Under the pieces are notes generated by a model. It saw only the letters and a program-made list of their open reading frames with translations, did not search any database and had not been told where the DNA came from. Positions 1 to 64,000 of a stretch of 64,000 bases of DNA are shown piece by piece (position 1 is the stretch's first letter; each line of letters begins with the position of its first letter). Location of the stretch: positions 93,947 to 157,946 of the forward strand of contig NKIY01000014.1 in assembly GCA_002256345.1 (NCBI GenBank), given 5' to 3'. The stretch comes from Bradyrhizobiaceae bacterium PARB1 (GTDB lineage: Bacteria > Pseudomonadota > Alphaproteobacteria > Rhizobiales > Xanthobacteraceae). Made by a program: the position numbers and the translations under genes.

Positions 1-980
1 TGCAGCGTCGCGGACGTCTCCATCCGGGCCCCGAGATCGATGCCCTTGTGTTCGGCCAGCACCACATGATCGCCGACGCAGTCGAGCAGCAGCGGACCCA
101 CCTCAACCGTTTCGCTGAGGGGTGCTACGGGTTCATCGAGGCGAGCCAGTCGCAGCAGTTGACCGACGAGGGCGCTCGCGCGCCTTACGCCCTGCGCAAG
201 TGCCGCCTTGCCAGCCTCGAATTCCGCTCCGACCGAACCGGAACTGTTGATCTTGAGGTTATCTACCTGGATTTGCATCGCGGCGAGCGGGGTGCGGAGT
301 TCATGCGCCGCGTCGGAGAGAAACCGCTTCTGCGCTTCGACGGCGGCGCGCAGGCGCTCGATCAGGCCGTTCATGCTTTCGACCAGAGGCGCCACTTCGA
401 CCGGAATTCCGGTGAGGGGAATGGCTGCGGCCGCTACCGCACTTCGATTGGCGATATCTCGCGCCAAGGTGTCCAACCGTCCAAGCATCCGGTTCAGCGC
501 CCAGCCGACGACGAGCCAGGACAGCGGTATGACGATCAGGATCGGCGCCGCGGCCCCCACGGCGGCGCTTCGGGCAAACTCCTGACGAACCTTGTCGCGC
601 TGCGCGACCAGCACGGTCCAGGTGTCGTTGTCCGTTGAATAAACCCGCCAAGGTTCGCCGGCGATGACGACATTTTCAAAGCCAGGTTTCCTCGGCCGCG
701 CGATATTGAGACCGCGAAGCGTGGTATGGACAACGACGCCACCCTTCCAGATCGTTACCGCAATCTGATCTTCCGGATCCTGATCGCTGGCCGGCGGCGC
801 GTCAGCATCGGGAAGACCCAAACCGGCGTTGAGTGCAACCTGGCGTAGCTGCCCGTCAAGAAAATCAGCGGCTTCGTCACGCGCAAGCTTGTAGGCGAGC
901 AACATCGCGGCGGCGCCGACCAAGGTCAGAAGAACGGTCATCGAGACAAGGGTTGCTCGCCGGAGCGATACCGTCGTCAT
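1..980 (-). CDS. Sensor histidine kinase, C-terminus cut off by the window edge
   Basis: Inner-membrane sensor kinase of a two-component system; about 326 residues are visible and the reading frame runs off the left edge. A first membrane segment lies at about residues 9-30, a periplasmic part with a TctE/QseC-like layout follows, a second membrane segment lies at about 140-160, then a HAMP-like linker. The phosphoacceptor box (AAHELRTPLA) places the histidine at about residue 226. The ATP-binding domain lies outside the window. The ATG at 980 overlaps the stop of the upstream response regulator as ATGA, so the two genes are translationally coupled. The stimulus is not evident. Confidence 0.93.
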   Translation of the reverse strand, partial: MTTVSLRRATLVSMTVLLTLVGAAAMLLAYKLARDEAADFLDGQLRQVALNAGLGLPDADAPPASDQDPEDQIAVTIWKGGVVVHTTLRGLNIARPRKPGFENVVIAGEPWRVYSTDNDTWTVLVAQRDKVRQEFARSAAVGAAAPILIVIPLSWLVVGWALNRMLGRLDTLARDIANRSAVAAAAIPLTGIPVEVAPLVESMNGLIERLRAAVEAQKRFLSDAAHELRTPLAAMQIQVDNLKINSSGSVGAEFEAGKAALAQGVRRASALVGQLLRLARLDEPVAPLSETVEVGPLLLDCVGDHVVLAEHKGIDLGARMETSATL

Positions 981-1636
981 GATTTTTGTACCATCCAGCC
1001 CGCCCCCCTCACATTGAAGATGATGTCCTTCCCAAACTTGCGCCGTATCGAGTAGATCAGGGCATCGACCGCGTTGCTTTCCACCTCTTCTCCCCAGCCG
1101 TAAATACGCTCCTCCACCTGCGCGCGGGAAAGAATACGACCCGGGCGCTCCATCAAGGCGTGCATCAAAGCGTACTCGCGGGCAGGCAATACCTGCACGA
1201 TGTCGGCATGCGACAACTCATGGGTCTCGGTGTTGAGCTCAATCGTGCCCGTCACCAGATAGGATGTCGCGCTGCCCGCCCGACGGCGAAGGACCGCGCG
1301 CATTCTGGCGAGCAACTCCCGTGTCTCGAACGGTTTGACGAGATAGTCGTCCGCGCCGAGATCGAGCCCGGCCACCCGAGAATCAAGCCCTTCGCGCGCC
1401 GTGATGATCAGCACAGGTGTATCGAACCCCCGGCTCCGCGCCGCCTTCAAAAGATCGAGACCTTCAACGCCAGGCAGCCCGAGGTCGAGCAGCACAATCG
1501 CATGTCCGCCATCGGCGAGCGCGGCTTCCGCCTCTCCGCCGGCGCGCACCCAATCTACCGACATGCCTTCCTCCGCAAGCGTCCGGGAAAGGCCCTCGCC
1601 GATCATCGCGTCGTCTTCCAAGAGCAGAACGCGCAT
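977..1636 (-). CDS. OmpR-family response regulator
   Basis: DNA-binding response regulator partner of the kinase that follows it on the same strand. The receiver domain (residues 1-115) has the acidic pair at 8-9, the phosphoacceptor Asp51 (LLDLGLPG) and the conserved Lys101 (YLVKPFE). A winged-helix output domain fills the rest and ends with the usual SNAVDALIYSIRRKFG segment. I chose the ATG at 1636 because family members start at MRVLLLEDD; a longer frame from 1663 would add nine residues. The gene resembles QseB/TctD regulators and is a paralogue of the regulator at 24.99 kb. No target site was found upstream. Confidence 0.93.
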   Translation of the reverse strand: MRVLLLEDDAMIGEGLSRTLAEEGMSVDWVRAGGEAEAALADGGHAIVLLDLGLPGVEGLDLLKAARSRGFDTPVLIITAREGLDSRVAGLDLGADDYLVKPFETRELLARMRAVLRRRAGSATSYLVTGTIELNTETHELSHADIVQVLPAREYALMHALMERPGRILSRAQVEERIYGWGEEVESNAVDALIYSIRRKFGKDIIFNVRGAGWMVQKS

Positions 1637-2222
1637 CGCCAATTCACTCACATCCCGGGGCAAAAGGCCACGCTACTTAGGGAAACCGCCGCGCCCACTC
1701 GATGGCTTTTCCATTACAATAGAATGGTGCCAATCTTCGGTCCAAGACTTGTGCGCGAACAGGACGTGGTTCATTCGCTCGGACGTCGCTTTATCCTGAC
1801 GCCCTTGACAGTCTCATCTTACAAACCATGAGGTCGATTGAATCGAGCCCATTTAGAACGTCCATCGGACCTTTCACAGCTTTAATCTTTGCGTAGCATT
1901 TCTTGCTCTTATCAACATCTTAAAACTTTTTGCGCTCAGCGCATTCCCGACGCTTACGGTACAGCACTGTCGAACCGATGGCAGCGCAGCTCTGCGGATT
2001 TCCGCCAGCTCTTGAGTGTGCCCTAGAGCTGGCGATCAATTTGTGTCGTCGCCAACGCGCGGCGTTTATGGGAGACACGTCTCTGACGGATAGTCATTGT
2101 ATATGGCCTGCATCAGCGCAGAGCCGCGAGACGAGACGACATAGAGGTTTTCGCTTGCTTCGATATTCAGTGCAGGCGCACAAACATCACGCTCGGATCA
2201 ATTGCAATGTCATTGAGTACGG
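1637..2222. other. Gene-free stretch with one inverted repeat
   Basis: Nothing here reads as a convincing gene on either strand; a 140-codon frame from 1930 has a composition unlike a protein and no recognisable motif. The stretch must hold the promoter of the two-component operon. The one structured element is a perfect 10-base inverted repeat, 2003-2012 and 2025-2034, with a 12-base loop. Confidence 0.6.
2003..2034. repeat. 10-bp perfect inverted repeat
   Basis: The arms CGCCAGCTCT (2003-2012) and AGAGCTGGCG (2025-2034) are perfectly complementary around a 12-base loop. No T-run follows on either side, so this is not an obvious intrinsic terminator. It could be a regulator site or an RNA hairpin; no role can be assigned. 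Confidence 0.45.
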
Positions 2223-2780
2223 TTATGTTCTTCGGAAAGTGCTGAATTGGAATCGCTGCGTTGCACCGCGCGGCGTGATATGTTCATGCGGCTGGGTGGC
2301 GATTAATTCAAATTCCGGTCCAATCTCTTCTGACAGACCTGCCGCATCATAACGAATGACTGGTAAACCACTGCATCGCTCCGGGCCGTCTAGAGCAAAC
2401 GTTCCAATGATAATGTGGCCGCCTGATCTGAGTGCCGTTTTGAGTCGGCGCGTGTAGGCGATGCGATCGGCAGCCTCCGTGAGAAAATGAAACGCTGCGC
2501 GATCGTGCCAAATATCGTAATTTTCTGACGGCTCCCATTTTGTCACATCCACCGTCACCCATTCGAGCACTGTTACACGCTCGAACCCGTTGGCAATCAG
2601 ACCATCAACAACACGTGACGCACCTCCTCCGATATCCACGATGGCTGAGGCCGAAGTTACTCCAGCGAGCTTAATCAGTTCGAGCGATAGAGCCGGGTTC
2701 TCCTGAAACCAGCTACCCGCATTCTCACCCTTGCTGGTATAGACTTCATCCCAATGCGCTTGACGATTCTCGTCGCTCAT
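2223..2780 (-). CDS. Class I SAM-dependent methyltransferase, shortened
   Basis: Predicted cytosolic S-adenosylmethionine-dependent methyltransferase of about 185 residues; substrate unknown. The N-terminus HWDEVYTSKG and the SAM-binding glycine motif VDIGGGAS are typical of small methyltransferases of this type, as are the DVTKWEP and WHDRAAFHFLT segments. Between RVTVLE and WVTVDV the usual helix of about 20 residues, which follows the acidic end of beta-strand 2, seems to be missing in frame, so SAM binding may be impaired. I chose the ATG at 2780 because a GGGAG ribosome site lies five bases upstream; the frame opens 12 bases earlier. It is divergent from the nucleoside phosphorylase. Confidence 0.8.
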   Translation of the reverse strand: MSDENRQAHWDEVYTSKGENAGSWFQENPALSLELIKLAGVTSASAIVDIGGGASRVVDGLIANGFERVTVLEWVTVDVTKWEPSENYDIWHDRAAFHFLTEAADRIAYTRRLKTALRSGGHIIIGTFALDGPERCSGLPVIRYDAAGLSEEIGPEFELIATQPHEHITPRGATQRFQFSTFRRT

Positions 2781-2793
2781 GAAAACTCCCATT

Positions 2794-2807
2794 CATCACC
2801 GGTGATG
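2794..2807. promoter_or_regulatory. 14-bp perfect palindrome between divergent genes
   Basis: CATCACCGGTGATG is a perfect palindrome in the 42-base gap between the start codons of the methyltransferase (2780, minus) and the phosphorylase (2823, plus). Its position suits an operator acting on both genes. The protein that would bind it is unknown. Confidence 0.5.
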
Positions 2808-2822
2808 TAAGGTTGACCCAAA

Positions 2823-3611
2823 ATGGTTACGCCCCCGATACTCGACAATAAGCACGCCTCGTCGCCGTCAGTATTCGTACCTTCGACGCTGCTGCGCGAG
2901 GCAAGACGCCAAAAGAATATAGCAGCGGTTCAGGTGCCCTCGGTATGTCTACTGGACCCCGATGGAGACCTCGTGCGTGTCCTACGCGAGACGGGGCGAG
3001 CCAAGCCATTTGCAGGTTGGCCCTGTTACCATACCGAGCTCGACACATTCCTGCTTGCGGGGCAGCAGGTAGGAATTATTGGCCGCGTTGTGGGAGCCCC
3101 ATTCGCGGTGCTCGTGGCAGAAGAATTGTTCGCAAGTGGTTGCCGTTTGCTAGTGAGCCTAACGTCGGCGGGCCAGATCCTGCCATCAAAAACTCCGCCG
3201 TATTTTGTCATTATTGATCGAGCGCTCCGCGATGAGGGAACGAGCTATCACTATGCGACCCCTTCTGAATTTGCAGAGGCCGATCCGCAGATGGTGAAAG
3301 TGGCGGCCGATGCGATACTCGAAACAACGCTGCAGGCGGTCGTTGGCTCAAGCTGGACGACGGACGCCCCGTTTCGCGAAACCGCTGAAGCTATTGAAGC
3401 TGCACGCGAGAAGGGGATCCTTGCCGTCGAGATGGAGGCCGCAGCGCTTTACACTTTCGCCCGGATTGCGGGTGTTCGGCTGCTATGTTTGGCCCATGTC
3501 ACTAATACTATGGGACAGACTGACGATGACTTCGAAAAGGGAGAGGCTGATGGCACGCGTGACGCGCTCAATATGCTGGGCGCGGTTGTAGGCGCCTTGC
3601 TCGCGTATTGA
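2823..3611 (+). CDS. Nucleoside phosphorylase family protein
   Basis: A 262-residue member of the PNP/UDP phosphorylase superfamily, expected to cleave a nucleoside or related N-glycoside with phosphate in the cytosol. Family signs are the glycine-containing strand QVGIIGRVVGAPFA near residue 82, the SAGQI phosphate-loop-like segment, and the EMEAAALY motif near residue 205 that carries the ribose-binding Glu and Met. The closing LAHVTNTM segment is also typical. Exact substrate cannot be read. The gene is divergent from a methyltransferase 42 bases away and stands alone. Confidence 0.85.
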   Translation: MVTPPILDNKHASSPSVFVPSTLLREARRQKNIAAVQVPSVCLLDPDGDLVRVLRETGRAKPFAGWPCYHTELDTFLLAGQQVGIIGRVVGAPFAVLVAEELFASGCRLLVSLTSAGQILPSKTPPYFVIIDRALRDEGTSYHYATPSEFAEADPQMVKVAADAILETTLQAVVGSSWTTDAPFRETAEAIEAAREKGILAVEMEAAALYTFARIAGVRLLCLAHVTNTMGQTDDDFEKGEADGTRDALNMLGAVVGALLAY

Positions 3612-3657
3612 GTTTCAAAATTTCTCGAAGTGATCTTTAGATTCTTTAATCGACCCG

Positions 3658-3673
3658 TTCCTGGTGTCAGGAA
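3658..3673. terminator. Short hairpin between convergent genes
   Basis: TTCCTG and CAGGAA form a six-base perfect stem with a GTGT loop between the convergent ends of the phosphorylase (3611) and the beta-lactamase-fold gene (3723). There is no long T-run, so a bidirectional terminator role is only a guess from position. Confidence 0.3.
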
Positions 3674-3722
3674 TATCGCCGTTCTGCATCGCTTCGTGCG
3701 TCTACTGTCAATGTCGCTTAGC

Positions 3723-4706
3723 TCAATCGAAGCACATCAAATCTTCGGCGACTTTGGTAGGTCCATCGTAATGTTGTCGTATGATGGCAAGATTTTCCTG
3801 TAGCGGGCCAAGGCTGCGCGCCATGTTGTGCGACAATACGAGTTGAGCCACGCCGCTCTTGGCGGCGAGTAATCCGATTTCACTCGGCCTCGCATGCAAC
3901 TGACGCGAAACCGGGTCCGCCATTTCTGGCACAGCGTGATCCATTACGAGGATGTCTGCACCCTTGATCATGGCGGCGAAAGCGGAATTGTCGCCATTCT
4001 GGTCACCGGCGAAGGCAATGCGGCGACCGCGGACCTCGACCAAATAACCAAGTGCGGGGACCGGGCCATGTTTGACGCCGATGGCCGTCAATTTGAACCG
4101 GTCGTTTCCAAAGGCAGCTTTTGGCGTCGCCGCGGCGGCATTCATTTCGATGATATCAGCGCGAACCATCCCTCCGCTCCCGTCGAGATAACCCGACAGA
4201 TATCGGAACGCCCCTCGTTTTGGATCGAACAGCGCGCGCATAAATTCCTTCATGCCGGGAAATGCACTGCCGCCGCTGGGGCCGACGATCGGTAACGGGC
4301 GCTGCCGCTCACCGAAAAAGCCGCTCTTGAGCAGTGCCGGAAGGTCGGAGACGTGATCGGCATGCAGATGCGTGATGGCGATGGCATCGAGCGACTCGAA
4401 CTTTGCTTTGGCCTCGCCGAAACGCAGGAAAACGCCTCCCCCAGCATCGACCAGAAGCCGCGCTTCGCCATCCACCCACAACAGATACCCTGAACTCGCC
4501 CGGGCGTCGTTTGAGTCCGGGCCGCCCGAGCCGAGAACCTGAACAGCGACAGGTGCGGAACACGCGGCGAAGGCTTTGAGCGGAACTGCCAGCGCTAGAA
4601 TTGTGGCGACGGCCGCCAGGCGCCGCCGCCATCGCGAGCCCGACTGACGCCGCCTCCTGCGTTCCGTTGCCGATCGGCACGCCGCGGCAACTGCGCCGCT
4701 CATCAA
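3723..4706 (-). CDS. Exported metallo-beta-lactamase-fold hydrolase
   Basis: A 327-residue MBL-fold hydrolase, probably periplasmic or membrane-anchored: a basic N-terminus precedes a hydrophobic stretch at about 29-48 ending at AFA. The metal-binding motif HLHADH gives His113, His115, Asp117 and His118. The later AFAGDQNGDN and LVLSHNMARSL segments supply the remaining ligands. It resembles RNase Z/arylsulfatase-like MBL proteins rather than antibiotic lactamases. The start overlaps the sorB stop by four bases (4703-4706), so it is the last gene of the sorA-sorB operon and probably serves sulfite or sulfur-ester metabolism; its substrate is unknown. Confidence 0.88.
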   Translation of the reverse strand: MMSGAVAAACRSATERRRRRQSGSRWRRRLAAVATILALAVPLKAFAACSAPVAVQVLGSGGPDSNDARASSGYLLWVDGEARLLVDAGGGVFLRFGEAKAKFESLDAIAITHLHADHVSDLPALLKSGFFGERQRPLPIVGPSGGSAFPGMKEFMRALFDPKRGAFRYLSGYLDGSGGMVRADIIEMNAAAATPKAAFGNDRFKLTAIGVKHGPVPALGYLVEVRGRRIAFAGDQNGDNSAFAAMIKGADILVMDHAVPEMADPVSRQLHARPSEIGLLAAKSGVAQLVLSHNMARSLGPLQENLAIIRQHYDGPTKVAEDLMCFD

Positions 4707-5026
4707 TAAGTCGCGGCGAGATAGTCCACGATTTTGCCAACGTCGGCATCTTCAATCGGCGCGCCGTAGACCTTTATCATTTTTGTCACCTCCGCCTGCC
4801 AAAAATCCTTCTTGAACTTTGGACCCTGCGGTTGGGTCTTAACGTAGTCAGCGGAGTGGCAGGCCGTGCAGTTGTTCTGGACAACTTCTAGGTTGGGACC
4901 AGGCTTAAACGCCGCAGTCTCATCGGGAAGCTTGTAAGATACGGGCTTGGCGCTGACCACAGCAAGACCGGAACCGGCAACGGCGAGTGCAACGACGCCT
5001 GCGAACGTGAGTGCTAATCGCTTCAT
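4703..5026 (-). CDS. sorB: Sulfite dehydrogenase cytochrome c subunit SorB
   Basis: Small periplasmic monoheme cytochrome c of about 107 residues that accepts electrons from the molybdenum subunit encoded just upstream. A signal peptide covers residues 1-26 (ends VVSA). The heme site is Cys53-x2-Cys56-His57 (CTACH), and a Met in VTKMIKV may be the distal ligand. I prefer the ATG at 5026 (MKRLALTF) over in-frame starts up to 5041 because it gives a normal signal peptide and an AGGA site upstream. It follows sorA with almost no gap and overlaps the next gene. SorAB of Starkeya novella is the model. Confidence 0.9.
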   Translation of the reverse strand: MKRLALTFAGVVALAVAGSGLAVVSAKPVSYKLPDETAAFKPGPNLEVVQNNCTACHSADYVKTQPQGPKFKKDFWQAEVTKMIKVYGAPIEDADVGKIVDYLAATY

Positions 5027-5037
5027 GGTCATCATCC

Positions 5038-6249
5038 TCAAGCCGCCGTGACGCGGACGGTCTCGACCACGTTGCGCAGATAGCCCGCTGGATTCCAGAG
5101 CGCTTCCATCGGTTGCGTCTTGCCGTCGTTGCTGGTTGCACGAACCTTTAACTCATGCGCTCCTGCGGCCAATTTCACCGGCAACCGCCATTCGCGGAAT
5201 GAGTATTTGCCAAGGTCCTTGTCCAGCGTTCCCGTTGTCCATGTCTTGCCTCCGTCGATCGAGACTTCCACCATCTTGATGCCCGTGCCGCCGTCGAACG
5301 CGATACCCTTCAGCGGCGTTTCCGCGCCAGCTTTTACCTTGGCTCCATCGGCGACATTCGTGATGAACGATCGCACCGTGAACTTGTTGATGGGGATCGT
5401 CGCCTTCGGCGCCGTGCCAGGCTCGACACAACCGCAGTCGGTATCGGGGATGCGATAAGCGGTCTTCATCCAGAAGCCGTCGAACACGTTATCGACGACG
5501 TTAATTTCGTTGAGGTGCTTGACCCAATAGGTGCCGTAGTATCCCGGCACGATCAGCCGCAGCGGAAATCCATTTAGTACAGGCAAATCCTGGCCGTTCA
5601 TGGCATAGGCCAGCATCACCTCGCCGTCGCGGGCATGGTCAATCTCGAGCGCCTTGGCAAAGTCCGGGGTCTTGTCGCTCACAGGCCCATCCATGCCGCC
5701 GAACACGACTTGCTTGGCGCCTGACTGGACACCGGCCTTGTCGAGCACCGTCTTGAGCGGTACGCCTTTCCAGCGCGCATTGCCCATGGCCCCATTACCA
5801 AGCTGACCACCGGCGACGCGCGGGTTGAAAAACCCGCGGCTGTTGCCGGAGCATTGATTGACCGCAATCAATTCCATCGCCGGCATTTTTTTGATGTCGG
5901 CAAGCGACAGCTTCATTGGCTTGTCGATCTTGCCCTTGATATCGACGGAAAATTTGTCGGGATCGATATCCAGCGGCACATCGGCCAGGTGGTACCGCAC
6001 GAAGAACGCGTCGTTCGGCGTGATGATATTTTCATTGAACACGGAAAACGGTGTTTCAAGCTGGGGCGGCCGGCTGGTGAGGCCGATCATCGTGCGCTTC
6101 TGAGGATATTTGACGAGCGGCCGCTCGCCATTCTCGAACGGCAGCGTCACAGTTTCGGCTGCGAAGCTTGCGAGCGACGATCCACCGATCATGCCGCTTC
6201 CGGCCAGCAAAGCCGCTCCGCCCTTGAGGGCGGTCCTTCGGTTCATCAT
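5038..6249 (-). CDS. sorA: Sulfite dehydrogenase molybdenum subunit SorA
   Basis: Periplasmic sulfite:cytochrome c oxidoreductase, oxidising sulfite to sulfate with a molybdopterin cofactor. The 403-residue protein has a twin-arginine signal (NRRTALKGG with a hydrophobic core to about residue 31), as expected for a cofactor folded before export. The sulfite-oxidase-fold domain carries the molybdenum ligand Cys133 in NQCSGNSRGFF, and the C-terminal Mo-co dimerisation domain (KVRATSNDGKTQPMEALWNPAGY) is complete. A GGGAG ribosome site precedes the ATG. An ECF-type promoter lies just upstream (6288-6314). Sulfur-block neighbours support the role; oxidation of another sulfur oxyanion is less likely. 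Confidence 0.94.
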   Translation of the reverse strand: MMNRRTALKGGAALLAGSGMIGGSSLASFAAETVTLPFENGERPLVKYPQKRTMIGLTSRPPQLETPFSVFNENIITPNDAFFVRYHLADVPLDIDPDKFSVDIKGKIDKPMKLSLADIKKMPAMELIAVNQCSGNSRGFFNPRVAGGQLGNGAMGNARWKGVPLKTVLDKAGVQSGAKQVVFGGMDGPVSDKTPDFAKALEIDHARDGEVMLAYAMNGQDLPVLNGFPLRLIVPGYYGTYWVKHLNEINVVDNVFDGFWMKTAYRIPDTDCGCVEPGTAPKATIPINKFTVRSFITNVADGAKVKAGAETPLKGIAFDGGTGIKMVEVSIDGGKTWTTGTLDKDLGKYSFREWRLPVKLAAGAHELKVRATSNDGKTQPMEALWNPAGYLRNVVETVRVTAA

Positions 6250-6287
6250 TAGTCTCTCCCAGGGGACATATTCCCGCCAAGGAGATG

Positions 6288-6314
6288 AAACGCATCACTG
6301 GCCCAATTTATTCC
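6288..6314 (-). promoter_or_regulatory. ECF-sigma-type promoter of sorAB
   Basis: On the minus strand GGAATAAA (6307-6314) is followed after 13 bases by GCGTTT (6288-6293), about 40 bases upstream of sorA. The same pair of elements with 12-base spacing occurs before the SnoaL-like gene (11774) and, less exactly, before the DUF305 gene (11719). The layout is that of an ECF sigma promoter, and the sigma gene lies directly upstream. Confidence 0.6.
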
Positions 6315-6326
6315 AAAGTTTTTTGC

Positions 6327-7127
6327 CTAGACCCGACAGGCGGTTCCGGTCCGTGTTACATTCCGCAATGCGGTACGAATGCCGTCATCGACGATCTGGC
6401 CGGGGTCGACAAGCCGTGCGACAGCTTCGGCAAGACGATCAATACGGGTGGGGTCCATTCCCTTGGCTATCAAAGCGTAGCCCGCCACCCGATCGCGCCA
6501 CGCACGCACGCGAAAATCTCCCGCATCGAGCGACTTCGGCGCCGACTCAAGGCCTGCTGGCGGAGTACCGATCCAGAAGCCGACCATGCAGCCATGCGGG
6601 CCGCGATAGCCCAGGAACGCTGTCTCGCCGCCGATTGATGAGGGCATCTGTGCGACGTAAACCAGCTTGAGTTGGGCATCGGAAAGGTCCAGCGGACGGG
6701 CCGCTGCGGCAGCGTCAATTGTCACGATGGTTCGATCGTCGGGATTATTCCGCGAAGCGGATGCAAGCCATTGCTGTTGCGCGGCCAACGCGCCGTCCAG
6801 CCAGGCTTGAGCCGCTTTCGGAGCAGGGTGAGAATGGATCAACAGACCGGCAGCCAAGACCGCGACAAGGCTCGCAGCGGCGGCGTAGATGCGCCACGCC
6901 GCAAACCGGCGGCCCTGCAATCCGATTGGAAGCGGAGGCAGTTGACCTGCGGAAAATTCAAGCTGGTGCACGCTCGCTTTCAATTTCGACAACGTTGCGA
7001 CCCGCGCCGCTAGCGTTGCGTCTTGTGCAACGGCCGCAGCCACCTTTGCCGACATGAAACGGTCGAGTTCGCCGTCCACATAAGCGTTCAGCAAGTCCCA
7101 GCTCATCTCGATATCATCTGTCGTCAT
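6327..7127 (-). CDS. Membrane anti-sigma factor (sulfite-linked)
   Basis: A 266-residue transmembrane anti-sigma factor expected to hold the ECF sigma factor encoded just upstream. The N-terminal cytoplasmic part (NAYVDGELDRFMSAKVAAAV) has the anti-sigma helix layout but lacks the zinc His/Cys motif. One membrane helix lies at about 81-96 (AAAASLVAVLAAGLLI), and the rest is periplasmic. The ATG overlaps the sigma stop as ATGA. It is similar in layout to the second anti-sigma at 12.83 kb. The downstream sorAB operon suggests a link to sulfite, as reported for RpoE1/RpoE4 and sorT in Sinorhizobium meliloti. Confidence 0.88.
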   Translation of the reverse strand: MTTDDIEMSWDLLNAYVDGELDRFMSAKVAAAVAQDATLAARVATLSKLKASVHQLEFSAGQLPPLPIGLQGRRFAAWRIYAAAASLVAVLAAGLLIHSHPAPKAAQAWLDGALAAQQQWLASASRNNPDDRTIVTIDAAAAARPLDLSDAQLKLVYVAQMPSSIGGETAFLGYRGPHGCMVGFWIGTPPAGLESAPKSLDAGDFRVRAWRDRVAGYALIAKGMDPTRIDRLAEAVARLVDPGQIVDDGIRTALRNVTRTGTACRV

Positions 7128-7687
7128 TTCTGCTGGCTTCGCAACGACCGCATCGGCCTCAAGTTATCTTCTGCAACGATTTCCAGTAATGCTAACCGCG
7201 CGCGACTCAAACGGCTCATGACAGTCCCGACAGGGATATCGAGCACCGTAGAAACATCGGCATACTGGAAACCCCAGATATCGACCAGTTCAATAATTTC
7301 ACGGTAGGCCGGATCGATCTTACCCAGCCCTTGCCTAATGGTGATCTCCGCAATCACCCGATCGTCATATCCCCATCCTCCGTTTTGGAATTCGTCAGCG
7401 AACGCGTCATCGGCGCGGACCTTCTTACGCCGGTATTGGTCTATCGAGGCATTTCTGACAATTTTGAAAAGCCAGGCGCGAGCGGCTTCAGGGTCATCCG
7501 GAGCATTTTTGCTTGCGAGAGCATTAAGCGCGCTCTGCTGAATCAAATCGCGTGCGTTGTCGGTATCGCCGGTCAAACTCAATGCATAGCCGAACAAACG
7601 GCTCCAATTCAGCTCAAGAGCGGCTTCCACGGTGCGTCTCGACTTGCGCATGCCGGCCAGCCTAATGAACTTTCGCCACCTTGCCAA
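7124..7687 (-). CDS. ECF RNA polymerase sigma factor
   Basis: Extracytoplasmic-function sigma factor of up to 187 residues. Region 2 is seen as LFGYALSLTGDTDNARDLIQQS and ARAWLFKIVRNASIDQYRRKK, and region 4 as ADVSTVLDIPVGTVMSRLSRAR with its helix-turn-helix. The start may be the first Met or Met13 (MRKSRRTVEA, 7651), which fits family length better. It is coupled by a 4-base overlap to its anti-sigma and lies upstream of sorAB, so it is the likely activator of sulfite oxidation genes. Confidence 0.92.
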   Translation of the reverse strand: MARWRKFIRLAGMRKSRRTVEAALELNWSRLFGYALSLTGDTDNARDLIQQSALNALASKNAPDDPEAARAWLFKIVRNASIDQYRRKKVRADDAFADEFQNGGWGYDDRVIAEITIRQGLGKIDPAYREIIELVDIWGFQYADVSTVLDIPVGTVMSRLSRARLALLEIVAEDNLRPMRSLRSQQK

Positions 7688-7881
7688 ATGGCCGGCGTGT
7701 CGCCTTCATCCTTCTGCCAAGCAGAAATCTCCAATGTTACCTGACGTTTAATCACGATGTTTTCATCCTGGCCTAAACGCTATCCGTCATTCGCCAGAGC
7801 GGTGTTGTGCGGAGGCTGATACATTGCACTCCGGCAAGCGGATCAGTGGATCCGAGAGTGCCAACGCAAGGAGGGTTCGAC

Positions 7882-8358
7882 GTGATATCGAAAAGCATGG
7901 TTATCGCAGCAGGCCTGATAGCAATATCGTCTACGTTCGCCTTCGCAGACGATGGTTTGATCACAAAGCCAAGCAAATACTCCGTCAAAGACACTATCGA
8001 GAAGTTTGAAGCCGCCATCAAGGCGAAGGCTGCGGGAGGATGGGTTATCTTCAGTCGCATCGACCACGCCGCCGCGGCAAAGGAAGCCGGATTGGAAATG
8101 CGTCCGCGAACCGTCATCGTTTTCGGCAATCCAAAAGCTGGAACGCCTCCGATGACCAAGAGCGCCACGCTCGCCATTGACCTGCCGATGAAGGCGTTGG
8201 TCTGGCAAGACGATCAGGACAAGGTCTGGCTGACGTATAATTCCAGCGAGTACGGCGCAAAGGTGATCTCTCCTCGCCATGGTCTCGCCGTTCCGGAGGA
8301 AGCCGCCAAGAGACTCGAGAAATTCCTTGCCGAGGCCAGCGACCAGAGCACGCAATAA
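7882..8358 (+). CDS. Secreted DUF302 protein
   Basis: A 158-residue exported DUF302-domain protein of unknown biochemical role. The signal peptide runs to about residue 22 (TFAFA), then the DUF302 fold shows KDTIEKFEAAIKAKGG-like spacing, FSRIDHAAAAKEAGLEMRPRTVIVFGNPKAGTP and the hydrophobic LPMKALVWQD strand. I chose the GTG at 7882 because a strong AGGAGGG site (7869-7875) sits six bases upstream; an ATG-initiated frame from 7807 would spoil the signal peptide. DUF302 proteins are often found with sulfur-oxidation or metal genes, which matches this block. Confidence 0.88.
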   Translation: MISKSMVIAAGLIAISSTFAFADDGLITKPSKYSVKDTIEKFEAAIKAKAAGGWVIFSRIDHAAAAKEAGLEMRPRTVIVFGNPKAGTPPMTKSATLAIDLPMKALVWQDDQDKVWLTYNSSEYGAKVISPRHGLAVPEEAAKRLEKFLAEASDQSTQ

Positions 8359-8411
8359 CAAATTGATTCCGCTTCTTTCCGGACATTGCTTTGAATCGCC
8401 GGCCCACAAGC

Positions 8412-8831
8412 TTACGATGCGGGCGACGACAGCGCTTCCAAAATTGGACAAGGAACGGACTCGCCCGGCGCGCAGGCTTTCGCCAACGCCGCCAGCGCTT
8501 TTTCCAGCTTTTTGAGACTCCCAATTTTCCCGCGTACATCGTCCAGATGACGCGCGGTCAATTCTTTTGCAGCGGTCGTACACATCGTGCCGCTGTCCGC
8601 CAACTGCAGCAATTTCCGTATATCGTTCAGAGAAAAGCCAAGCTCGCGGCTGCGCCGGACGAATGAAAGCCGCTGTACGTGCTGCTGTTCATAAGCTCGA
8701 TGCCCCCCTCTTGTGCGGGGTGGGACAGCGATAAGCCCTTCGCGCTCGTAGTAGCGGATCGTTTCAATGTTGGTGCCAGTTTCTCCGGCGAGACCACCGA
8801 TCAACATCGGTCCAGCAGACTTTTTGCTCAT
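8412..8831 (-). CDS. merR: MerR-family metal-responsive regulator
   Basis: A 139-residue MerR-type activator. The N-terminal winged helix (ETGTNIETIRYYEREGLIAVPPRTRGGHRAY region) is complete, followed by the dimerisation helix. Three cysteines at 84, 120 and 128 correspond to the mercury-binding set of MerR (Cys82, 117, 126 in Tn501), although the last spacing is one residue shorter. No mer operon is present. The only gene behind the MerR-type promoter at 8846-8876 is the 27-codon peptide gene. The true inducer could be mercury, another thiophilic metal or a thiol stress signal. Confidence 0.88.
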   Translation of the reverse strand: MSKKSAGPMLIGGLAGETGTNIETIRYYEREGLIAVPPRTRGGHRAYEQQHVQRLSFVRRSRELGFSLNDIRKLLQLADSGTMCTTAAKELTARHLDDVRGKIGSLKKLEKALAALAKACAPGESVPCPILEALSSPAS

Positions 8832-8845
8832 TCCTCAAAATCCCC

Positions 8846-8876
8846 TTGTATCTGTAGTTGCTACAGGTTCTAGGAT
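8846..8876 (+). promoter_or_regulatory. MerR-type promoter with 19-bp spacer and dyad
   Basis: A -35 TTGTAT (8846-8851) and -10 TAGGAT (8871-8876) are separated by 19 bases. The dyad CTGTAG-TTG-CTACAG (8852-8866) sits inside the spacer. The over-long spacer with a central dyad is the hallmark of promoters remodelled by MerR proteins. It reads toward the small peptide gene at 8918 and lies next to the merR start, so it may also repress merR. Confidence 0.85.
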
Positions 8877-8917
8877 AACATCGAGTCAAAACCTAGTGGC
8901 TCGACAAGGAGAAAAAA

Positions 8918-9001
8918 ATGATCGTTCGGTTGATGACAGCAGTTTTCGCTCTCGCTGTCTTTGGCGGTACAGTGGCCGCTGCTTGCCCATTGTGTCCGTA
9001 A
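8918..9001 (+). CDS. 27-residue exported Cys-Pro peptide
   Basis: A very short gene starting ATG 8918 with AAGGAG at 8906-8911 and ideal six-base spacing. The product is a hydrophobic signal-like segment (residues 5-22, ending AAA) followed only by CPLCP, so a CxxC pair is nearly all that would remain after cleavage. It lies between a MerR-type promoter and an intrinsic terminator and is the only gene of that transcript. I do not know a family for it. A thiol or metal-binding micropeptide is the plain reading; a leader for an RNA function is the alternative. Confidence 0.7.
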   Translation: MIVRLMTAVFALAVFGGTVAAACPLCP

Positions 9002-9011
9002 CTCAAGAAGG

Positions 9012-9040
9012 AGGCCGCCTTTACAGGCGGCCTTCGTTTC
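9012..9040 (+). terminator. Intrinsic terminator of the peptide gene
   Basis: The arms AGGCCGCCT (9012-9020) and AGGCGGCCT (9025-9033) form a nine-base perfect GC-rich stem with a TTAC loop. A T-rich tail (TCGTTTCATT) follows. It starts 10 bases after the peptide stop codon. Confidence 0.8.
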
Positions 9041-9128
9041 ATTCCAGCATGATAAGGAATCCACGGACTTCGCTTGGCTGACATTGCATGCCTGTGGGCG
9101 TAACTACGATCGCTCGACAGACGCTTCT

Positions 9129-9611
9129 CTATCCGCCGACTCCGCACCACACAGCGAGCATCACGATAATGGTTCCACCCATCGAAAGAATCACGGGCAA
9201 CGCAGCGATCTGCAGCAGAGCTTCACGGCCGGTGATCCTGCCGGTTGCCGTATCAACCGGACCTCTGACAAAGGCGCCAAACGACCGCGTCATAGATCGT
9301 TCCGGCGTCATGTTGCGAGAATACCATCCGCCTCCTGCCAGCAGGCCGATGAGCATCACATTGATGAATCCAACCATGACGATCGAGACAGCGGCTTCGC
9401 GGTCTCCAGCAAAGCCAATCCAGGCTGCTATCACGAACCAGGCAAAAGCTCCGATTGAAATCCAGATTGCAGCTGGATGAACAGCGGTCGATTGCTTCAG
9501 AAGCGGCTGGGTTAGCGGGATCCTGGCAACCGACGTTGATCGCCGCGCGACTGGAAGGGAATTCGCTTGAAACGCACCTTTGGGTGCTTGTAACGCTACT
9601 TGTGCCATCAT
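9129..9611 (-). CDS. Conserved membrane protein of unknown function
   Basis: A 160-residue inner-membrane protein that I do not recognise. After a soluble N-terminus of about 44 residues come three predicted membrane segments: 45-69 (rich in Trp/Ile/Ala), 73-96 and about 130-158. The loop between the second and third carries an RNMTPERSMTRSFGAF segment. Two adjacent ATGs at 9611 and 9608 follow an AAGGAG site. It stands alone, convergent with the peptide gene and separated by 200 bases from the YVTN-propeller gene. No function can be inferred. Confidence 0.7.
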   Translation of the reverse strand: MMAQVALQAPKGAFQANSLPVARRSTSVARIPLTQPLLKQSTAVHPAAIWISIGAFAWFVIAAWIGFAGDREAAVSIVMVGFINVMLIGLLAGGGWYSRNMTPERSMTRSFGAFVRGPVDTATGRITGREALLQIAALPVILSMGGTIIVMLAVWCGVGG

Positions 9612-9812
9612 CTGGCTCCTTATCGTTCACAGCTTCGATGGGGCATGTCGCCTTCCACCGTTCGTTATAATGAACGTAAGCAGAGCCAATCCATTGATCC
9701 AATTCATTGTTCGTGTGCTTCCAATCGACAGCTACGATCAATGAGTCCGACCTGTCATGGTCGTGCCGCGTTTCTAGCAGCACGACCATGGAATGAAAGA
9801 GCGCCGAAGATT

Positions 9813-11246
9813 TCAAGGCATTTGAACTTGTACAGCAGCGCTGAGGTCGCTCGCCGATCCTGCCGCAATTACCAGGTAACGCCGAGCGTCATCCTGCTTT
9901 GCCTCGATCAATTGGCGAATGGGTCCCACTGTGTTGACGATGGCGGCGCCGGCTGGATTGGTCATGAATGCGGCCAAAGGCTGAAGCGGGCCTTCGCCAT
10001 TAGCGCTGCTTGATAACGCCAACGTGTATGCCTTCTTCGGTTCAAGCCCGGTCACCGCAGCTTGTACGACTTGCACCAGCCCCTGATTGAACAACGTTAC
10101 TTGCGTCGCAGTTTTTCCGCCGGGTGCAGCGAGCTTAAGCTGCGCGGATTCGGATGCTGCCGCGAGGGGCTGTAAATTGGCAATGCCGTCGCCTGATGGC
10201 ACCGCGTTGGGTACATAGGCAACGCCCTGTGGCGCTTGTCCGAGCGGGATAGTCGCGATCAGCTTGTTCTCGATCGTGTCGATCGCTGCCGCCGCGTCGG
10301 CGTTTTCGAGTCCGACATAGACCCGCGTGCCGTCACCGGACGGCCAGATGCCGTGCGGAAGCGCGCCGGTTTCTATCATGGCTACTTGCTCGAACGTATC
10401 GGTCCGAAATACCTTGACCGAATTGAGTCCGCCGACAGTCACATAGGCGAATTGGCCGTTGCGGTTACGGACAATATTGACATGGTTGGTGATCGGACCG
10501 GTATCGATCGTTTTGATGACATCGAATGGCGGCTTTGCATTGAAAACCATGGTTTTGCCGACGTCCTTCAACGTGAGCCAGACCTGCTTGCCATCCGGGG
10601 TTGCTGCGATATCCGGACAGAATGGGCTTTCCTGTTTGACGCGGCCAACAATTTTGTGGCTGTCGGTGGCGACAACGACCGTCTCCGGACTGAAGCTCGA
10701 ACAGATGTAGCCGTATTTGCCGTCGGGCGAGAAAATCGTCATGCCGGGACCGTTCGGAACTTCAATCCGGCGCGTTTCCTTGTAGGTTTTGCCATCGAGT
10801 ACAGCGATGTAGTTTTCGCCGCGCACCGCGACCCAGATTTCCTTGGCATCGGGCGTGAAGAACGCCTCGTGCGGCGAGCGTCCAACATAGGTGACGTGTT
10901 TCACAGTATTGGTCGCGGTGTCGATGAAACTGACGGAATTGGAGCCAATCGAAATTACTGCGAGGGTTTTGTGGTCGGGCGAAAACCCCATGCCGTGAAC
11001 CAGCAACTGGCCTTTATAAAGCGGACTGAGATTGCCGGGCGCTGGATCGCCGAGCTTGATGACACCGAGCAGCTTATTGCTCATGGGATCAATCACCGAG
11101 ACGGTGTTCGAGAATTGGTCCGATGTGTAAAAGCGATCACGCGAATTAATGGCAATGTCAGGCTTTTCCGCTGCGCCGGGCGCTTGGCCAGCCGTCGCCG
11201 ACAGTGTCGTCGCAAGCAGCACACAAATCGATAGTTGGGCTTTCAT
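9813..11246 (-). CDS. Periplasmic YVTN beta-propeller protein
   Basis: A 477-residue secreted protein with a signal peptide (residues 1-19) and YVTN/NHL-type repeats that build a seven-bladed propeller. The repeat signature recurs as FSNTVSVIDPMSNKLLGVI, SNSVSFIDTATNTVKHV, ENYIAVLDGKTYKETRRI and LNSVKVFRTDTFEQVAMIE. The last 110 residues form a separate beta-rich domain. Such propellers accompany periplasmic redox enzymes or metal proteins; no catalytic residue is visible. It starts one base after the DUF305 stop, so both are in one operon behind an ECF-like promoter at 11694-11719. Confidence 0.88.
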   Translation of the reverse strand: MKAQLSICVLLATTLSATAGQAPGAAEKPDIAINSRDRFYTSDQFSNTVSVIDPMSNKLLGVIKLGDPAPGNLSPLYKGQLLVHGMGFSPDHKTLAVISIGSNSVSFIDTATNTVKHVTYVGRSPHEAFFTPDAKEIWVAVRGENYIAVLDGKTYKETRRIEVPNGPGMTIFSPDGKYGYICSSFSPETVVVATDSHKIVGRVKQESPFCPDIAATPDGKQVWLTLKDVGKTMVFNAKPPFDVIKTIDTGPITNHVNIVRNRNGQFAYVTVGGLNSVKVFRTDTFEQVAMIETGALPHGIWPSGDGTRVYVGLENADAAAAIDTIENKLIATIPLGQAPQGVAYVPNAVPSGDGIANLQPLAAASESAQLKLAAPGGKTATQVTLFNQGLVQVVQAAVTGLEPKKAYTLALSSSANGEGPLQPLAAFMTNPAGAAIVNTVGPIRQLIEAKQDDARRYLVIAAGSASDLSAAVQVQMP

Positions 11247-11247
11247 G

Positions 11248-11667
11248 TCAAAAATCCTTGTGGTTGAGATTGAATGTTGCCGGTTCGGTTGGCTGCGATA
11301 AGTGGGCCGGGAGCTGCGTCAACGCGCGTTTCATGACGTCTATCTCCTGCAATTGCTCGACGATGATGCCCTGTGCCAGACGCCGCAGCACCGGATCCTT
11401 CCCGAATTGCAACTGGATGCGCGCCATATCGACAGCACCCTGATGATGCGGAATCATCATCGCCGCGAAGTCACGATCAGGATCGCCCGAAGGCGCAACC
11501 ATCATGTCGCGATTCATGAGCTCCATGGCGCGACCCATCTGGGCGTCGAACGAATTGTCGGTGGTGGAACTCGTCGGCAAATGATGCATCTGCCCATCAT
11601 GAGCAAAGACAGCGGTGCCGACGATGAGAGCGGCACCAAGTGCCGTGGTCATGATGTATTTTGACAT
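11248..11667 (-). CDS. Secreted DUF305 protein
   Basis: A 139-residue exported DUF305 (CopM-like, ferritin-like) protein. The signal peptide covers residues 1-22 (ends VFA). The family signature RDFAAMMIPHHQGAVDMARIQLQ carries the two His and Met residues thought to bind metal, copper in studied relatives. It is the first gene of a two-gene operon with the YVTN propeller and is divergent from the SnoaL-like gene; both promoters resemble ECF-sigma promoters. Metal handling or envelope stress protection is a reasonable inference. Confidence 0.88.
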   Translation of the reverse strand: MSKYIMTTALGAALIVGTAVFAHDGQMHHLPTSSTTDNSFDAQMGRAMELMNRDMMVAPSGDPDRDFAAMMIPHHQGAVDMARIQLQFGKDPVLRRLAQGIIVEQLQEIDVMKRALTQLPAHLSQPTEPATFNLNHKDF

Positions 11668-11693
11668 GTGCTCCTCGCTTACAGGTCATGCGG

Positions 11694-11719
11694 GGACGCC
11701 CTGCAGACGAGAAAATTCC
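11694..11719 (-). promoter_or_regulatory. ECF-like promoter of the DUF305 operon
   Basis: On the minus strand GGAATTTT (11712-11719) is followed after 12 bases by GCGTCC (11694-11699), about 26 bases upstream of the DUF305 start. The core GGAAT-N-GCGTC matches the sites before sorA and the SnoaL-like gene, but the -35 tail differs (TTT rather than AAA). Confidence 0.4.
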
Positions 11720-11773
11720 GTGGTATCCGAGAATGCGCGTCACGATAGCGTGACAGAAAACAAGGTGGGCATC

Positions 11774-11800
11774 GGAATAAAGTCGTCGAACCAGCGTCTT
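11774..11800 (+). promoter_or_regulatory. ECF-sigma-type promoter of the SnoaL-sigma operon
   Basis: GGAATAAA (11774-11781) is followed after 12 bases by GCGTCTT (11794-11800), about 33 bases upstream of the SnoaL-like start. The match to the sorA promoter is eight of eight in the -35. It probably drives the SnoaL-like gene and the second sigma/anti-sigma pair, making that sigma factor autoregulated or cross-regulated. Confidence 0.6.
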
Positions 11801-11833
11801 CTGCAGGCTGACACCATTCACAAGGAGATCGCC

Positions 11834-12253
11834 GTGAAGACTTTCCTGCTTTCGACCGTCGCACTTACGCTGCTGACGGGTGCTGCTTTTGCTGGCCCGG
11901 CCGAGGATATGGCCAAGGCCCGTATCGACGCCATTGCCAAGGGCGACGTTGCCGCCGTTACGTCATCCTATGCCGATGGGGCAACCTTGCATTGGGTTGG
12001 CGGTCCGCTGGACGGCCAATACACCGGCGCCGACAAGCTCAAGGAAGTCTGGGGCAAATTCACCAAGGCCCAGGGCGATCAAAAAGCCACGGTCGCGGCG
12101 ATTGCCGAATCTGCAAACCCGAAGGGGTCCACGGTTACTGCGAATGTGGCGTTCGCCGGCAAGAATACCGTCAAGGTTCGCTATGTGATGGTCTATCGTG
12201 ACGGCAAGCTGGGCGACGAAATCTGGCAGGTCGATCCGAACGCAACTTTTTAA
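11834..12253 (+). CDS. Secreted SnoaL-like (NTF2 fold) protein
   Basis: A 139-residue exported protein with a short signal peptide (residues 1-19, ends AAFA) and a SnoaL/NTF2-like domain (MAKARIDAIAKGDVAAVTSSYADGATLHWVGGPLDGQYTG segment and the strand VRYVMVYRDGKLGDEIWQ). I chose the GTG at 11834 because AAGGAG (11822-11827) lies six bases upstream; the longer frame from 11615 crosses the divergent promoter region. Proteins of this type often precede ECF sigma genes, as here, and may take part in stress sensing. No catalytic residues are evident. Confidence 0.85.
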   Translation: MKTFLLSTVALTLLTGAAFAGPAEDMAKARIDAIAKGDVAAVTSSYADGATLHWVGGPLDGQYTGADKLKEVWGKFTKAQGDQKATVAAIAESANPKGSTVTANVAFAGKNTVKVRYVMVYRDGKLGDEIWQVDPNATF

Positions 12254-12319
12254 GCTTCATAACTCTGGCTGGGATGAACGCCTCATCCCGGCTGGAGAAG
12301 ACGGGCGAGAGGCTTTGTC

Positions 12320-12829
12320 TTGGACGAAACCGCGGTTTTTCTGGAACAGCACATTCCCGCACTGCGCCGGTATGCGTTCGCGCTGGTGCGGCAGCACGAT
12401 GCCGCTGACGATCTCGTTCAGGACTGTCTCGAACGTGCGATTGGCCGATGGCATCTGCGGCATCACGATGGCGACCTGAAGGCATGGCTTCTCACCATCC
12501 TGCGTAACCAGTTCATCAACACCTATCGTCAAAAGCGCCGCCGCGGGATTCATTTTGCCTGGGAGGATGTGACCGAGCCGCCAACGTCGGACGGCGCGCC
12601 CGATAGCAGTACGGCGGTTCGCGACATTCTCGCCGGTCTGGAAACGTTGCCGGAGGACCAAAAGTCGGTGATCCTGCTCGTGGGTGTGGAGGATTTATCT
12701 TACGATGAGGCCGCGCGTGTACTCGGCCTGCCCGTGGGCACGGTCATGTCACGCCTCAGCCGTGGCCGTGAGAAGCTGCGGGAATATATGGAAACCGGCC
12801 GCACCGCCGTGTTGCGGAGGGTAAAATGA
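12320..12829 (+). CDS. Second ECF sigma factor
   Basis: A 169-residue ECF sigma factor starting with TTG. Region 2 reads LRRYAFALVRQHDAADDLVQDCLERA and AWLLTILRNQFINTYRQKRR, region 4 reads LSYDEAARVLGLPVGTVMSRLSRGREKLR. It overlaps its anti-sigma gene by four bases and lies 66 bases after the SnoaL-like gene. A GGGATGA/TCATCCC inverted repeat in that gap (about 12271-12287) may shape the start region. It resembles the sigma factor at 7.1 kb in layout and could recognise the same promoter type. Confidence 0.9.
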   Translation: MDETAVFLEQHIPALRRYAFALVRQHDAADDLVQDCLERAIGRWHLRHHDGDLKAWLLTILRNQFINTYRQKRRRGIHFAWEDVTEPPTSDGAPDSSTAVRDILAGLETLPEDQKSVILLVGVEDLSYDEAARVLGLPVGTVMSRLSRGREKLREYMETGRTAVLRRVK

Positions 12830-13626
12830 CCAACCACGAGAGCCCAATCGGCGAGGACGATCTGCACGCCTACGTCGACCGGCGTCTGCCGCAGGATCGC
12901 CTTGAGAAGGTCGAAGCGTATCTGAAGTCAAACCCGGACGTTGCCGCCCAGATATCCGCATGGCGGACGCAGCGCGAGACCTTGCGCGATCAATTGGCGT
13001 CGAAAGCCGCCGAACCTATTCCGGCCCGTCATCGCATCTCGAACATTCGCGCCATCAGACGGCAGGGTCGTCTTCGCCAACTCAACTTGATGGCTGCATC
13101 CGTGCTCTTGCTTGTCGCAGGGGGCGCCACCGGCTGGATCGCAAAGACCGAATGGCCGGCCAGCAGCGGTGTTCAAGGCGTGATGGTCAGTGACGCCATC
13201 TCTGCCTATCGAACCTTCGTTGTTGATGCTGCCCATCCGGTCGAGGTGAAGGCGACCGAACAGGATCATCTGGTTCAATGGCTGTCCAACCGGCTGGGTC
13301 AGCCCATCAAGACGCCAGACCTGACCGGATTTGGTTTCCGCTTGATGGGCGGTCGTGTGCTGCCTGCAGCAACCAACGGCGTCGCCGCTATGTTGATGTA
13401 TGACGATGATCACGGAACTCGCCTGACGCTCTACCTCCGAAATGGCGAAAGTGGCGAGACCGCCTATCGCTTCGTTCGCGAGGGTAACATTTCGGCGTTC
13501 TACTGGATCGATCGTGGGCTTGGATTTGCGCTCTCGGCTGCGGCCAGCCGCGAGAGATTGTTGCCGATCGTGGACGCGGTCCATCATCAGATCGAAAAGT
13601 CAAAACCGCTAAACAATAAATCGTAA
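12826..13626 (+). CDS. Second membrane anti-sigma factor
   Basis: A 266-residue anti-sigma factor coupled to the upstream sigma gene by an ATGA overlap. The N-terminal cytoplasmic part (DDLHAYVDRRLPQDRLEKVEAYL) has the anti-sigma helix pattern without a zinc motif. One membrane helix lies at about 89-106 (LMAASVLLLVAGGATGWI), and the periplasmic remainder (YDDDHGTRLTLYLRNGESGETAYRF) resembles the first anti-sigma factor in this window and has the same total length. The two pairs look like paralogues. The signal each one senses is unknown. Confidence 0.88.
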   Translation: MTNHESPIGEDDLHAYVDRRLPQDRLEKVEAYLKSNPDVAAQISAWRTQRETLRDQLASKAAEPIPARHRISNIRAIRRQGRLRQLNLMAASVLLLVAGGATGWIAKTEWPASSGVQGVMVSDAISAYRTFVVDAAHPVEVKATEQDHLVQWLSNRLGQPIKTPDLTGFGFRLMGGRVLPAATNGVAAMLMYDDDHGTRLTLYLRNGESGETAYRFVREGNISAFYWIDRGLGFALSAAASRERLLPIVDAVHHQIEKSKPLNNKS

Positions 13627-13712
13627 AAATCGATTGATTTGACACTTATAATCTGTTGGATTGATTGATTAAAGATGCCGATATTGGGTTGGTAAGCCAA
13701 TGGAGCCAACTC

Positions 13713-14816
13713 ATGAACACCCTAGCTTCGCCAATCGTTTCACGCGCCGACGTCACCGTCTCGCTCGACAACGATACCGCCGGACCCGTGCCTTCAGGAC
13801 CGGAACGTGGGCTGGGCGCTGCAACCTTGGCTGTCCTGCCGGGCTTGCTCCTGACGTCGGCGGTGGCGGCATCGGCTTATGCGCTCCGGCAGCTGCCGGG
13901 AATGGCGACGTTCAGCCCAATGATCCTCGCCATCCTGATCGGCATCGCCTTCCATAACCTCGCCGGCACGCCGGCGATCGCCAAGCCGGGAGTAACGTTC
14001 AGCCTGCGACGGCTGCTGCGCATCGCGATCATTTTGCTCGGGCTCCAATTAACGATCACACAGGTGATCGAGGTCGGTGGACGCGGCATCGGCATCATCG
14101 CGGCGACGTTGCTGGCCACTTTTGCTTTTACCGTATGGACAGGCAAACTGCTGGGCGTCGACCGCAAACTCGCGCAATTGATCGCAGCCGGAACATCCAT
14201 CTGCGGCGCTTCGGCTGTCATCGCGACCAACACGGTGACCAACGCTCATGATGAAGACGTTGCCTACGCGGTCGCCTGTGTGACAGTCTTCGGGTCGGTG
14301 GCGATGTTTGCCTATCCGCTATTGCCGGGGCTGTTACATCTCGATCCGCACGCGTTCGGATTATGGACCGGCGCATCGATTCACGAAATTGCGCAAGTCG
14401 TCGCGGCAGCTTTCCAGGATGGACAAAAGGCCGGCGAGTTCGCAACAATCGCAAAACTGTCGCGTGTCATGCTGCTCGCTCCCATGGTGATCGCGCTGGG
14501 ATTGATGGCGGCTCGCGCCGCCAAGAAGAACGATCCGGCCGCGAGCGCGTCATCGGCCCGGCCGCCGATGCCGTGGTTCGTGCTCGGCTTCGTGGCGCTG
14601 GTCGGCGTCAATAGCCTGATCACCGTTCCGGCCGAAGCAAAAGTCTGGGTTGTAGCAGTGACGACGTTCCTGCTCTCCGTTGCGCTGGCGGCGATGGGGC
14701 TGGAGACTGACATTCGCAAGCTGACGGCCAAGGGCTTTCGGCCTGCCATACTGGGCGCCCTCGCCTTCCTTTTCATCGCAGGCTTCAGTCTGGCGCTGAT
14801 CAAAATGATTGGGTAA
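13713..14816 (+). CDS. yeiH: YeiH-family putative sulfate/sulfite exporter
   Basis: A 367-residue inner-membrane protein of the YeiH/UPF0324 family with about ten membrane helices. Family marks are [15 protein letters not shown] near the N-terminus, [15 protein letters not shown], the [12 protein letters not shown] segment and the C-terminal [19 protein letters not shown]. Relatives are induced by sulfur compounds and are annotated as sulfate or sulfite exporters; transport has rarely been shown. The ATG at 13713 has a GGAG site upstream; a longer frame opens at 13665 inside the promoter region. The LysR gene follows after six bases. Confidence 0.88.
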
Positions 14817-14822
14817 CGGTTC

Positions 14823-15701
14823 ATGACGCTGGAACAGCTTCGTATCTTCATCGCGGTTGCGGAAAAGCAACATGTCACACAGGCAGCGAGCGAATTGAAC
14901 CTGACCCAATCAGCAACGAGCGCCGCGATCGCGGCGCTCGAATCGCGTTATGGTATCAAGTTGTTCGACCGTATCGGCCGAGGCATCGTGTTAACGCAGA
15001 CCGGGCGCGACTTCCTCGACGAAGCCCGCGCTGTCGTGGCGCGAGCCAAAACAGCAGCGCAGGTACTGAATGACCTAGCCGGGCTCAAACGTGGCGCGTT
15101 GGCCATCGCAGCCAGCCAGACTGTTGCAAACTATTGGCTACCGCCGCGCATCCAGACTTTTCACATGTCTTATCCTGGTATTAATCTCAACATGACGATT
15201 GCAAATACAGAGCAGGTCGCACGTGCCGTCCATCAGGGTTACGCAGATCTTGGGTTTGTGGAAGGTGAAGTCGACGATGCCTCCCTTACTATCAGCAAAA
15301 TGGATGGAGATTCGCTCATCGTGGTCGTTGGAACGAAACATCCATGGGTTGGTCGAACAAAAATTGCACCGAAAGACCTTTTGGCAGCCGATTGGGTATT
15401 GCGAGAGTCCGGCTCCGGCACGAGATCGATGTTCGAAACAGCGCTTCGGAAATTCAAAATCAAGCTATCCGATCTTCGACTCGCGCTAGAACTTCCGTCC
15501 AATGAAGCCGTACGCGCCGCGGTTGAAGCCGGCGACTGCGCCACCGCAATTTCAGACCTGGTTGTGAGAGCTTCGGTTACCGCCGGGACGCTTCACCGCG
15601 TTGAGATTGATTTACCGCGGCGGTCGTTTTTCTGGTTACGGCATAAAGAGCGATATGCGAGTCAGGCGGAGAAGGCATTCATTGCCTCCTTACGTGCCTA
15701 G
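14823..15701 (+). CDS. LysR-family transcriptional regulator
   Basis: A 292-residue LysR regulator. The winged helix is at residues 1-60 (LEQLRIFIAVAEKQHVTQAASELNLTQSATSAAIAALE region), then the linker helix and a periplasmic-binding-protein-like effector domain. It lies six bases behind the YeiH-type exporter gene, an arrangement like the yeiE/yeiH and CysB-related pairs, so the effector is probably a sulfur oxyanion. Unusually it is co-directional rather than divergent. No LysR box could be identified with confidence upstream of yeiH. Confidence 0.9.
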   Translation: MTLEQLRIFIAVAEKQHVTQAASELNLTQSATSAAIAALESRYGIKLFDRIGRGIVLTQTGRDFLDEARAVVARAKTAAQVLNDLAGLKRGALAIAASQTVANYWLPPRIQTFHMSYPGINLNMTIANTEQVARAVHQGYADLGFVEGEVDDASLTISKMDGDSLIVVVGTKHPWVGRTKIAPKDLLAADWVLRESGSGTRSMFETALRKFKIKLSDLRLALELPSNEAVRAAVEAGDCATAISDLVVRASVTAGTLHRVEIDLPRRSFFWLRHKERYASQAEKAFIASLRA

Positions 15702-15764
15702 GAGGCGCGGAAACGGGCTTGGATACCGAATTGGCAGCCTCGCGCATAATAGCCGCCATACAGA

Positions 15765-16763
15765 TCAATTCTTAGCGGGTCCGGAAGGCACCGAATTCTG
15801 CCCGAGAACAATGCCGTTGACGGTTTGTCCGTACATATCCATCGGCGAATCGTGATGTTGCTTCCGAGTCTCAGCGACCGAACCTTTGAAGCGGGGGTCT
15901 TGAGGACGTTCCTGACTATCGATGTAAGACGCGACGTCCCATGCCTCTTCATCGGTGAGGGTATTACCCTGACTGAACGGCATATTCGCTTTGACGAATC
16001 CAGCGGCGTTGGTGATTGAACTCATGCCGGCGCCCCAGTTGAAAGACTTGGCGCCCCACAGCGGCGGAAAAACAACCGAACCGTCCGTCGCGTTCTGCCC
16101 TTGACCATCGGCGCCGTGGCAGAGCGCACATTTTTCCGCATAGACCTGCTGCCCGTGTGCGTAATCGAGCTTCGCGGGTTTAGCCAATTTAGGATAACCT
16201 CTTCCAGGCAATTCCGCACCGATTGGTGCCCCCTTGGCAAGATAATACGCGTAGCTTTCCAATGCGACCAAGACCTTGTCATTCAAGGCGGGAGCCTTTC
16301 CGTTCATGCTGTACATGAAGCAGCCCTGCATGCGCTCCTGGAACGTGTTCACATGTCCATTCTTCGCACGATAGGTCGGAAACGCCACGTAGGCCGCCCA
16401 GAGTGGGGCGGCATTGGCTAGGCGCCCCGCATCAAGATGACAGTTTGAGCACTGCAATGAGTTGCCGACGAATTCTTTTGCGTTGCTTTGCGTATCGTGA
16501 AAAATCTTTTCGCCCAGCCGAACCATGTCGCCGAATTCATTTTTTGGAATTTCATCTTCGCCTGGCGGCTTGAACACCACTTTTTGACTTTCGTGTTTTT
16601 GTGCGACGCTGCTTGCGACGGGCTTGGCTGCCTGCACCACCGCAGGTTCAGTTTTCTTGGGCGTATCGCTGTTTCTGGGCAGCGTATAGCCGATGAACCC
16701 CGCCAGCCCCACGAACAGTATGCCTGCGGCCCACGCGGCTTTATCTGGCTTATGCCCGCTCAT
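15765..16763 (-). CDS. tsdA: TsdA-like diheme thiosulfate dehydrogenase
   Basis: A 332-residue diheme cytochrome c anchored by an N-terminal helix (about 11-28). Heme sites are Cys105-x2-Cys108-His109 (CSNCH) and Cys212-x2-Cys215-His216 (CALCH). The segment after the first heme, LDAGR with AAPLWAAYVAFPTYR, and the RMQGCFMYSMNG motif with Cys148 match TsdA, where that Cys is an axial heme ligand of the active site. TsdA joins two thiosulfates to tetrathionate or runs in reverse. It overlaps the tsdB-like gene by four bases. The membrane anchor rather than a cleaved signal is a mild oddity. Confidence 0.88.
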   Translation of the reverse strand: MSGHKPDKAAWAAGILFVGLAGFIGYTLPRNSDTPKKTEPAVVQAAKPVASSVAQKHESQKVVFKPPGEDEIPKNEFGDMVRLGEKIFHDTQSNAKEFVGNSLQCSNCHLDAGRLANAAPLWAAYVAFPTYRAKNGHVNTFQERMQGCFMYSMNGKAPALNDKVLVALESYAYYLAKGAPIGAELPGRGYPKLAKPAKLDYAHGQQVYAEKCALCHGADGQGQNATDGSVVFPPLWGAKSFNWGAGMSSITNAAGFVKANMPFSQGNTLTDEEAWDVASYIDSQERPQDPRFKGSVAETRKQHHDSPMDMYGQTVNGIVLGQNSVPSGPAKN

Positions 16764-17575
16764 AGCTTCGATCCTTGCGGCGTTGTTGACGGTTTAGCAG
16801 CCGGCAAAGTTGCATAGTAGGCTGCGACGGCGGCAACCTGCTTATCATCCAACTTGCTGGCGATCCCTGTCATAAGATGCAAAGGATCGCTCGTTCGCGT
16901 TCCGTCTTTCCACGCCTTCAATTGGCTCGTTATATATTCGGACGATTGACCCGCCAGTTTCGGGAATGTCTTGCCGACACCCTGTCCCATAGCGCCGTGA
17001 CATTGGCCGCACCCCGGCAGTCCCTTCGACCAGTCGCCGCGGCTCGCTAAAGCAGCGCCAATCGCAATTGCCTTGTCGTCAGCCTTTTTCGGCTCCGCTA
17101 CCACCGCCGTTGTGAGTCCGGCATAAAAATTCGCGACGGCCTGACGTTCGTCCGGCGTAAGCGCCTTTGCGATCGGATGCATCGTTTCATTGTCGCGCTT
17201 CCCTTCCGCAAATGCATTGAGTTGTTGAACAAGATACTGGCTGTCCAGACCCGCTAACCTCGGATATGCGGCGTCGGGCCGGCCTTCTCCTTGCTCGCCA
17301 TGGCAAGCGGAGCACGCAGGCGCATCGCGGCCATTGCCATTCGCGGCGATATTCTTGCCGTCGAATGCCCGCGCCGGACCAGAGTACAGTAGCGCCAGGA
17401 AGAGCAGTGTGATGCAGACAATCACCACCGGCAGCACGATCGCTTTTTCGGCAACCTGGCGCCCGTCCAACGCATGCGGGAAATGCATCTCAACCCAGGG
17501 TGTGCCAAGCAAGCTACTTCCTCCGTAGTATCGGGCCGTTGTTGTTTTGCCCTGCTCATGCAGGCGATCATGCAC
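16760..17575 (-). CDS. Membrane-anchored diheme cytochrome c (TsdB-like)
   Basis: A 271-residue two-domain cytochrome c with a membrane anchor at about 44-64. Heme motifs are CSACH (Cys88, Cys91, His92) and CGQCH (Cys189, Cys192, His193), each followed by the GxGR/GxG pattern of class I c-type domains as in cytochrome c4 and TsdB. It probably accepts electrons from the TsdA-like enzyme encoded next (4-base overlap). The start is uncertain: Met30 (MHFPHALDG, 17488) would give a shorter cytoplasmic end. Together with the SoxB-like gene upstream it forms a thiosulfate-related operon. Confidence 0.86.
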   Translation of the reverse strand: MHDRLHEQGKTTTARYYGGSSLLGTPWVEMHFPHALDGRQVAEKAIVLPVVIVCITLLFLALLYSGPARAFDGKNIAANGNGRDAPACSACHGEQGEGRPDAAYPRLAGLDSQYLVQQLNAFAEGKRDNETMHPIAKALTPDERQAVANFYAGLTTAVVAEPKKADDKAIAIGAALASRGDWSKGLPGCGQCHGAMGQGVGKTFPKLAGQSSEYITSQLKAWKDGTRTSDPLHLMTGIASKLDDKQVAAVAAYYATLPAAKPSTTPQGSKL

Positions 17576-17611
17576 TGAAATAATCTGGAATCAACTTTGC
17601 AGACGGCATCC

Positions 17612-19057
17612 TTACGCAGCTATAAAACGCCCGATTCCCTCTTTTGTGCCGGCCTTGCTTTCTTTTAGGTAAGCGACGAGAGCCTGGATTGCCCGAACGG
17701 GAAGGTCCCTGCGATTGCGCCCGAACTGCTTTGGTACGCCCTGCGCCGTTACGAACGCCGCTCTATAGGTCTCGCCAGCGAGGACAGGCGCGCCTCGCCT
17801 GAAGATATGCTCGATCCGCTGACCTGGCGGATTTTCCAGCTTGCCGTAAATGGTCAGCCCCCGAAATCGCTTGAGGTATCCTCCCATCTGTCCGAAGGGA
17901 TCCGCTGAAAACGTTCGCTCAAGGTTTTTCTCCATCATTTCCTGAATCTCGGTACCCGTCAGATCGACCGTCGACACCGGTGGATTGGTGGGGATGATGT
18001 TCCACAAATCATTCATCGTAATGAGGCCAGGCGGTATCGGTGCGCCGTATCGCCACCCGTTCGAAAAGGCGATATCCGTATCGCCAGCGGTTGCTATCGC
18101 GGCGAGTAGAAGATCGTCCATCGGCGCATATAGATTAGTGTCCCGATGCAAGCCAACGGCCGTCTGCCCGACGACCTCATTCAACATCTCTCGATGCGGC
18201 TTCATCACACCTTCGATACGCGCGCTCATCTCAGCATCGTCTGCGATCGACTGATCGACAGGGATCAGGCGATGTCGCCAACCAGCAATTTTTCCATCCG
18301 CGACAGTCAGATCAAGTCGACCAACGAATGATCCATGGCACCCAGACTGGATGATAAGCGTATTTCCGATGCGGGCCGGCTGTTCGAGACGGTTGTGGGT
18401 ATGACCGCTCACGATCACGTCAATGTCTTTCACCACATGAGCAACGCGGATATCCTGCGGGAGGCCAAGGTGGGAAAGGACAACAATCAGTTCTGCGCCC
18501 TCGTCGTTGCGCAAGCGACTGATTTCGGCGGGCAATTCTTCGCACCCTGACGTAAAGCGCACTCCCTCGCTGAAGTAGGGCGGCATACTCTTGTCAATGA
18601 TGGTCGCGGCGATGCCGATTATGCCGACGCGAAGGCCACCTCGTTCGATTACAATCGATGCCGGAAAGTACAATTCGCCGGTTTCTACATCGTAGCAATT
18701 GATCGCAAGCATCGGGTGATTCAGCTGGGCAGACAATGCGCGCCAATGGCGCGGTCCCCATGCAAACTCCCAATGCGCAGTCATGGCATCGAACCCCAAC
18801 GCATTGACCAGCGGGACGAGTGCAGCACCTTTGCTGCTCACTACAGGATACGTCCCGTGGAACGTATCGCCGTTGTCCAAGGCAAGAACCGATCCATGGC
18901 CCTCTGCCCGAGCGCCCTTTAAGATAGACGCGATACGCGCGTAACCTCCCATGATGGGATATGCGGCGGTATCGCCATGCCACATCAGTTCGGGGTGAGC
19001 CTCCAGGTAGCCATGGGTGTCGTTGACCTGGATGATCGTCAGATTCCGGGCGTCCAT
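17612..19057 (-). CDS. SoxB-like metallophosphatase/5-prime-nucleotidase-family protein
   Basis: A 481-residue binuclear-metal phosphoesterase of the 5-prime-nucleotidase/SoxB family. Metal ligands are visible as VNDTHG (Asp13, His15), DNGDTF (Asp61, Asp64), HLG and GHTH. In place of the nucleotidase GNHEF motif it has TAHWEFAWG, which matches the GHWEF form of SoxB sulfate thioesterase. The C-terminal domain (ITMNDLWNIIPTNPPVSTVDLTG) is also present. There is no signal peptide or Tat motif, so unlike SoxB it would stay in the cytosol. No soxYZ is in the window. It heads the operon with the TsdB- and TsdA-like cytochromes. Confidence 0.82.
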   Translation of the reverse strand: MDARNLTIIQVNDTHGYLEAHPELMWHGDTAAYPIMGGYARIASILKGARAEGHGSVLALDNGDTFHGTYPVVSSKGAALVPLVNALGFDAMTAHWEFAWGPRHWRALSAQLNHPMLAINCYDVETGELYFPASIVIERGGLRVGIIGIAATIIDKSMPPYFSEGVRFTSGCEELPAEISRLRNDEGAELIVVLSHLGLPQDIRVAHVVKDIDVIVSGHTHNRLEQPARIGNTLIIQSGCHGSFVGRLDLTVADGKIAGWRHRLIPVDQSIADDAEMSARIEGVMKPHREMLNEVVGQTAVGLHRDTNLYAPMDDLLLAAIATAGDTDIAFSNGWRYGAPIPPGLITMNDLWNIIPTNPPVSTVDLTGTEIQEMMEKNLERTFSADPFGQMGGYLKRFRGLTIYGKLENPPGQRIEHIFRRGAPVLAGETYRAAFVTAQGVPKQFGRNRRDLPVRAIQALVAYLKESKAGTKEGIGRFIAA

Positions 19058-19122
19058 GGAAAGCTTTCATTTTGAAAAACGTTAAACGATTGGGCTGGGA
19101 GCTCTTGTCAGACGTTATTTCA

Positions 19123-19147
19123 AACGAGATCAGTCGGAACTAGTTCC
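19123..19147 (-). promoter_or_regulatory. EcfG-type general-stress promoter
   Basis: On the minus strand GGAAC (19143-19147) is followed after exactly 16 bases by CGTT (19123-19126), the consensus for EcfG-dependent promoters in alphaproteobacteria. It lies about 65 bases upstream of the SoxB-like gene and overlaps a 16-base perfect palindrome. Confidence 0.5.
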
Positions 19148-19149
19148 GA
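19134..19149. promoter_or_regulatory. 16-bp perfect palindrome in a divergent promoter region
   Basis: TCGGAACTAGTTCCGA is a perfect palindrome between the SoxB-like gene (minus) and the 54-residue membrane protein gene (plus). It overlaps the -35 of the EcfG-like promoter, so a bound regulator would block that promoter. Confidence 0.5.
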
Positions 19150-19186
19150 TATGAGAGGGTGAGAATAGCGGGAGGTCGGAGATGGT

Positions 19187-19351
19187 ATGGCAGATCGCGA
19201 AACGACTCCCATTGAGCGAACGGATGTTGAGGCGAGAGGGGCTGTCGTCGGTCACAATGTTCGCTATGTGTTTCTGTGGGGCACGATCGCCGCGGCGGCG
19301 ATGATGATCTTCCTATATTTTATGCTGCTTCACAGTCGCGCTCCTGGTTGA
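19187..19351 (+). CDS. 54-residue single-span membrane protein
   Basis: A short gene starting ATG 19187 with GGAG (19178-19181) five bases upstream. The polar N-terminus (residues 1-26, MADRETTPIERTDVEARG and onward) is followed by one strongly hydrophobic helix at about 27-49 (VFLWGTIAAAAMMIFLYFML) and a short basic tail. Small proteins of this design are common beside redox or transport genes in Bradyrhizobium relatives, but I recognise no family. It lies alone between divergent and convergent neighbours, ending two bases before the binding-protein stop. Confidence 0.6.
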   Translation: MADRETTPIERTDVEARGAVVGHNVRYVFLWGTIAAAAMMIFLYFMLLHSRAPG

Positions 19352-19353
19352 TC

Positions 19354-20355
19354 TCATTTGCCCGCTGCTTCATAGCGTTTGAATCCGTACCGCTCGAAAA
19401 TGGTGAGAGCTGCAGGCGATTTGATAAACTCTAGCCATGCTTTGGCAGCGTCAGGATGCGCCGCGCCGTGAACTTCCGCCCCAGCATAAATGGCCGTTGT
19501 GTTCTGCTCCGCCGGAATTTCGACGTGTGAGATCGGGTGGCCGACTTGCTCCTGAAAAACGGCCTCGGATTGCCAGGTCACGCCCGCGTCAGCTACGCCT
19601 TGGATCAGAAATAGCGGCGTCTGCCGGTGATGGATATGGGTCAGCACGGTACTGCCGTCCTTCACCTTGTCCTCGTACACGGATTTGACCAGCTTTTCTC
19701 CACCCGCCTTTTGCAACGACGCTTTGATCTGGCGGGCAATCCCCTCGAACTCCGGATTGGGCATTGCCAGCCGGACCTTGGGCTGCCCGAGATCAGCCAG
19801 ACTCTTCACCTGAGCGGGGTTGTCTTTCGGCACCATGATCGTCAACGTGTTGGTCACGTAAGGCACCGCAGGCGGGACCAATAATCCGTCATCGATTAAC
19901 TGCTTGACCTTCACAAGGCCGGCAAAATAGGCATCCGGCTTGGCGGTCCACGTCATATTACCCGAAGTGATCGTTCCGCCGGCCTTCATTTGCTTGACGA
20001 GTAAGCCCGGTGGAATCGTCTCCCAGTAGATCTTGCCTTTGTATTCCTGATGCTTCTCCTCAAACGCCTTCACAAGTGGCGCCATCGCGAAAAAGTAATT
20101 GCCGCCAACATACAGAACCAGCTTGGGATCCGTTATGTCGCCGTGAAAATCCGCCAGACTGTTAACCTCCGGAATGGTGAACTCGAAACCCCGGTTAACG
20201 GCATCGTTATTCTCGCCCTTTTGCCACGGAGGGAAAACATCTCCCTTGTAGTGCGGAGTTTCGGCCTGCCCTCTCCAACCCTCGCTGGCCAACGAAATGA
20301 CTGGTGTTGCTGCGCCCAGTGCAACCAAGCTTGCAACGATTGCTTTTAAAATCAT
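19354..20355 (-). CDS. Orphan periplasmic substrate-binding protein
   Basis: A 333-residue secreted binding protein (signal peptide 1-23, ends SLA) of the type II, molybdate/sulfate-like extracellular family. The body shows alternating segments such as LVLYVGGNYFFAMAPLVKAFEEKHQ and TNTLTIMVPKDNPAQVKSLADL, and ends with AAKAWLEFIKSPAALTIFERYGF as in ModA-like proteins. The ligand is probably an oxyanion, but no ABC permease or ATPase is nearby. It lies nine bases behind the DsrE-like Tat gene in the same operon, so it may act as a periplasmic sensor or carrier rather than as part of a transporter. Confidence 0.82.
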   Translation of the reverse strand: MILKAIVASLVALGAATPVISLASEGWRGQAETPHYKGDVFPPWQKGENNDAVNRGFEFTIPEVNSLADFHGDITDPKLVLYVGGNYFFAMAPLVKAFEEKHQEYKGKIYWETIPPGLLVKQMKAGGTITSGNMTWTAKPDAYFAGLVKVKQLIDDGLLVPPAVPYVTNTLTIMVPKDNPAQVKSLADLGQPKVRLAMPNPEFEGIARQIKASLQKAGGEKLVKSVYEDKVKDGSTVLTHIHHRQTPLFLIQGVADAGVTWQSEAVFQEQVGHPISHVEIPAEQNTTAIYAGAEVHGAAHPDAAKAWLEFIKSPAALTIFERYGFKRYEAAGK

Positions 20356-20364
20356 GGTCGCTCC

Positions 20365-21158
20365 TTATTTGGCGTAGTGGAAGCCGGCTCGTTGCAACTC
20401 GGGTAGCGTCCCAACGGCGCCCGGCGTGAGCACCACCCCGGGTAGAAGATGATTCGTTAGCTCCGCCGCGAGTTGCTCGTGATTCAGCTTGTCGGGGTTA
20501 CTCTCGGCCTTGAGGAGTGCGGCTGCCTCCTCCCATATTGCATTGTGGCAGGACAGAAACACGACGCCCCGTCTCATCAATATCGGAATTGAATTGTCAG
20601 CCGGTGAGAATACGCCGTTGGCGTCCTCAAAATTCTTCGCATCCGCTTTGGCAGCAGACGATTCCTTGATCAGGGTGTTTGATTTGAACTTCTGTCCCGC
20701 AAGCTTCGTCAGTTGATATTTTTCCCAGGTCGCGTCGTCAAACAATGCTAAATGCGCCGTTCCATGGGTCGCCGACACCGCCAGGAAGTCGGGATGCTTG
20801 AAGGACCACACCTGCGCATTGATCGAATTGCGCATCAGGTTGAGCCAGGGGCTGCCAATCTCCGTGTTGTCCCAGACCTGCTTGTACGGCGCCTTGTACG
20901 AAATAACGGCGTTAAGGGCCTCGGCATCCCACTGATCGGTCTCCGTCAGAATCATGGGAACGGTCTTGAATCCCTTCGCCTCGTCAGCTTGTCGAGTTGA
21001 TCCGATAACTTTTTTAGATGATGCCCGTCCGATGGAACGAGAACGGACCCGTCAGCCTCCTTCGCCGACGCTTGATCTATTGCAGAGAGGCTCATGGCAC
21101 CGGCAATAGTTCCCAGCCCCAACGCTTGCATCGCGGTTCGTCGTCCAATCATGGTCAT
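20365..21158 (-). pseudogene. Tat-exported DsrE-like protein, frameshifted
   Basis: Reads as one protein of about 264 residues split by a single missing base near 20985. The first part starts at ATG 21158 (GGAG seven bases upstream) with a twin-arginine signal (GRRTAMQALGLG) and continues as DGHHLKKLSDQLDKL. The second frame resumes with DEAKGFKTVPMILTETDQWD and runs to the stop at 20365. The C-terminal part (VVFLSCHNAIWEEAAALL and LLPGVVLTPGAVGTLPELQ) has the DsrE/F layout with one Cys, linked to sulfur transfer in relatives. Restoring one base joins both halves without a stop, so this may be a sequence error. Confidence 0.7.
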
Positions 21159-21187
21159 TCTAATTCTCCAGTAGCCCCACACGGCGT

Positions 21188-21708
21188 TCAGATGAGCCAT
21201 CTCGGGACCCGAGATGCATAGTCGATCCACTCCTGACCAAAACGCGCCGCGAGATGACGCTCTTCACGGCGAATGGCCAGTCGATCCACGGCGAGCGCAG
21301 AAACAACGCCCAAAAGAACAAACCAGAGATTCCCGAAAGCGACCCCGACACCCGCCATCAAAGTCGCGTTACCGACGTAAATAGGATTGCGGGTGAAACT
21401 GAACGGCCCCGTGGTCACAAGCCGGCCTGCGGCGCGATGAGGAAGAATGTTGGTTTGACGCCGTCTCATTGTCAAAATGGCGCATAGATCGAGTGCGATG
21501 CCAACGGACGCAACGACGAACCCTGTAATCCGTATCCAGAGATCGCTCCGGACAGGTAAAGGGACAATAGACCAAGTCCGAGACTCGCAACCATGGCTAT
21601 CGCCAAAATGAGAGGCGGCCACGGCACAGAATTTGGACTTTGACTTTCATCCACGATCATCTGGGCTTCCATGCCTGCTAACGAACCGGCGCCAAGGCCG
21701 AGGCGCAT
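21188..21708 (-). pseudogene. Isoprenylcysteine methyltransferase-family protein, frameshifted
   Basis: Membrane methyltransferase of the ICMT/PEMT family, interrupted by one missing base near 21567. The N-terminal frame begins with a GTG/ATG overlapping the L,D-transpeptidase stop and reads PPLILAIAMVASLGLG. The second frame reads PLPVRSDLWIRITGFVVAS and then the family core TGPFSFTRNPIYVGNATLM and REERHLAARFGQEW with YASRVPRWL at the end. The core SAM-binding region is intact. Whether the break is real decay or a sequence error cannot be told from the sequence alone, but its type matches the other breaks in the window. Confidence 0.75.
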
Positions 21709-22394
21709 CACCGAACCACGACCTTCGAACCGTCAGGCACCCGGCTGTAAAGATCAATAATATCCTGATTGACCATTCGAATGCAGCCGGAAGAAACTGC
21801 TTTTCCGATGCTCCAAGGCTCGGTCGTGCCGTGAATGCGAAACAGCGTATCCTTGCCATTCTTGAAAAGATACAATGCGCGCGCGCCTAACGGATTTCGG
21901 GCACCCCCATCCATGCCTTTCTGCCAGGGTTTGTAGCGGGCAGGTTCGCGTTTGATCATGTCGCTGGTCGGTGTCCAGTGCGGCCACTTCTTCTTGTATT
22001 CGATCGTCGCAGTCCCCGTGAATTCGAGACCCGCTTTCCCGACGCCGACACCGTAGCGCAACGCTTTTCCATGTTCTCGCACCAGGTAAACAAAGCGCTC
22101 GTGCGGATCGACGACGATTGTTCCGACCTGCTCACGGGTCGGAAAATCGACCACCTGCCGAAGGTATTTGGGATCGATGTCAGCGACGTCGATGGCATCC
22201 ACTTTGTACGGTTCATTGGTGGTTGCGGCGTAAGCCTGGGCAGCAGCCGGATTTGCCCGCGGTGAAAACGCCACCGGCGCCGGCGTAGACGACGTTGTGG
22301 TACATCCAGCCAATAATGCTATTCCGGCAAAAACCATTGCGGCGTTGCCGGCCCATCGGATGCGGGCGAGCGAGTTCGTCACAAGTCGTGACAT
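21708..22394 (-). CDS. L,D-transpeptidase lipoprotein (YkuD/ErfK type)
   Basis: A 228-residue cell-wall cross-linking or lipoprotein-attaching enzyme. The lipobox LLAGC puts the lipidated Cys at residue 31, so it sits on a membrane facing the periplasm. The YkuD catalytic motif is complete: His188 in HGTTEPW and Cys204 in SSGCIRM with Arg206. The length and the VVDFPTREQVGTIVVDP segment match the ErfK subfamily common in rhizobia. It follows the DsbA-like gene with no gap and overlaps the methyltransferase start. Thiol-redox neighbours fit a need to keep the catalytic Cys reduced. Confidence 0.92.
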   Translation of the reverse strand: MSRLVTNSLARIRWAGNAAMVFAGIALLAGCTTTSSTPAPVAFSPRANPAAAQAYAATTNEPYKVDAIDVADIDPKYLRQVVDFPTREQVGTIVVDPHERFVYLVREHGKALRYGVGVGKAGLEFTGTATIEYKKKWPHWTPTSDMIKREPARYKPWQKGMDGGARNPLGARALYLFKNGKDTLFRIHGTTEPWSIGKAVSSGCIRMVNQDIIDLYSRVPDGSKVVVR

Positions 22395-23033
22395 TTATTT
22401 TTTTGCCTGGGCACGAGCGTCCGCCACCGCACGCTTGAAACCGTCATAGGTCAGGGCAGACGTCACCCTGTAGTGACCGACAAGATAAGCTGGCGTTCCC
22501 TGCAATCCCAACGAATCGGCCTGGGCGAGGTTACGCCGAAGCAACGCGGTGATCTCATCGCCATGCGCTTTGAGATCAGCGTCAAGCTTGTCCATGTCGA
22601 CGCCGGATTTGCGAATCGCCGCAAGCATCTGATCTTCGGGAATCTTCGGACCGGGAATCGACATCAGCGCGGCGTGGACGGCGGCGTATTTGCCTTGATA
22701 TTTGGCGGCCAGCGCGAGCTGCGCGCCATAAACGGATGCTTTGGTAAGGATCGGCCAGTCCTTATAAACAAGGCGAATATGGCCATCTTCCTCCACAACC
22801 TGCTCCAACGCCGGCTCGGCTTTCTTGCAGAACGGGCAGTTGTAATCGAAGAAGGTCACGATCGTCAGATCGCCTTTCGGATTTCCCGCGGTGGGAGTGG
22901 CCGGATCGTTTTGGATGGCCTCGGCGGACGTGTCGGCATCCTGCGCGAATGCGTGAGAAACGGCCATCGGCATCAAGAGAGCCAATGAGAGGATCAAACG
23001 AGCTGCAAAATTGTTCGGGCGTGTGGCGGACAT
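22395..23033 (-). CDS. DsbA-like thiol oxidoreductase
   Basis: A 212-residue periplasmic protein of the DsbA family, with a signal peptide to about residue 30 (HAFA) and a thioredoxin fold. The redox motif is CPFC (Cys66 and Cys69) in FFDYNCPFCKKAEP, and the cis-proline loop LQGTPAYLVG is present. It resembles the DsbA/ScsC-like proteins often encoded with DsbD. Here it lies 30 bases after dsbD and directly before the L,D-transpeptidase, so it probably works as a disulfide reductase or isomerase recharged by DsbD rather than as a general oxidase. Confidence 0.9.
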   Translation of the reverse strand: MSATRPNNFAARLILSLALLMPMAVSHAFAQDADTSAEAIQNDPATPTAGNPKGDLTIVTFFDYNCPFCKKAEPALEQVVEEDGHIRLVYKDWPILTKASVYGAQLALAAKYQGKYAAVHAALMSIPGPKIPEDQMLAAIRKSGVDMDKLDADLKAHGDEITALLRRNLAQADSLGLQGTPAYLVGHYRVTSALTYDGFKRAVADARAQAKK

Positions 23034-23063
23034 GATGTCTCTCCTCGGATAAAATGGACTGTT

Positions 23064-24902
23064 TCAGGACGGTTGAAGCTGATTGAGCCGCTTCAGGAAC
23101 GTGGCTGAATCGACGGGGCCGACGATTCTCGCCCCGGCAATTTCCTTGCTGTCTCGCGCGCCAAGGAAAACAACCGTGGGTGGTCCGACAACGCCGAACC
23201 TTTTCATCAATGATCGTGTATCTTCGTTGTAGTTGGTGGCGTCCGCACGGATCAGCGTGAAGTCGTTCAAACGCGCCAATACGGCTGCGTCTGAGAAGAC
23301 GGTGCGATCCATGACCTTGCACTCGACGCACCACTCGGCTGAGAAATCGAGCACAACGGGCTTGCCACTCTGACCCGCGCTTGCAATCGCCGCATCGAGC
23401 GCCTGCGACGTCGCGACGGTCTCGAATTTAGCCGCGTGCGCGGCGGTGATTGTTGCGAAGGCGGGAATTCTGGTGAGCTGTCCCAGCAAACCGAACGAGC
23501 CTAGACCGGGGGAAACCATCAGAAACGCACCAACGCCGACTGAAGCCGCGCCCGCAAAGGCAGTCCATTTGCGCCATGCTTGTCCTCGGGTTCGGGCCCG
23601 TAGCTGTGGCGCCGCCAGGTAGATGCCAGTTCCGGCGAGGCCCACGCCCCACAGGGCTAGCATGAGCCACGTTGGAAGAACGCGCGAGATCACCCAGATC
23701 GCCACTCCGAGGAAAACGAAGCCAAACACGTGCTTCACACGTGCCAGCCACGGGCCAGATCTGGGCAAAATGCTTGCGCCAAACGTCCCGAATGCCATCA
23801 ACGGCAAACCCATCCCGATGCCCAGGGCGAACAGTGCTGACGCTCCACGCCACGCGTTTCCGGTCTGAGCGACATAGACGAGGGCCGCGGCCAGGGGCGG
23901 CGTTACGCACGGGCCGACAATCAATGCAGAGCCGAAGCCCATGATCGCAGCCCCGCCAAGTGATCCGGCGCGGCGGCTACCGGCGCCGACGATGCGGCTC
24001 TGCCAGGCCTGCGGAAGCTGCAGGTCAAAGAGGCCGAACATCGACAGCGCGAGCACGACGAAAATTGCGCTCATTACACCAAGCGCGAGCGGCGTTTGAA
24101 GCGCAGCCTGCAGGTTCTGTCCGGACCAAGCGACCACCACTCCCAGAGATGCGTAGGCAAGCGCCATCGCCATGACATAGGCGGCTGACAGCATAAAGCC
24201 GCGTCGGGCCGTCAGCTTCTCGCCAGACTGCGCCAGCATCCCCGACAGGATCGGTATCATCGGAAACACACACGGCGTGAAGGCCAACAGCAAACCAAAC
24301 CCCACAAAGGCGGCGAGCATGGAGATAAAACTTCCGCCGAGCTCTGGCTGTTCCGGCTCCGCATCGATGGCATTCGCATGAGATACGCTTGGACGTTCCA
24401 AAGCCGGATCGGAAATCCAATTGCTGTTCAACTGTGCTGGCGCCGACGTCCGAGCGGCCGGTTCGGCAACCGACAGCGTTTTCAAATCGACAGTCTTGGT
24501 GACCGGCGGATAGCAAATTCCTTGCTCTGCACACCCCTGAAAGGAGACCACAAGCGTGTTCAGACCGCTTGCCGATTCCGCAGATACGGTAGCGCGCGCC
24601 TGCCGGTGATATATTTCCGTCCTACCAAAAGACGGGTCGTCTTTCATGTCGCCGGCAGGAGTACTCACCTTAATCGGAACACCTTGCTGGCTCGTGACAG
24701 TGATTCTGTCACGATAGAGGTAATTGCCTGGCGCGATCACCCAATTAAGAACCAAGGTATCTTGCACTCCGCGCGCAACGTTTAGCTGGAAAGCCTTGTT
24801 AACAGCCGGCGGGCTTTGCGCCTGCGCGGAGGCAGCCATGACCGTAAACAGAAGAAAGCCGAAGAACGTTTTCAGGCAGGCGTTTGGCATGACATTCCAC
24901 AT
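23064..24902 (-). CDS. dsbD: DsbD thiol:disulfide interchange protein
   Basis: A 612-residue inner-membrane reductant conduit that passes electrons from cytosolic thioredoxin to periplasmic thiol proteins. Order of parts: signal peptide (1-29), the immunoglobulin-like alpha domain with Cys124 and Cys130 (GCAEQGICYPP), an eight-helix membrane domain with the CVFPMIP and CVTPPLA cysteines, and a C-terminal thioredoxin domain with Cys525 and Cys528 (WCVECK). Length and domain order are those of full DsbD. It heads the operon with the DsbA-like and transpeptidase genes and is divergent from a QseB/PmrA-type regulator across a PmrA-box-like site. Confidence 0.95.
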   Translation of the reverse strand: MWNVMPNACLKTFFGFLLFTVMAASAQAQSPPAVNKAFQLNVARGVQDTLVLNWVIAPGNYLYRDRITVTSQQGVPIKVSTPAGDMKDDPSFGRTEIYHRQARATVSAESASGLNTLVVSFQGCAEQGICYPPVTKTVDLKTLSVAEPAARTSAPAQLNSNWISDPALERPSVSHANAIDAEPEQPELGGSFISMLAAFVGFGLLLAFTPCVFPMIPILSGMLAQSGEKLTARRGFMLSAAYVMAMALAYASLGVVVAWSGQNLQAALQTPLALGVMSAIFVVLALSMFGLFDLQLPQAWQSRIVGAGSRRAGSLGGAAIMGFGSALIVGPCVTPPLAAALVYVAQTGNAWRGASALFALGIGMGLPLMAFGTFGASILPRSGPWLARVKHVFGFVFLGVAIWVISRVLPTWLMLALWGVGLAGTGIYLAAPQLRARTRGQAWRKWTAFAGAASVGVGAFLMVSPGLGSFGLLGQLTRIPAFATITAAHAAKFETVATSQALDAAIASAGQSGKPVVLDFSAEWCVECKVMDRTVFSDAAVLARLNDFTLIRADATNYNEDTRSLMKRFGVVGPPTVVFLGARDSKEIAGARIVGPVDSATFLKRLNQLQPS

Positions 24903-24932
24903 AAAAAGGTGGAGTCTGGCTTCGCCGCCCTA

Positions 24933-24951
24933 CCTTAAGGCAGCCTTAAGG
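24933..24951. promoter_or_regulatory. PmrA/QseB-box-like tandem repeat
   Basis: CTTAAG (24934-24939), five bases, CTTAAG (24945-24950): two half-sites spaced 11 bases apart in the 85-base gap between divergent dsbD and the response regulator gene. This is the exact form of the PmrA box (CTTAAG-N5-CTTAAG). The two palindromic octamers CCTTAAGG overlap it. The adjacent OmpR-type regulator is the obvious candidate binder, controlling itself and dsbD. Confidence 0.7.
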
Positions 24952-24987
24952 CTCGCCTGTGACGTACCGATTTGGTGAAGCGAGGAC

Positions 24988-25656
24988 GTGATGCGAATTC
25001 TGGTTGTCGAGGATGATCCCGTCCTACTGGACGGCTTGAAAGCTGGCCTGAGCCTGGCGGGCGCCACCGTTGATGCGGTGACCTCTTGTGCTGACGGCTT
25101 GGAGGCCTTGGCGACGGCATCATTTGATGCCGTGGTATTGGACCTGATGCTGCCGGACGGTTCCGGACTTGATTTTCTGTCTGGCATTCGCGCGGCAGGA
25201 AACGCAACGCCCGTTCTTCTCCTGACCGCCCTTGACGAAGTCGTTGACCGGATCAGAGGGCTGGACGCAGGCGCAGACGATTATTTGGGGAAACCGTTCG
25301 ATCTGGACGAACTCGCCGCCAGAGTACGCGCCATCGTGCGGAGAAAAGCAGGCCGTGCCGCGCCGCATCTCGCATACAACGGGATCACGCTTGATCCGGC
25401 GACACTTGCCGCGACCGCGGCCGGAAGCACCGTAAGCCTGTCACGTCGCGAATTTGCGCTTCTCTCCGCGTTGATGGAGCGACCCGGAGCGATCCGCTCC
25501 AAGAGCGACCTTGAGGATCGTCTATACGGCTGGCAGGACGAGATCGGAAGCAATGCCGTCGAGGTACATATTCACAACCTTCGCAGCAAACTCGGGCGCG
25601 ACATCATCGAGACGGTGCGTGGCATAGGGTATCGAATGCGAGACGCCAAATCATGA
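24988..25656 (+). CDS. OmpR-family response regulator (QseB/PmrA type)
   Basis: A 222-residue regulator with a receiver domain (phosphoacceptor Asp52 in VVLDLMLPDG, Lys in YLGKPFD) and a C-terminal winged helix (SNAVEVHIHNLRSKLGRDIIETVRGIGYRM). This C-terminal segment is the hallmark of the QseB/PmrA/TctD subfamily. The frame opens with GTG at 24988 immediately followed by ATG at 24991; either may be used. It overlaps the kinase gene by four bases and is divergent from dsbD. The PmrA-box-like site upstream suggests autoregulation and control of the dsbD operon. Confidence 0.94.
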   Translation: MMRILVVEDDPVLLDGLKAGLSLAGATVDAVTSCADGLEALATASFDAVVLDLMLPDGSGLDFLSGIRAAGNATPVLLLTALDEVVDRIRGLDAGADDYLGKPFDLDELAARVRAIVRRKAGRAAPHLAYNGITLDPATLAATAAGSTVSLSRREFALLSALMERPGAIRSKSDLEDRLYGWQDEIGSNAVEVHIHNLRSKLGRDIIETVRGIGYRMRDAKS

Positions 25657-26999
25657 TTACCCGTTCCATGAAAGGTCGCCTTTTCATCGTGCTCGCGGTC
25701 GCAACGGGTATAATCTGGCTATTCGCAAGCGCATGGATATTTTTCCAGACCCGCAGCGAGGTTGAACATGTGCTTGACACTCGGCTCCAGGAAGCGGCCC
25801 GCATGGTTAGCTCGCTGGCCATCAACGGTGACGCGGTTCCGTCGCGTACCTCGCGATCCGACGTGCAAACGTTACCTGAGACCGCAAGCTATGAACGTCA
25901 ATTATCGTGCCAGATCTGGTCGCTGGATGGTCGGCTAGTTGCACGGTCAAGCGGCGCACCGAACGAAAGTTTGGGTAATGAGGCTGATGGCTTCTCCGAC
26001 CAGCAAGTCGGTCGCGAAACGTGGCGCGTCTATGCCATTTCCGATTCGGCCAAAGGCATTCGCGTGCTCGTCGGAGATCGCCTCGGGCTACGTGAACGGC
26101 TTGTCACCGACCTCATCAAAGGCTTGCTCTGGCCTGCGATGTTGATCGTTCCGTTGCTCGGGCTTCTGATCTGGATGGTTTTGGGACGGGGATTGCGACC
26201 GCTTCAACTCATGGCTGCGGATTTGAAAAATCGAAGCGTCGATGACATGACCCCCCTTGATGTAACCCGAACGCCTCCGGAGCTGGCTCCGCTCGTAAAC
26301 TCCCTGAACTTTTTGTTTTCAAAGCTGGAAACCGCTCGACGCCACGAACGCGAGATTACGGCATTCGCCGCTCATGAATTGCGCACGCCGCTTGCCGGAC
26401 TGAAGACGCAAGCGCAAGTCGCCATTGCATCGCAAGATGCTGAGGTGCGAACAAGAGCGTTGCGCCTCATTGTGATTTCAGTTGATCGAACTTCCAGGCT
26501 GGTGCGCCAATTGCTGGCAATTGCGCGAATCGACGCACAGGATGGCGTCCGACGGACCGACGACGTCAACCTCGGTCAAATTCTTGACGAAATTATATCG
26601 ACCGACCCGCCCTCAGGGTCAGCCAACGTCGTCTTAAGTCTCGCGCTCTACGATCTCGGTTTCGCGACAAATCGAGATCTTCTGTCGTTGGCGTTGCGAA
26701 ACCTTCATGAAAATGCAATTCAGCATATCAAGCACAACGGCACCGTGAAGTGGGACGCTGTCCGCGTCGGATCCTCCATCACGATTTCCGTCGATGATGA
26801 TGGCCCCGGTATCCCAGATTCCGAACTGCCACTTGTGACATCGCGATTTTTTCGCGGTCGTCACAAAAGTCCTTATGGCAGCGGCTTGGGGCTTTCGATC
26901 GTTCAACTCGCGGCTGACAAACTTGGGGCGAAGCTCGCGCTGAAAAATCGGAGTGATGAAAACGGCCTTCGCGTCACTCTTTCATTGTCAACTTTATAG
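25653..26999 (+). CDS. Sensor histidine kinase (QseC/TctE type)
   Basis: A 448-residue kinase with two membrane helices (about 9-31 and 157-177) enclosing a periplasmic domain of roughly 125 residues (FFQTRSEVEHVLDTRLQEAARMVSSL start, as in QseC/TctE sensors). A HAMP-like linker follows, then the H-box AAHELRTPLAGLK and the ATPase core with N-box LHENAIQH, G1 VDDDGPGIPDSE and the GSGLGLSIVQ lid. It overlaps the response regulator by four bases. One Cys is visible in the periplasmic part; the signal is unknown, but the link with dsbD suggests envelope redox or metal stress. Confidence 0.94.
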   Translation: MITRSMKGRLFIVLAVATGIIWLFASAWIFFQTRSEVEHVLDTRLQEAARMVSSLAINGDAVPSRTSRSDVQTLPETASYERQLSCQIWSLDGRLVARSSGAPNESLGNEADGFSDQQVGRETWRVYAISDSAKGIRVLVGDRLGLRERLVTDLIKGLLWPAMLIVPLLGLLIWMVLGRGLRPLQLMAADLKNRSVDDMTPLDVTRTPPELAPLVNSLNFLFSKLETARRHEREITAFAAHELRTPLAGLKTQAQVAIASQDAEVRTRALRLIVISVDRTSRLVRQLLAIARIDAQDGVRRTDDVNLGQILDEIISTDPPSGSANVVLSLALYDLGFATNRDLLSLALRNLHENAIQHIKHNGTVKWDAVRVGSSITISVDDDGPGIPDSELPLVTSRFFRGRHKSPYGSGLGLSIVQLAADKLGAKLALKNRSDENGLRVTLSLSTL

Positions 27000-27035
27000 A
27001 AAGCAAGATGTCGTCGCCATTCGGAACGGACTTCG

Positions 27036-27813
27036 CTATGAAAATAGCGACTGCCCGCTTTTGTAGAGTACGTAGACCGCCACAACAAAAATCAGAGACG
27101 CAAATACGATATTCAGGGCGCTCTTGAATTGCGAGAGATGGCCGGCAAGTCGCATTCCGATCAACCCTCCGACAAACCCGCCACATGTGAACTCAGCCGC
27201 GACTGTCCAATCAATGAGGCCGGACCAAGCATAGTTGATCGCTGTTGTCAGCCCGAAAGCACCAACCGCCAGCAACGACGTCCCTATCGCGTTGATCATC
27301 GGCATACCGGTAGCGAAGATTAGCCCGGGCACGATCAGAAATCCCCCGCCGATTCCGAAAAACCCGGCGGCGAGGCCGACGACGAGGGCGGTGGCGCCTG
27401 CCAACCACGGCCGGCCATTGTCGTTGGCATTTGACACCGTATTGGATCGCTTCGTCCGTAACATGAGGCCACCGACCACGAGCATCAACAGACCGAAGAG
27501 AAACAGCAGCCGGTCACCGTTGATAGCCTTGCCTACACTCGACCCCGCGAATGCGCCGATGCTGCCGACGACGGCGAATATCAGCGCATTGCGCCAGCGA
27601 ACGGTGCCTTTACGCGCATAGTTGGTGAAATTCAGAAACGCGTTCGCCGCCACAGCAAGGGCACCGGTGCCAATGGCCAGATGAGGCGGAGACAAGCCGA
27701 CCACATAAAGCAGCAGGGGCGTAGCAAGGATAGAGCCACCGCCGCCGGAGGCCCAATGAAAATCCAACGAGGCTACCGGAGCCAATCGCAAGACCGCCTG
27801 ACCACATCGTCAC
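27036..27813 (-). pseudogene. TauE/SafE-family exporter, frameshifted near its start
   Basis: Eight-helix inner-membrane anion exporter of the TauE/SafE family, candidate sulfite exporter. The main frame (27036-27791) reads GGGGSILATPLLLYVVGLSP through AAGFFGIGGGFLIVPGL to the end and is otherwise complete. Its natural start is the ATG at 27813, which overlaps the upstream yeeE-like stop as ATGA and reads MWSGGLAIGSGSLVGFSLGL. The frame changes at the GGC-CTC-CGG run at about 27745-27753, where one or two bases seem to be missing or added. The ATGA coupling argues that the intact gene existed very recently. Confidence 0.75.
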
Positions 27814-28256
27814 TGTGCTGCTTGCCGGTTCTGACGCGCCTTGAACAGGTGGTCATGCGCGGCCACACCGGCGATCATTGCAATCGTGAAGACAATGGTC
27901 GCCGGGATGCCCAAGCTCAGCGATGCGATCGCAGGGCCGGGACATAGACCGGAAATTCCCCAGCCAATCCCAAACAATCCGGCACCAATGAGGAGAGGTG
28001 AATCGATTGAAGTCGTGGTCGGCAAATGAAACGCGACATCCAATGCAGGCGCCGTCATAGTTCGTGAAATGATATAGCCGATGGATGAAACGGCGACCGC
28101 ACCGCCAAGCACAAAAGCAAGGCTGGGATCCCATGCGCCAAAGATATCGAGAAATCCGCGAACGCGCGCGGGGTCGAGCATACCGGATAATGCCAAGCCG
28201 AACCCGAAGATCACACCGGACGCCAAAGAAACCAAATTTCGCGCAAGAAGGTTCAT
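27810..28256 (-). CDS. YeeE/YedE-family membrane protein, C-terminal half type
   Basis: A protein of about 148 residues with four predicted helices, matching one half of the YeeE/YedE sulfur-compound transporter fold. Marks are SGVIFGFGLALSGMLDPARVRGFLD and the GISGLCPGPAIASL motif with its conserved Cys. E. coli YeeE imports thiosulfate through such cysteines. I chose ATG 28256, which overlaps the preceding stop as ATGA; the frame is open for 74 more codons upstream without protein-like content. Split pairs of this type (PmpA/PmpB-like) act together. Confidence 0.88.
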   Translation of the reverse strand: MNLLARNLVSLASGVIFGFGLALSGMLDPARVRGFLDIFGAWDPSLAFVLGGAVAVSSIGYIISRTMTAPALDVAFHLPTTTSIDSPLLIGAGLFGIGWGISGLCPGPAIASLSLGIPATIVFTIAMIAGVAAHDHLFKARQNRQAAQ

Positions 28257-28675
28257 GTGATTCCGAACTTTCTCATGACGAATACCGTCGCGATCCCGGT
28301 GCACAGAAACACGACGACTGCCGTGAAAGACCGCGGCGAAAGGCGTGCAAGGCCGCATACGCCGTGTCCGCTGGTGCAGCCCGATCCGAGGCGGGTTCCA
28401 AAGCCGACAAGCAAGCCGCCGACGACCATTAAACCCAATGTTGTTGTCACTTCGATCTGTGGCCAGACGCCGAACCACTGCCGGTAGACCAGCGGTCCAA
28501 ACAGCAGGCCCGCCAGAAACAGGATGCGAGATATGCTTTCAGCACTGACATGCTGGATAGCACCGGAGACCATGCCGCTGACGCCGGCGATGCGACCGTT
28601 AAGAACCAAGAGGATCGCGGCGGATAAGCCGATCAGCTCTCCCCCGATCAACGACTGCAAATAAGTCTGCTGCAT
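28253..28675 (-). CDS. YeeE/YedE-family membrane protein, N-terminal half type
   Basis: A 140-residue membrane protein forming the other half of a YeeE/YedE transporter. It has about four helices, the NGRIAGVSGMVSGAI segment near residue 27 and the GFGTRLGSGCTSGHGVCGLARLS motif with two conserved cysteines that mark the thiosulfate/sulfur translocation path in the family. It starts 12 bases after the bigR stop and overlaps the second half gene by four bases, so the four genes bigR, yeeE, yeeE and tauE form one tight operon for sulfur-species transport. Confidence 0.9.
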   Translation of the reverse strand: MQQTYLQSLIGGELIGLSAAILLVLNGRIAGVSGMVSGAIQHVSAESISRILFLAGLLFGPLVYRQWFGVWPQIEVTTTLGLMVVGGLLVGFGTRLGSGCTSGHGVCGLARLSPRSFTAVVVFLCTGIATVFVMRKFGIT

Positions 28676-28687
28676 CTTAATTCCTAG

Positions 28688-29104
28688 TCATTTTCCGGAA
28701 CGCCGTGCGACCTGCGCGAAAACGGCGGCCTGTACCGAAGCTTTCGTCCGGACGGGAATCTTGAAGGGCACTGACAAATGCGAGTCCTCGCAAAAAATCT
28801 GATGCAAAGCCGCAATCAAATGCCCAGCTTTGGCATCTGCGACGCTATAAATACGGACTTGGAGGACCCGCCGCGCCTGAACGACTCCCGCTTCTCTGAG
28901 GTCAGCAAGTTGTTGCGACAGAATCGGCTGTTTGATGCCTAGCTTGTCTTCGAGCTCCGAGACAGATTGTTCGCCCTCGACCAGCGCGCAGGCAATCATT
29001 AACCGATTGGGATTGCTCAGACTTCGCATCAAGTCCGCGGCCTGTCGGATATTGAGTTCAATCGAGTCAGGTTTGTTGGCCACCATTCTCATGATTCGCT
29101 CCAC
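28688..29104 (-). CDS. bigR: BigR/SqrR-type ArsR repressor (persulfide sensor)
   Basis: A 138-residue ArsR-family repressor. The helix-turn-helix region reads SVSELEDKLGIKQPILSQQLADLREAGVV. Cys39 and Cys105 lie where BigR of Xylella/Agrobacterium and SqrR of Rhodobacter carry the two cysteines that form a polysulfide bridge on exposure to persulfides. The start is either GTG 29104 (AAGGAG four bases upstream) or ATG 29092 (GGAG six bases upstream). It heads the sulfur-transport operon. An IS3 element ends only 27 bases upstream of the start, so the native operator and promoter are probably lost. Confidence 0.88.
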   Translation of the reverse strand: MERIMRMVANKPDSIELNIRQAADLMRSLSNPNRLMIACALVEGEQSVSELEDKLGIKQPILSQQLADLREAGVVQARRVLQVRIYSVADAKAGHLIAALHQIFCEDSHLSVPFKIPVRTKASVQAAVFAQVARRSGK

Positions 29105-29164
29105 GTGGCTCCTTCGAGCGCGTCCAAGGGTGACCGGCCCCCACTGAGTGGTCCGATTGGAATG

Positions 29165-30037
29165 TTAGTTTAGAGATTGCATTTTGACTACCTCCTTTGG
29201 TGCTGGCCAAACGAGAGCCTCGGGTGCCGGTGGTCGATATCCCAGCGATGAGTGCGGACGCACCGTGTTGTAGTGGTGTCGCCAGTTTTCAATGACGATC
29301 TGCGCTTCCTTCAATGTGTAGAAGATCTCGCCGTTCAGCAGTTCGTCTCGCAGCTTACCGTTGAAGCTCTCGCAATAGCCGTTCTCCCAGGGGCTGCCCG
29401 GTTCGATATATGCAGTCTTTGCTCCGACAGCCGCGATCCAGTCCCGAAGTGCTTCGGCGACAAACTCAGGTCCGTTGTCCGATCTGATGTGTGTTGGAAT
29501 GCCCCGCGAGACGAACAGCTCGCAAAGGGCCTCAATCACGTCAGTCGCTCTCAGCCTGCGTGCGACACGGATGGCCAGGCTCTCACGGCTGAACTCGTCG
29601 ATGACGCACAGCATCCGGAACGCCTTGCCATCGTGGGTGCGGTCGGCGACGAAGTCATAAGACCAGACATGGTTGGGCCGCTCCGGCCGCAGACGGATGC
29701 ACGATCCGTCATTTAGCCACAGACGCCCACGTTTAGGCTGTTTGGCAGGGACCTTCAGCCCCTCACGTCGCCAGATCCGCTCGACACGCTTCTTGTTCAC
29801 CGTCCAGCCGGCCCTGCGAAGCAACGCCGTAATCCGGCGATATCCGTAGCGACCATATTGACGAGCAAGCTCGATGATGTCGGCAGTCAAAGTCGCCTCA
29901 TCATCGGGTGTCGTTGGGATCTTGCGCTGCGTCGATCGATGTTGACCCAGAACCTGGCACGCCCGTCTCTCGGAGATGTCAAGCTCAGCTGTTACATGAT
30001 CGACGCACGCTCGGCGTCGGGAGGGGCTTAGAAGTTT
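29165..30037 (-). CDS. IS3 transposase OrfB (DDE integrase)
   Basis: Catalytic part of the IS3 transposase. The rve domain shows the DDE triad in context: the first Asp in [19 protein letters not shown], the second in [11 protein letters not shown] and the Glu in [18 protein letters not shown]. The N-terminal HTH_21 region reads [18 protein letters not shown]. The frame stays open upstream of the first Met (29890) to the slippery site at about 30037-30043, so the active product is an OrfAB fusion made by -1 frameshifting. All motifs are intact. Confidence 0.92.
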
Positions 30038-30306
30038 CCCTTTGCGGCCTCAGCCAGGATCAGCTTGTCCAGCGTCAGATCCGACACCGCTCGCCGGAGA
30101 CGATTGTTCTCGGTCTCCAGTTCCTTCAGCCGCTTCACCTGATCGCCCTTCAGGCCGCCATACTCATTGCGCCATCGATAATAGGTGACTTCCGTCACGC
30201 CTATCGCTCGGACTGCGTCTGCCACCTGCCGACCCTGTGCCATCAGCACATCAACCTGTCGAAGCTTCGCAACGATCTCTTCAGCTGTATGCCTCTTCCT
30301 TGCCAT
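30028..30306 (-). CDS. IS3 OrfA helix-turn-helix protein
   Basis: A 92-residue OrfA with an HTH_8 domain ([22 protein letters not shown] and [15 protein letters not shown]) and a C-terminal leucine-zipper-like helix ([18 protein letters not shown]). The start ATG is 30306 ([10 protein letters not shown]); the frame could open at 30333. A canonical slippery heptamer A-AAG-GGA lies at 30037-30043, three codons before the stop, and moves ribosomes into the OrfB frame. Confidence 0.9.
30037..30043 (-). promoter_or_regulatory. Programmed -1 ribosomal frameshift heptamer
   Basis: Read on the minus strand the heptamer A AAG GGA is of the X XXY YYZ form and is in register with the orfA codons. A -1 slip there enters the open orfB frame. 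This is the standard way IS3 elements make their transposase. Confidence 0.75.
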
Positions 30307-30368
30307 CGATCCTATCCTCCACCGCAAAACCATACTTCAGGGAGGACCACTTCAAAGGGGGCAGATCA

Positions 30369-30882
30369 CTATCAATTCCCGGATACGGGCCTCAAACCTT
30401 CCACGGCTCACTTCGCCGACCTTCAGCCCGTAGCCACGCAGAATGCCGCGGATGCTGAGTTCGACGTCGAGAAGCTTGCCCTGCAAAAGCTTGCGTCCAA
30501 TAAGAATAGCCCGGGTATCCTTGCAAGGCACCGATTTCGCGTGAACCGGGCGGTACCACCCCATCCGCAGCAACTGGGCGATCCCGCGCGCATCTTTCCG
30601 GTCGGTCTTCACCGTCATGGCCGACAGCGCCGCCTTCACGTGCCGCGTCTCCAGCAACACGGCATCGCGTCCGACGGCGACAAGCCCCGCATGCAGCCAT
30701 TGCGATAACGGCCCGGCTTCGAGCCCAATGCGGCTGACAGCCAATCCCAGCTCGTCAAAATAGCGGACAAGCGCCTCTGGCTCGCTGGCGATCTTGACCT
30801 CGCGGACGATCGTTCCGCTCGTATCCACAACGCACACGCTGCTCTCTTTCAGTGAGACATCGATTCCCACATAATGCTCCAT
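30369..30882 (-). pseudogene. IS110-family transposase, truncated by IS3
   Basis: The first about 170 residues of an IS110-type DEDD transposase: MEHYVGIDVSLKESSVCVVD with the first Asp, then the TDRKDARGIAQLLRMGWYRPVHAKS segment and LLDVELSIRGILRGYGLKVG. The frame then runs into the IS3 inverted repeat and stops. The C-terminal transposase_20 domain with its serine is missing and is not found on the far side of the IS3. The natural start is ATG 30882; the open frame begins at 30957. The gene is inactive. Confidence 0.88.
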
Positions 30883-31056
30883 GGCTGTTCCTCTCTTGAT
30901 GCTTGGAGCCGATCGCTCGGACTCCGTTCCAACACCATCATTCTGAGGGACAGCCACCCATGCTGGCTAGGCTCGCGAAGGCCGGCCCATTACGGCATCT
31001 AACACCGTTGTTTTTAATACTGAGGATAGGATTGGCGGGCAACGCAATCAGCATAT

Positions 31057-31896
31057 TCAGTGAGAGATTAATATTGGGATGGTCACCGACTTGAGCAGAG
31101 ATCGCGTCACGCCCCCGAAGACAATCTCGCGCGATCGCGCGTGGCTGTATGCGCCAAGCACAATGAGGTCCATATTATTGCGATCGGCATAATTCGAGAT
31201 AACATCAGCAATGGACGATCCGTTAGAATCAATCTGCTCGACCGTAACATTGGCTCCATGTCTGCTAAGATAGACCGCAACATCTGCACCAGGCTCTTCA
31301 CCGTGCAACGGATTTTTCGCTGAATCGACCACAACGACGGAGATTAATTGGGCTGCCGTCAGCAGCGGCAACGAATCCGAAATCGCGCGCCGGGCTTGAC
31401 GGCTGGCGTTCCAAGCCAGAAGCACGCGCTCTGCGATGGTCCCGGCCTTCCATCCATCAGGCAGGATGAGAATTGGAACACCGGTAGCAAGCAACAGCGT
31501 CTCAGCCGACCAGCCACTAGGCAACCCACCCGGCGGCGGATGACCCGTGATCACCAGATCAGCATGCAGAGAGTGTAGTTTGGCATCATCGGCATCAATT
31601 TCACGGACGATACGGAACTCAAAGCTGATATCCGCCCGCTTCGTGGCTATACTAAAGTTTTTGCTTGCGGCCTCGGACATGGCGATCTCTTTCGCTTTGT
31701 GACGTTCGATAAGCCGCCGTATAGCTTCCCTCCCCCTGACATAAGAATCTGCAGGATCTATCTGCCAGCCCGACGGGACAGCGAAGATACCGATGAGATG
31801 CGAACCGTGACGAAGAGCCAGCTCCACGGCGTAGCGAGCGCGAGTTGCGCCAGTCCGCGACGGATCCAGGAAGACAACGATGTTCTTGAGAGCCAT
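31057..31896 (-). CDS. Tandem universal stress protein
   Basis: A 279-residue cytosolic protein with two UspA-like domains. The N-terminal domain (IVVFLDPSRTGATRARYAVELALRHG) seems degenerate. The C-terminal domain has the nucleotide-binding pattern G-x2-x-G near the end: LIVLGAYSHARSREIVFGGVTRSLLKS followed by VTIPILISH. Double-Usp proteins of this size are common in Bradyrhizobium relatives and are induced by low oxygen or starvation. It stands alone between IS110 remains and the HdeD-like gene, with no recognisable promoter element. Confidence 0.9.
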   Translation of the reverse strand: MALKNIVVFLDPSRTGATRARYAVELALRHGSHLIGIFAVPSGWQIDPADSYVRGREAIRRLIERHKAKEIAMSEAASKNFSIATKRADISFEFRIVREIDADDAKLHSLHADLVITGHPPPGGLPSGWSAETLLLATGVPILILPDGWKAGTIAERVLLAWNASRQARRAISDSLPLLTAAQLISVVVVDSAKNPLHGEEPGADVAVYLSRHGANVTVEQIDSNGSSIADVISNYADRNNMDLIVLGAYSHARSREIVFGGVTRSLLKSVTIPILISH

Positions 31897-31966
31897 TGGC
31901 TAGTGCACCTCTAATTCGCGGACACGGCTAAGAATACTATTTCAAGACAGACCGATGCGGTGATGC

Positions 31967-32605
31967 TCATCGCTCTTCCTTCAGGGAGAGGCCGTATCCG
32001 GTCATTGAGATGCCCTGAAACAGCGTATCGAAAGCTAGAATGAGTGCGGCCGTCGTCGGCATGGCAAGAAACCATGCACAGAAGATCCAGAACGCGCTGA
32101 GTATGGCGACGCACCCGGAAGACAGAATCCATGTTGCGCCGTCCTCCGGCGAAGCTGTCAGGCCTATCCAGATTCGAGCTATTCCGGATGCCACCAAGAA
32201 AGTGCTTAAAAAAATCAACGTCGAAATACTTGTGAGGTTCTCGTCCGACGAAAGCGCCACTCCTGCAAGGATGCAAGGTATCCCATTCATCAGCCAGTCG
32301 ATGTAGATGTCGCCTCTTGCGATCTTTAGAACAACTAAAATCATGATTATGCCACTGAATATGGCTGAACCGCCGCTAAAATGCTCTTGGCCCGGTTGAA
32401 CCGCGAGGGCGTCGGCAAGGGCAAGAGCGCTGAATGTAGTAAGGATGCCGCCGAGAACCATCAGCCTCAGCCAATCCATCTCGCGACGGAATCTGGCTCG
32501 AAACATCCGACGATAGTGCTCAAATGTATCTGATACGTCGCGTTCGTGCGATATCGTCCAAGACCGAACAAATCGCCTGAGCTTGATCAGACCATTCGGG
32601 GCCAT
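31967..32605 (-). CDS. HdeD-like (DUF308) membrane protein
   Basis: An inner-membrane protein of about 212 residues with a basic soluble N-terminus of about 45 residues followed by six predicted helices arranged as three DUF308 pairs, the pattern of HdeD acid-resistance proteins. Segments include LMVLGGILTTFSALALADAL and IFLSTFLVASGIARIWIGLT. I prefer ATG 32605 (MAPNGLIKL); the frame opens at 32641 and would overlap the RND gene. It follows the efflux pump gene by 17 bases and may be cotranscribed. Function beyond membrane stress tolerance is unknown. Confidence 0.75.
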   Translation of the reverse strand: MAPNGLIKLRRFVRSWTISHERDVSDTFEHYRRMFRARFRREMDWLRLMVLGGILTTFSALALADALAVQPGQEHFSGGSAIFSGIIMILVVLKIARGDIYIDWLMNGIPCILAGVALSSDENLTSISTLIFLSTFLVASGIARIWIGLTASPEDGATWILSSGCVAILSAFWIFCAWFLAMPTTAALILAFDTLFQGISMTGYGLSLKEER

Positions 32606-32621
32606 GATGAACATCCTCGCT

Positions 32622-35600
32622 TCACGAACCGACGACGACATCGGCGCTATGCGCAGTCTTGGACTTTCTGAACTTCGCTTTGAGCTTTTCGCGCAGAGTC
32701 TGGAATGTGACGTACAGCATGGGGATCAGGAAAATCCCGAGCGTGCTGGCAACCGTCATACCGACGAAGACGGGCGTACTGACGTTACGGCGAGCGATCA
32801 TCGAGGCTCCATCCGCCCAGACGAGCGGGACCAAGCCGAGGATGAATGCGATCGACGTCATCATCACCGCGCGGAAGCGAAGTTTTGCTCCGAGCTCGGC
32901 AGCTTCCTTGATGCTGAGACCGAGCTCGCGCTGTTCCTTGGCGAACTCGACGATCAGGATGCCGTTTTTGGCGGCCAAGGCGATCAGCACGACCAAGCCG
33001 ATCTGCGCATAAAGATCGAGGGTCAGTCTCGCAAACAGGAATCCTAGGAAAGCGCCGAGAACACCTATCGCCACCGACAAGAGTACGGGTACCGGAATGG
33101 TCCAGCTTTCGTAGAGCGCGACAAGGAAGAGATAAGCGAAGAGCAACGCAAGCCCAAGAATAATTGTCGTCTGTCCCTCGGCCTGCTGTTCCTGATAGGC
33201 GGTCCCCGTCCATTCGAAGGCATAGGCTGGCGGCAATGCCTTTGCCGAGACCATCGCCATCGCTTTCATGGCTTCACCGGAGGAGACACCGGGGGCCGGC
33301 GAGCCGTTCACGGTCACGGACCGATAGTTGTTGTAACGTGTGATGACAGCCGGTCCGGTGACTGTCCGAAGCTCCGCAATCGACTGGAGCGGTACCATGG
33401 CGCCGCCGGCACTGCGGACATAGATGTCCCATAGTGCCGGAATGTCCCTGCGGTTCGTTACGTCACCCTGAAGATTGACCTGCCAGGTGCGGCCGAAGAG
33501 ATTGAAGTCATTGACATAGGAACCTCCCAGCGTGGTCTGCAGCGCAGCGAAAATGTCTCCGATCGCGACACCAAGCGCCTGCGCTTTTTCGCGATCGATA
33601 TCGAGGAAGAGCGAGGGCGCGTTCGCCCCGTAGGTCGTGAACACCCGCCTCAGTTTCGGATCCTGGTTGGCTGCAGCGACCACTCCGTTTGCCAGGTTGC
33701 CGAGCGTCGCTGGCTCTGCGCCTTCCAGCGATTCGAGCATAAACTCGAAGCCGCCGCTGGTCGAAAGCCCCACGACCGGCGGCAGATTGAAAGGAAGCAC
33801 GGTCGCCGTTCGAACCTGCTGGCCTGCGACGAACATCTGTCCAATCAGGACTTGTGCCTTATCCGCCGCGGCAGTGCGCTGTTCGAACGGCTTGAGTTTG
33901 GCGATGACGAAAGCGTTGTTGCTGGCGGCAAAGCTGTCCAGCAACGAATAGCCAATGACAGCGACAACATCCTGGACCTGCGGTATACCCGCCAGAATCT
34001 TTTCGACGTCGCGAACGGATTCGCTCGTGCGCGCGACAGATGCGCCATCCGGCAATTGTATGTTGACGAAAAATGCGCCCTGATCCTCTTCCGGCAAAAG
34101 TCCAGTCGGCGTTATCGAACCGAGGCTGACAATACCTGCGCCGCTTACCAGCACGACAACGATGGAGAAAGCTGAGAGCCTCAACGACTTTCTGACAATG
34201 CGTGCATAGCCGTCACGCAAACCGTCGATCCGACGACCGATCCAGCCCATCACACCGCGCTTGGGGCCACCATGCCGCACAAACACGGCGCAAAGCGCGG
34301 GAGAAAGCGTCAACGCATTGATCGCGGAGATCAACATCGAAACGCTGATGGTAACAGCGAATTGCCTGAACAATTCACCGGAAATGCCGGGGATAAAGCC
34401 GATCGGCACGAAAACGGAAAGAAGCACCAGCGTGATCGCGATGATGGGCGCGGTCACCTGCGCCATGGCCTTCTTGGTCGCCGCGACGGGTGAAAGCTCC
34501 GGCTCCTCTTCCATGACGCGCTCGACATTCTCGACTACGACAATAGCGTCGTCGACGACGATGCCGATGGCAAGAACCAGCGCGAGAAGCGAAACGGTGT
34601 TAGCGGAGTATCCCAGCGCCAGCATCACGGCAAAAGTGCCGACGAGACTGACCGGGACCGCGATGATAGGAACGATGGTTGCCCGAAGATTGCCAAGAAA
34701 AATGAAAACGACGATCGCGACAAGGACGAACGCTTCGACGAGCGTGTGAACGACTGCCCTGATCGTGTCGTTCACGAACTCCGTGGAGTCGTACATAACG
34801 CGAATCTTCAAGCCGTCCGGGAATCGGCGCTGCAGCACTTCGAGTTTCTTGTTGATCGCAGTGGACGTCGCCAGCGCGTTGGCCCCCGGTGACAGGAAAA
34901 TAGCGATTCCTATCGCCGGGTTGCCATTGACCCGGGCTTCGGCATCTTCGTTTTGCGCCCCCAGTTCAACGCGGGCGACATCGCTGATGCGTAGCACCGA
35001 TCCATCGGCATTGGCGCGCAATAGGATCTCGCCAAATTCTTTCGCTGTGGTCAGCCGCCCTTGCGTCTGCACGTTGAGCTGAAAGCGCTGGTCGTCGGGG
35101 ACGGGACGCGCGCCGATCCGACCTACCGGCGCCTGCACGCTCTGGGATTGGATCGCACGGATCACATTCGATGGTGCCAACCCAAGACTCGACAACCTTT
35201 CCACATCGAACCAGATGCGCATCGAATAGTTCATGCGACTGAACAATTGCGCCGAGCCGACACCTGGGGTTCGGGACAACTCGTCCAGCACGTTGATCGT
35301 AGCGTAGTTCGTCATGAACAATGTGTCGTGCTTCTGCGCAGGACTATAGACGGAGATGAACTGCAGAATGGACGAAGATTGCTTTTGAACCGTGAGGCCG
35401 AGCGCCCGCACCTCGGGCGGAAGCTGGGCAAGGGCGGTCTGAACCCTATTATTGACATTGACTGTATTGATGTCGGCGTTCGTTCCGAGGGCAAAGCTGA
35501 CGGTTAGGGTGTAGGAGCCATCATTGCCGCTGGTGCTCTTCATGTAGAGCATCTTATCGACACCGATCACCTTCGACTCGATCGGCTGTCCCACAGTCGC

Positions 35601-35777
35601 TTCCACAACCTCGGCAGACGCGCCGGGATAGATGCCGGTCACCCGGACCTGAGGCGGCACAATATCGGGAAGTTGGGCGACTGGGATGCGCATCATCGCG
35701 AGCCCGCCTGCCAGCGTCATCACAATGGCGATCACAATGGCAAGACGCGGCCTGTCGATGAAAAGATTGGAGATCAT
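32622..35777 (-). CDS. RND efflux pump inner-membrane transporter (HAE1 family)
   Basis: A 1051-residue proton-driven multidrug exporter of the AcrB/MexF/BepE type, full length. It has the N-terminal helix ([22 protein letters not shown]), two periplasmic porter domains and twelve membrane helices. The proton-relay motif [19 protein letters not shown] carries the adjacent aspartates of helix 4, and the second-half motif [16 protein letters not shown] is present. It lies three bases after the adaptor gene. No outer-membrane TolC-like gene follows, so it must use one encoded elsewhere. The TetR gene upstream is the likely repressor. Confidence 0.95.
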
Positions 35778-35780
35778 GCC

Positions 35781-36932
35781 TTATCCCCGCTGGGCTGGTT
35801 TCGATGGCGGGGACAAAGCCTCTACCGGAGCGGGCGCAACCGGTGTATTCGGTCTCACGCGCTGAATTCCTTCAGCAATAACCCGCTCGCCAACCTGTAG
35901 CCCTTCGATGATCGCAGCCGTCGTTGCCGTTGATTGACCCAGTTTGATCCGGCGCTGTTGTGCGATGTCTTTTTCGCCGACGACATAAACAAAATCGCCC
36001 TGCTGATCGGTCAGCACGGCGGCGCGCGGGATAGCGACTACGTCGCGGGGCTTTACCGACTCCAGTACGACACGCACCAGTTCGTCGTTCACCAGTTCGC
36101 GTCCCCCCCTACCGGGCAAGGCGGGGTTCGGTACAATGGCGCGCAGGACGATCGTGTCGGTGTCGCGGGCCACGTTGATATCGATGAAGTTGAGCTTGCC
36201 GACCTGACCGTAAAGACGTCCGTCAGGAAGCCGCAAGCGGATACGAACAGCGTTGGAACCGCCGTCCGCGGCAAATCGCTCACGCAGTTCGAGAAACCGC
36301 GCTACCGAGATCGGAAAACTGACGTAGATCGGATCCTGGCTTACGATGGTCGCGAGGGCACCCGACGCGGGCCCCACGACGTTACCAATGGTGAAGGCGG
36401 TACGTCCGACGCGACCATCGATCGGGGAACGAATTTCAGTATAACCAAGACTGATCTCGGACTGACGCAACTGCGCTTGCGCCGATCTTAACTGTGCGGC
36501 GGCTGTTTTTTGAGCCGCCCGCGCATTGTCTGCCGAACTCTGACTTCCAGACGAACTCTTGAGCAACTGCTCTGCTCGATCGAGCGCGAGATTCGCGTTT
36601 TCCAACTGGGCTTGCGCCTGAGCTACTGCGGCGCGCTTTCCTTCGACATCCGCTTCAAAGGGCGCGCGTTCAAGACGAAAGAGAAGATCGCCCTTGCTGA
36701 CTTCAGCACCCTCGACAAAAAGCTTCTCGTCGAGGAAGGCGGTCACACGGGCCGAAAGATCGACTCGGCCTATGGCCTGGATCCGGCCATTGATCTCTGT
36801 CGCTTCAGTAATCGCTTTTGATTCCACCGTCACAACGCCAACCATGGGCGGTCCTCCCGCACCTGTTTGCGCCGACACTGGCACGGCCAGAAATGTGCTG
36901 GCGATGGCGATTAGACGAAGGATGGGCGACAT
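35781..36932 (-). CDS. RND efflux periplasmic adaptor (MFP)
   Basis: A 383-residue membrane-fusion protein linking the RND transporter to an outer-membrane channel. A signal peptide covers residues 1-21 (VSA). The barrel-sandwich half AIGRVDLSARVTAFLDEKLFVEGAEVSKGD precedes a coiled-coil hairpin (about 95-165, AVAQAQAQLENANLALDRAEQLL), then LGYTEIRSPIDGRVGR, the beta-barrel and membrane-proximal domains. There is no lipobox, unlike AcrA. It starts the operon and is divergent from the TetR gene across a 17-base operator-like palindrome. Confidence 0.94.
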   Translation of the reverse strand: MSPILRLIAIASTFLAVPVSAQTGAGGPPMVGVVTVESKAITEATEINGRIQAIGRVDLSARVTAFLDEKLFVEGAEVSKGDLLFRLERAPFEADVEGKRAAVAQAQAQLENANLALDRAEQLLKSSSGSQSSADNARAAQKTAAAQLRSAQAQLRQSEISLGYTEIRSPIDGRVGRTAFTIGNVVGPASGALATIVSQDPIYVSFPISVARFLELRERFAADGGSNAVRIRLRLPDGRLYGQVGKLNFIDINVARDTDTIVLRAIVPNPALPGRGGRELVNDELVRVVLESVKPRDVVAIPRAAVLTDQQGDFVYVVGEKDIAQQRRIKLGQSTATTAAIIEGLQVGERVIAEGIQRVRPNTPVAPAPVEALSPPSKPAQRG

Positions 36933-36978
36933 CAGGCATGATCCAGCATGAATTACGAGATTCTAGGCAGACCTATAT

Positions 36979-36995
36979 ACATACGAACCGTATGT
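36979..36995. promoter_or_regulatory. TetR-type operator between efflux operon and its regulator
   Basis: ACATACG-AAC-CGTATGT is a perfect 7-bp inverted repeat with a 3-bp spacer, centred 46 bases upstream of the adaptor start and 41 bases upstream of tetR. It resembles AcrR-type operators in size, sequence and position and should be bound by the adjacent regulator. Confidence 0.7.
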
Positions 36996-37027
36996 TTGTA
37001 AATTAAAATGATAAGGAGACCGAATAG

Positions 37028-37663
37028 ATGCGTCGAACCAAGGAGCAAGCGGCCGAAACCCGGCAGACGATCCTGAAAGTGGCGGAGGAGCTTTTTCTGG
37101 AAAAAGGCTACGAGAACGTGTCGCTCGACGAGATCGCCGGCGCGGCGGCCGTCACGCGCGGCGCCGTCCACTGGCACTTCCGAAACAAGCAGGGATTGTT
37201 GTTTGCGATCCGCGACGAGATGCGCCTCCCCATGCAGGATCTAGCGGAGCGGTTAGCGGCGGACACCACCCTCGCGCCGCTGACAGCGCTTGGCGATGTG
37301 ATATCGAGTACATTTTCTTACTTGCAGGCGGACCCGCGACAAAGGCGGATTCTCAAGGTGCTTTTGCAGGTCGATTGGGCCTCTTCAGAGGATGATCCCG
37401 ATAGCGGAAAGACTTTTCAGCATCAGTTTCGGGGTTCGCTCATCAAGATATTCGAAGCCGCGGAGAGAAATGAAGCTCTGCCCGCTCCCTGGACGCCGAA
37501 ATCTGCTGCCATAGCGTTCAGCGCGATGTTGAACGGGCTGATCAACGAATGGGCTCGCGGACAAACCGATTTCGAGCTCGTGCCGGATGCAACCGCAATC
37601 GTGCGAACGGTCCTCGATGCATGGAGCACGCTCGCAAGATCTGCCTCAACCGTCGCATCCTAA
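37028..37663 (+). CDS. TetR-family repressor of the efflux pump (AcrR/BepR type)
   Basis: A 211-residue repressor. The N-terminal HTH (ILKVAEELFLEKGYENVSLDEIAGAAAVTRGAVHWHFRNKQGLLFAI) is the AcrR/TtgR form, with TRGAVHWHF in the recognition helix. The C-terminal TetR_C domain follows. An AAGGAG site lies eight bases upstream of the ATG. It is divergent from the RND operon and shares its operator-bearing spacer, so it most likely represses both until a pump substrate binds. Confidence 0.93.
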   Translation: MRRTKEQAAETRQTILKVAEELFLEKGYENVSLDEIAGAAAVTRGAVHWHFRNKQGLLFAIRDEMRLPMQDLAERLAADTTLAPLTALGDVISSTFSYLQADPRQRRILKVLLQVDWASSEDDPDSGKTFQHQFRGSLIKIFEAAERNEALPAPWTPKSAAIAFSAMLNGLINEWARGQTDFELVPDATAIVRTVLDAWSTLARSASTVAS

Positions 37664-37845
37664 CCTGCGCCGAGCGTGGCGTAAAAGCTGGTAAGGCCGG
37701 TGACGAGACAGTGCGGCAGCCATGGGGCCATCTCATCAGAATCTTCGTATTCTGAAATGACCGGCTGCACACCGGAGGCTGTGGTGCCTCCGCGGATCGT
37801 GTTGGAATTTGGCGGAGCGGCCCCCGGCGGAATGAGATTATCGTT

Positions 37846-38250
37846 TCATGCGGCGAGGTAAATCTTCTTAGCGAGTTGCTTGGTAGCAAGCGTCCGCCAC
37901 CCGTCGATCTTCCGCATTGAGATTTGGCCGGACGCCATCAGGGGCCAGAACAGCATGGCGGCGATTTCGGCCGAAGGCAGCACGGTTCTGCGTCTTGATC
38001 CGCCTTTTGAACTCTTCGTGCAGACGCTCGATCGCGTTGTCCGGGCGCTTTTCCACTGGCTCAGCGGCAGACGGGTGAAGCTGAAGAGGCGGTCGCCGGC
38101 CTCAAGGCTATCGGCGACGGCCCTGTGCCGGAACCTCCACTTGCGGACGAACGCCTTGCGCCCCTCGCGCTGTGCGTTCTGGCTGCTGAAAAATGGGTCT
38201 TGAAGGGCGATTTTCCTGATGCGCGCGGCGAGGTGAGCCAATCGATGGGG
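37846..38250 (-). pseudogene. IS256-family transposase remnant
   Basis: Only the C-terminal third of a mutator-type transposase remains, spread over two frames. One frame holds WRFRHRAVADSLEAGDRLFSFTRL with PLSQWKSARTT, a second holds NAIERLHEEFKRRIKTQ, and the first resumes with VLPSAEIAAMLFWPLMASG and MRKIDGWRTLATKQ. The N-terminal catalytic region is absent. Two frame changes lie at about 38030-38060 and 37980-38000. It is inactive and marks an old insertion or deletion edge between the TetR gene and the IS5 element. Confidence 0.8.
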
Positions 38251-38403
38251 CGTAGAGGCCCTGCCTGCGTAGTTTTCGCTGTGGTTTCGTCTCATGTTTG
38301 AGAGCTATGCGGGATTTTCGGTGACGGGGTGAATCAAGCGGCGGATTTCTTTTCGGACGCGACTTCGATTCCGTCGCGGAATGTTACACCGTTGACGACC
38401 TTA

Positions 38404-39336
38404 GAGTCGGACTCGAAACGACGTGAACGAGATCAAGGTCTTGCCAGCCGCCGTGTGATGGTTCGGATGTGGGCGACGAGCACCCACGCGGTTGCGCTTG
38501 CGATGGTCGCCTCAAAATCCTTGGCGAGCCTGCGGCATCGACCAAGCCACGCGAATGTACGCTCGACGACCCACCTGCGCGGTAGAACCTCGAAGCCCTC
38601 AGCATGGTCGGATCGCTTGATGATCGCGAGCGTCAATTTTCCGATCTTTGCGAGAGCATTCCGCATCTTGTCCCCCGCATAACCACCATCGGCGAAGACG
38701 TGCCGCAGCCACGGATAGAGCCGGCGGATCGAAGCCAGTACGCGGGGGCCACCATCACGGTCCTGGACATCGGCTGGATGCACGAGGAGACCAACCAGAT
38801 TGCCTTGCGTGTCGGTTACAATGTGGCGTTTGCGCCCCTTGATCTTTTTGCCGGCGTCGTAGCCGCGCGGGCCGCCGCTTTCCGTGGTTTTCACCGATTG
38901 GCTGTCGATGACGCCCGCCGTCGGGCTCGCCTCACGTCCAGCATGCTCGCGTGCCGCCATCACTAGCGTGTAGTTGATCGAGCTGAACCTGCCCTCGCGC
39001 GACCATCCATAGAAATAGCCCTGAACGGTCGAGTACGGTGGGAAGTCCTTGGGCAACTGACGCCATTGGCACCCTGTCGAGACCATGTACAGGATCGCAT
39101 TCACCACGGCTCGCAAGTCCGTCTCACGCGGCCTCCCAATGCGGGATGGGGAAGGTATCAAAGGCTTCAGCAATCCCCACTCCGCATCCGTCAGATCGCT
39201 TGCATAATGCAGTCCCTCACGGCGATATTGTCGCCGGGTGATTTCAGTCCAGGCCATCGTGCTCTCCCTCGAATCTTCGCAAATCCGAAGGAATCATAAG
39301 CCACTGAAATCACTCAACCCTTTTTCAGTCAGCCTC
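38404..39336 (-). mobile_element. IS5-family insertion sequence
   Basis: The transposase gene at 38433-39257 is bounded on the right by a sequence ending CAGTCAGCCTC at 39336; read inward this begins GAGGCTGACTGAAAAAGG. A weakly matching end, GAGTCGGACTCGAAA, begins near 38404. The repeats are too diverged to fix the left boundary, and no target duplication was recognised. Confidence 0.6.
38433..39257 (-). CDS. IS5-family transposase
   Basis: A 274-residue DDE transposase of the IS5 family, apparently intact. The N-terminal DUF4096-like region reads DAEWGLLKPLIPSPSRIGRP, followed by NAILYMVSTGCQWRQLPKDFPPYSTVQGYFYGW. The DDE core shows the first Asp in AGVIDSQSVKTTESGG, the second in VFADGGYAGDK and the Glu in RWVVERTFAWLGRCRRLAKDFE. 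The gene starts at ATG 39257 with a GGGAG site upstream. It separates the IS256 remnant from the degraded region beside the cox cluster. Confidence 0.93.
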   Translation of the reverse strand: MAWTEITRRQYRREGLHYASDLTDAEWGLLKPLIPSPSRIGRPRETDLRAVVNAILYMVSTGCQWRQLPKDFPPYSTVQGYFYGWSREGRFSSINYTLVMAAREHAGREASPTAGVIDSQSVKTTESGGPRGYDAGKKIKGRKRHIVTDTQGNLVGLLVHPADVQDRDGGPRVLASIRRLYPWLRHVFADGGYAGDKMRNALAKIGKLTLAIIKRSDHAEGFEVLPRRWVVERTFAWLGRCRRLAKDFEATIASATAWVLVAHIRTITRRLARP

Positions 39337-40133
39337 TCATCGCAGATATGCTTTGTGAATGATTGCCGAGTAAGGCTCGCCGCTTTACGCAACGTCTGTT
39401 TTCAGCCCGAACGCCGGGATTTTGCGAATCCGGCTTTGCAGGGCAAGTTCGAATTGCTCCCATCCCAGCAGCGACCTTGCTGCCTTTATCTGCTGCGTGA
39501 TCACGAGCATTTTTCCGCCCCCTTGGAAGCCGTTTCAGAAGCGGAGATTCGCTTGAGGCGAAAACCGCCAGGAGGAGCCGTTGCATATCCATGACGAATC
39601 ATGCGCCGACATCTCTCAGGCGCGGGACTGCACGGGCACAAGCGCTCCCGCGGCACAACTCCGATGGACCCTTAAGGAGAATTCAATTGGCCGCTTGCAC
39701 GCGCTTTTCGGCCTCGCGAGACTGCATGCGAAAGTGCTTCGGCGAGCAGCGTCAAAGCGATAAACTGATGCTGAGTGGTCATTGCGCCGACAGCAAACGC
39801 GCCTCTCACGGCCGTCGCCTGCCGCTCAGACTTATCTAGACCAATCGGCGCAGCGATACCGTTCGCCGTTGGATTCGCTCGGTTGCAGTCATGGCTTTGT
39901 GAATCAGTCATCACGCTGGCGACTCCTCGGTAAGTGTCCTATTCCGGCAACCTCTTTGCGGGTTGTTTTACGTCGCTTAAAGTCCACATCTCAAACGCAA
40001 GGGCCGGGGTTGACTGGAAGACTCATGCGAATCGTCGCGCCCTTCAGGCGACAGCAGGCGAGAACGTTGATGCTGGGTTTTGTTTCGGGTTCGGTGGAAT
40101 GTCTACTTAAACAAGCCCCTCCCCTACCCTCGC
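39337..40133. other. Gene-poor, degraded stretch beside the cox cluster
   Basis: About 800 bases without a convincing intact gene. Apart from the CoxM-like relic at 39672-39866 nothing was recognised on either strand. In Oligotropha this is where coxH, coxI and coxK follow coxG; none of them is present here. Confidence 0.55.
39672..39866 (-). pseudogene. Possible relic of a CoxM-like FAD subunit
   Basis: A minus-strand frame reads FAVGAMTTQHQFIALTLLAEAL, which lines up with VIGAMTTQHTLIGSDLLAAKL of the intact CoxM at 46.8-47.7 kb, including an identical run of seven residues. The preceding residues may also fit loosely, but the following IRYMGTIGG FAD motif is absent. It may be the remains of a second cox-like FAD subunit or a chance match in a short stretch. 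Confidence 0.35.
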
Positions 40134-40763
40134 TCATACTCCCGATGTGGATGAACAGATGAACATCATCAGCGGCTCGTTCTGGGCATGGGCATGACCG
40201 TTGATACAACACCAATGCGTTGCAATGATCACGCCCAGCATCACGGCGCCTGTCGCACCCACCATCTTCTTCAGCCAGCCGACTTTCTTCTTTTCCGCGG
40301 AAGCCTCATCCGCGGTTTCGACCGGACCGCCGACGATGCCGCTGAACTTCTCGAAGAACTCCCCTGCAAGCTTCGTGGCCGTCGCATCGATCAATCGCCC
40401 GCCGAGTTGCGCGAGCTTGCCGCCGATCTCGGCCTTCACGGTGTAATGAAGGATGGTTGCGTCACCATCGGCCTCCAGCTTGACCGCGGCGCTGCCTTTG
40501 GCAAAGCCGGCCATGCCTCCGGAGCCTTCACCGGTGATAGTGTAACCGTTCGGCGGATCGAAGTCGGACAAGGTCACCTTGCCGGTGAACGAAGCCTTCA
40601 CGGGACCGACGCGCAGCGTGACCTTGGCGTTCATTTCATTGTCGGATGTCTTCTCGATGGACTCGCATCCGGGGATGCACTGCTTGAGCACATCGACGTC
40701 GTTGAGCGCGGCATAGACTAACTCGCGTGAAGCTTCGATGCGTTGCGAACCGTTCATATCCAT
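40134..40763 (-). CDS. coxG: CoxG, SRPBCC-type CO dehydrogenase accessory protein
   Basis: A 209-residue protein of the CoxG/SRPBCC family (residues 1-145: GSQRIEASRELVYAALNDVDVLKQCIPGCESIEK and GEGSGGMAGFAKGSAAVKLE), followed by a hydrophobic C-terminal anchor (about 170-185). CoxG is thought to hold CO dehydrogenase to the cytoplasmic membrane and link it to quinones. It overlaps the coxF stop. Residues after the anchor (HWCCINGHAHAQ and beyond) look unusual and may come from the degraded neighbouring DNA, since coxH, coxI and coxK do not follow. Confidence 0.9.
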   Translation of the reverse strand: MDMNGSQRIEASRELVYAALNDVDVLKQCIPGCESIEKTSDNEMNAKVTLRVGPVKASFTGKVTLSDFDPPNGYTITGEGSGGMAGFAKGSAAVKLEADGDATILHYTVKAEIGGKLAQLGGRLIDATATKLAGEFFEKFSGIVGGPVETADEASAEKKKVGWLKKMVGATGAVMLGVIIATHWCCINGHAHAQNEPLMMFICSSTSGV

Positions 40764-41605
40764 CAGACATGTCCTTCTTCCTGTTGTTCCGCCCGCCGTT
40801 GTCCACGGCGGCGCACCTCGACCATCTCCGCAACGATCGACAATGCAATTTCATCCGGCGTGATCGCGCCGAGATCGAGTCCGGCCGGGGCCCGCAGAGT
40901 CTCCAGTTGCAAGGGCGGCACGCCCGCGGCAGCCAGTTCGTCCTTCAGCACGGCCGCCTTCTTGCGCGATCCGACGAAGGCGACATAGGTTGACTGAGCG
41001 GCCAAAGCCGATTTCAACGCTGCCGTATCACCACGCCCCTGAGTCGACACAACGACATATCGGTTGCCGCCGCTGTCCGCAGGGATCTCATAACCATCCA
41101 CAAGCCGATCGGTATCGCCGAACAGCGCATGATCCGCGGCTGGGGCGCACACTGATACGAAGAATCCCATGCGCTGGGCGATGGCCGCGATCGCCACCGC
41201 CACAGGCGATGCGCCGCAGACATAAAGCTGCGGACGCGGCAGGATCGGTTCGACAAAAATATCCATGGTGCCGTGGCTCGGACACATGTTGTTGGCGTAG
41301 AGGACGCCGTCGTGTGATTCACCGGCTTTCAGTCCGTGTTCTTCCAGCACATCCTTCGGCTGCACGCTGATGAGGCGCGGCTGGCCGTCCGAGAGCGACT
41401 GCCGCGCCGCCTTCAGCACATTGGCACGTGCGCAACCCCCACCGATCCATCCGGCGGTCATGGTGCCGTCTCTGAGGATGACGGCCTTCGCGCCCGCCTT
41501 CGCTGCGGTCAGCGATACCGTGCGCACCACAGTGGCCAGCGCGAACGGCTCGCCGCGGGCTTTCATGTCGTTGACGATGTCGAGGACATCGGGTGCGAGC
41601 GTCAT
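40763..41605 (-). CDS. coxF: CoxF, XdhC-like molybdenum-cofactor maturation protein
   Basis: A 280-residue XdhC/CoxF-family protein, needed for maturing the Mo-Cu centre in form I CO dehydrogenase. The XdhC N-terminal domain (PFALATVVRTVSLTAAKAGAKAVIL with GWIGGGCARANVLKAA) binds sulfurated molybdenum cofactor in relatives. The C-terminal Rossmann part has QLYVCGASPVAVAIAAIAQRMGFFVSVC and YVAFVGSRKKAAVL. I chose ATG 41605, five bases after the coxE stop; the frame opens at 41683 inside coxE. It overlaps coxG by one base. Confidence 0.92.
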   Translation of the reverse strand: MTLAPDVLDIVNDMKARGEPFALATVVRTVSLTAAKAGAKAVILRDGTMTAGWIGGGCARANVLKAARQSLSDGQPRLISVQPKDVLEEHGLKAGESHDGVLYANNMCPSHGTMDIFVEPILPRPQLYVCGASPVAVAIAAIAQRMGFFVSVCAPAADHALFGDTDRLVDGYEIPADSGGNRYVVVSTQGRGDTAALKSALAAQSTYVAFVGSRKKAAVLKDELAAAGVPPLQLETLRAPAGLDLGAITPDEIALSIVAEMVEVRRRGQRRAEQQEEGHV

Positions 41606-41609
41606 GATC

Positions 41610-42815
41610 TCATATCCTTGCCAGATAAGGTTCGAGCGCCTGCAGACTTTCGAGATTGTGCGCCGGAGCGAACAGATCGACATGGGGCAGCGCCGCCTTC
41701 ATGCCGGCCGCCTCCGGCGCATAATCGCGCCAGCCGATCATCGGATTGAGCCAGGCGATGCGGCGGCAGCGTCGGCGCAGCGCCGCCATCTCACGGCCCA
41801 GTTGCTCGGCCGGTCCGGTGTCATAACCGTCGGACACGATCATGACGCAGGTGCGCGCATGAATCGCACGCTTCGCGTGCCAGCGGTTGAATGTGCCAAG
41901 CGACTCGCCGATCCGTGTCCCGCCGCCGACGCCCTGGGCCAGGATCGACATGCGCTCCACCGCCCGCGTCGCATCGCGCTCGCGCAGCGCCGGTGAGATG
42001 TGAATCAGCCGCGTATGAAATACGAAGGCTTCCGCTTCGCGGAACGTGTCAAGAATGCCGTGCATGAAGCGCAGGAACACCGCCGAATACATGCTCATGG
42101 AACCCGAGGCGTCGAGGAGCACGACGAGGCGCAGCGGCTTGTTCTTGCGCTGGCGCCAGACCAGTTCCATCGGCGTGCCGCCATGCGCGATGCTCTTGTG
42201 GATCGTGCGCCGCAGGTCGATGCGCCGGCCCGCGCGGCGTGCCTGCTCGCGCCGGGTCAGCCGCACGCGCATCGCCTTTGCCAACCTGGCCGCAACGGCA
42301 TGAGCCTCCGCAAGATCGGATGGATTGGCGAGATGACGGAAATCGGCTTTGGCAAGCGAATCAGACCGCGAGGCTCCTTCGCGTAGACCGGGGCTGTTCT
42401 CGTTGGTCTCGTCATCACCACCGGGACGCCTTTGCACGCTATCCGGTGCGCCGTCCGGATTGCCCGGCCGATCGCCGCTCTTCGTGCTGTCGAAACCCGG
42501 CGGGGTCTTCTGCAGCACGCCGGACATGCGCGTGGCGGATTTCATGCCGCGCCCCAGCCAGAACGCATCAAATATCTCGTCGAATTTCTCCCAGTCCGCC
42601 TTGTTGCTGCACAACAGCGCGCGCAGCGCTGGACGCAACCGCGATGGCGATGACGAATCCGGACCGGCAAGCACCGTGAGCGCGTCACTTGTCTCGGCGA
42701 GCCCGACAATAAAAGCGTTGTCGCGCAGCACGCGGACGAAATCGCCGAGCTTGCGGCGCGCGCCTGCGCCCGCCGGAGCAGCAATCGTCTCGCGAATGGC
42801 CGCACTTCCTGCCAT
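41610..42815 (-). CDS. coxE: CoxE, VWA-domain accessory protein
   Basis: A 401-residue protein with a C-terminal von Willebrand A domain. The metal-ion site is complete: LLDASGSMS (DxSxS) with the later Thr and Asp in GGGTRIGES and MIVSDGYDTGP. In O. carboxidovorans CoxE works with the AAA+ protein CoxD to build the CuSMoO2 cluster. I chose ATG 42815, which lies two bases after the coxD stop; the longer frame from 42854 overlaps coxD. Charged linker residues at about 115-185 separate the two domains. Confidence 0.93.
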   Translation of the reverse strand: MAGSAAIRETIAAPAGAGARRKLGDFVRVLRDNAFIVGLAETSDALTVLAGPDSSSPSRLRPALRALLCSNKADWEKFDEIFDAFWLGRGMKSATRMSGVLQKTPPGFDSTKSGDRPGNPDGAPDSVQRRPGGDDETNENSPGLREGASRSDSLAKADFRHLANPSDLAEAHAVAARLAKAMRVRLTRREQARRAGRRIDLRRTIHKSIAHGGTPMELVWRQRKNKPLRLVVLLDASGSMSMYSAVFLRFMHGILDTFREAEAFVFHTRLIHISPALRERDATRAVERMSILAQGVGGGTRIGESLGTFNRWHAKRAIHARTCVMIVSDGYDTGPAEQLGREMAALRRRCRRIAWLNPMIGWRDYAPEAAGMKAALPHVDLFAPAHNLESLQALEPYLARI

Positions 42816-42816
42816 A

Positions 42817-43716
42817 TCAGGCCACCTTGCCCAGCAGCCGGTCGGACACCTCACGCGTCATGCGCGACTTGTCCTCTGCCGTCTTGATCAGGCACATCAT
42901 GGTTTCGAACACGACTTCCGGTTCCGCGCGCAGATCGTCGATGCCAAGCCCGGCCAGAGCGGCTGCCCAGTCGAGTGTTTCGGCAACGCCGGGGCTCTTT
43001 CGCAAATCCTCCTTGCGGATGGCCTCGACCATGCGCGCGATCTGCAACGCCAGATCCACGTCGATGTCGGGCATGCGCGCGGTGATGATACGCGCCTCGC
43101 GTTCGACGTCGGGAAAATCGACGTAATGATAGAGACAGCGGCGGCGCAGCGCGTCGGAGAGTTCGCGCGTTCCGTTGGACGTCAGCACGACATGCGGGAT
43201 CGTGGTGGCGCGGATGGTTCCAAGCTCGGGGATGGACACCTGGAAATCCGACAGCAATTCCAGCAGGAACGCCTCGAATTCCTCGTCAGCGCGATCGACC
43301 TCATCGATCAGCAGCACAGGCGATTTCGGCTGACGGATGGACGACAGCAGCGGACGTTCAAGCAGGAATTTTTCCGAGAAGATATGATCTTCGACGACAT
43401 CGGCAGCGTCAGCATGGGTTTCGCGCGCCTTGATCGCCAGCAACTGGCGCTGATAGTTCCACTCGTAGAGCGCCGCGTTCTGATCAAGTCCTTCATAGCA
43501 TTGCAGGCGAATGAGGCGCGCGTCATTCGCCCGAGCCAAAGCCAGCGCAACCTCGGTCTTCCCGACGCCCGCCTCGCCTTCCAGCAATAGCGGGCGCGAC
43601 AGGTGCTCCATCAGCCAGACGGCCGTCGCAAGATCACGATCCGGAATATAGCCTGCGGCGGCCAGCCGATCTGCGATTCGATCGCGTGGAATATGATGAC
43701 GCATAAGCATTTCCAA
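42817..43716 (-). CDS. coxD: CoxD, MoxR-type AAA+ ATPase
   Basis: A 299-residue AAA+ chaperone of the MoxR family. Walker A is GEAGVGKTE (residues 47-55), Walker B is LLIDEVDRADEEFE, and the sensor segment VVLTSNGTREL follows. CoxD of Oligotropha is membrane-bound and sulfurates the molybdenum centre of apo-CODH using ATP. It lies 139 bases behind coxL across a strong hairpin and is followed at once by coxE. It lacks the optional N-terminal extension. Confidence 0.94.
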   Translation of the reverse strand: MEMLMRHHIPRDRIADRLAAAGYIPDRDLATAVWLMEHLSRPLLLEGEAGVGKTEVALALARANDARLIRLQCYEGLDQNAALYEWNYQRQLLAIKARETHADAADVVEDHIFSEKFLLERPLLSSIRQPKSPVLLIDEVDRADEEFEAFLLELLSDFQVSIPELGTIRATTIPHVVLTSNGTRELSDALRRRCLYHYVDFPDVEREARIITARMPDIDVDLALQIARMVEAIRKEDLRKSPGVAETLDWAAALAGLGIDDLRAEPEVVFETMMCLIKTAEDKSRMTREVSDRLLGKVA

Positions 43717-43819
43717 CTCGCCCGGCCCATTGCCGGTGCAGTCCCTGCTTCAAGTCCGGTGCGATCAGAGAGCCGACGAGCAGCCGGCACCCGAAATCTC
43801 ACCACACGTTCCGGACATG

Positions 43820-43848
43820 CCGGGCGGAGCAGAGTTTGCTTCGCCCGG
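43820..43848 (-). promoter_or_regulatory. Hairpin between coxL and coxD
   Basis: The arms CCGGGCGGAGCA (43820-43831) and TGCTTCGCCCGG (43837-43848) pair over 12 bases with one mismatch around a five-base loop, starting eight bases after the coxL stop. No U-run follows. Its place suits an RNA-stabilising or partial terminator element that raises coxMSL over coxDEFG. Confidence 0.55.
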
Positions 43849-43855
43849 ACCTGTC

Positions 43856-46285
43856 TTAAACATGCAGGCCCAGTCTTTCGCCGACCTTCCAGAGCCGCCA
43901 GGCATCGTGCGGCATCTGGATGTGGCCTGCATTCAGAAACGCAAAGGCATCGTTCACTGCGTTAGAGAAACATGGCACGCCGCCGACATGGGGGCTTTCG
44001 CCCACGCCCTTGGCGCCGATCGGGTGATGCGGCGACGGCGTGACGGTGTAGTCCGTTTCCCACTTCGGCGTCTCCACCGCAGTCGGCAGGAAGAAATCCA
44101 TGAATGACGCGCCCATCACGTTGCCCTGTTCGTCGTAACGGATCTCCTGACCCATCGCGACGGCGAAGGCCTCAGTGAGACCACCGTGGACCTGTCCTTC
44201 GATAATCATGGGATTGATGCGCGTGCCGCAATCGTCGAGTGCATAGAAGCGCCGGGTCTTGGCGACGCCGGTATCGACATCGATGTCCATGACGCAGAAA
44301 TACGCGCCGAACGGATAGGTCATGTTCGGCGGATCGTAATAATTCACCGCCTCAAGACCCGGTTCCAGATTGGGCGGCGGACTGTTGTACGACGCCCAGG
44401 CGATTTCCTTCATGGTCTTGAATTTTTCAGGCAGACCCTTCACCCGGAAGCGATCAACGTCCCATTCAAGATCGCCTTCATGCACTTCGAGAAGGTGAGC
44501 CGCGATCATCTGCGCCTTGGCCTTGATCTTGCGCGCGGCCACGGCCGTGGCCGCGCCGGCGGTCGGCGTTGAACGCGAGCCATATGTACCAAGACCGTAA
44601 GGCGCAGTGTCAGTGTTGCCTTCCTCGATCATGATATCGTCGGCGGGAATGCCGAGTTCGGTGGCAATGATCTGGGCGTAGGTCGTCTCGTGGCCCTGCC
44701 CCTGGCTCTTGGTGCCCATGCGGGCGATGATCGAGCCGGTCGGATGGATGCGGATTTCGGCGGAGTCGAACATGGCGACGCCGAGAATGTCGCAATTCTT
44801 GGATGGACCGGCGCCGACGATCTCAGTGAAGAAGGAGATGCCGATGCCCATCAACTCGCGGGTTTCGCCACGCTTGAAGGCTTCCTGCTTTTGCTTCTGC
44901 TCGGCGCGCAGCGCACGATAGCCGACAGCATCCATCGCCTTTTTCATGGCGAGCGGATAGTTGCCGCTGTCGTATTCCCATCCGAGCGGAGCATGATACG
45001 GAAACTGCTCCGGCTGGATGAAGTTCTTGATGCGCAGGTCCGCCGAATCCATGCCGAGCCGCTGCGCCAGCGTCTCGATGGCGCGTTCGATGGCATAGAC
45101 CGCTTCCGTCACCCGGAATGAGCAACGATAGGCGACGCCACCCGATGCCTTGTTGGTGTAAACGCCGTCTACCGAGAGATACGCCACCGGCATGTCATAG
45201 GAGCCGGTGCAGATGTTCATGAAACCTGCCGGCCATTTCGACGGATCGGCGCAAGCGTCGAATGCGCCGTGATCGGCGAGCACATGGCAGCGCATGGCGA
45301 GGATCTTGCCGTCCTTGGTGGCGGCGAGTTCAGTCGTCATGTGGTAATCACGCGCAAACGAGGTGGTGGAGAGATTCTCCATCCGGTCCTCGACCCACTT
45401 CACCGGCACGCCCAGCACGATGGACGCGACCACCGCGCAGACATAGCCGGAATAGGCGCCAACCTTGTTGCCGAAACCGCCGCCGATATCCGGCGCGATC
45501 ACGTGGATCTTGTGCTCGGGCAACCCCGAGATCAGCGACACCACTGTGCGAATCACGTGCGGCGCCTGGAAGGTGCCCCACAGCGTCAATTCGCCCTTGA
45601 TCTTGTCCATCGAGGCGACGCACTGGCAGGTCTCCAGCGGCGACGGATGGACCCGGTGATAGGTAAACATATCCTTGGAGACGACGTCGGCCTTGGCAAA
45701 GGCTTCGTCGGTACCGTCCTTGTCGCCGATATCCCAGAAGAAGATGTGGTTGTGATGCTTGCGCGGTCCATGCGCGCCGGTCATCTTGTCCTTGATATCC
45801 TCGCGCAGCAGCGGCGCATCAGGCTCTAGTGCCTTAAACGGATCGACCAGAACCGGCAGCGGCTCGTATTCGACCTCGACGAGTTCGATCGCGTCGGCGG
45901 CGATGTAACGGTCCTTCGCCACCACGAACGCGACTTCCTGATTCTGGAACAGCACCTTCTCGTCGGCGAGCACGGCTTGCACATCGCCGGCCAGCGTCGG
46001 CATGTAGTGAAGATTGAGCGGCTTGAGGTCGGCGGCGGTCAGGACCGCAAGCACGCCCGGCAGCGCCTTGGCTTTCGAGGTGTCGATGCTCTTGATGCGG
46101 GCATGGGCGTGGGACGAGCGCACGAAATCCCCGAACAGCATGCCCGGCAGTTTCACGTCGTCGACATAGTTGCCCTTGCCTTGCGTGAAGCGGATGTCTT
46201 CGACGCGCTTGCGCTTGCACCCCATGCCCTGGAGTTTTTCGGCGCGCTCGGCGCTGGTGAGTTCGATTGGAGCCTGGACGTTCAT
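43856..46285 (-). CDS. coxL: Form I carbon monoxide dehydrogenase large subunit CoxL
   Basis: An 809-residue molybdopterin subunit of aerobic CO dehydrogenase, which oxidises CO with water to CO2. The form I active-site loop AYRCSFR gives Cys388, the copper ligand of the Mo-S-Cu centre, and Glu763 in [10 protein letters not shown] is the catalytic base; both numbers and the total length equal those of O. carboxidovorans. No signal peptide. The Moco-binding QGQGHETT segment is present. It overlaps coxS by four bases. A form II or xanthine-dehydrogenase-like role is excluded by the loop. Confidence 0.98.
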
Positions 46286-46782
46286 TCTGCGGCCTCCTGG
46301 AAAGGCACGCCATTGATCTTGGCTGCCGCGTATTGAATTGCCTTCACGATGTTCTGGTAGCCGGTGCAGCGGCAGAGATTCCCTGCGATACCAAACCGGA
46401 TTTCCTCTTCAGTCGGATTGGGATTTTCCTGCAGCAAGCGATGCGAGCGCATGATCATGCCCGGCGTGCAGTAACCGCACTGCAGGCCGTGCATCATGCG
46501 GAAGCCTTCCTGCAACGCGCTCAGCGTGCCGTCTGCGGCCGCCATGCCCTCGACGGTCGTAATCGACGAACCATTGGCCTGAATGGCGAATGTCGTGCAG
46601 CTTTTTACCGACATGCCGTCGAGATCGACGGTGCAAGCACCACAATGGCTGGTGTCGCAGCCGATGTGCGCACCAGTGAGATTTTGTTGTTCGCGGATGA
46701 AATGGATCAGCAGGGTGCGCGGCTCGACCAGCGCCTCCACCGGCTGCCCGTTGATCGTCAGCTCGATATGGGCTTTCGCCAT
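46282..46782 (-). CDS. coxS: CO dehydrogenase small iron-sulfur subunit CoxS
   Basis: A 166-residue protein with two [2Fe-2S] clusters that carry electrons from the molybdenum site to FAD. The N-terminal plant-ferredoxin domain has Cys42, Cys47, Cys50 and Cys62. The C-terminal helical domain has Cys102, Cys105, Cys137 and Cys139 (CGYC and CRC). Length and all eight positions match Oligotropha CoxS. It lies 21 bases behind coxM and overlaps coxL as ATGA. Confidence 0.98.
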
Positions 46783-46803
46783 GTTGGGTCTCTCCCTGAA
46801 TTT

Positions 46804-47670
46804 CTAGTTTTTCGCGCGGGACTTCGCCCGCTCGGCGGCGCGGCGCAGCATCACGCCAGCCATCTTGGTGCGGTATTCGGCAGGACCGCGGCCATCCGCC
46901 GCCGGACTGGTGATCGCCTCGGCCAACGCGACGGCCTTGTCGAGCGCCGCCTTGTCGAGCGCGGTGCCGACCAGTGCGTTGGCGGCTTCTTCAGCCCACA
47001 GCGGCGTATCGGCCACGTTGGTCAGCCCGATCGAAGCCGAGGTGCACTTGCCGCCACTCATGGTGAGAACGACCGCGGCCGCGGCGGTGGCATAGTCGCC
47101 GATTTTCCGTTTCAGTTTCTCGTAGGCATAGCCATGTCCAACCGGCGGCACCGGAATGCGAATCGCGGTCAGGATTTCGCCGGTCTCAAGGGCGGTGAAA
47201 TACGCCGCCTGATAAAACTCACGCGCTGCAACCCGGCGCACGCCATTCGGGCCGGTGAGTTCGTAGCTTGCGCCCAGACACTGCATCAGCGCGGGCATGT
47301 CGTTGCCCGGATCGCCGTTGGCGGCGTTGCCGCCGATGGTGCCCATGTAGCGGATTTGAGGATCGGCGATCAGCAGCGACGTCTCGCGAATGATCGGCAA
47401 TTTCGCCGCCAGCAGATCGGAACCGATCAGCGTGTGCTGGGTGGTCATCGCTCCGATAACGATGTCGCCGCCCTCTTCCCGGATCCCCTTGAGGTCTCCG
47501 ATGGCGCGCAAATCGACCAGATGCTCTGGCGTGGCCAGCCGGGTTTTCATCATCGGGATCAGGCTGTGGCCGCCGGCCAGGGGCCGGGCGTCTTCGCCGA
47601 GCTTCACCAGAAGCGCGACGGCATCGGCGACGGATTTCGGACGATGGTAGTCAAATGAACCAGGAATCAC
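46804..47670 (-). CDS. coxM: CO dehydrogenase FAD subunit CoxM
   Basis: A 288-residue flavoprotein that passes electrons from CoxS to the membrane. The two FAD-binding motifs AGGHS (residues 32-36) and TIGG (111-114) are at the positions known for Oligotropha CoxM. The C-terminal CO_deh_flav_C domain is complete. It is the first structural gene of the coxM-S-L set; 170 bases of upstream DNA separate it from coxC and should hold the CO-induced promoter. Confidence 0.97.
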   Translation of the reverse strand: MIPGSFDYHRPKSVADAVALLVKLGEDARPLAGGHSLIPMMKTRLATPEHLVDLRAIGDLKGIREEGGDIVIGAMTTQHTLIGSDLLAAKLPIIRETSLLIADPQIRYMGTIGGNAANGDPGNDMPALMQCLGASYELTGPNGVRRVAAREFYQAAYFTALETGEILTAIRIPVPPVGHGYAYEKLKRKIGDYATAAAAVVLTMSGGKCTSASIGLTNVADTPLWAEEAANALVGTALDKAALDKAVALAEAITSPAADGRGPAEYRTKMAGVMLRRAAERAKSRAKN

Positions 47671-47840
47671 GGTTACCTCCCCAGGTTACCCACGCCCCAG
47701 ACCTCTGTTGGGTCCGGTTTACATCAGCGCGTTGCCTAGGAGGCCAAGCCGTTTAGAAACATTCAAGAACAGGAGCACCAGAGATCGGTTTTCGGCACCA
47801 AAAGCGGCAGCTGCGCACGAACTGCGTCAGCAACGCTGTC
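47671..47840 (-). promoter_or_regulatory. Spacer between coxC and coxM, likely cox promoter region
   Basis: 170 bases without a gene lie between the coxC stop and coxM start, long compared with other spacers in the cluster. No clear -35/-10 pair or repeat was recognised. One GGCCAAGC (47742-47749) resembles the half-site found before coxC, without a second copy at the right distance. Confidence 0.4.
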
Positions 47841-49049
47841 TTAATTGTCCCTGGTTCGCAGATATTCGGTGAGCTGCTCGCGCAATTGCGGCAACCGGCT
47901 GCGGCTCACCGGCACCGAGCGGCGCACCGGCGAATCGAGATCGGCAATTCCGTTGTCGCCCGCGCGCTTCAGACGCGCGACGCGCTGAATATTGACGATG
48001 TAGCTGCGGTGGACGCGAAAGAAAATATCGGGCGGCAGCCGCGCGATGATCTCGCCGATCGAGAGCGGACAGAAGATGTCCTCCCGGCCGTTGAACACAT
48101 AAGTATAATGTGCGTTGGCGTGGACCGAGAAAATGTCGGCGGTGTTGATGGTCTGGCTGCCGCGATACTTCTCCACCGGCAGGGTGGCCTCGTAGATGGG
48201 AGCATCCGATGTCGCCTGCGTGGGCGCATCGGCGACCGTGAGTTCCGCGACCGAACCAGAGACAGGCGTCACGCTGTCCGCCGTAATCGGGGCCGGAATG
48301 GGATCCGGCTCGTTCGCCTCGGGCACGATCACCGGGTCCGCCGCGGATTCGCGCTGATCCGGAACCAGCGCCAGCATGAAAACACCGGACACCAGAAACG
48401 CGACGACACTGACGATCACCGCCAGCAGATCGCCGGATATGGCCGGCGTGCCCGGCGGCAATGCGCCGACAATCGGATGCAGCGTCAGCCCGGCCATCGC
48501 GGTGTAGTGCATTCCCGAAATCGCGCAGCCCAGAACCGCCGCGCAAACCAGCAAGGGCGGCCTCGTCTCGGACGCGAATGCCAGCCACAGCGCGAGGCCC
48601 GACGCCAGAACGGCGATCAGCACGCTCGCCAGCACATAAACGGGATTGTGCATCATGTGGGCGCTGGCATGGAGCGCCAGCATCCCGATGTAATGCATCG
48701 AGGCGATCCCGACGCCCATCACCGTGGCCGCGATGAACAGCAGCCGCTGCGAGCGCAATGTCGCGAGGTAAACCGCGATTCCGACCACCAGCACGCAAAC
48801 GAGGAACGACAGCAGCGTCGGAAGCACCACGTAGTCGACGGTGACGGGCAGCCGCGCCGCCAGCATGCCGACGAAATGCATCGCCCAGATGCCGATCGCA
48901 AAGGACAGCGCAGCACCGGCGATCAGCAGGCGGCGATTCAGCGCGAACGCCTGCGAAACGCGAAGCGCCAGATTCAAACCGACGTAGCTTGCCTGTATTG
49001 CCACGAGCAGTGACAGGGCAACCAGCGTCGGATCATGTTCGATGGGCAT
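47841..49049 (-). CDS. coxC: CoxC, MHYT sensor with LytTR DNA-binding domain
   Basis: A 402-residue membrane regulator. The N-terminal half has seven predicted helices with repeated MHYT-type motifs (AMHFVGMLA, SMHYIGMLAL, GMHYTAMAGL), whose Met/His/Tyr residues are proposed to bind copper and sense diatomic gas. A linker of about 60 residues leads to a C-terminal LytTR domain (YTYVFNGREDIFCPLSIGEIIARLPPDIFFRVHRSYIVNIQRV). CoxC and CoxH of Oligotropha have this design. It is the only regulator of the cluster here and starts it. Confidence 0.93.
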   Translation of the reverse strand: MPIEHDPTLVALSLLVAIQASYVGLNLALRVSQAFALNRRLLIAGAALSFAIGIWAMHFVGMLAARLPVTVDYVVLPTLLSFLVCVLVVGIAVYLATLRSQRLLFIAATVMGVGIASMHYIGMLALHASAHMMHNPVYVLASVLIAVLASGLALWLAFASETRPPLLVCAAVLGCAISGMHYTAMAGLTLHPIVGALPPGTPAISGDLLAVIVSVVAFLVSGVFMLALVPDQRESAADPVIVPEANEPDPIPAPITADSVTPVSGSVAELTVADAPTQATSDAPIYEATLPVEKYRGSQTINTADIFSVHANAHYTYVFNGREDIFCPLSIGEIIARLPPDIFFRVHRSYIVNIQRVARLKRAGDNGIADLDSPVRRSVPVSRSRLPQLREQLTEYLRTRDN

Positions 49050-49112
49050 ATCCCAGCAGTCCTTGTCCGAACAGCCGCGACCCTAAAACAAAAAACTCAC
49101 AAAAATCAACTT

Positions 49113-49142
49113 GCCCAAGCCATTTGGCAATGTCGCCCAAGC
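49113..49142 (-). promoter_or_regulatory. Direct repeat upstream of coxC, candidate LytTR site
   Basis: GCCCAAGC occurs at 49113-49120 and again at 49135-49142, 22 bases apart. LytTR proteins bind pairs of short direct repeats about two helical turns apart, and CoxC itself is a LytTR protein, so this may be its own control site. The repeat lies 64-93 bases before the coxC start. Confidence 0.5.
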
Positions 49143-49172
49143 ATCATTAAACTGGACTCCAACTCTCCTAAA

Positions 49173-49873
49173 TCAGCCTGCCATCTGTCTCAAATTACCT
49201 GACGACGGACAGACCACCGACAGTCTGTGCGTGATCTGCCGTGACCAGACACGCCTTGCTACTGGAGCTAGAACCTCGCGGGTTTCACGCACCGCTGGCG
49301 CATCTCCATCGCGCCGCCGAGGCGGTGCCGCATTGATGATGATCGCATAGGCCGCCTGCGTTGACTTCAGCAGTTGGACGATGCTTCGGGTGACACGCAG
49401 ATCGAACAACGTCGGACGCGTCGGAACGATTACCAAGGCGGCGTAACGCGCCGCTACGAGAGCATGCCGTGCGCCGGGCGGCATATCGATGAGCAGGATT
49501 TCAATCCCGCAGCGCTGTGCCAGCGCGATACTCTGCTCGATCTCGTTCTCACTGCAGCGGCAAACTCGAATATCCGATTTGTTTCGGACGCGTCGCCATT
49601 CGAAGCTCGATAGCTGCGGATCGCAATCGATGACACCAACTTTATAGTTTTTCTGCGCGGCGACGACGGCAAGGTTTGTGAGCGTCGTGGATTTGCCAGC
49701 CCGCCCTTGCCAACAAAAGCAATAACCGCTTGAAGCGGAGACCCGGCGATAGATGAGGAGCGTATCCGTGTCCCAGACGCAGAATGTCTCAACGACTCGG
49801 GTGAGGAGATCGTGCCCTCGTTTGAAGGAGGCACGACATAGCCAGCAGGGTGCTTGAGCTGACCTGCTACCAT
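49173..49873 (-). pseudogene. ParA/MinD-like ATPase, frameshifted in Walker A
   Basis: A ParA-family ATPase of about 232 residues broken by one missing G near 49700-49702. The first frame reads LQAVIAFVGKGG and the second GKSTTLTNLAVVAAQKNYK, DCDPQLSSFEWRRV and LLIDMPPGARHALVAARYAALVIVPTRP, which together give a normal deviant Walker A, Walker B and the later motifs. The loss lies in a run of Gs. The start ATG 49873 overlaps the end of the recombinase gene (corrected frame ends at 49867). A 45-residue N-terminal extension precedes the ATPase. It probably helps maintenance of a mobile element. Confidence 0.78.
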
Positions 49874-51522
49874 GTGATCAATCCTCCAGCTTCGGCCGAC
49901 GGCCGCGGGCACGCGCGGCGAGCCGCCATCGCATCGAAATCAAGCCCCCTGAATACAGACCAGTCGATTCCCTCCTGAAGCGGCCTACTGGCGAGGTACT
50001 GGCATTGTTTGGCCGTGAGCGCGCGGAAACCGTAGTTGTCGTGCACTGTTCATGTCCTGACTGCAGCCGGCGCGCACGACCCTCGATGTCCGCCCCCCGC
50101 ATCTCGTCGATCGCGTCACCACGCAGCGAATGGAAAACCTCACCTCCCTTGGCACCGCAGCGTTTCATATGATTCTGCATCGTTTTCGACATGTATTTCG
50201 AGGGGTCGGGGTGTTCGCGCGCCGCCTCAAAGATGAAGCCCTTGCGCGAGCGCATCCATGCAACGAAACCGATCTCATCGAGGTAGTTGTGCAGGACGTA
50301 GAATGTCATCGATTCCGAGGTCTTGATCGGAACGCGCCGCCACGACTTCTTGCCCGTTTTCTCGTCCTTGACCTCCACGATGCCGTCGGTTTGCGCGATC
50401 CAGACATCGTCTTTCTGGCGGATGTCGTCAGCGCGTAGGAACGTGAGAAGTCCAAGACGACGCGACGTGAGCTTGGCGAGCAGCGGCAGCATGGCCTCGT
50501 CGAGAAAGCCGGACGCGACACCGTTGCGGAAAACCCGATTGGTAACATCCATGGCCACCCCTTCGCGTGGCTTGGATGGTATCAGTGTCTGCGGATACGC
50601 TATCTTCACTCCGGCGAATGGATCGCGATAGTGATTATCCTGCATGCTATACCGCATCATCGTGCGCACATTGGCGACGTAGCTATCTTTCATGGTCTTC
50701 AACGCGAAGGTCTTGTTTTCCTCCAAGACATCGCGAGTTGACTTGCCTTCCATATCCGCACGTTTGGTGACGTTCGCCGGCCAGTACTGCATCCTGCTGA
50801 CGAAGGCCTGAAGATGGGACGGGAAGTATTTGTCGGGCGTGCGGTCACCAACCACATCCAGAAACGCTTGTCGGCGAAGCTTTAGGATGGAAATGTCCGC
50901 ATGATTTTCACCGTCGCGCTCGATGCGCATGTCGATGTAGGCCTGCGAGATTTCACTGAAAAGCGGCAGCAATGAGTGGCTGGAGCGGGTCTGCCCCGCG
51001 GCCGACTTGTCGGATCGAAAGCCGGGGACGGCGCAGGCGGTGCCACGTCGCTCACTGCCGCCAGCGCAGCCAGTGCGTCATCTGGCTGCGACGCAATACG
51101 CAGAACATCGCTAAGGGCGTTACGAGTCAGCGCATCGGCGTTGTCGATGATGACCGAAGCGCCGGCGCTGCCCTTGGCAACCTCGCTTTGGATAAGTTGC
51201 AGCGACCTCAGCGCCGCACCAAGCCCATTGGCGAGACCGTTGACGCGCGACGGCTGGGTCACCGCCTGCTTGATGGCATTTTGACAGGCATCGATGACGT
51301 GCCGGACGAGAGCGGTTTCACTGGGCGGCGGCGAGCTCATGGGCATTGCGTTCCTGATATCGGCAGCTGCGGCACAGATCGTTTGGCACAGCGTGGCGAG
51401 TTGCTGCGCCAACGCCTTGGCCTCGACGCGGCTGCGCGGACCTATCTGGACGCGGAGAATAGCCGCCGCGCAGACTCTGCTGCAGCGTGTTCGCGGGCCA
51501 TCATGTCAAGAATTTTGGTCAT
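49867..51522 (-). pseudogene. Tyrosine recombinase, with three frameshifts
   Basis: Reads as one recombinase of about 550 residues with single missing bases near 51455, 50975 and 50046. The N-terminus starts at ATG 51522 (MTKILDMMAREHAAAESARR), overlapping the preceding stop. The middle frame reads LATLCQTICAAAADIRN onward, and the main frame reads LFSEISQAYIDMRIERDG through NVRTMMRYSMQDNHYRDPFAG. Catalytic marks are TSRRLGLLTFL (first Arg), HSLRGD (His-x2-Arg), GHE and, after the third shift, HDNYGF with the Tyr. Restoring three bases gives one open frame, so the gene may be intact in the organism. Confidence 0.75.
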
Positions 51523-51791
51523 TTCTCGCCATCCAGATCTGCCAGCATCGCGCCGGCGATTTCACCGACGCGGTTGGTCGCCTTATTCATGCGCTCGATC
51601 TCCCCGAGCAGGGCCTGCGCAACCTTGCTGTAGACGTCATCCGTCACCTCGCGGGTGCCGTCGGCGATCTTTTGCATCAGCGCCGGCGACAAGCCGGAAA
51701 GACGCGCCAGCGGGCTTTGCCAACGCGTCTCGCCGAACAACAACTGACCGGCGGCGACAACGCGATCGCGGCGTGTGGTTTTCTTGGCCAT
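51519..51791 (-). CDS. Small accessory protein of the recombinase operon
   Basis: A 90-residue basic protein (MAKKTTRRDRVVAAGQLLFGETRWQ) with a helix-turn-helix-like middle (LARLSGLSPALMQKIADGTREVTDDVYSKVAQALL). It resembles small XRE-like DNA-binding proteins encoded with phage or plasmid recombinases. The ATG at 51791 (or GTG 51794) overlaps the stop of the truncated upstream frame, and its own stop overlaps the recombinase start as ATGA. This triple coupling shows one operon: small protein, recombinase, ParA-like ATPase. Confidence 0.7.
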   Translation of the reverse strand: MAKKTTRRDRVVAAGQLLFGETRWQSPLARLSGLSPALMQKIADGTREVTDDVYSKVAQALLGEIERMNKATNRVGEIAGAMLADLDGEK

Positions 51792-51931
51792 CACGCATTC
51801 TCGCCAACGAGGAGCGCGATCTCAGATTTGAGCGCTGCGTCATACTTATGGCTAATGAAACTGCGGGCGACACGCGAATCTTTGAAATTATCGATCCAGA
51901 TCCAGCTTCTATCCTCTTCTACTAGCTTCCC
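51791..51931 (-). pseudogene. C-terminal tail of an unknown gene, cut by a TonB-receptor fragment
   Basis: After the stop of the TonB fragment the same frame continues as KLVEEDRSWIWIDNFKDSRVA and onward to a TGA at 51791 that overlaps the next start. The coding character and coupling suggest the last 46 residues of the first gene of the recombinase operon. Its beginning has been replaced by the receptor fragment. The family is not recognised. Confidence 0.45.
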
Positions 51932-52807
51932 TTAAGCAAAGGTCTGCGCGATATCGCCCCTCGCGTTGATAAGAGAGCTAATCGAGTCGAGCGTTTCGCT
52001 CTGGGAGGTTCTTCGCCCAATGGCAGCGAAAACTGTCCAGCTTGGCGCAAGGCCGTATTCGGCTCGGACGATGCCATAGCGGTCCGTAATTCCCATGTAT
52101 CCCCAAGGCTGCTGGAAATTGGACCCCGGAGCGGGTGGCGCAGGGATGGAGAATCCGGGCCGTACGCTCATCTTGTTTAGAGGCTGATCTCGCGTTTGAT
52201 CATGATAGCCGAGGTCCACTGACATTCGGAATCGCTCGCCGCGATAGTCCAGAGCGAGAGCGCACTGTCTGTCGAGCGGAGTGCCTCCGTTTCGATAGAC
52301 GCCGTTGAACCGCATGCCGAACTCTTTCGCGTCACCAAACCGCCGTCCGAAATCGATATGGGTGCCGAGCTGGCTTCTCGAGTCGTATGTCGCCGTCAGT
52401 TGTGTCACCGGCGTGTCGAGCGCGCGCTTGGGCACGGCGTTGATCGCCCCTCCCAGGCTTCCATGAAGGCTGGCGCCATTAAGCATGGCGCTTGGACCTT
52501 TGAGGGCTTCGATTCGTTCGAGGCTTTCAGGGGGAAAACCGGCGATCGGCGTCACACCCGCAAGTCCATTGAAAGTCAAATCCGAACTATTCACGAGAAA
52601 TCTGCGCATCGAAAATTCGAGATAGCCGGATCCCGCAGCCAGCGACCATCCAACGCGCGCGGATGCGTCGTTATTCAACACATCGGCGATGGTACGGGCC
52701 TGCTGGTCTGCGATGAGCTTGCTTGTGTATCGATTGCGGTCAGCACCGGGTCGAGCGCCTGATGCGCTTGCAATCACATTCAACGATCTCAGATCATAAC
52801 CAGACAA
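51932..52807 (-). pseudogene. TonB-dependent siderophore receptor fragment
   Basis: About 291 residues covering the plug domain and the first barrel strands of a FhuA/FpvA-type receptor: DLRSLNVIASASG, ADVLNNDASARVGW, RIEALKGPSAMLNGASLHGSLGGAIN and SVDLGYHDQT. The signal peptide and TonB box are missing (a stop lies directly before the TTG start), and about 400 C-terminal residues of barrel are missing after the TAA at 51932. It cannot form a channel and marks a recombination joint with the recombinase operon. Confidence 0.85.
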
Positions 52808-53188
52808 TCCTTACCGGCGCGAGATTTCTAACCCATACAAATCCTATACTTCTGATTCAACGAATCGCGCAACTGCGGCGGCGAGGCAGGCGGCTTCGCG
52901 GTAGCGGCTGGGTCCTATATTCGCCCTGCCTGATATTTGGACGAGCTTGGCGATACAGCTCGACGACGCAACCATCCAGTCAGCGATTGCCATTACAGGC
53001 GTTGCGAGGTGCAACTCGTTGCCATGATTGCGGCTTTTGCGGTTAAATCGCATTTCGGACGATAGCGATTGTAGGGTATCGCGCGACGAGCCGGATGATT
53101 GCGCCTTTCGGCTTGATCGCCGAGGTTGGATCGATATCGCCGCATGGCGCCACTGGCGGCGATGCTTCTTGCAAAAGTTCGGTTGTCT
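52808..53188. other. Degraded spacer before the catabolic cluster
   Basis: About 380 bases between the receptor fragment and the maleylacetate reductase stop. A minus-strand frame ending near 52844 (ELHLATPVMAIADWMVASSS and AACLAAAVARFVESEV) has a protein-like ring and faintly recalls the end of an IclR-type regulator, but it has no start or HTH. No intact gene was seen. Confidence 0.3.
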
Positions 53189-54259
53189 CTACATTGGCGA
53201 GTCGGGAACCGCGCCATTCCAGGCGCGTTCGATAAGGTCGCGGAGAGGAGCTGCCTCCAGCGGACGCGGATTCCAATATGGATTCGATAATACCCGTGCG
53301 ACTGTCGAATCGATGCCCTCTCGCGGCATTTTGAGGGTGGCCAGGGAGCGGGGAATTCCGTCCACTCTAGCAAATTCGAACAAGCGGTGCTGCGGCGAGG
53401 GATCACCGAGCGCGGCTTGAAGGCGCCCGTACGCTTCTGCCATTGCGATCTGGTTGTACGCAAGCGTGTGAGGAAGAAGAATCGCGTGAAGTTCGGCATG
53501 AGGTAAATCGAAGGCGCCGCCCAATTCGTGACAAAGCTTGTGGTGAAGCCCCATTCCTGCCGCATTGAGGCATATGCCGGCGAGCCAGGCTCCATAGAGC
53601 GCGTCCTGGCGGGCAACGAGATCGGACGGTGTTTCAACGATGTTCGGGATGGCTCTCGCCATTGCACTGATCGCGCGTTCGGCGATGTCGGAAATCAGCG
53701 GGCTTCCATTCTGGGCATACATCGCCTCGACTGCATGGGCGATCGCGTTCAAGCCCGACATTACCGAGACTGGAGTGGGCAAATCTCGGGTATTCGATAC
53801 ATCATACAGGACGGTCGCTGGTAGAATGGCCCGGTTGCGGTGCGTCTGTTTCTTGCCCTGGCTGGTTTCGCCGAGGATGGAGGTCATCTCCGAGCCCGAA
53901 TAGGTGGTGGGGATCGCAAGATGTGGCAGGCCCGTGCGTAGGCTCAATGCCTTGCCGAGACCGATCGATGAGCCGCCTCCGAATGAGACGAAACCATCCG
54001 CTCTAACGGATCGTGCATAACGAAGTGCATCTTCAGTCACATTGACAGGAGTGTGGACCTCCGCCCCATCGTACAGGCCGGCGATGGCGAAGGGCGAAGA
54101 ATCCGGAAACGAGGTCCATTTCGCGGCACCTCGGCGTGTCGTCACCAGAAGTGGGGCGCACACGCCGAGCGAAGCAGTCTCGGCCGCCAGCACGTCGAGG
54201 CCGACGACGCCAAAAACCACCCGTGGGATGGCGCTATCGAATGTAAATGACTGGAGCAT
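53189..54259 (-). CDS. Maleylacetate reductase
   Basis: A 356-residue iron-type alcohol dehydrogenase-family enzyme that reduces maleylacetate to 3-oxoadipate with NAD(P)H in the cytosol. The nucleotide-binding GGGSSIGLGKAL and the following LAIPTTYSGSEMTS are typical of maleylacetate reductases, as are HHKLCHELGGAFDLPHAELHAILLPH, with the active-site histidines, and the PRPLEAAPLRDLI end. It lies 13 bases after marR in the same operon. Maleylacetate arises from chlorocatechol, hydroxyquinol or 4-sulfocatechol routes; the neighbours point to the last. Confidence 0.9.
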   Translation of the reverse strand: MLQSFTFDSAIPRVVFGVVGLDVLAAETASLGVCAPLLVTTRRGAAKWTSFPDSSPFAIAGLYDGAEVHTPVNVTEDALRYARSVRADGFVSFGGGSSIGLGKALSLRTGLPHLAIPTTYSGSEMTSILGETSQGKKQTHRNRAILPATVLYDVSNTRDLPTPVSVMSGLNAIAHAVEAMYAQNGSPLISDIAERAISAMARAIPNIVETPSDLVARQDALYGAWLAGICLNAAGMGLHHKLCHELGGAFDLPHAELHAILLPHTLAYNQIAMAEAYGRLQAALGDPSPQHRLFEFARVDGIPRSLATLKMPREGIDSTVARVLSNPYWNPRPLEAAPLRDLIERAWNGAVPDSPM

Positions 54260-54272
54260 TTGGATATCCGTT

Positions 54273-54851
54273 TCAGTCTCGGGTTAAACCCGCAAATTTT
54301 CGCGGCCTCCGCGCCCTTAGCGCGCCGGTCGATGCGCGCGTACCAGTCCCAGTCCGAGAGGTGGCCGCCACGGGCTCGGCGATCGTCGGAGCTTCATCGG
54401 CCAACGCCGTCACGAGTTTGGTGAGAAGCCGTACAATCTCTTTTCGCTCCCTCTGGTCGAGAGCGGCAAGAAGGCGCTCGGAGACGTTGAGAGCCGCCGC
54501 GTTTGCAGGCTTGAGCAAATCCCGGCCGCGCGAGGTTAGCGCGACGATTCGTCGCCGGCCGTCTTTCGGGTCGAGCTTTCTCTGCAGTAAGCCGCGCGCT
54601 TCGAGACGGCCGACGACTTGCCCGACAGTCGCACGGTCGATGCCGAGCGCTTTGCCGAGGGTGATCTGATCGAGTGCGCCCCATCGTCCGAGCGCCAGCA
54701 GGTGGACATGCTGAGGCGGCGTGAGGCCAATCTTCGCGGTTTCTTGCTCGGCGAGACTCATCAGGATCTGGTTCGCGCGTCGTACCAGAAAGCCCGGTCG
54801 TTCATGAAGATCGGGCGGAGAGTGGCGGAGTTTGACAGGGGCTTTGCTCAT
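54273..54851 (-). CDS. MarR-family regulator of the aromatic cluster
   Basis: A 192-residue MarR-type repressor. The winged helix reads GLTPPQHVHLLALGRWGALDQITLGKALGIDRATVGQVVGRLEARGLLQRKLDPKDGRRR. The C-terminal 40 residues are rich in Arg, Ala and Thr and are longer than usual. I chose ATG 54851 because homology begins there; the open frame runs on to 55313 through the divergent hydrolase gene. It is cotranscribed with maleylacetate reductase and divergent from the catabolic operon across a 12-base palindrome. The inducer is probably an aromatic sulfonate or acid. Confidence 0.9.
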   Translation of the reverse strand: MSKAPVKLRHSPPDLHERPGFLVRRANQILMSLAEQETAKIGLTPPQHVHLLALGRWGALDQITLGKALGIDRATVGQVVGRLEARGLLQRKLDPKDGRRRIVALTSRGRDLLKPANAAALNVSERLLAALDQRERKEIVRLLTKLVTALADEAPTIAEPVAATSRTGTGTRASTGALRARRPRKFAGLTRD

Positions 54852-54871
54852 GGCTTGCCATCTTATATCAT

Positions 54872-54883
54872 AGTATGCATACT
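54872..54883. promoter_or_regulatory. MarR-type palindrome in the divergent catabolic promoter
   Basis: AGTATGCATACT is a perfect 12-base palindrome in an AT-rich 66-base gap, 20 bases before marR and 34 bases before the hydrolase start. It fits a site where the MarR protein represses both directions. Confidence 0.6.
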
Positions 54884-54917
54884 TACAAACAACGCTTGGG
54901 AGAGAGATGCTGATCTG

Positions 54918-55832
54918 ATGGACACCGAAGTTGTAATAAGGGACTGTCTCGGACCTCCGGCGAGGGTATCTCGCCCGACGTGGTCGTTGCCCGCAGGCAG
55001 CTGGGATACTCATTTCCACGTTCTCGGGCCGCAGAATAGGTTTCCCTTTGCCGCGAACCGTAAATACACCCCACCTGACGCCTCGTTCGAGGCCTGCCGC
55101 AGTTTTCATCAGGCCTTGGGCATCGAGCGTGGCTTCGTCGTGCACGCCAATACGCACGGGTTCGACAACACCGTCGATCTCGACGCGACCGCGCGTTCGG
55201 AGGGCCAATATCTCGCCGTGGTCCGGCTTGACGGTACGGCGACCCCGGAAAGCTGTCGCGCTCTGCATCGCGCAGGAGCGCGTGGGGTGCGCTTTGCCTT
55301 CAATCCTCAACATGGAGGGACGCTAGACCGCGCAGTGTTCGATCATGTTCTTCATTGCATTGGCGATCTAGGATGGTTCGTTGAACTGCATTTCGCCGGA
55401 TCCGCGTTGCCTGAACTGGAATCATGGATTGCGTCGATCCCCATTCCCGTTGTCATCGATCATTTCGGCCGCATCGACCCGCGGCATGGACTCTATGATC
55501 CTTCCTTTGAAGTGTTGGTTTCGCTCGCCGGGCGTGACAACATCTGGGTCAAGATCAGCGGCGCGGACCGAATTTCCCATCAAGGCCAGCCCTATACCGA
55601 TGTCGTGCCGTTCGCGCACCGGCTCGTGGCGGTGGCGCCGGAGCGCCTTCTTTGGGGAAGCGATTGGCCCCACACGGGGTACTTCGACGCCGGCCGGTTC
55701 CCCGACGCGGGAAAGCTTCTCGACGCGTTCGCGGCTTTCGTCCCGGAAGAGCGGGTAAGGACGGCGATCCTCGTTGACAACCCTCTGAGACTGCTCGGAG
55801 AGGCTACGATCCCGCCTCTCTGCCTCGACTAG
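54918..55832 (+). CDS. LigI-like lactone hydrolase, candidate 4-sulfomuconolactone hydrolase
   Basis: A 304-residue amidohydrolase-2 TIM-barrel protein of the 2-pyrone-4,6-dicarboxylate lactonase (LigI) type. Metal or active-site motifs are WDTHFHVLGP near residue 30, VVHANTHGFDN, VIDHFGRIDP and LLWGSDWPHTG. In the known 4-sulfocatechol pathway a hydrolase of this family opens 4-sulfomuconolactone to maleylacetate and sulfite. It is the first gene of the plus-strand operon. No lig pathway genes (ligAB, ligC, ligJ, ligK) accompany it, which argues against the LigI reaction. The start ATG 54918 lacks a strong ribosome site. Confidence 0.82.
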   Translation: MDTEVVIRDCLGPPARVSRPTWSLPAGSWDTHFHVLGPQNRFPFAANRKYTPPDASFEACRSFHQALGIERGFVVHANTHGFDNTVDLDATARSEGQYLAVVRLDGTATPESCRALHRAGARGVRFAFNPQHGGTLDRAVFDHVLHCIGDLGWFVELHFAGSALPELESWIASIPIPVVIDHFGRIDPRHGLYDPSFEVLVSLAGRDNIWVKISGADRISHQGQPYTDVVPFAHRLVAVAPERLLWGSDWPHTGYFDAGRFPDAGKLLDAFAAFVPEERVRTAILVDNPLRLLGEATIPPLCLD

Positions 55833-55851
55833 TTGCATTATGGAGGGCGCC

Positions 55852-56403
55852 ATGCACGACCCCGGCATCGATATCGGGACCTGCCCGAGTGAAGAGTTCG
55901 GACCTATCGGCAAGATGTTAATGGTTGCCAGCAAATGGCTCGCGATCGCGGGCGGGATCGTACTCGTCGCGCTTGTCGTGATGTCGGTGGTCTCGATCGT
56001 TGGTCGCAAGCTCTGGTCAGCTCCGGTGCCCGGCGACGTCGAAGTTTTGCAGCTCAGTGCGGCCTCCTCTGTGTCGACCTTTTTTGCTTGGTGCCATCTT
56101 ACTCGCGGCGACGTCAAGGTCGACTTCTTTACCAATTCGCTGCCTCGCTGGGCCATTGATATGCTTGACGGCGTCGGATCGTTATTGCTGGCGGGAATGG
56201 CGCTGTTACTTGGATGGCGCGCCACTGTCGGGGCTTTGTCGGTGCGGCTCTATGGCGAGACTTCGACCATTCTTGCCTGGCCGGTCTGGATTCCCCAGAT
56301 CCTGATGGTACCGGGCTTCGTTTTGCTCGCCGCCTCCGGATTTTATATGGCCGCATTATCACTCCGCAACGCGTACGGCTCTTTGGACAGGAGCGTACGA
56401 TGA
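55852..56403 (+). CDS. dctQ: TRAP transporter small permease DctQ
   Basis: A 183-residue membrane protein with four helices, the small subunit of a TRAP transporter. The family segment reads SVVSIVGRKLWSAPVPGDVEVLQ, with VDFFTNSLP in the loop. I chose ATG 55852, five bases behind a GGAGG site; the frame opens at 55840. It overlaps dctM as ATGA. The ligand of the system is probably an aromatic acid or sulfonate fed to the enzymes encoded downstream. Confidence 0.92.
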   Translation: MHDPGIDIGTCPSEEFGPIGKMLMVASKWLAIAGGIVLVALVVMSVVSIVGRKLWSAPVPGDVEVLQLSAASSVSTFFAWCHLTRGDVKVDFFTNSLPRWAIDMLDGVGSLLLAGMALLLGWRATVGALSVRLYGETSTILAWPVWIPQILMVPGFVLLAASGFYMAALSLRNAYGSLDRSVR

Positions 56404-57728
56404 GCGGGACGCAAACCGCCTTTCTCGTTTTCGGCGGATTGATGCTTCTCCTCGCGCTCCGCGTGCCGATCGGAGTAGCAATGTTCGTCGCCGGTGCGGC
56501 GGGATATCTTCTGCTCACCGACGGCAGCATCGCAACCTTCCTCGTCAATCTGAACTACCTGCCGTTCGCACGGCTCTCGAACTATGACCTTGCGGTTATC
56601 CCGTTGTTTCTTCTCATGGGGCAATTCGCGACTCATGGCGGACTGAGCCGGCTTTTATTCGGATTCGTCAGGGCATTTCTCGGCCACCGGCGCGGCGGCA
56701 TGGCGATGGCGGCCGTGGGCGCCTGTGCGGGCTTCGGTGCGATCTGCGGTTCTTCGCTCGCCACGGCGGCAACGATGGGGCAAGTGGCTCTACCCGAACT
56801 GCGCCGATACGGCTATTCGGGAAGCTTGGCGACCGGAGCGCTGGCGGCCGGAGGCACGCTCGGCATCATGATCCCGCCCTCCGTTCCGTTGATCATCTAC
56901 GCGGTCTTGACGCAGGAATCGATCGGCAAGCTCTTCATGGCGGCGGCCGTCCCAGGATTGCTTGCGATGTTCGGCTACATGCTGGTCATCCGCATCATCG
57001 TAGCTTTCGATCCTGCCGCGGGGCCTGCGGGCCCACGTGCCTCCAATTCCGAGCGCATTCAAGCCCTTCTGCAAGTCTCTCCCGTTCTTTTTGTCTTCCT
57101 GGTGGTGGTTGTGGGCATCTATGGCGGCTGGGCGACGCCAACGGAAGCGGCCGCGCTGGGCGCGGCGGCATGCGGCTTCTTGGCGGTCACGACGGGCGGA
57201 ATGCGACTACCGGGCCTGAAGGCAAGCGTACTCGGCACTGCGCAAACCACCGCGATGATCTATCTGGTGCTGCTCGGCGCCGACATGATGAACCATACTC
57301 TCGCTCTTTCCCAATTGCCGGTTACGCTGGCGGAATGGGCGAAAGGCAGCGGCATGCCGCCACTCACTATCATGCTCATAATTCTGTTGATCTATATCTT
57401 TCTTGGATCGGTGATGGACTCGCTCGCGATGATCCTGCTGACCATTCCGATCTTTTATCCGATGGTTATGGGTCTCGACTTCTTTAGCCTGTCGCCCGAC
57501 GAGAAGTCGATCTGGTTCGGCATCCTGGCCCTTATGGTGGTCGAGATCGGTCTGGTTCATCCGCCTATCGGCATGAACGTCTACATCATCAACCGTCTCG
57601 CCAAGGACGTTCCCCTCACCCAGACCTTCAAGGGCGTAATGCCTTTCCTGCTGTCGGACGCCATACGCCTCATCCTGCTGGTATTTATACCGGGCATATC
57701 GTTGTTTCTGGTGCGTGCATTTCATTAG
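56400..57728 (+). CDS. dctM: TRAP transporter large permease DctM
   Basis: A 442-residue permease with about twelve helices that couples Na+ entry to solute uptake. Family marks are RVPIGVAMFVAGAAGYLL, the SLATAATMGQVALPELRRYGYSGSLATGALAAGGTLGIMIPPSVPLIIYA stretch and the C-terminal LVHPPIGMNVYIIN. The start is ATG 56400, overlapping the dctQ stop as ATGA; the open frame begins earlier at 56214. It is followed 40 bases later by the binding-protein gene. Confidence 0.94.
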   Translation: MSGTQTAFLVFGGLMLLLALRVPIGVAMFVAGAAGYLLLTDGSIATFLVNLNYLPFARLSNYDLAVIPLFLLMGQFATHGGLSRLLFGFVRAFLGHRRGGMAMAAVGACAGFGAICGSSLATAATMGQVALPELRRYGYSGSLATGALAAGGTLGIMIPPSVPLIIYAVLTQESIGKLFMAAAVPGLLAMFGYMLVIRIIVAFDPAAGPAGPRASNSERIQALLQVSPVLFVFLVVVVGIYGGWATPTEAAALGAAACGFLAVTTGGMRLPGLKASVLGTAQTTAMIYLVLLGADMMNHTLALSQLPVTLAEWAKGSGMPPLTIMLIILLIYIFLGSVMDSLAMILLTIPIFYPMVMGLDFFSLSPDEKSIWFGILALMVVEIGLVHPPIGMNVYIINRLAKDVPLTQTFKGVMPFLLSDAIRLILLVFIPGISLFLVRAFH

Positions 57729-57768
57729 TGATCTCTACTGAACAAGTCACCGAGGAGGAGAAGCGATC

Positions 57769-58809
57769 ATGATCAAGACAAGACTACGAGCTCTCGGATT
57801 TGCAAGCATCTTTGCTGTCGTTGCCGTTCAGTCCGCGAGCGCCCAGACGACGACGCTCAAGGTTCATCATTTCCTGCCGGCAACCTCGAACGCCCATACG
57901 AACTTGATCAAGCCATGGTGCGATAAGATCAACAAGGACTCGAACGGGCGGTTGCAGTGCCAGATCTATCCAGCCATGCAACTTGGCGGGACGCCTGCCC
58001 AGTTGTTTGATCAGGCGCGCGATGGCGCCGTCGACATCGTGTGGACCGTCCTCAGCTATCAGGCGGGACGTTTCACGAAGTCGGAGGTATTTGAACTTCC
58101 GTTCCTCATCCGCTCCGCCGAGGAAGGCAGCCGCGCTTTGTGGGCCTACATGGAGAAGAATTCGAAGGATGAATTGAGAGGCGTTCACCCGATCTTCATG
58201 CATGTACACGATGGCGCGGTGCTCCACTCCACTTCCAAGTCGGTAGCGACGCTGGAGGATCTTAAGGGACTCAAGATCCGTGCCGCCAATCGCGTCAATG
58301 CGGTGATGTTGACAGCGCTTGGCGCAACTCCCGTGCAGATGCCGCTGCCGCAGGTACCTGAATCGATGACCAAGGGCGTCGTCGATGGCGCTATGGTGCC
58401 TTGGGAGGGCGTGCCGGCGGTGAAATTTCAGGAAATTGCCAAATTCTCTTTGGAGACGCCGGCGGACGCGGGAAAGTTCTCGAACTCCATTTTTGCCTTC
58501 GTCATGAACGAGAACAAATACAAGTCCCTCCCAGCCGACCTGCAGAAGGTCATCGATGAAAATGGAGGGATCGAGATGTCCGGGCAGGCCGGGCGGCGAG
58601 CCTTCGACGACGTCGTCGAGCCTTTCAGAAAGCAGGCCATCGAGAACGGCGATAAGGTGACCTCCCTGTCGCAGGATGAATTAAAGCGCTGGCAGGCGGC
58701 AAGCGAGAAGGTTTACGACGCTTGGTTCGCCGAGATTGCAAAAAAGGGTGGCGACGGAAAACGCCTGCTTCAAGATGCCCGTGAATTGCTTGAGAAGAAC
58801 CGGCGGTAG
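57769..58809 (+). CDS. dctP: TRAP transporter substrate-binding protein DctP
   Basis: A 346-residue periplasmic binding protein with a signal peptide (residues 1-25, ends ASA). DctP-fold marks are VHHFLPATSNAHTNLIKPWCDKIN, GAVDIVWTVLSYQAGRF, LKGLKIRAANRVNAVMLTALGATPVQMP with the conserved ligand Arg, and GVVDGAMVPWEGV. The Arg binds a carboxylate in most TRAP ligands and could equally bind a sulfonate. A GGAGGAGAAG ribosome site precedes the ATG. A 50-base gap leads to the dioxygenase genes. Confidence 0.93.
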   Translation: MIKTRLRALGFASIFAVVAVQSASAQTTTLKVHHFLPATSNAHTNLIKPWCDKINKDSNGRLQCQIYPAMQLGGTPAQLFDQARDGAVDIVWTVLSYQAGRFTKSEVFELPFLIRSAEEGSRALWAYMEKNSKDELRGVHPIFMHVHDGAVLHSTSKSVATLEDLKGLKIRAANRVNAVMLTALGATPVQMPLPQVPESMTKGVVDGAMVPWEGVPAVKFQEIAKFSLETPADAGKFSNSIFAFVMNENKYKSLPADLQKVIDENGGIEMSGQAGRRAFDDVVEPFRKQAIENGDKVTSLSQDELKRWQAASEKVYDAWFAEIAKKGGDGKRLLQDARELLEKNRR

Positions 58810-58826
58810 CGCTCGGCATTAATTGA

Positions 58827-60211
<1,385 letters not shown>

Positions 60212-60284
60212 CCGGTTTCAAAATCCCCACCCCACTTATCGCCTTCGCAATGATGGCTCGACTCCAAGACCTGAGGAACGGCTC

Positions 60285-61475
60285 ATGCCCGTGAAAATAC
60301 GAACACAAGTTGGAATAATTGGCGCGGGGCCTGCCGGGCTCTTGCTGGCATATATGTTGAGAAGGGCGGGGATCGATTCGGTCATTCTCGAAAAGCGGAG
60401 CCGTTCCTACATTCTGGGTCGCGTTCGCGCCGGCGTTATGGAGCAGGCGACCCGCGATCTTCTGATCGAGCTGGGACTTGGTGATCGGCTTTGTCGCGAC
60501 GGTCTGCTGCACAAGGGATTCGAGATTCGCTTCGCCAACGAACGGCGACGCATCGACCTTTCAGAACTGACGGGCGGAAAGGTTATTACGGTCTACGGAC
60601 AGCAGGAAGTCGTCAAGGATCTTCTTGCCGCGCTCGAACAGGAGAACTATCCGCTGCACTTCGAGATCGACGATGTTCACCTTGAAGGCATAGACGAGGG
60701 AGCGCCATGCATACGCGGCCGCGGCGCCGAAGGACCGATCGAGATTAGTTGCGATTTTATTGCCGGCTGCGATGGCTTCTACGGAGTGTCGAGGCCCTCC
60801 ATTCCCGACGGCGTCCTGTCGGTGCTATCTCGTGAATATCCCTTTGCCTGGCTGAGCATACTGGCCGAGGCGCCATCGGCATCGCACGAATTGATCTATG
60901 CGCATCACCAGCGCGGTGGCGCTATCTACTCGATGCGAAACAAGCGACTGAGTCGGCACAATCTTCAGTGTGATCCGGACGGAGCGGCGAAAAGCTGGCC
61001 CGCGGATAAGATATGGGACGAACTCGAAGTCCGGTTGAATGCCGATAACAGCGAGCGGCTTCCCCGCGGCCCGATCCTCGATCGTGTGATCACGCGGATG
61101 CGCAGCTTCGTTGTGGAGCCCATGCAGTACGGGTCATTGTTCCTCGCCGGAGATGCTGCCCATATTGTGCCCCCGACTGGAGCAAAGGGTATGAATCTGG
61201 CCGTCGCCGATATCAAATGCCTGGCAGCCGGTTTCATCGAGCACTATCGTGCCGGCCGGCGAGACAAACTGAACGCATATTCCACAATTTGTCTTGCGCG
61301 CATCTGGCGGGTTCAGCGGTTTAGCTGGTGGATGACCTCTATGTTCCATCGCTTCCCGGATCAGGACACGTTCACAGCTCATATGCAGATCGCCGAACTT
61401 GATCACGCGACGGGCTCGCAAGCCGCCGCGGCTTCGCTGGCCGAGAATTATGTCGGTTTGCCCCACAGCTGTTGA
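60285..61475 (+). CDS. pobA: PobA-like FAD aromatic hydroxylase, altered substrate site
   Basis: A 396-residue class A flavin monooxygenase of the 4-hydroxybenzoate 3-hydroxylase family. FAD motifs are GAGPAGLLLAYML near residue 14 and GDAAHIVPPTGAKGMNLAVAD near 286. Aligned by eye to the Pseudomonas enzyme, Tyr201, Ser212, Arg214 and Tyr385 positions are kept (ELIYAHHQRGG, IYSMR, ENYVGLP), but the Tyr222 position, which binds the substrate carboxylate, is Asn. A 4-hydroxybenzenesulfonate hydroxylase making 4-sulfocatechol is my inference. Start ATG 60285; the frame opens at 60201 inside pcaG. Confidence 0.88.
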   Translation: MPVKIRTQVGIIGAGPAGLLLAYMLRRAGIDSVILEKRSRSYILGRVRAGVMEQATRDLLIELGLGDRLCRDGLLHKGFEIRFANERRRIDLSELTGGKVITVYGQQEVVKDLLAALEQENYPLHFEIDDVHLEGIDEGAPCIRGRGAEGPIEISCDFIAGCDGFYGVSRPSIPDGVLSVLSREYPFAWLSILAEAPSASHELIYAHHQRGGAIYSMRNKRLSRHNLQCDPDGAAKSWPADKIWDELEVRLNADNSERLPRGPILDRVITRMRSFVVEPMQYGSLFLAGDAAHIVPPTGAKGMNLAVADIKCLAAGFIEHYRAGRRDKLNAYSTICLARIWRVQRFSWWMTSMFHRFPDQDTFTAHMQIAELDHATGSQAAAASLAENYVGLPHSC

Positions 61476-61561
61476 GGGCCTGTCGCAGGCAGGCCTTTGT
61501 CCAGACCGGCATTTGAAGGTACATCAATTAGGCGCGGCAGCCTGTACATTCGAGTCGAGGT

Positions 61562-62680
61562 TCAGTCCTTCAGTCTTTGTTCCGACGGTCGTTGGAAGTC
61601 GGGTGAGGATGCGACGAAACGGACAGACCCTCCCAGTAGAGCACAAGCCTTTCGCAGTGAGGCGGCGGTCGAGATTGCCATCTGAGGAAGAACAAGCCAT
61701 TCAAGCGTCCATGCCGAGCCGGATCTCTCGTTCTCGTGCACGAGGGCTTGATGAAGAAGGCCGAGCAAGCCTGCATTGAAGCGCGCCAGTGTCACTAGCA
61801 TCTCGGCCTGAACGGGGTTCGACTTATGCGGAATGGATGAAGAGCCGCCTCCCGATGAACCGAGACGAATTTCATCCACCTCGTTCTGCGTCATGAGAAC
61901 AATGTCTTGACCGATCTTGCCTAGAGTTCCAGATACCAGCGATAGCCAGCTTGCGAATGTCCCGATACGATCACGCTGCGCGTGCCATGGTGGGGTGGAG
62001 CCTAGCATGAGCCGCGAGGCCATGGCGTCGGCGACGGCATCGCCTTGTCCCCGCAAGTCTTCGCGAGTCCCGATCGGCCCACCGAATTGAATAACGAGCA
62101 GCCGGGGCATGAGGTCGCGAAGAGCCGCATGGTAATGCTCGAGCGGAGCGATCCAGGTAGCAAGCTTAGCACCCGCAGTGAATGGTCGAGCCCGTTGCAT
62201 TCGGGTTCTGGCGATCAGTGGAACAGCACCGTCGCGCCGCCTTAGCTCGGCAAGCGCACCGATTACCGCGTCGAGCCGGTCGAGCAGGAGTGCTGCGAGA
62301 TCCTTTAGGCGCAATGCGAGGCCGGTGTCCACGATGTCCTGGCTGGTCGCGCCAAGATGGACCGCTTGTGCGTACCTCTCACCAACGGCAGCGCGCAACT
62401 GTCGTACGAGGTCCGGCACTACGACGCCATCCCGCGCGAGACCCGCTGCCAAGCTGTCCCAGTCGACGCTCAAATCCCGGCAAACGTCAGCAATCCGTTG
62501 TGCCGCTTCGTTCTCAATCAAGCCCAGGTCGGCCTCAGCCCCAGCGAGCGCCGCCTCGACCCGAAGCATCGCCTCTATTTCCGCAGCGTTGCAGAAAAGC
62601 CGGCCGGCTTCATCGTCGCCAACCAAGACGTTCAGCAACGGAAAAGAGGGAGGATGGTTGATCACGGGAGGCATCGTCAA
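61562..62680 (-). CDS. pcaB: PcaB-like cycloisomerase (3-sulfomuconate candidate)
   Basis: A 372-residue member of the fumarase/aspartase superfamily, matching 3-carboxy-cis,cis-muconate lactonizing enzyme. Marks are VHLGATSQDIVDTGLALRLKD near residue 110, RTRMQRARPFTAGAKLATWI and the signature GSSSIPHKSNPVQAE near 285; the usual Met after SSS/T is Ile. PcaB2 enzymes of 4-sulfocatechol degraders cyclise 3-sulfomuconate to 4-sulfomuconolactone. It is convergent with pobA, 86 bases apart, and faces an IS-damaged region upstream, so its promoter may be recent. No pcaC or pcaD accompanies it. Confidence 0.9.
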   Translation of the reverse strand: MTMPPVINHPPSFPLLNVLVGDDEAGRLFCNAAEIEAMLRVEAALAGAEADLGLIENEAAQRIADVCRDLSVDWDSLAAGLARDGVVVPDLVRQLRAAVGERYAQAVHLGATSQDIVDTGLALRLKDLAALLLDRLDAVIGALAELRRRDGAVPLIARTRMQRARPFTAGAKLATWIAPLEHYHAALRDLMPRLLVIQFGGPIGTREDLRGQGDAVADAMASRLMLGSTPPWHAQRDRIGTFASWLSLVSGTLGKIGQDIVLMTQNEVDEIRLGSSGGGSSSIPHKSNPVQAEMLVTLARFNAGLLGLLHQALVHENERSGSAWTLEWLVLPQMAISTAASLRKACALLGGSVRFVASSPDFQRPSEQRLKD

Positions 62681-62754
62681 TCGGCGAGTAACAACGCTGG
62701 AGATACGTTGTTACATACTAGAATTCCTCACTTGGAGCGAGTACAATTTTAGGT

Positions 62755-63012
62755 CTAACGATACGCAGCAGCGCACCGTGTCGCGAAGCGGCGGAAGTGC
62801 TTGAGGTGGTTGAAGCAGCGCTCGATGCGGTTGCGATGCTTGTAAGCCGCGGCATCGTGCGGGATCAGGATCTTGCGGCTGCGGTTTGAGGGGATCACCG
62901 CCTCGGCATTCATGTCGGCGATGAGGGCACGAAAGGCATTGCTGTCATAGGCTTTGTCGGCGAGGAGAGCCTTGCCGGCCTGGCCTTCGAGCAATGCCTG
63001 CGCATTCCAGGG
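62755..63012 (-). pseudogene. IS5-family transposase C-terminal fragment
   Basis: About 86 residues from the end of an IS5 (IS427/ISL2-like) transposase: QALLEGQAGKALLADKAYDSN, the AEAVIPSNRSRK segment and the catalytic Glu region YKHRNRIERCFNHLKHFRRFATR. The N-terminal two thirds are missing. It is cut at about 63012 by repeats that look like the end of an IS21 element, and its end lies 74 bases from the pcaB start. Confidence 0.8.
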
Positions 63013-63067
63013 ATGGTGATCAGGTGTTCCAGGTGATGGTGATCACGGATTCCAGTGATCGCGATCA
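63004..63067. repeat. Three imperfect direct repeats, candidate IS21 end
   Basis: Three copies of a TTCCAG...GATCA motif of 19-20 bases begin at 63004, 63026 and 63049, a period of 22-23 bases. IS21-family ends carry such serial transposase-binding repeats, and the istB gene lies just beyond. The first copy overlaps the truncated IS5 gene, so the IS21 end probably caused the truncation. Confidence 0.6.
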
Positions 63068-63208
63068 CGTCCGGAGACGAACACGACTGACGAGTGTATG
63101 TGTGCTGGAAATGGCCTCCTGGTCAAGGCTGGCGGGTTGGTTTGGAGATCGTCCCGGCGGTCCATGGGAGGGGCCTGTGGGCCGGCGGGGCGATCGGGCG
63201 TGAGGCGA

Positions 63209-63829
63209 TCATGGTTTTTTCTTTTCGCCGGCCTGACGGCGCAGGCTGTCGCCTTTGAGCTCGATGCGGTGTGCATTGTGAATGATGCGATCCAATATCG
63301 CATCGCCGAGGGTGGGATCGGCAATGACGTCATGCCATTGCGGCACGGGGACCTGACTTGTGATCAACAAGGATCCCTTGTCGTAGCGATCATCGACGAT
63401 CTCAAGCAGATCGCGGCGCTGGTCGGCGGTGAGCGGTTCGGGTCCCCAGTCGTCGAGGATGAGGAGATTGACGCGCTCGAGCGCGGCGATCAGGCGCGCC
63501 AGACGGCCTTCGCCGCGCGCCTGGGCGAGATCGGCGAACAGGCGGGATGTTCGCTTGTAGAGGACGGAAAAGCCGTCGCGGCAGGCCTTATTGCCGAGCG
63601 CGCAGGCAAGCCAGGACTTGCCGGTGCCGGTTGGGCCGACAATGACCAGGTGGTTGGCATCGCGGATCCATTGACAGGTGACGAGGGTCTGGAAGAGCGA
63701 ACGATCGAGACCACGGGCGGTGCGATAGTCGACGTTCTCGATGGTGGCGGCTTGACGGAGCTTGGCACTGGTCAAGCGGCGCGTGAGGCGGCAAATGAGG
63801 ATGTACGGGTCTTCGAGCTCTACCCGCAT
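63209..63829 (-). CDS. istB: IS21-family IstB ATPase, N-terminus replaced
   Basis: A 206-residue helper ATPase of IS21 transposition. Walker A is [10 protein letters not shown], Walker B is [11 protein letters not shown], then [33 protein letters not shown] and the C-terminal [18 protein letters not shown]. Full IstB has about 40 more residues at the N-terminus; here the frame starts with [19 protein letters not shown] and upstream DNA does not continue it. istA is not in the window, so the element is probably interrupted near 63830-63870. Confidence 0.85.
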
Positions 63830-64000
63830 TTTGTCGGCATTCGTGACGAAGTAAGGCGAAATGTAACCCCGGTCGGGAATGTCCGATATTTTGTGTAAGA
63901 GGCCTCTGTGAAGGTTGAATTGCAGTCGTTTCTTGCATCAGCCGGACGTCGCCATCGATCGCATGGTGGCTAACAGTGGCCGGGCAGCAAGCTCTGTCAA
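63830..64000. other. End of window, probable border of another insertion sequence
   Basis: The last 170 bases hold no complete gene. A segment at about 63868-63900 (GGGAATGTCCGATATTTTGTG) resembles the terminal region of an IS256- or IS3-type element and could be what truncates istB, but no transposase is visible before the window ends. Confidence 0.3.

Follow-up and report, generated by a model that had tools for sequence, protein, structure and literature searches.

For the degradation of 4-sulfocatechol, a pcaH2G2-pcaB2-4SLH-MAR gene set has been described in Hydrogenophaga intermedia S1/PBC, where 4-sulfocatechol is supplied by the sad sulfanilate dioxygenase encoded in another genome region, and the sections of that paper available to us mention no PobA or TRAP (PMC5632844). 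Its lower-pathway steps are identical to those predicted here, and the S1 hydrolase falls in the same clade as the one studied here, but its PcaB belongs to another branch. Comamonas testosteroni KF-1 grows on 4-sulfophenol, and phenolsulfonate is an intermediate of surfactant breakdown in this strain; the downstream genes were called unpublished in 2013, and 4-sulfocatechol itself is listed among the compounds that do not support growth of KF-1 (PMC3746432).

In the window, a stretch of 64,000 nucleotides from Bradyrhizobiaceae bacterium PARB1, ten intact genes with open frames free of stops are present at 53189-62665, comprising MAR, MarR, a LigI-like hydrolase, a TRAP transporter (3 genes), PcaH, PcaG, a PobA-like enzyme and PcaB. 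This cluster is probably a plasmid-borne catabolic unit, predicted from its genes to convert 4-hydroxybenzenesulfonate (4-phenolsulfonate) via 4-sulfocatechol to 3-oxoadipate and sulfite. The gene set named in the preliminary description was recovered at the same positions with the same family matches (NCBIfam, Pfam). MAR, MarR and PcaB lie on the minus strand, and hydrolase-DctQ-DctM-DctP-PcaH-PcaG-PobA on the plus strand. The features of the cluster and of its replicon are as follows.

53189..54259, minus strand: maleylacetate reductase (MAR), 356 aa, named after solved-structure matches and the RefSeq label of its plasmid counterpart
54273..54851, minus strand: MarR regulator, 192 aa (Pfam MarR)
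54872..54891, plus strand: candidate MarR operator AGTATGCATACTTACAAACA, a 12-base palindrome with a conserved tail (0 expected in 100 shuffles)
54918..55832, plus strand: 4-sulfomuconolactone hydrolase-like amidohydrolase (NF042924 365 bits, cut-off 500; RefSeq start 54987)
55852..56403, plus strand: TRAP small permease DctQ (Pfam DctQ)
56400..57728, plus strand: TRAP large permease DctM (TIGR00786, above cut-off)
57769..58809, plus strand: TRAP solute-binding protein DctP (NF037995, above cut-off; nearest solved chains 5im2, 7nr2, 7nsw)
58860..59588, plus strand: PcaH-like dioxygenase beta subunit with T326F and W449V (TIGR02422 323 bits, cut-off 296)
59585..60211, plus strand: PcaG-like dioxygenase alpha subunit (TIGR02423 237 bits, cut-off 126)
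60285..61475, plus strand: PobA-like flavin hydroxylase, 396 aa, Asn at 222 (NF006091 553 bits, cut-off 351)
61562..62665, minus strand: PcaB-like cycloisomerase, 367 aa, conventional Rhizobiales type (NF004631 459 bits, cut-off 371)
5038..6249, minus strand: SorA sulfite dehydrogenase catalytic subunit, same replicon, outside the operon (NF052245 703 bits, cut-off 600)
13665..15701, plus strand: YeiH-type exporter and YeiE-like LysR regulator, same replicon, both below cut-off (TIGR00698 191 of 232.6; NF040889 218 of 480)

The cluster recurs almost without change, its genes and their order kept, in the annotation of two conjugative plasmids of Bradyrhizobium (100.0% over window 53000-63000), and a Bradyrhizobium MAG holds it with 96.7% identical DNA as far as the end of the MAG contig, which falls within PobA; a chance grouping was therefore rejected. 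The cluster is rare, since a PobA match at E<=1e-150 was found in 1 of 391 genomes of the family, which is the window's own. As the preliminary description stated, pcaC and pcaD are absent from the cluster, and the PcaC and PcaD models matched nothing on the window's contig. The four functions of the 4-sulfocatechol gene set (PcaH2G2, PcaB2, SLH and MAR) are thus encoded together without pcaC or pcaD. Both models matched on another contig (C17), adjoining a PcaB relative in an ordinary pcaB-pcaD-pcaC group, and the genome also encodes its own pobA and pcaHG apart from the cluster.

The hydrolase was placed in a 32-row clade with the 4-sulfomuconolactone hydrolases of H. intermedia S1 and Novosphingobium SA1, with LigI outside (SH-aLRT 97, quick tree). 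Among the inspected pocket columns, its letters equal those of SA1 in 26 of 27 and those of S1 in 25 of 27; at position 122 the window has Arg where S1 and SA1 have Cys, and S1 alone departs at position 131 (Gln, against Glu). In LigI the same columns read NLKRLV, Tyr, CPDR and Trp, and the window hydrolase does not carry these LigI pocket residues. The 2-pyrone-4,6-dicarboxylate hydrolase chain 4d8l (LigI) has the amidohydrolase family and several catalytic-site residues in common with it, whereas the window enzyme has another pocket loop, Tyr-to-His158 and Trp-to-Tyr226, and lies on a separate branch. For the solved chains 1cj2, 2pcd, 1eo2, 4d8l and 2fel, the customary species and enzyme names are used. 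With the curated equivalog NF042924, whose cut-off of 500 is not reached by the window hydrolase, the scores were 607 for SA1, 604 for S1, 593 for Pseudaminobacter, 369 for Delftia and 365 for the window. On the stretch that holds the hydrolase, 22 of the 32 rows also have an intradiol dioxygenase gene and 16 a MAR gene, in a tally that includes several near-identical copies and short contigs and from which L009, L052 and L070 (one copy, two partial genes) were excluded; outside the clade, neither gene was present at any of 17 hydrolase loci. The subclade relatives of the window hydrolase occur beside single-chain dioxygenases and Rieske oxygenases, in clusters without an assigned substrate. 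A LigI (2-pyrone-4,6-dicarboxylate) pathway was set aside, with an extradiol dioxygenase absent from the features annotated in the corresponding 28.9 kb segment of plasmid SK17, the gene table of which is incomplete. Among the window's enzymes, the hydrolase is, judged by its sequence, the only clear relative of known 4-sulfocatechol enzymes.

The preliminary description had claimed exactly the pcaH2G2/pcaB2 set of the known degraders, and this part did not hold. In the trees, the window PcaH and PcaB both lie among conventional protocatechuate-type enzymes, and grouping with the sca-type enzymes was rejected by AU tests (p-AU 8e-5 for PcaH, 8e-81 for PcaB), ruling out exact orthology. PcaB also passes the equivalog for the short Rhizobiales form of 3-carboxymuconate cycloisomerase (NF004631, 459 vs 371 bits), and nothing tested in it pointed to an altered specificity. 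By their tree positions, PcaH and PcaB descend from conventional protocatechuate-type enzymes; at least two members of the pathway thus have an origin apart from their counterparts in the known 4-sulfocatechol degraders. The preliminary description had counted such a grouping against its own proposal.

At residue level, the window PcaH carries two changes seen in sca-type PcaH, in which F326 and V/I449 were found in 6 of 6 rows (one Ile449; two rows identical and a third nearly so). Among 118 near homologues, a count that omits P0241 (a gene of the same cluster) and P0242 (an internally repeated protein), F326 occurred in one and V449 in three, all within P0243, P0244 and P0305, which form the closest clade of the window PcaH. 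Trp449 is present in the genome's conventional PcaH and in those of ADP1 and P. putida, and W449 changed at least two separate times on the tree. Of the marks of a type II protocatechuate 3,4-dioxygenase, the window enzyme thus has the shared residues F326/V449 but not the tree position with PcaH of 4-sulfocatechol clusters, and it carries T326F and W449V independently of these. In both PcaH and the PobA-like hydroxylase, the changed residues lie in the substrate pocket or probably close to it, and we infer that F326 and V449 decide the specificity of the dioxygenase. A search of the S1 draft genome did not recover PcaH2, the H. intermedia dioxygenase described in the literature (best match 35%), and the link of the two residues to function therefore runs solely through cluster membership. 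For P0243 (1000 contigs listed), the closest relative with both changes, the gene neighbourhood was not found: the best plasmid match was 74%, and the best among 399 genomes of the family of H. intermedia was 77%.

The conventional placement of PcaH and PcaB, both above protocatechuate-pathway cut-offs, would also fit an ordinary 4-hydroxybenzoate/protocatechuate module with the LigI-like and MAR genes as bystanders. This is very unlikely, considering that pcaC and pcaD have no match on the contig, that pobA, pcaHG and pcaB-pcaD-pcaC are already present elsewhere in the genome, and that the cluster encodes a PobA without Tyr222, a PcaH without Trp449 and a hydrolase outside the LigI branch.

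The PobA-like enzyme scored 553 of 351 bits with the subfamily model PRK08243 (NF006091) and 506 of 539 with the equivalog TIGR02360. It has the family, length and phenol-side residues (Y201, Y385, P293) of PobA/PHBH, but Asn instead of Tyr222, Ile instead of Leu210, and His at 221. Tyr is present at position 222 in 118 of 119 near homologues (omitting P0121, a gene of the same cluster), in the genome's own PobA and in the reference PHBH chain; P0122, a neighbour of the window PobA on a 5 kb contig, also has Asn222. Tyr222 binds the carboxylate of the substrate, and XaPobA Y222A had little activity (PMC10770758). The Ser212/Arg214/Tyr222 carboxylate clamp is thus incomplete, with Ser212 and Arg214 kept, and N222 alone therefore does not identify the new substituent. 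Since different first enzymes supply known clusters, such as the sad dioxygenase for sulfanilate (PMC5632844), the lower pathway may instead take 4-sulfocatechol formed by the PobA-like enzyme from another substrate (e.g., 4-aminobenzenesulfonate), or the unit may serve a longer sulfophenyl compound. We consider this quite improbable, because the residues that handle the 4-hydroxy group (Y201, Y385 and P293) are retained, and pobA shares the orientation of pcaHG and survives undamaged in the Nitratireductor remnant described below.

For MAR, no NCBIfam cut-off was reached, and the top three matches among solved chains were the iron-containing alcohol dehydrogenase 3jzd, followed by the maleylacetate reductases 3w5s and 3hl0. 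A second close MAR copy was not found in the genome, where the next match was 26%. The MarR regulator is 64% identical over 137 aa to the MarR adjoining a hydrolase-MAR locus in Ottowia, and it probably represses both divergent operons via the candidate motif at 54872. The 12-base palindrome alone, with <=2 mismatches, was not rarer than chance; a degenerate operator pattern was also present directly upstream of the hydrolase in L024, L025 and L028.

On the same replicon, the SorA gene lies about 47 kb from the cluster, and a SorB gene is annotated adjoining it on plasmid SK17. A decayed copy of the cluster was observed on a Nitratireductor contig (L070), in which MAR, hydrolase and PcaG are cut, TRAP and pcaH are missing, MarR is unchanged and the cycloisomerase lies beyond the contig end. 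PobA is complete with one substitution, and pobA is the sole catabolic gene seen intact there. The contig backbone is 100% identical over 6575 bases to pSA3 of SA1, and the same assembly carries sca-type 4-sulfocatechol genes. The Nitratireductor assembly is a draft, and these contigs could be contamination.

Maleylacetate would form from any muconolactone that carries a good leaving group at C4. The same chemistry might act on a phenol whose para substituent departs as an anion or alcohol (phosphonate, arsonate, halogen, nitro or alkoxy instead of sulfonate); Y222N alone does not identify the group, and the wide hydrolase clade includes clusters without an assigned substrate. This is unlikely: the closest named hydrolases act on sulfomuconolactone, PcaH has both changes found in sulfonate-cluster PcaH, a sulfite dehydrogenase is on the replicon, the TRAP importer suggests an anionic substrate, and the remnant is present in an assembly with a sca cluster.

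In the 4-hydroxybenzenesulfonate pathway, the TRAP transporter would import the anion, and the PobA-like enzyme, with its clamp changed by Y222N and Y201/Y385/P293 kept, would hydroxylate beside the phenol group. PcaHG would then give 3-sulfomuconate by intradiol cleavage, PcaB would lactonise it to 4-sulfomuconolactone, the LigI-like enzyme would release maleylacetate and sulfite by hydrolysis, and MAR would form 3-oxoadipate, which would feed the genome's ordinary lower pathway. The sulfite could be oxidised by SorAB. The assignment is based on the hydrolase clade, F326/V449 in PcaH, Asn222 in PobA, the Nitratireductor remnant, the separate pcaB-pcaD-pcaC group and SorA on the replicon; counted against it are the positions of PcaH and PcaB apart from the sca-type and above protocatechuate-pathway cut-offs, the lack of signs of altered specificity in PcaB, the hydrolase score (365/500), the 52% identity of the hydrolase to that of SA1 and the company of its subclade relatives, the retained Ser212 and Arg214 of PobA, the draft state of the Nitratireductor assembly, the failure to recover PcaH2 from S1, and the distance of SorA (47 kb). 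The substrate and products proposed earlier (4-hydroxybenzenesulfonate to maleylacetate and sulfite) remain the best explanation, with residue-level support from PobA, PcaH and the hydrolase, but through a partly different enzyme set. On balance, we favour the view that a PobA-family enzyme became a 4-hydroxybenzenesulfonate hydroxylase through loss of Tyr222, and that the full pathway was re-assembled from protocatechuate genes, with convergent T326F/W449V in PcaH, and spread on conjugative plasmids together with sulfite oxidation. If true, this provides a candidate enzyme for bacterial entry from phenolsulfonate into the 4-sulfocatechol route and three directly testable carboxylate-to-sulfonate switches (PobA Y222N; PcaH T326F and W449V, the PcaH pair being present in two distinct lineages). 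It also suggests that plasmids serve to exchange sulfonate-pathway parts among Bradyrhizobium, Nitratireductor and Novosphingobium-type plasmids.

Compared with the sca cluster of Novosphingobium resinovorum SA1 on the mobilisable plasmid pSA3 (NZ_CP017078), both hold PcaH, PcaG, PcaB, 4-sulfomuconolactone hydrolase and MAR, with 52% identity for the hydrolase, 49% for MAR, and F326 and V449 of PcaH in common; the sca cluster has YeiH and TauE-type genes next to it. In contrast, its PcaB (36% identical) and PcaH are of another branch, and PobA-, TRAP- and MarR-like frames were not found within the 24.9 kb examined, where an IclR regulator is present instead. TRAP genes lie inside sca-type clusters of Pseudaminobacter salicylatoxidans (L049), Nitratireductor alexandrii (L047) and Antarcticimicrobium luteum (L045), so TRAP is not unique to the window, but their DctP is 29% identical to the window's, their PcaB is sca-type, and the stretches examined hold no PobA frame. 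The Delftia plasmid clusters (NZ_CP065696, NZ_CP065749) have a hydrolase 66% identical to the window's, with MAR, lyase and intradiol dioxygenase as in the window, whereas the dioxygenase is annotated as a single 355-aa chain, accompanied by a Rieske oxygenase and a VanB-like reductase, with no PobA frame. In agreement with the preliminary description, no account of the arrangement with PobA and TRAP was found in the open-licence literature searched, a scope outside which most subscription papers lie, and within this scope the cluster appears as a previously undescribed variant of the known pathway, with a PobA branch predicted to be specific for sulfonates.

The ten genes at 53189-62665, predicted to convert 4-hydroxybenzenesulfonate via 4-sulfocatechol with release of sulfite, were all without internal stops, and the gene names given in the preliminary description from sequence alone agree with the family matches. 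For the maleylacetate reductase (MAR), no NCBIfam cut-off was reached, and its name comes from solved relatives and the RefSeq name of the matching plasmid gene.

Genes of the cluster (53189-62665) and their direction
MarR regulator gene and MAR gene: leftward
LigI-like hydrolase gene (54918-55832), three TRAP transporter genes, pcaH, pcaG and pobA-like gene: rightward
pcaB-like gene: leftward, pointing at pobA

The sole NCBIfam match of the hydrolase was 4-sulfomuconolactone hydrolase, at 365 bits and under the cut-off of 500; with the same model, the enzymes of Hydrogenophaga intermedia S1 and Novosphingobium resinovorum SA1 scored 604 and 607, and a Delftia relative 369. In a quick tree of 52 rows, with long branches among the outside rows, the window enzyme was placed in a 32-row clade with the S1 and SA1 enzymes (SH-aLRT 97), whereas LigI fell outside this clade, as did two LigI-like proteins encoded in the window's own genome. 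At the 27 columns inspected, 26 were as in SA1 and 25 as in S1, and LigI departs from all three enzymes in the loop NPQHG, at H158, in GADR and at Y226. An intradiol dioxygenase gene was present in the same stretch for 22/32 clade rows and a MAR gene for 16/32, counts that include short contigs and rows that are not independent (L033-L037 identical; the sca-type loci L045, L047 and L049 almost identical) and that omit L009, L052 and L070 (a copy, two partial genes). Outside the clade, 17 loci were scanned, and neither gene was found (0/17 for each).

Since the CLGP segment found in most relatives is lost with the RefSeq start at 54987, a hydrolase start near 54918 fits better. The identical hydrolases of L033-L037 occur in five MAGs whose labels are Pseudomonadales, Verrucomicrobiota, Pseudomonadota, Gemmatimonadetes and Proteobacteria, indicating either a mobile element or mis-binning. 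At L008, L009, L027, L026, L029 and L030, a single-chain intradiol dioxygenase match accompanies a hydrolase of the same clade, with a Rieske oxygenase match in 5/6 stretches.

The claim that the cluster uses exactly the pcaH2G2 and pcaB2 of known degraders did not hold. PcaH was placed within a conventional, mainly betaproteobacterial branch, and constraining it with PcaH rows of 4-sulfocatechol clusters of the SA1 kind (sca-type) was rejected (p-AU 8e-5). PcaB grouped with conventional Rhizobiales enzymes (support 100/100), beside Microvirga and Methylocella proteins, the gene of the latter adjoining pcaH, pcaG and pcaF, and its grouping with sca-type PcaB was likewise rejected (p-AU 8e-81). 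Both window proteins were above the protocatechuate-pathway cut-offs, but so were SA1 PcaH and PcaG, and these cut-offs therefore cannot separate the two types.

In the numbering of the P. putida beta subunit plus 300, the window PcaH carries Phe326 and Val449, two positions past Tyr324 and Tyr447, respectively. Tyr447 is presumably an iron ligand, and by P. putida structures, positions 326 and 449 probably face the part of the pocket around the ring substituent. Among 118 near homologues (omitting P0241, from the same cluster, and the internally repeated P0242), 114 had Thr326 and 114 had Trp449, while Phe326 had one occurrence and Val449 three, every one of them in the nearest relatives P0243, P0244 and P0305, the last resembling a chimera with P0243. 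The sca-type rows had Phe326 in 6/6 and Val or Ile449 in 6/6, two of these rows being identical and a third nearly so. The tree requires at least two separate losses of Trp449, a convergence that adaptation of both lineages to one and the same unusual substrate would produce. P0243, with F326 and V449, has 55 members on 1000 contigs and no close copy in the plasmid search, and is a candidate 4-sulfocatechol dioxygenase.

At PobA position 222, both the window and the Bradyrhizobium MAG have Asn, whereas Tyr is found in 118/119 other nearest homologues, the genome's own PobA and the reference p-hydroxybenzoate hydroxylase chain; the single other Asn222 is in P0122 (61% identical, also His221). 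Tyr222, Ser212 and Arg214 are given as substrate carboxylate binders in the available text of PMC10770758 (binding also in that of PMC3546652), and XaPobA Y222A had little activity with either substrate tested there (PMC10770758). Since Tyr222 is replaced and Ser212, Arg214, Tyr201, Tyr385 and Pro293 are kept, the window PobA should still accept a ring that has a para-hydroxyl, is probably anionic and presents another group to the clamp. At another locus (L046:7710-9593), a PobA-like protein has the protocatechuate 5-hydroxylase pattern (Trp201, Met210, Phe385) near a PcaB-like gene and a hydrolase-like gene with Gln in place of His32, where such parts may serve another purpose.

An ordinary pobA lies elsewhere in the genome, as do conventional pcaHG adjoining a frame resembling 3-oxoadipyl-CoA thiolase (read by eye), and on contig C17, a PcaB relative (38%) sits side by side with matches to PcaD (above cut-off) and PcaC (slightly under cut-off). 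The reported absence of pcaC and pcaD from the cluster was confirmed and extends to its whole contig, where the profile search gave no match for either, and the cluster MAR has no close second copy in the genome (next match 26%). With conventional protocatechuate-route genes already present elsewhere, the cluster contributes more than 4-hydroxybenzoate use.

Two conjugative Bradyrhizobium plasmids (strain SK17; B. betae) carry the stretch 53000-63000 at 100.0% identity, and 1-25000 also matched the same two plasmids, from which we infer that the window lies on a plasmid from Bradyrhizobium or a close relative. In the Bradyrhizobium MAG (L028), the cluster was present at 96.7% DNA identity and cut within pobA by the contig end; at E ≤ 1e-150, the cluster's PobA was found in 1/391 genomes of the family, the window's own. 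Position 49929, the exact start of the block common to the cluster region and L028, is by these alignments a module border; both plasmids hold an extra ~3 kb with an IS110 gene there, with an 8-base overlap between the matches. Genes for aerobic carbon monoxide dehydrogenase (43856-47670; large subunit 1599 bits, cut-off 991) lie ~5.5 kb left of the cluster, and a 291-aa TonB-dependent receptor fragment (51932-52807) matched its family profile at its start only.

Between marR and the hydrolase gene, there is a 20-base motif containing the palindrome AGTATGCATACT. With up to 3 mismatches, 0 occurrences of the motif are expected by chance, and the 12-base palindrome alone with 2 mismatches is no rarer than chance. 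In degenerate form, the motif also precedes the hydrolase gene of Ottowia thiooxydans (L025), whose adjoining MarR is 64% identical to that of the window over 137 residues, and that of the MAG L024. The replicon also encodes SorA (703 bits, cut-off 600), with SorB annotated as well, the thiosulfate dehydrogenase TetH (above cut-off) and, both under cut-off, a YeiH-type exporter and a YeiE-like regulator, which is circumstantial support for sulfite handling. These genes form part of a sulfur-oxidation block at 3700-25000, which has SoxA-like and SoxB-like proteins (under cut-off) and DsbD too. TRAP genes are present in sca-type clusters too and are thus not unique to this cluster; the nearest solved chains of DctP were 5im2, 7nr2 and 7nsw, which we take to be aromatic-acid binders. 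For R. palustris, the available text of PMC3610893 describes a TRAP protein that binds aromatic acids.

A decayed copy of the cluster (99.9% identity) was found in Nitratireductor alexandrii (L070), where the MAR match ends after 183 residues and the hydrolase match after 41, TRAP genes and pcaH are absent between the hydrolase and pcaG remnants, pcaG is without its start, and the contig ends before the pcaB position. MarR is unchanged, PobA is complete with one substitution, and the sequence preceding the plus-strand operon is retained. In the gap from marR to the hydrolase start (L070:9925-10003), the palindrome has one base fewer, which may alter regulation. Over 6575 bases, the backbone beside the copy matches pSA3, the plasmid carrying the 4-sulfocatechol genes of SA1, at 100% identity. 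The same assembly, a draft that may include contamination, holds its own sca-type genes with TRAP, and its sca contig is nearly identical to an Antarcticimicrobium contig; the hydroxylase kept intact where a lower pathway already exists would fit a role in producing 4-sulfocatechol.

A PobA-type 4-hydroxybenzenesulfonate hydroxylase was not found described in topic searches of an open-licence library that omits most subscription papers. According to the available text of PMC3746432, C. testosteroni KF-1 uses 4-sulfophenol for growth, with the genes of that part called unpublished, and 4-sulfocatechol itself is listed as unused. Breakdown of 4-sulfocatechol by pcaH2G2, pcaB2, hydrolase and MAR is described for H. 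intermedia and SA1 in the available text of PMC5632844, and gene anatomy and residues indicate that the present cluster is likely a variant of this known pathway.
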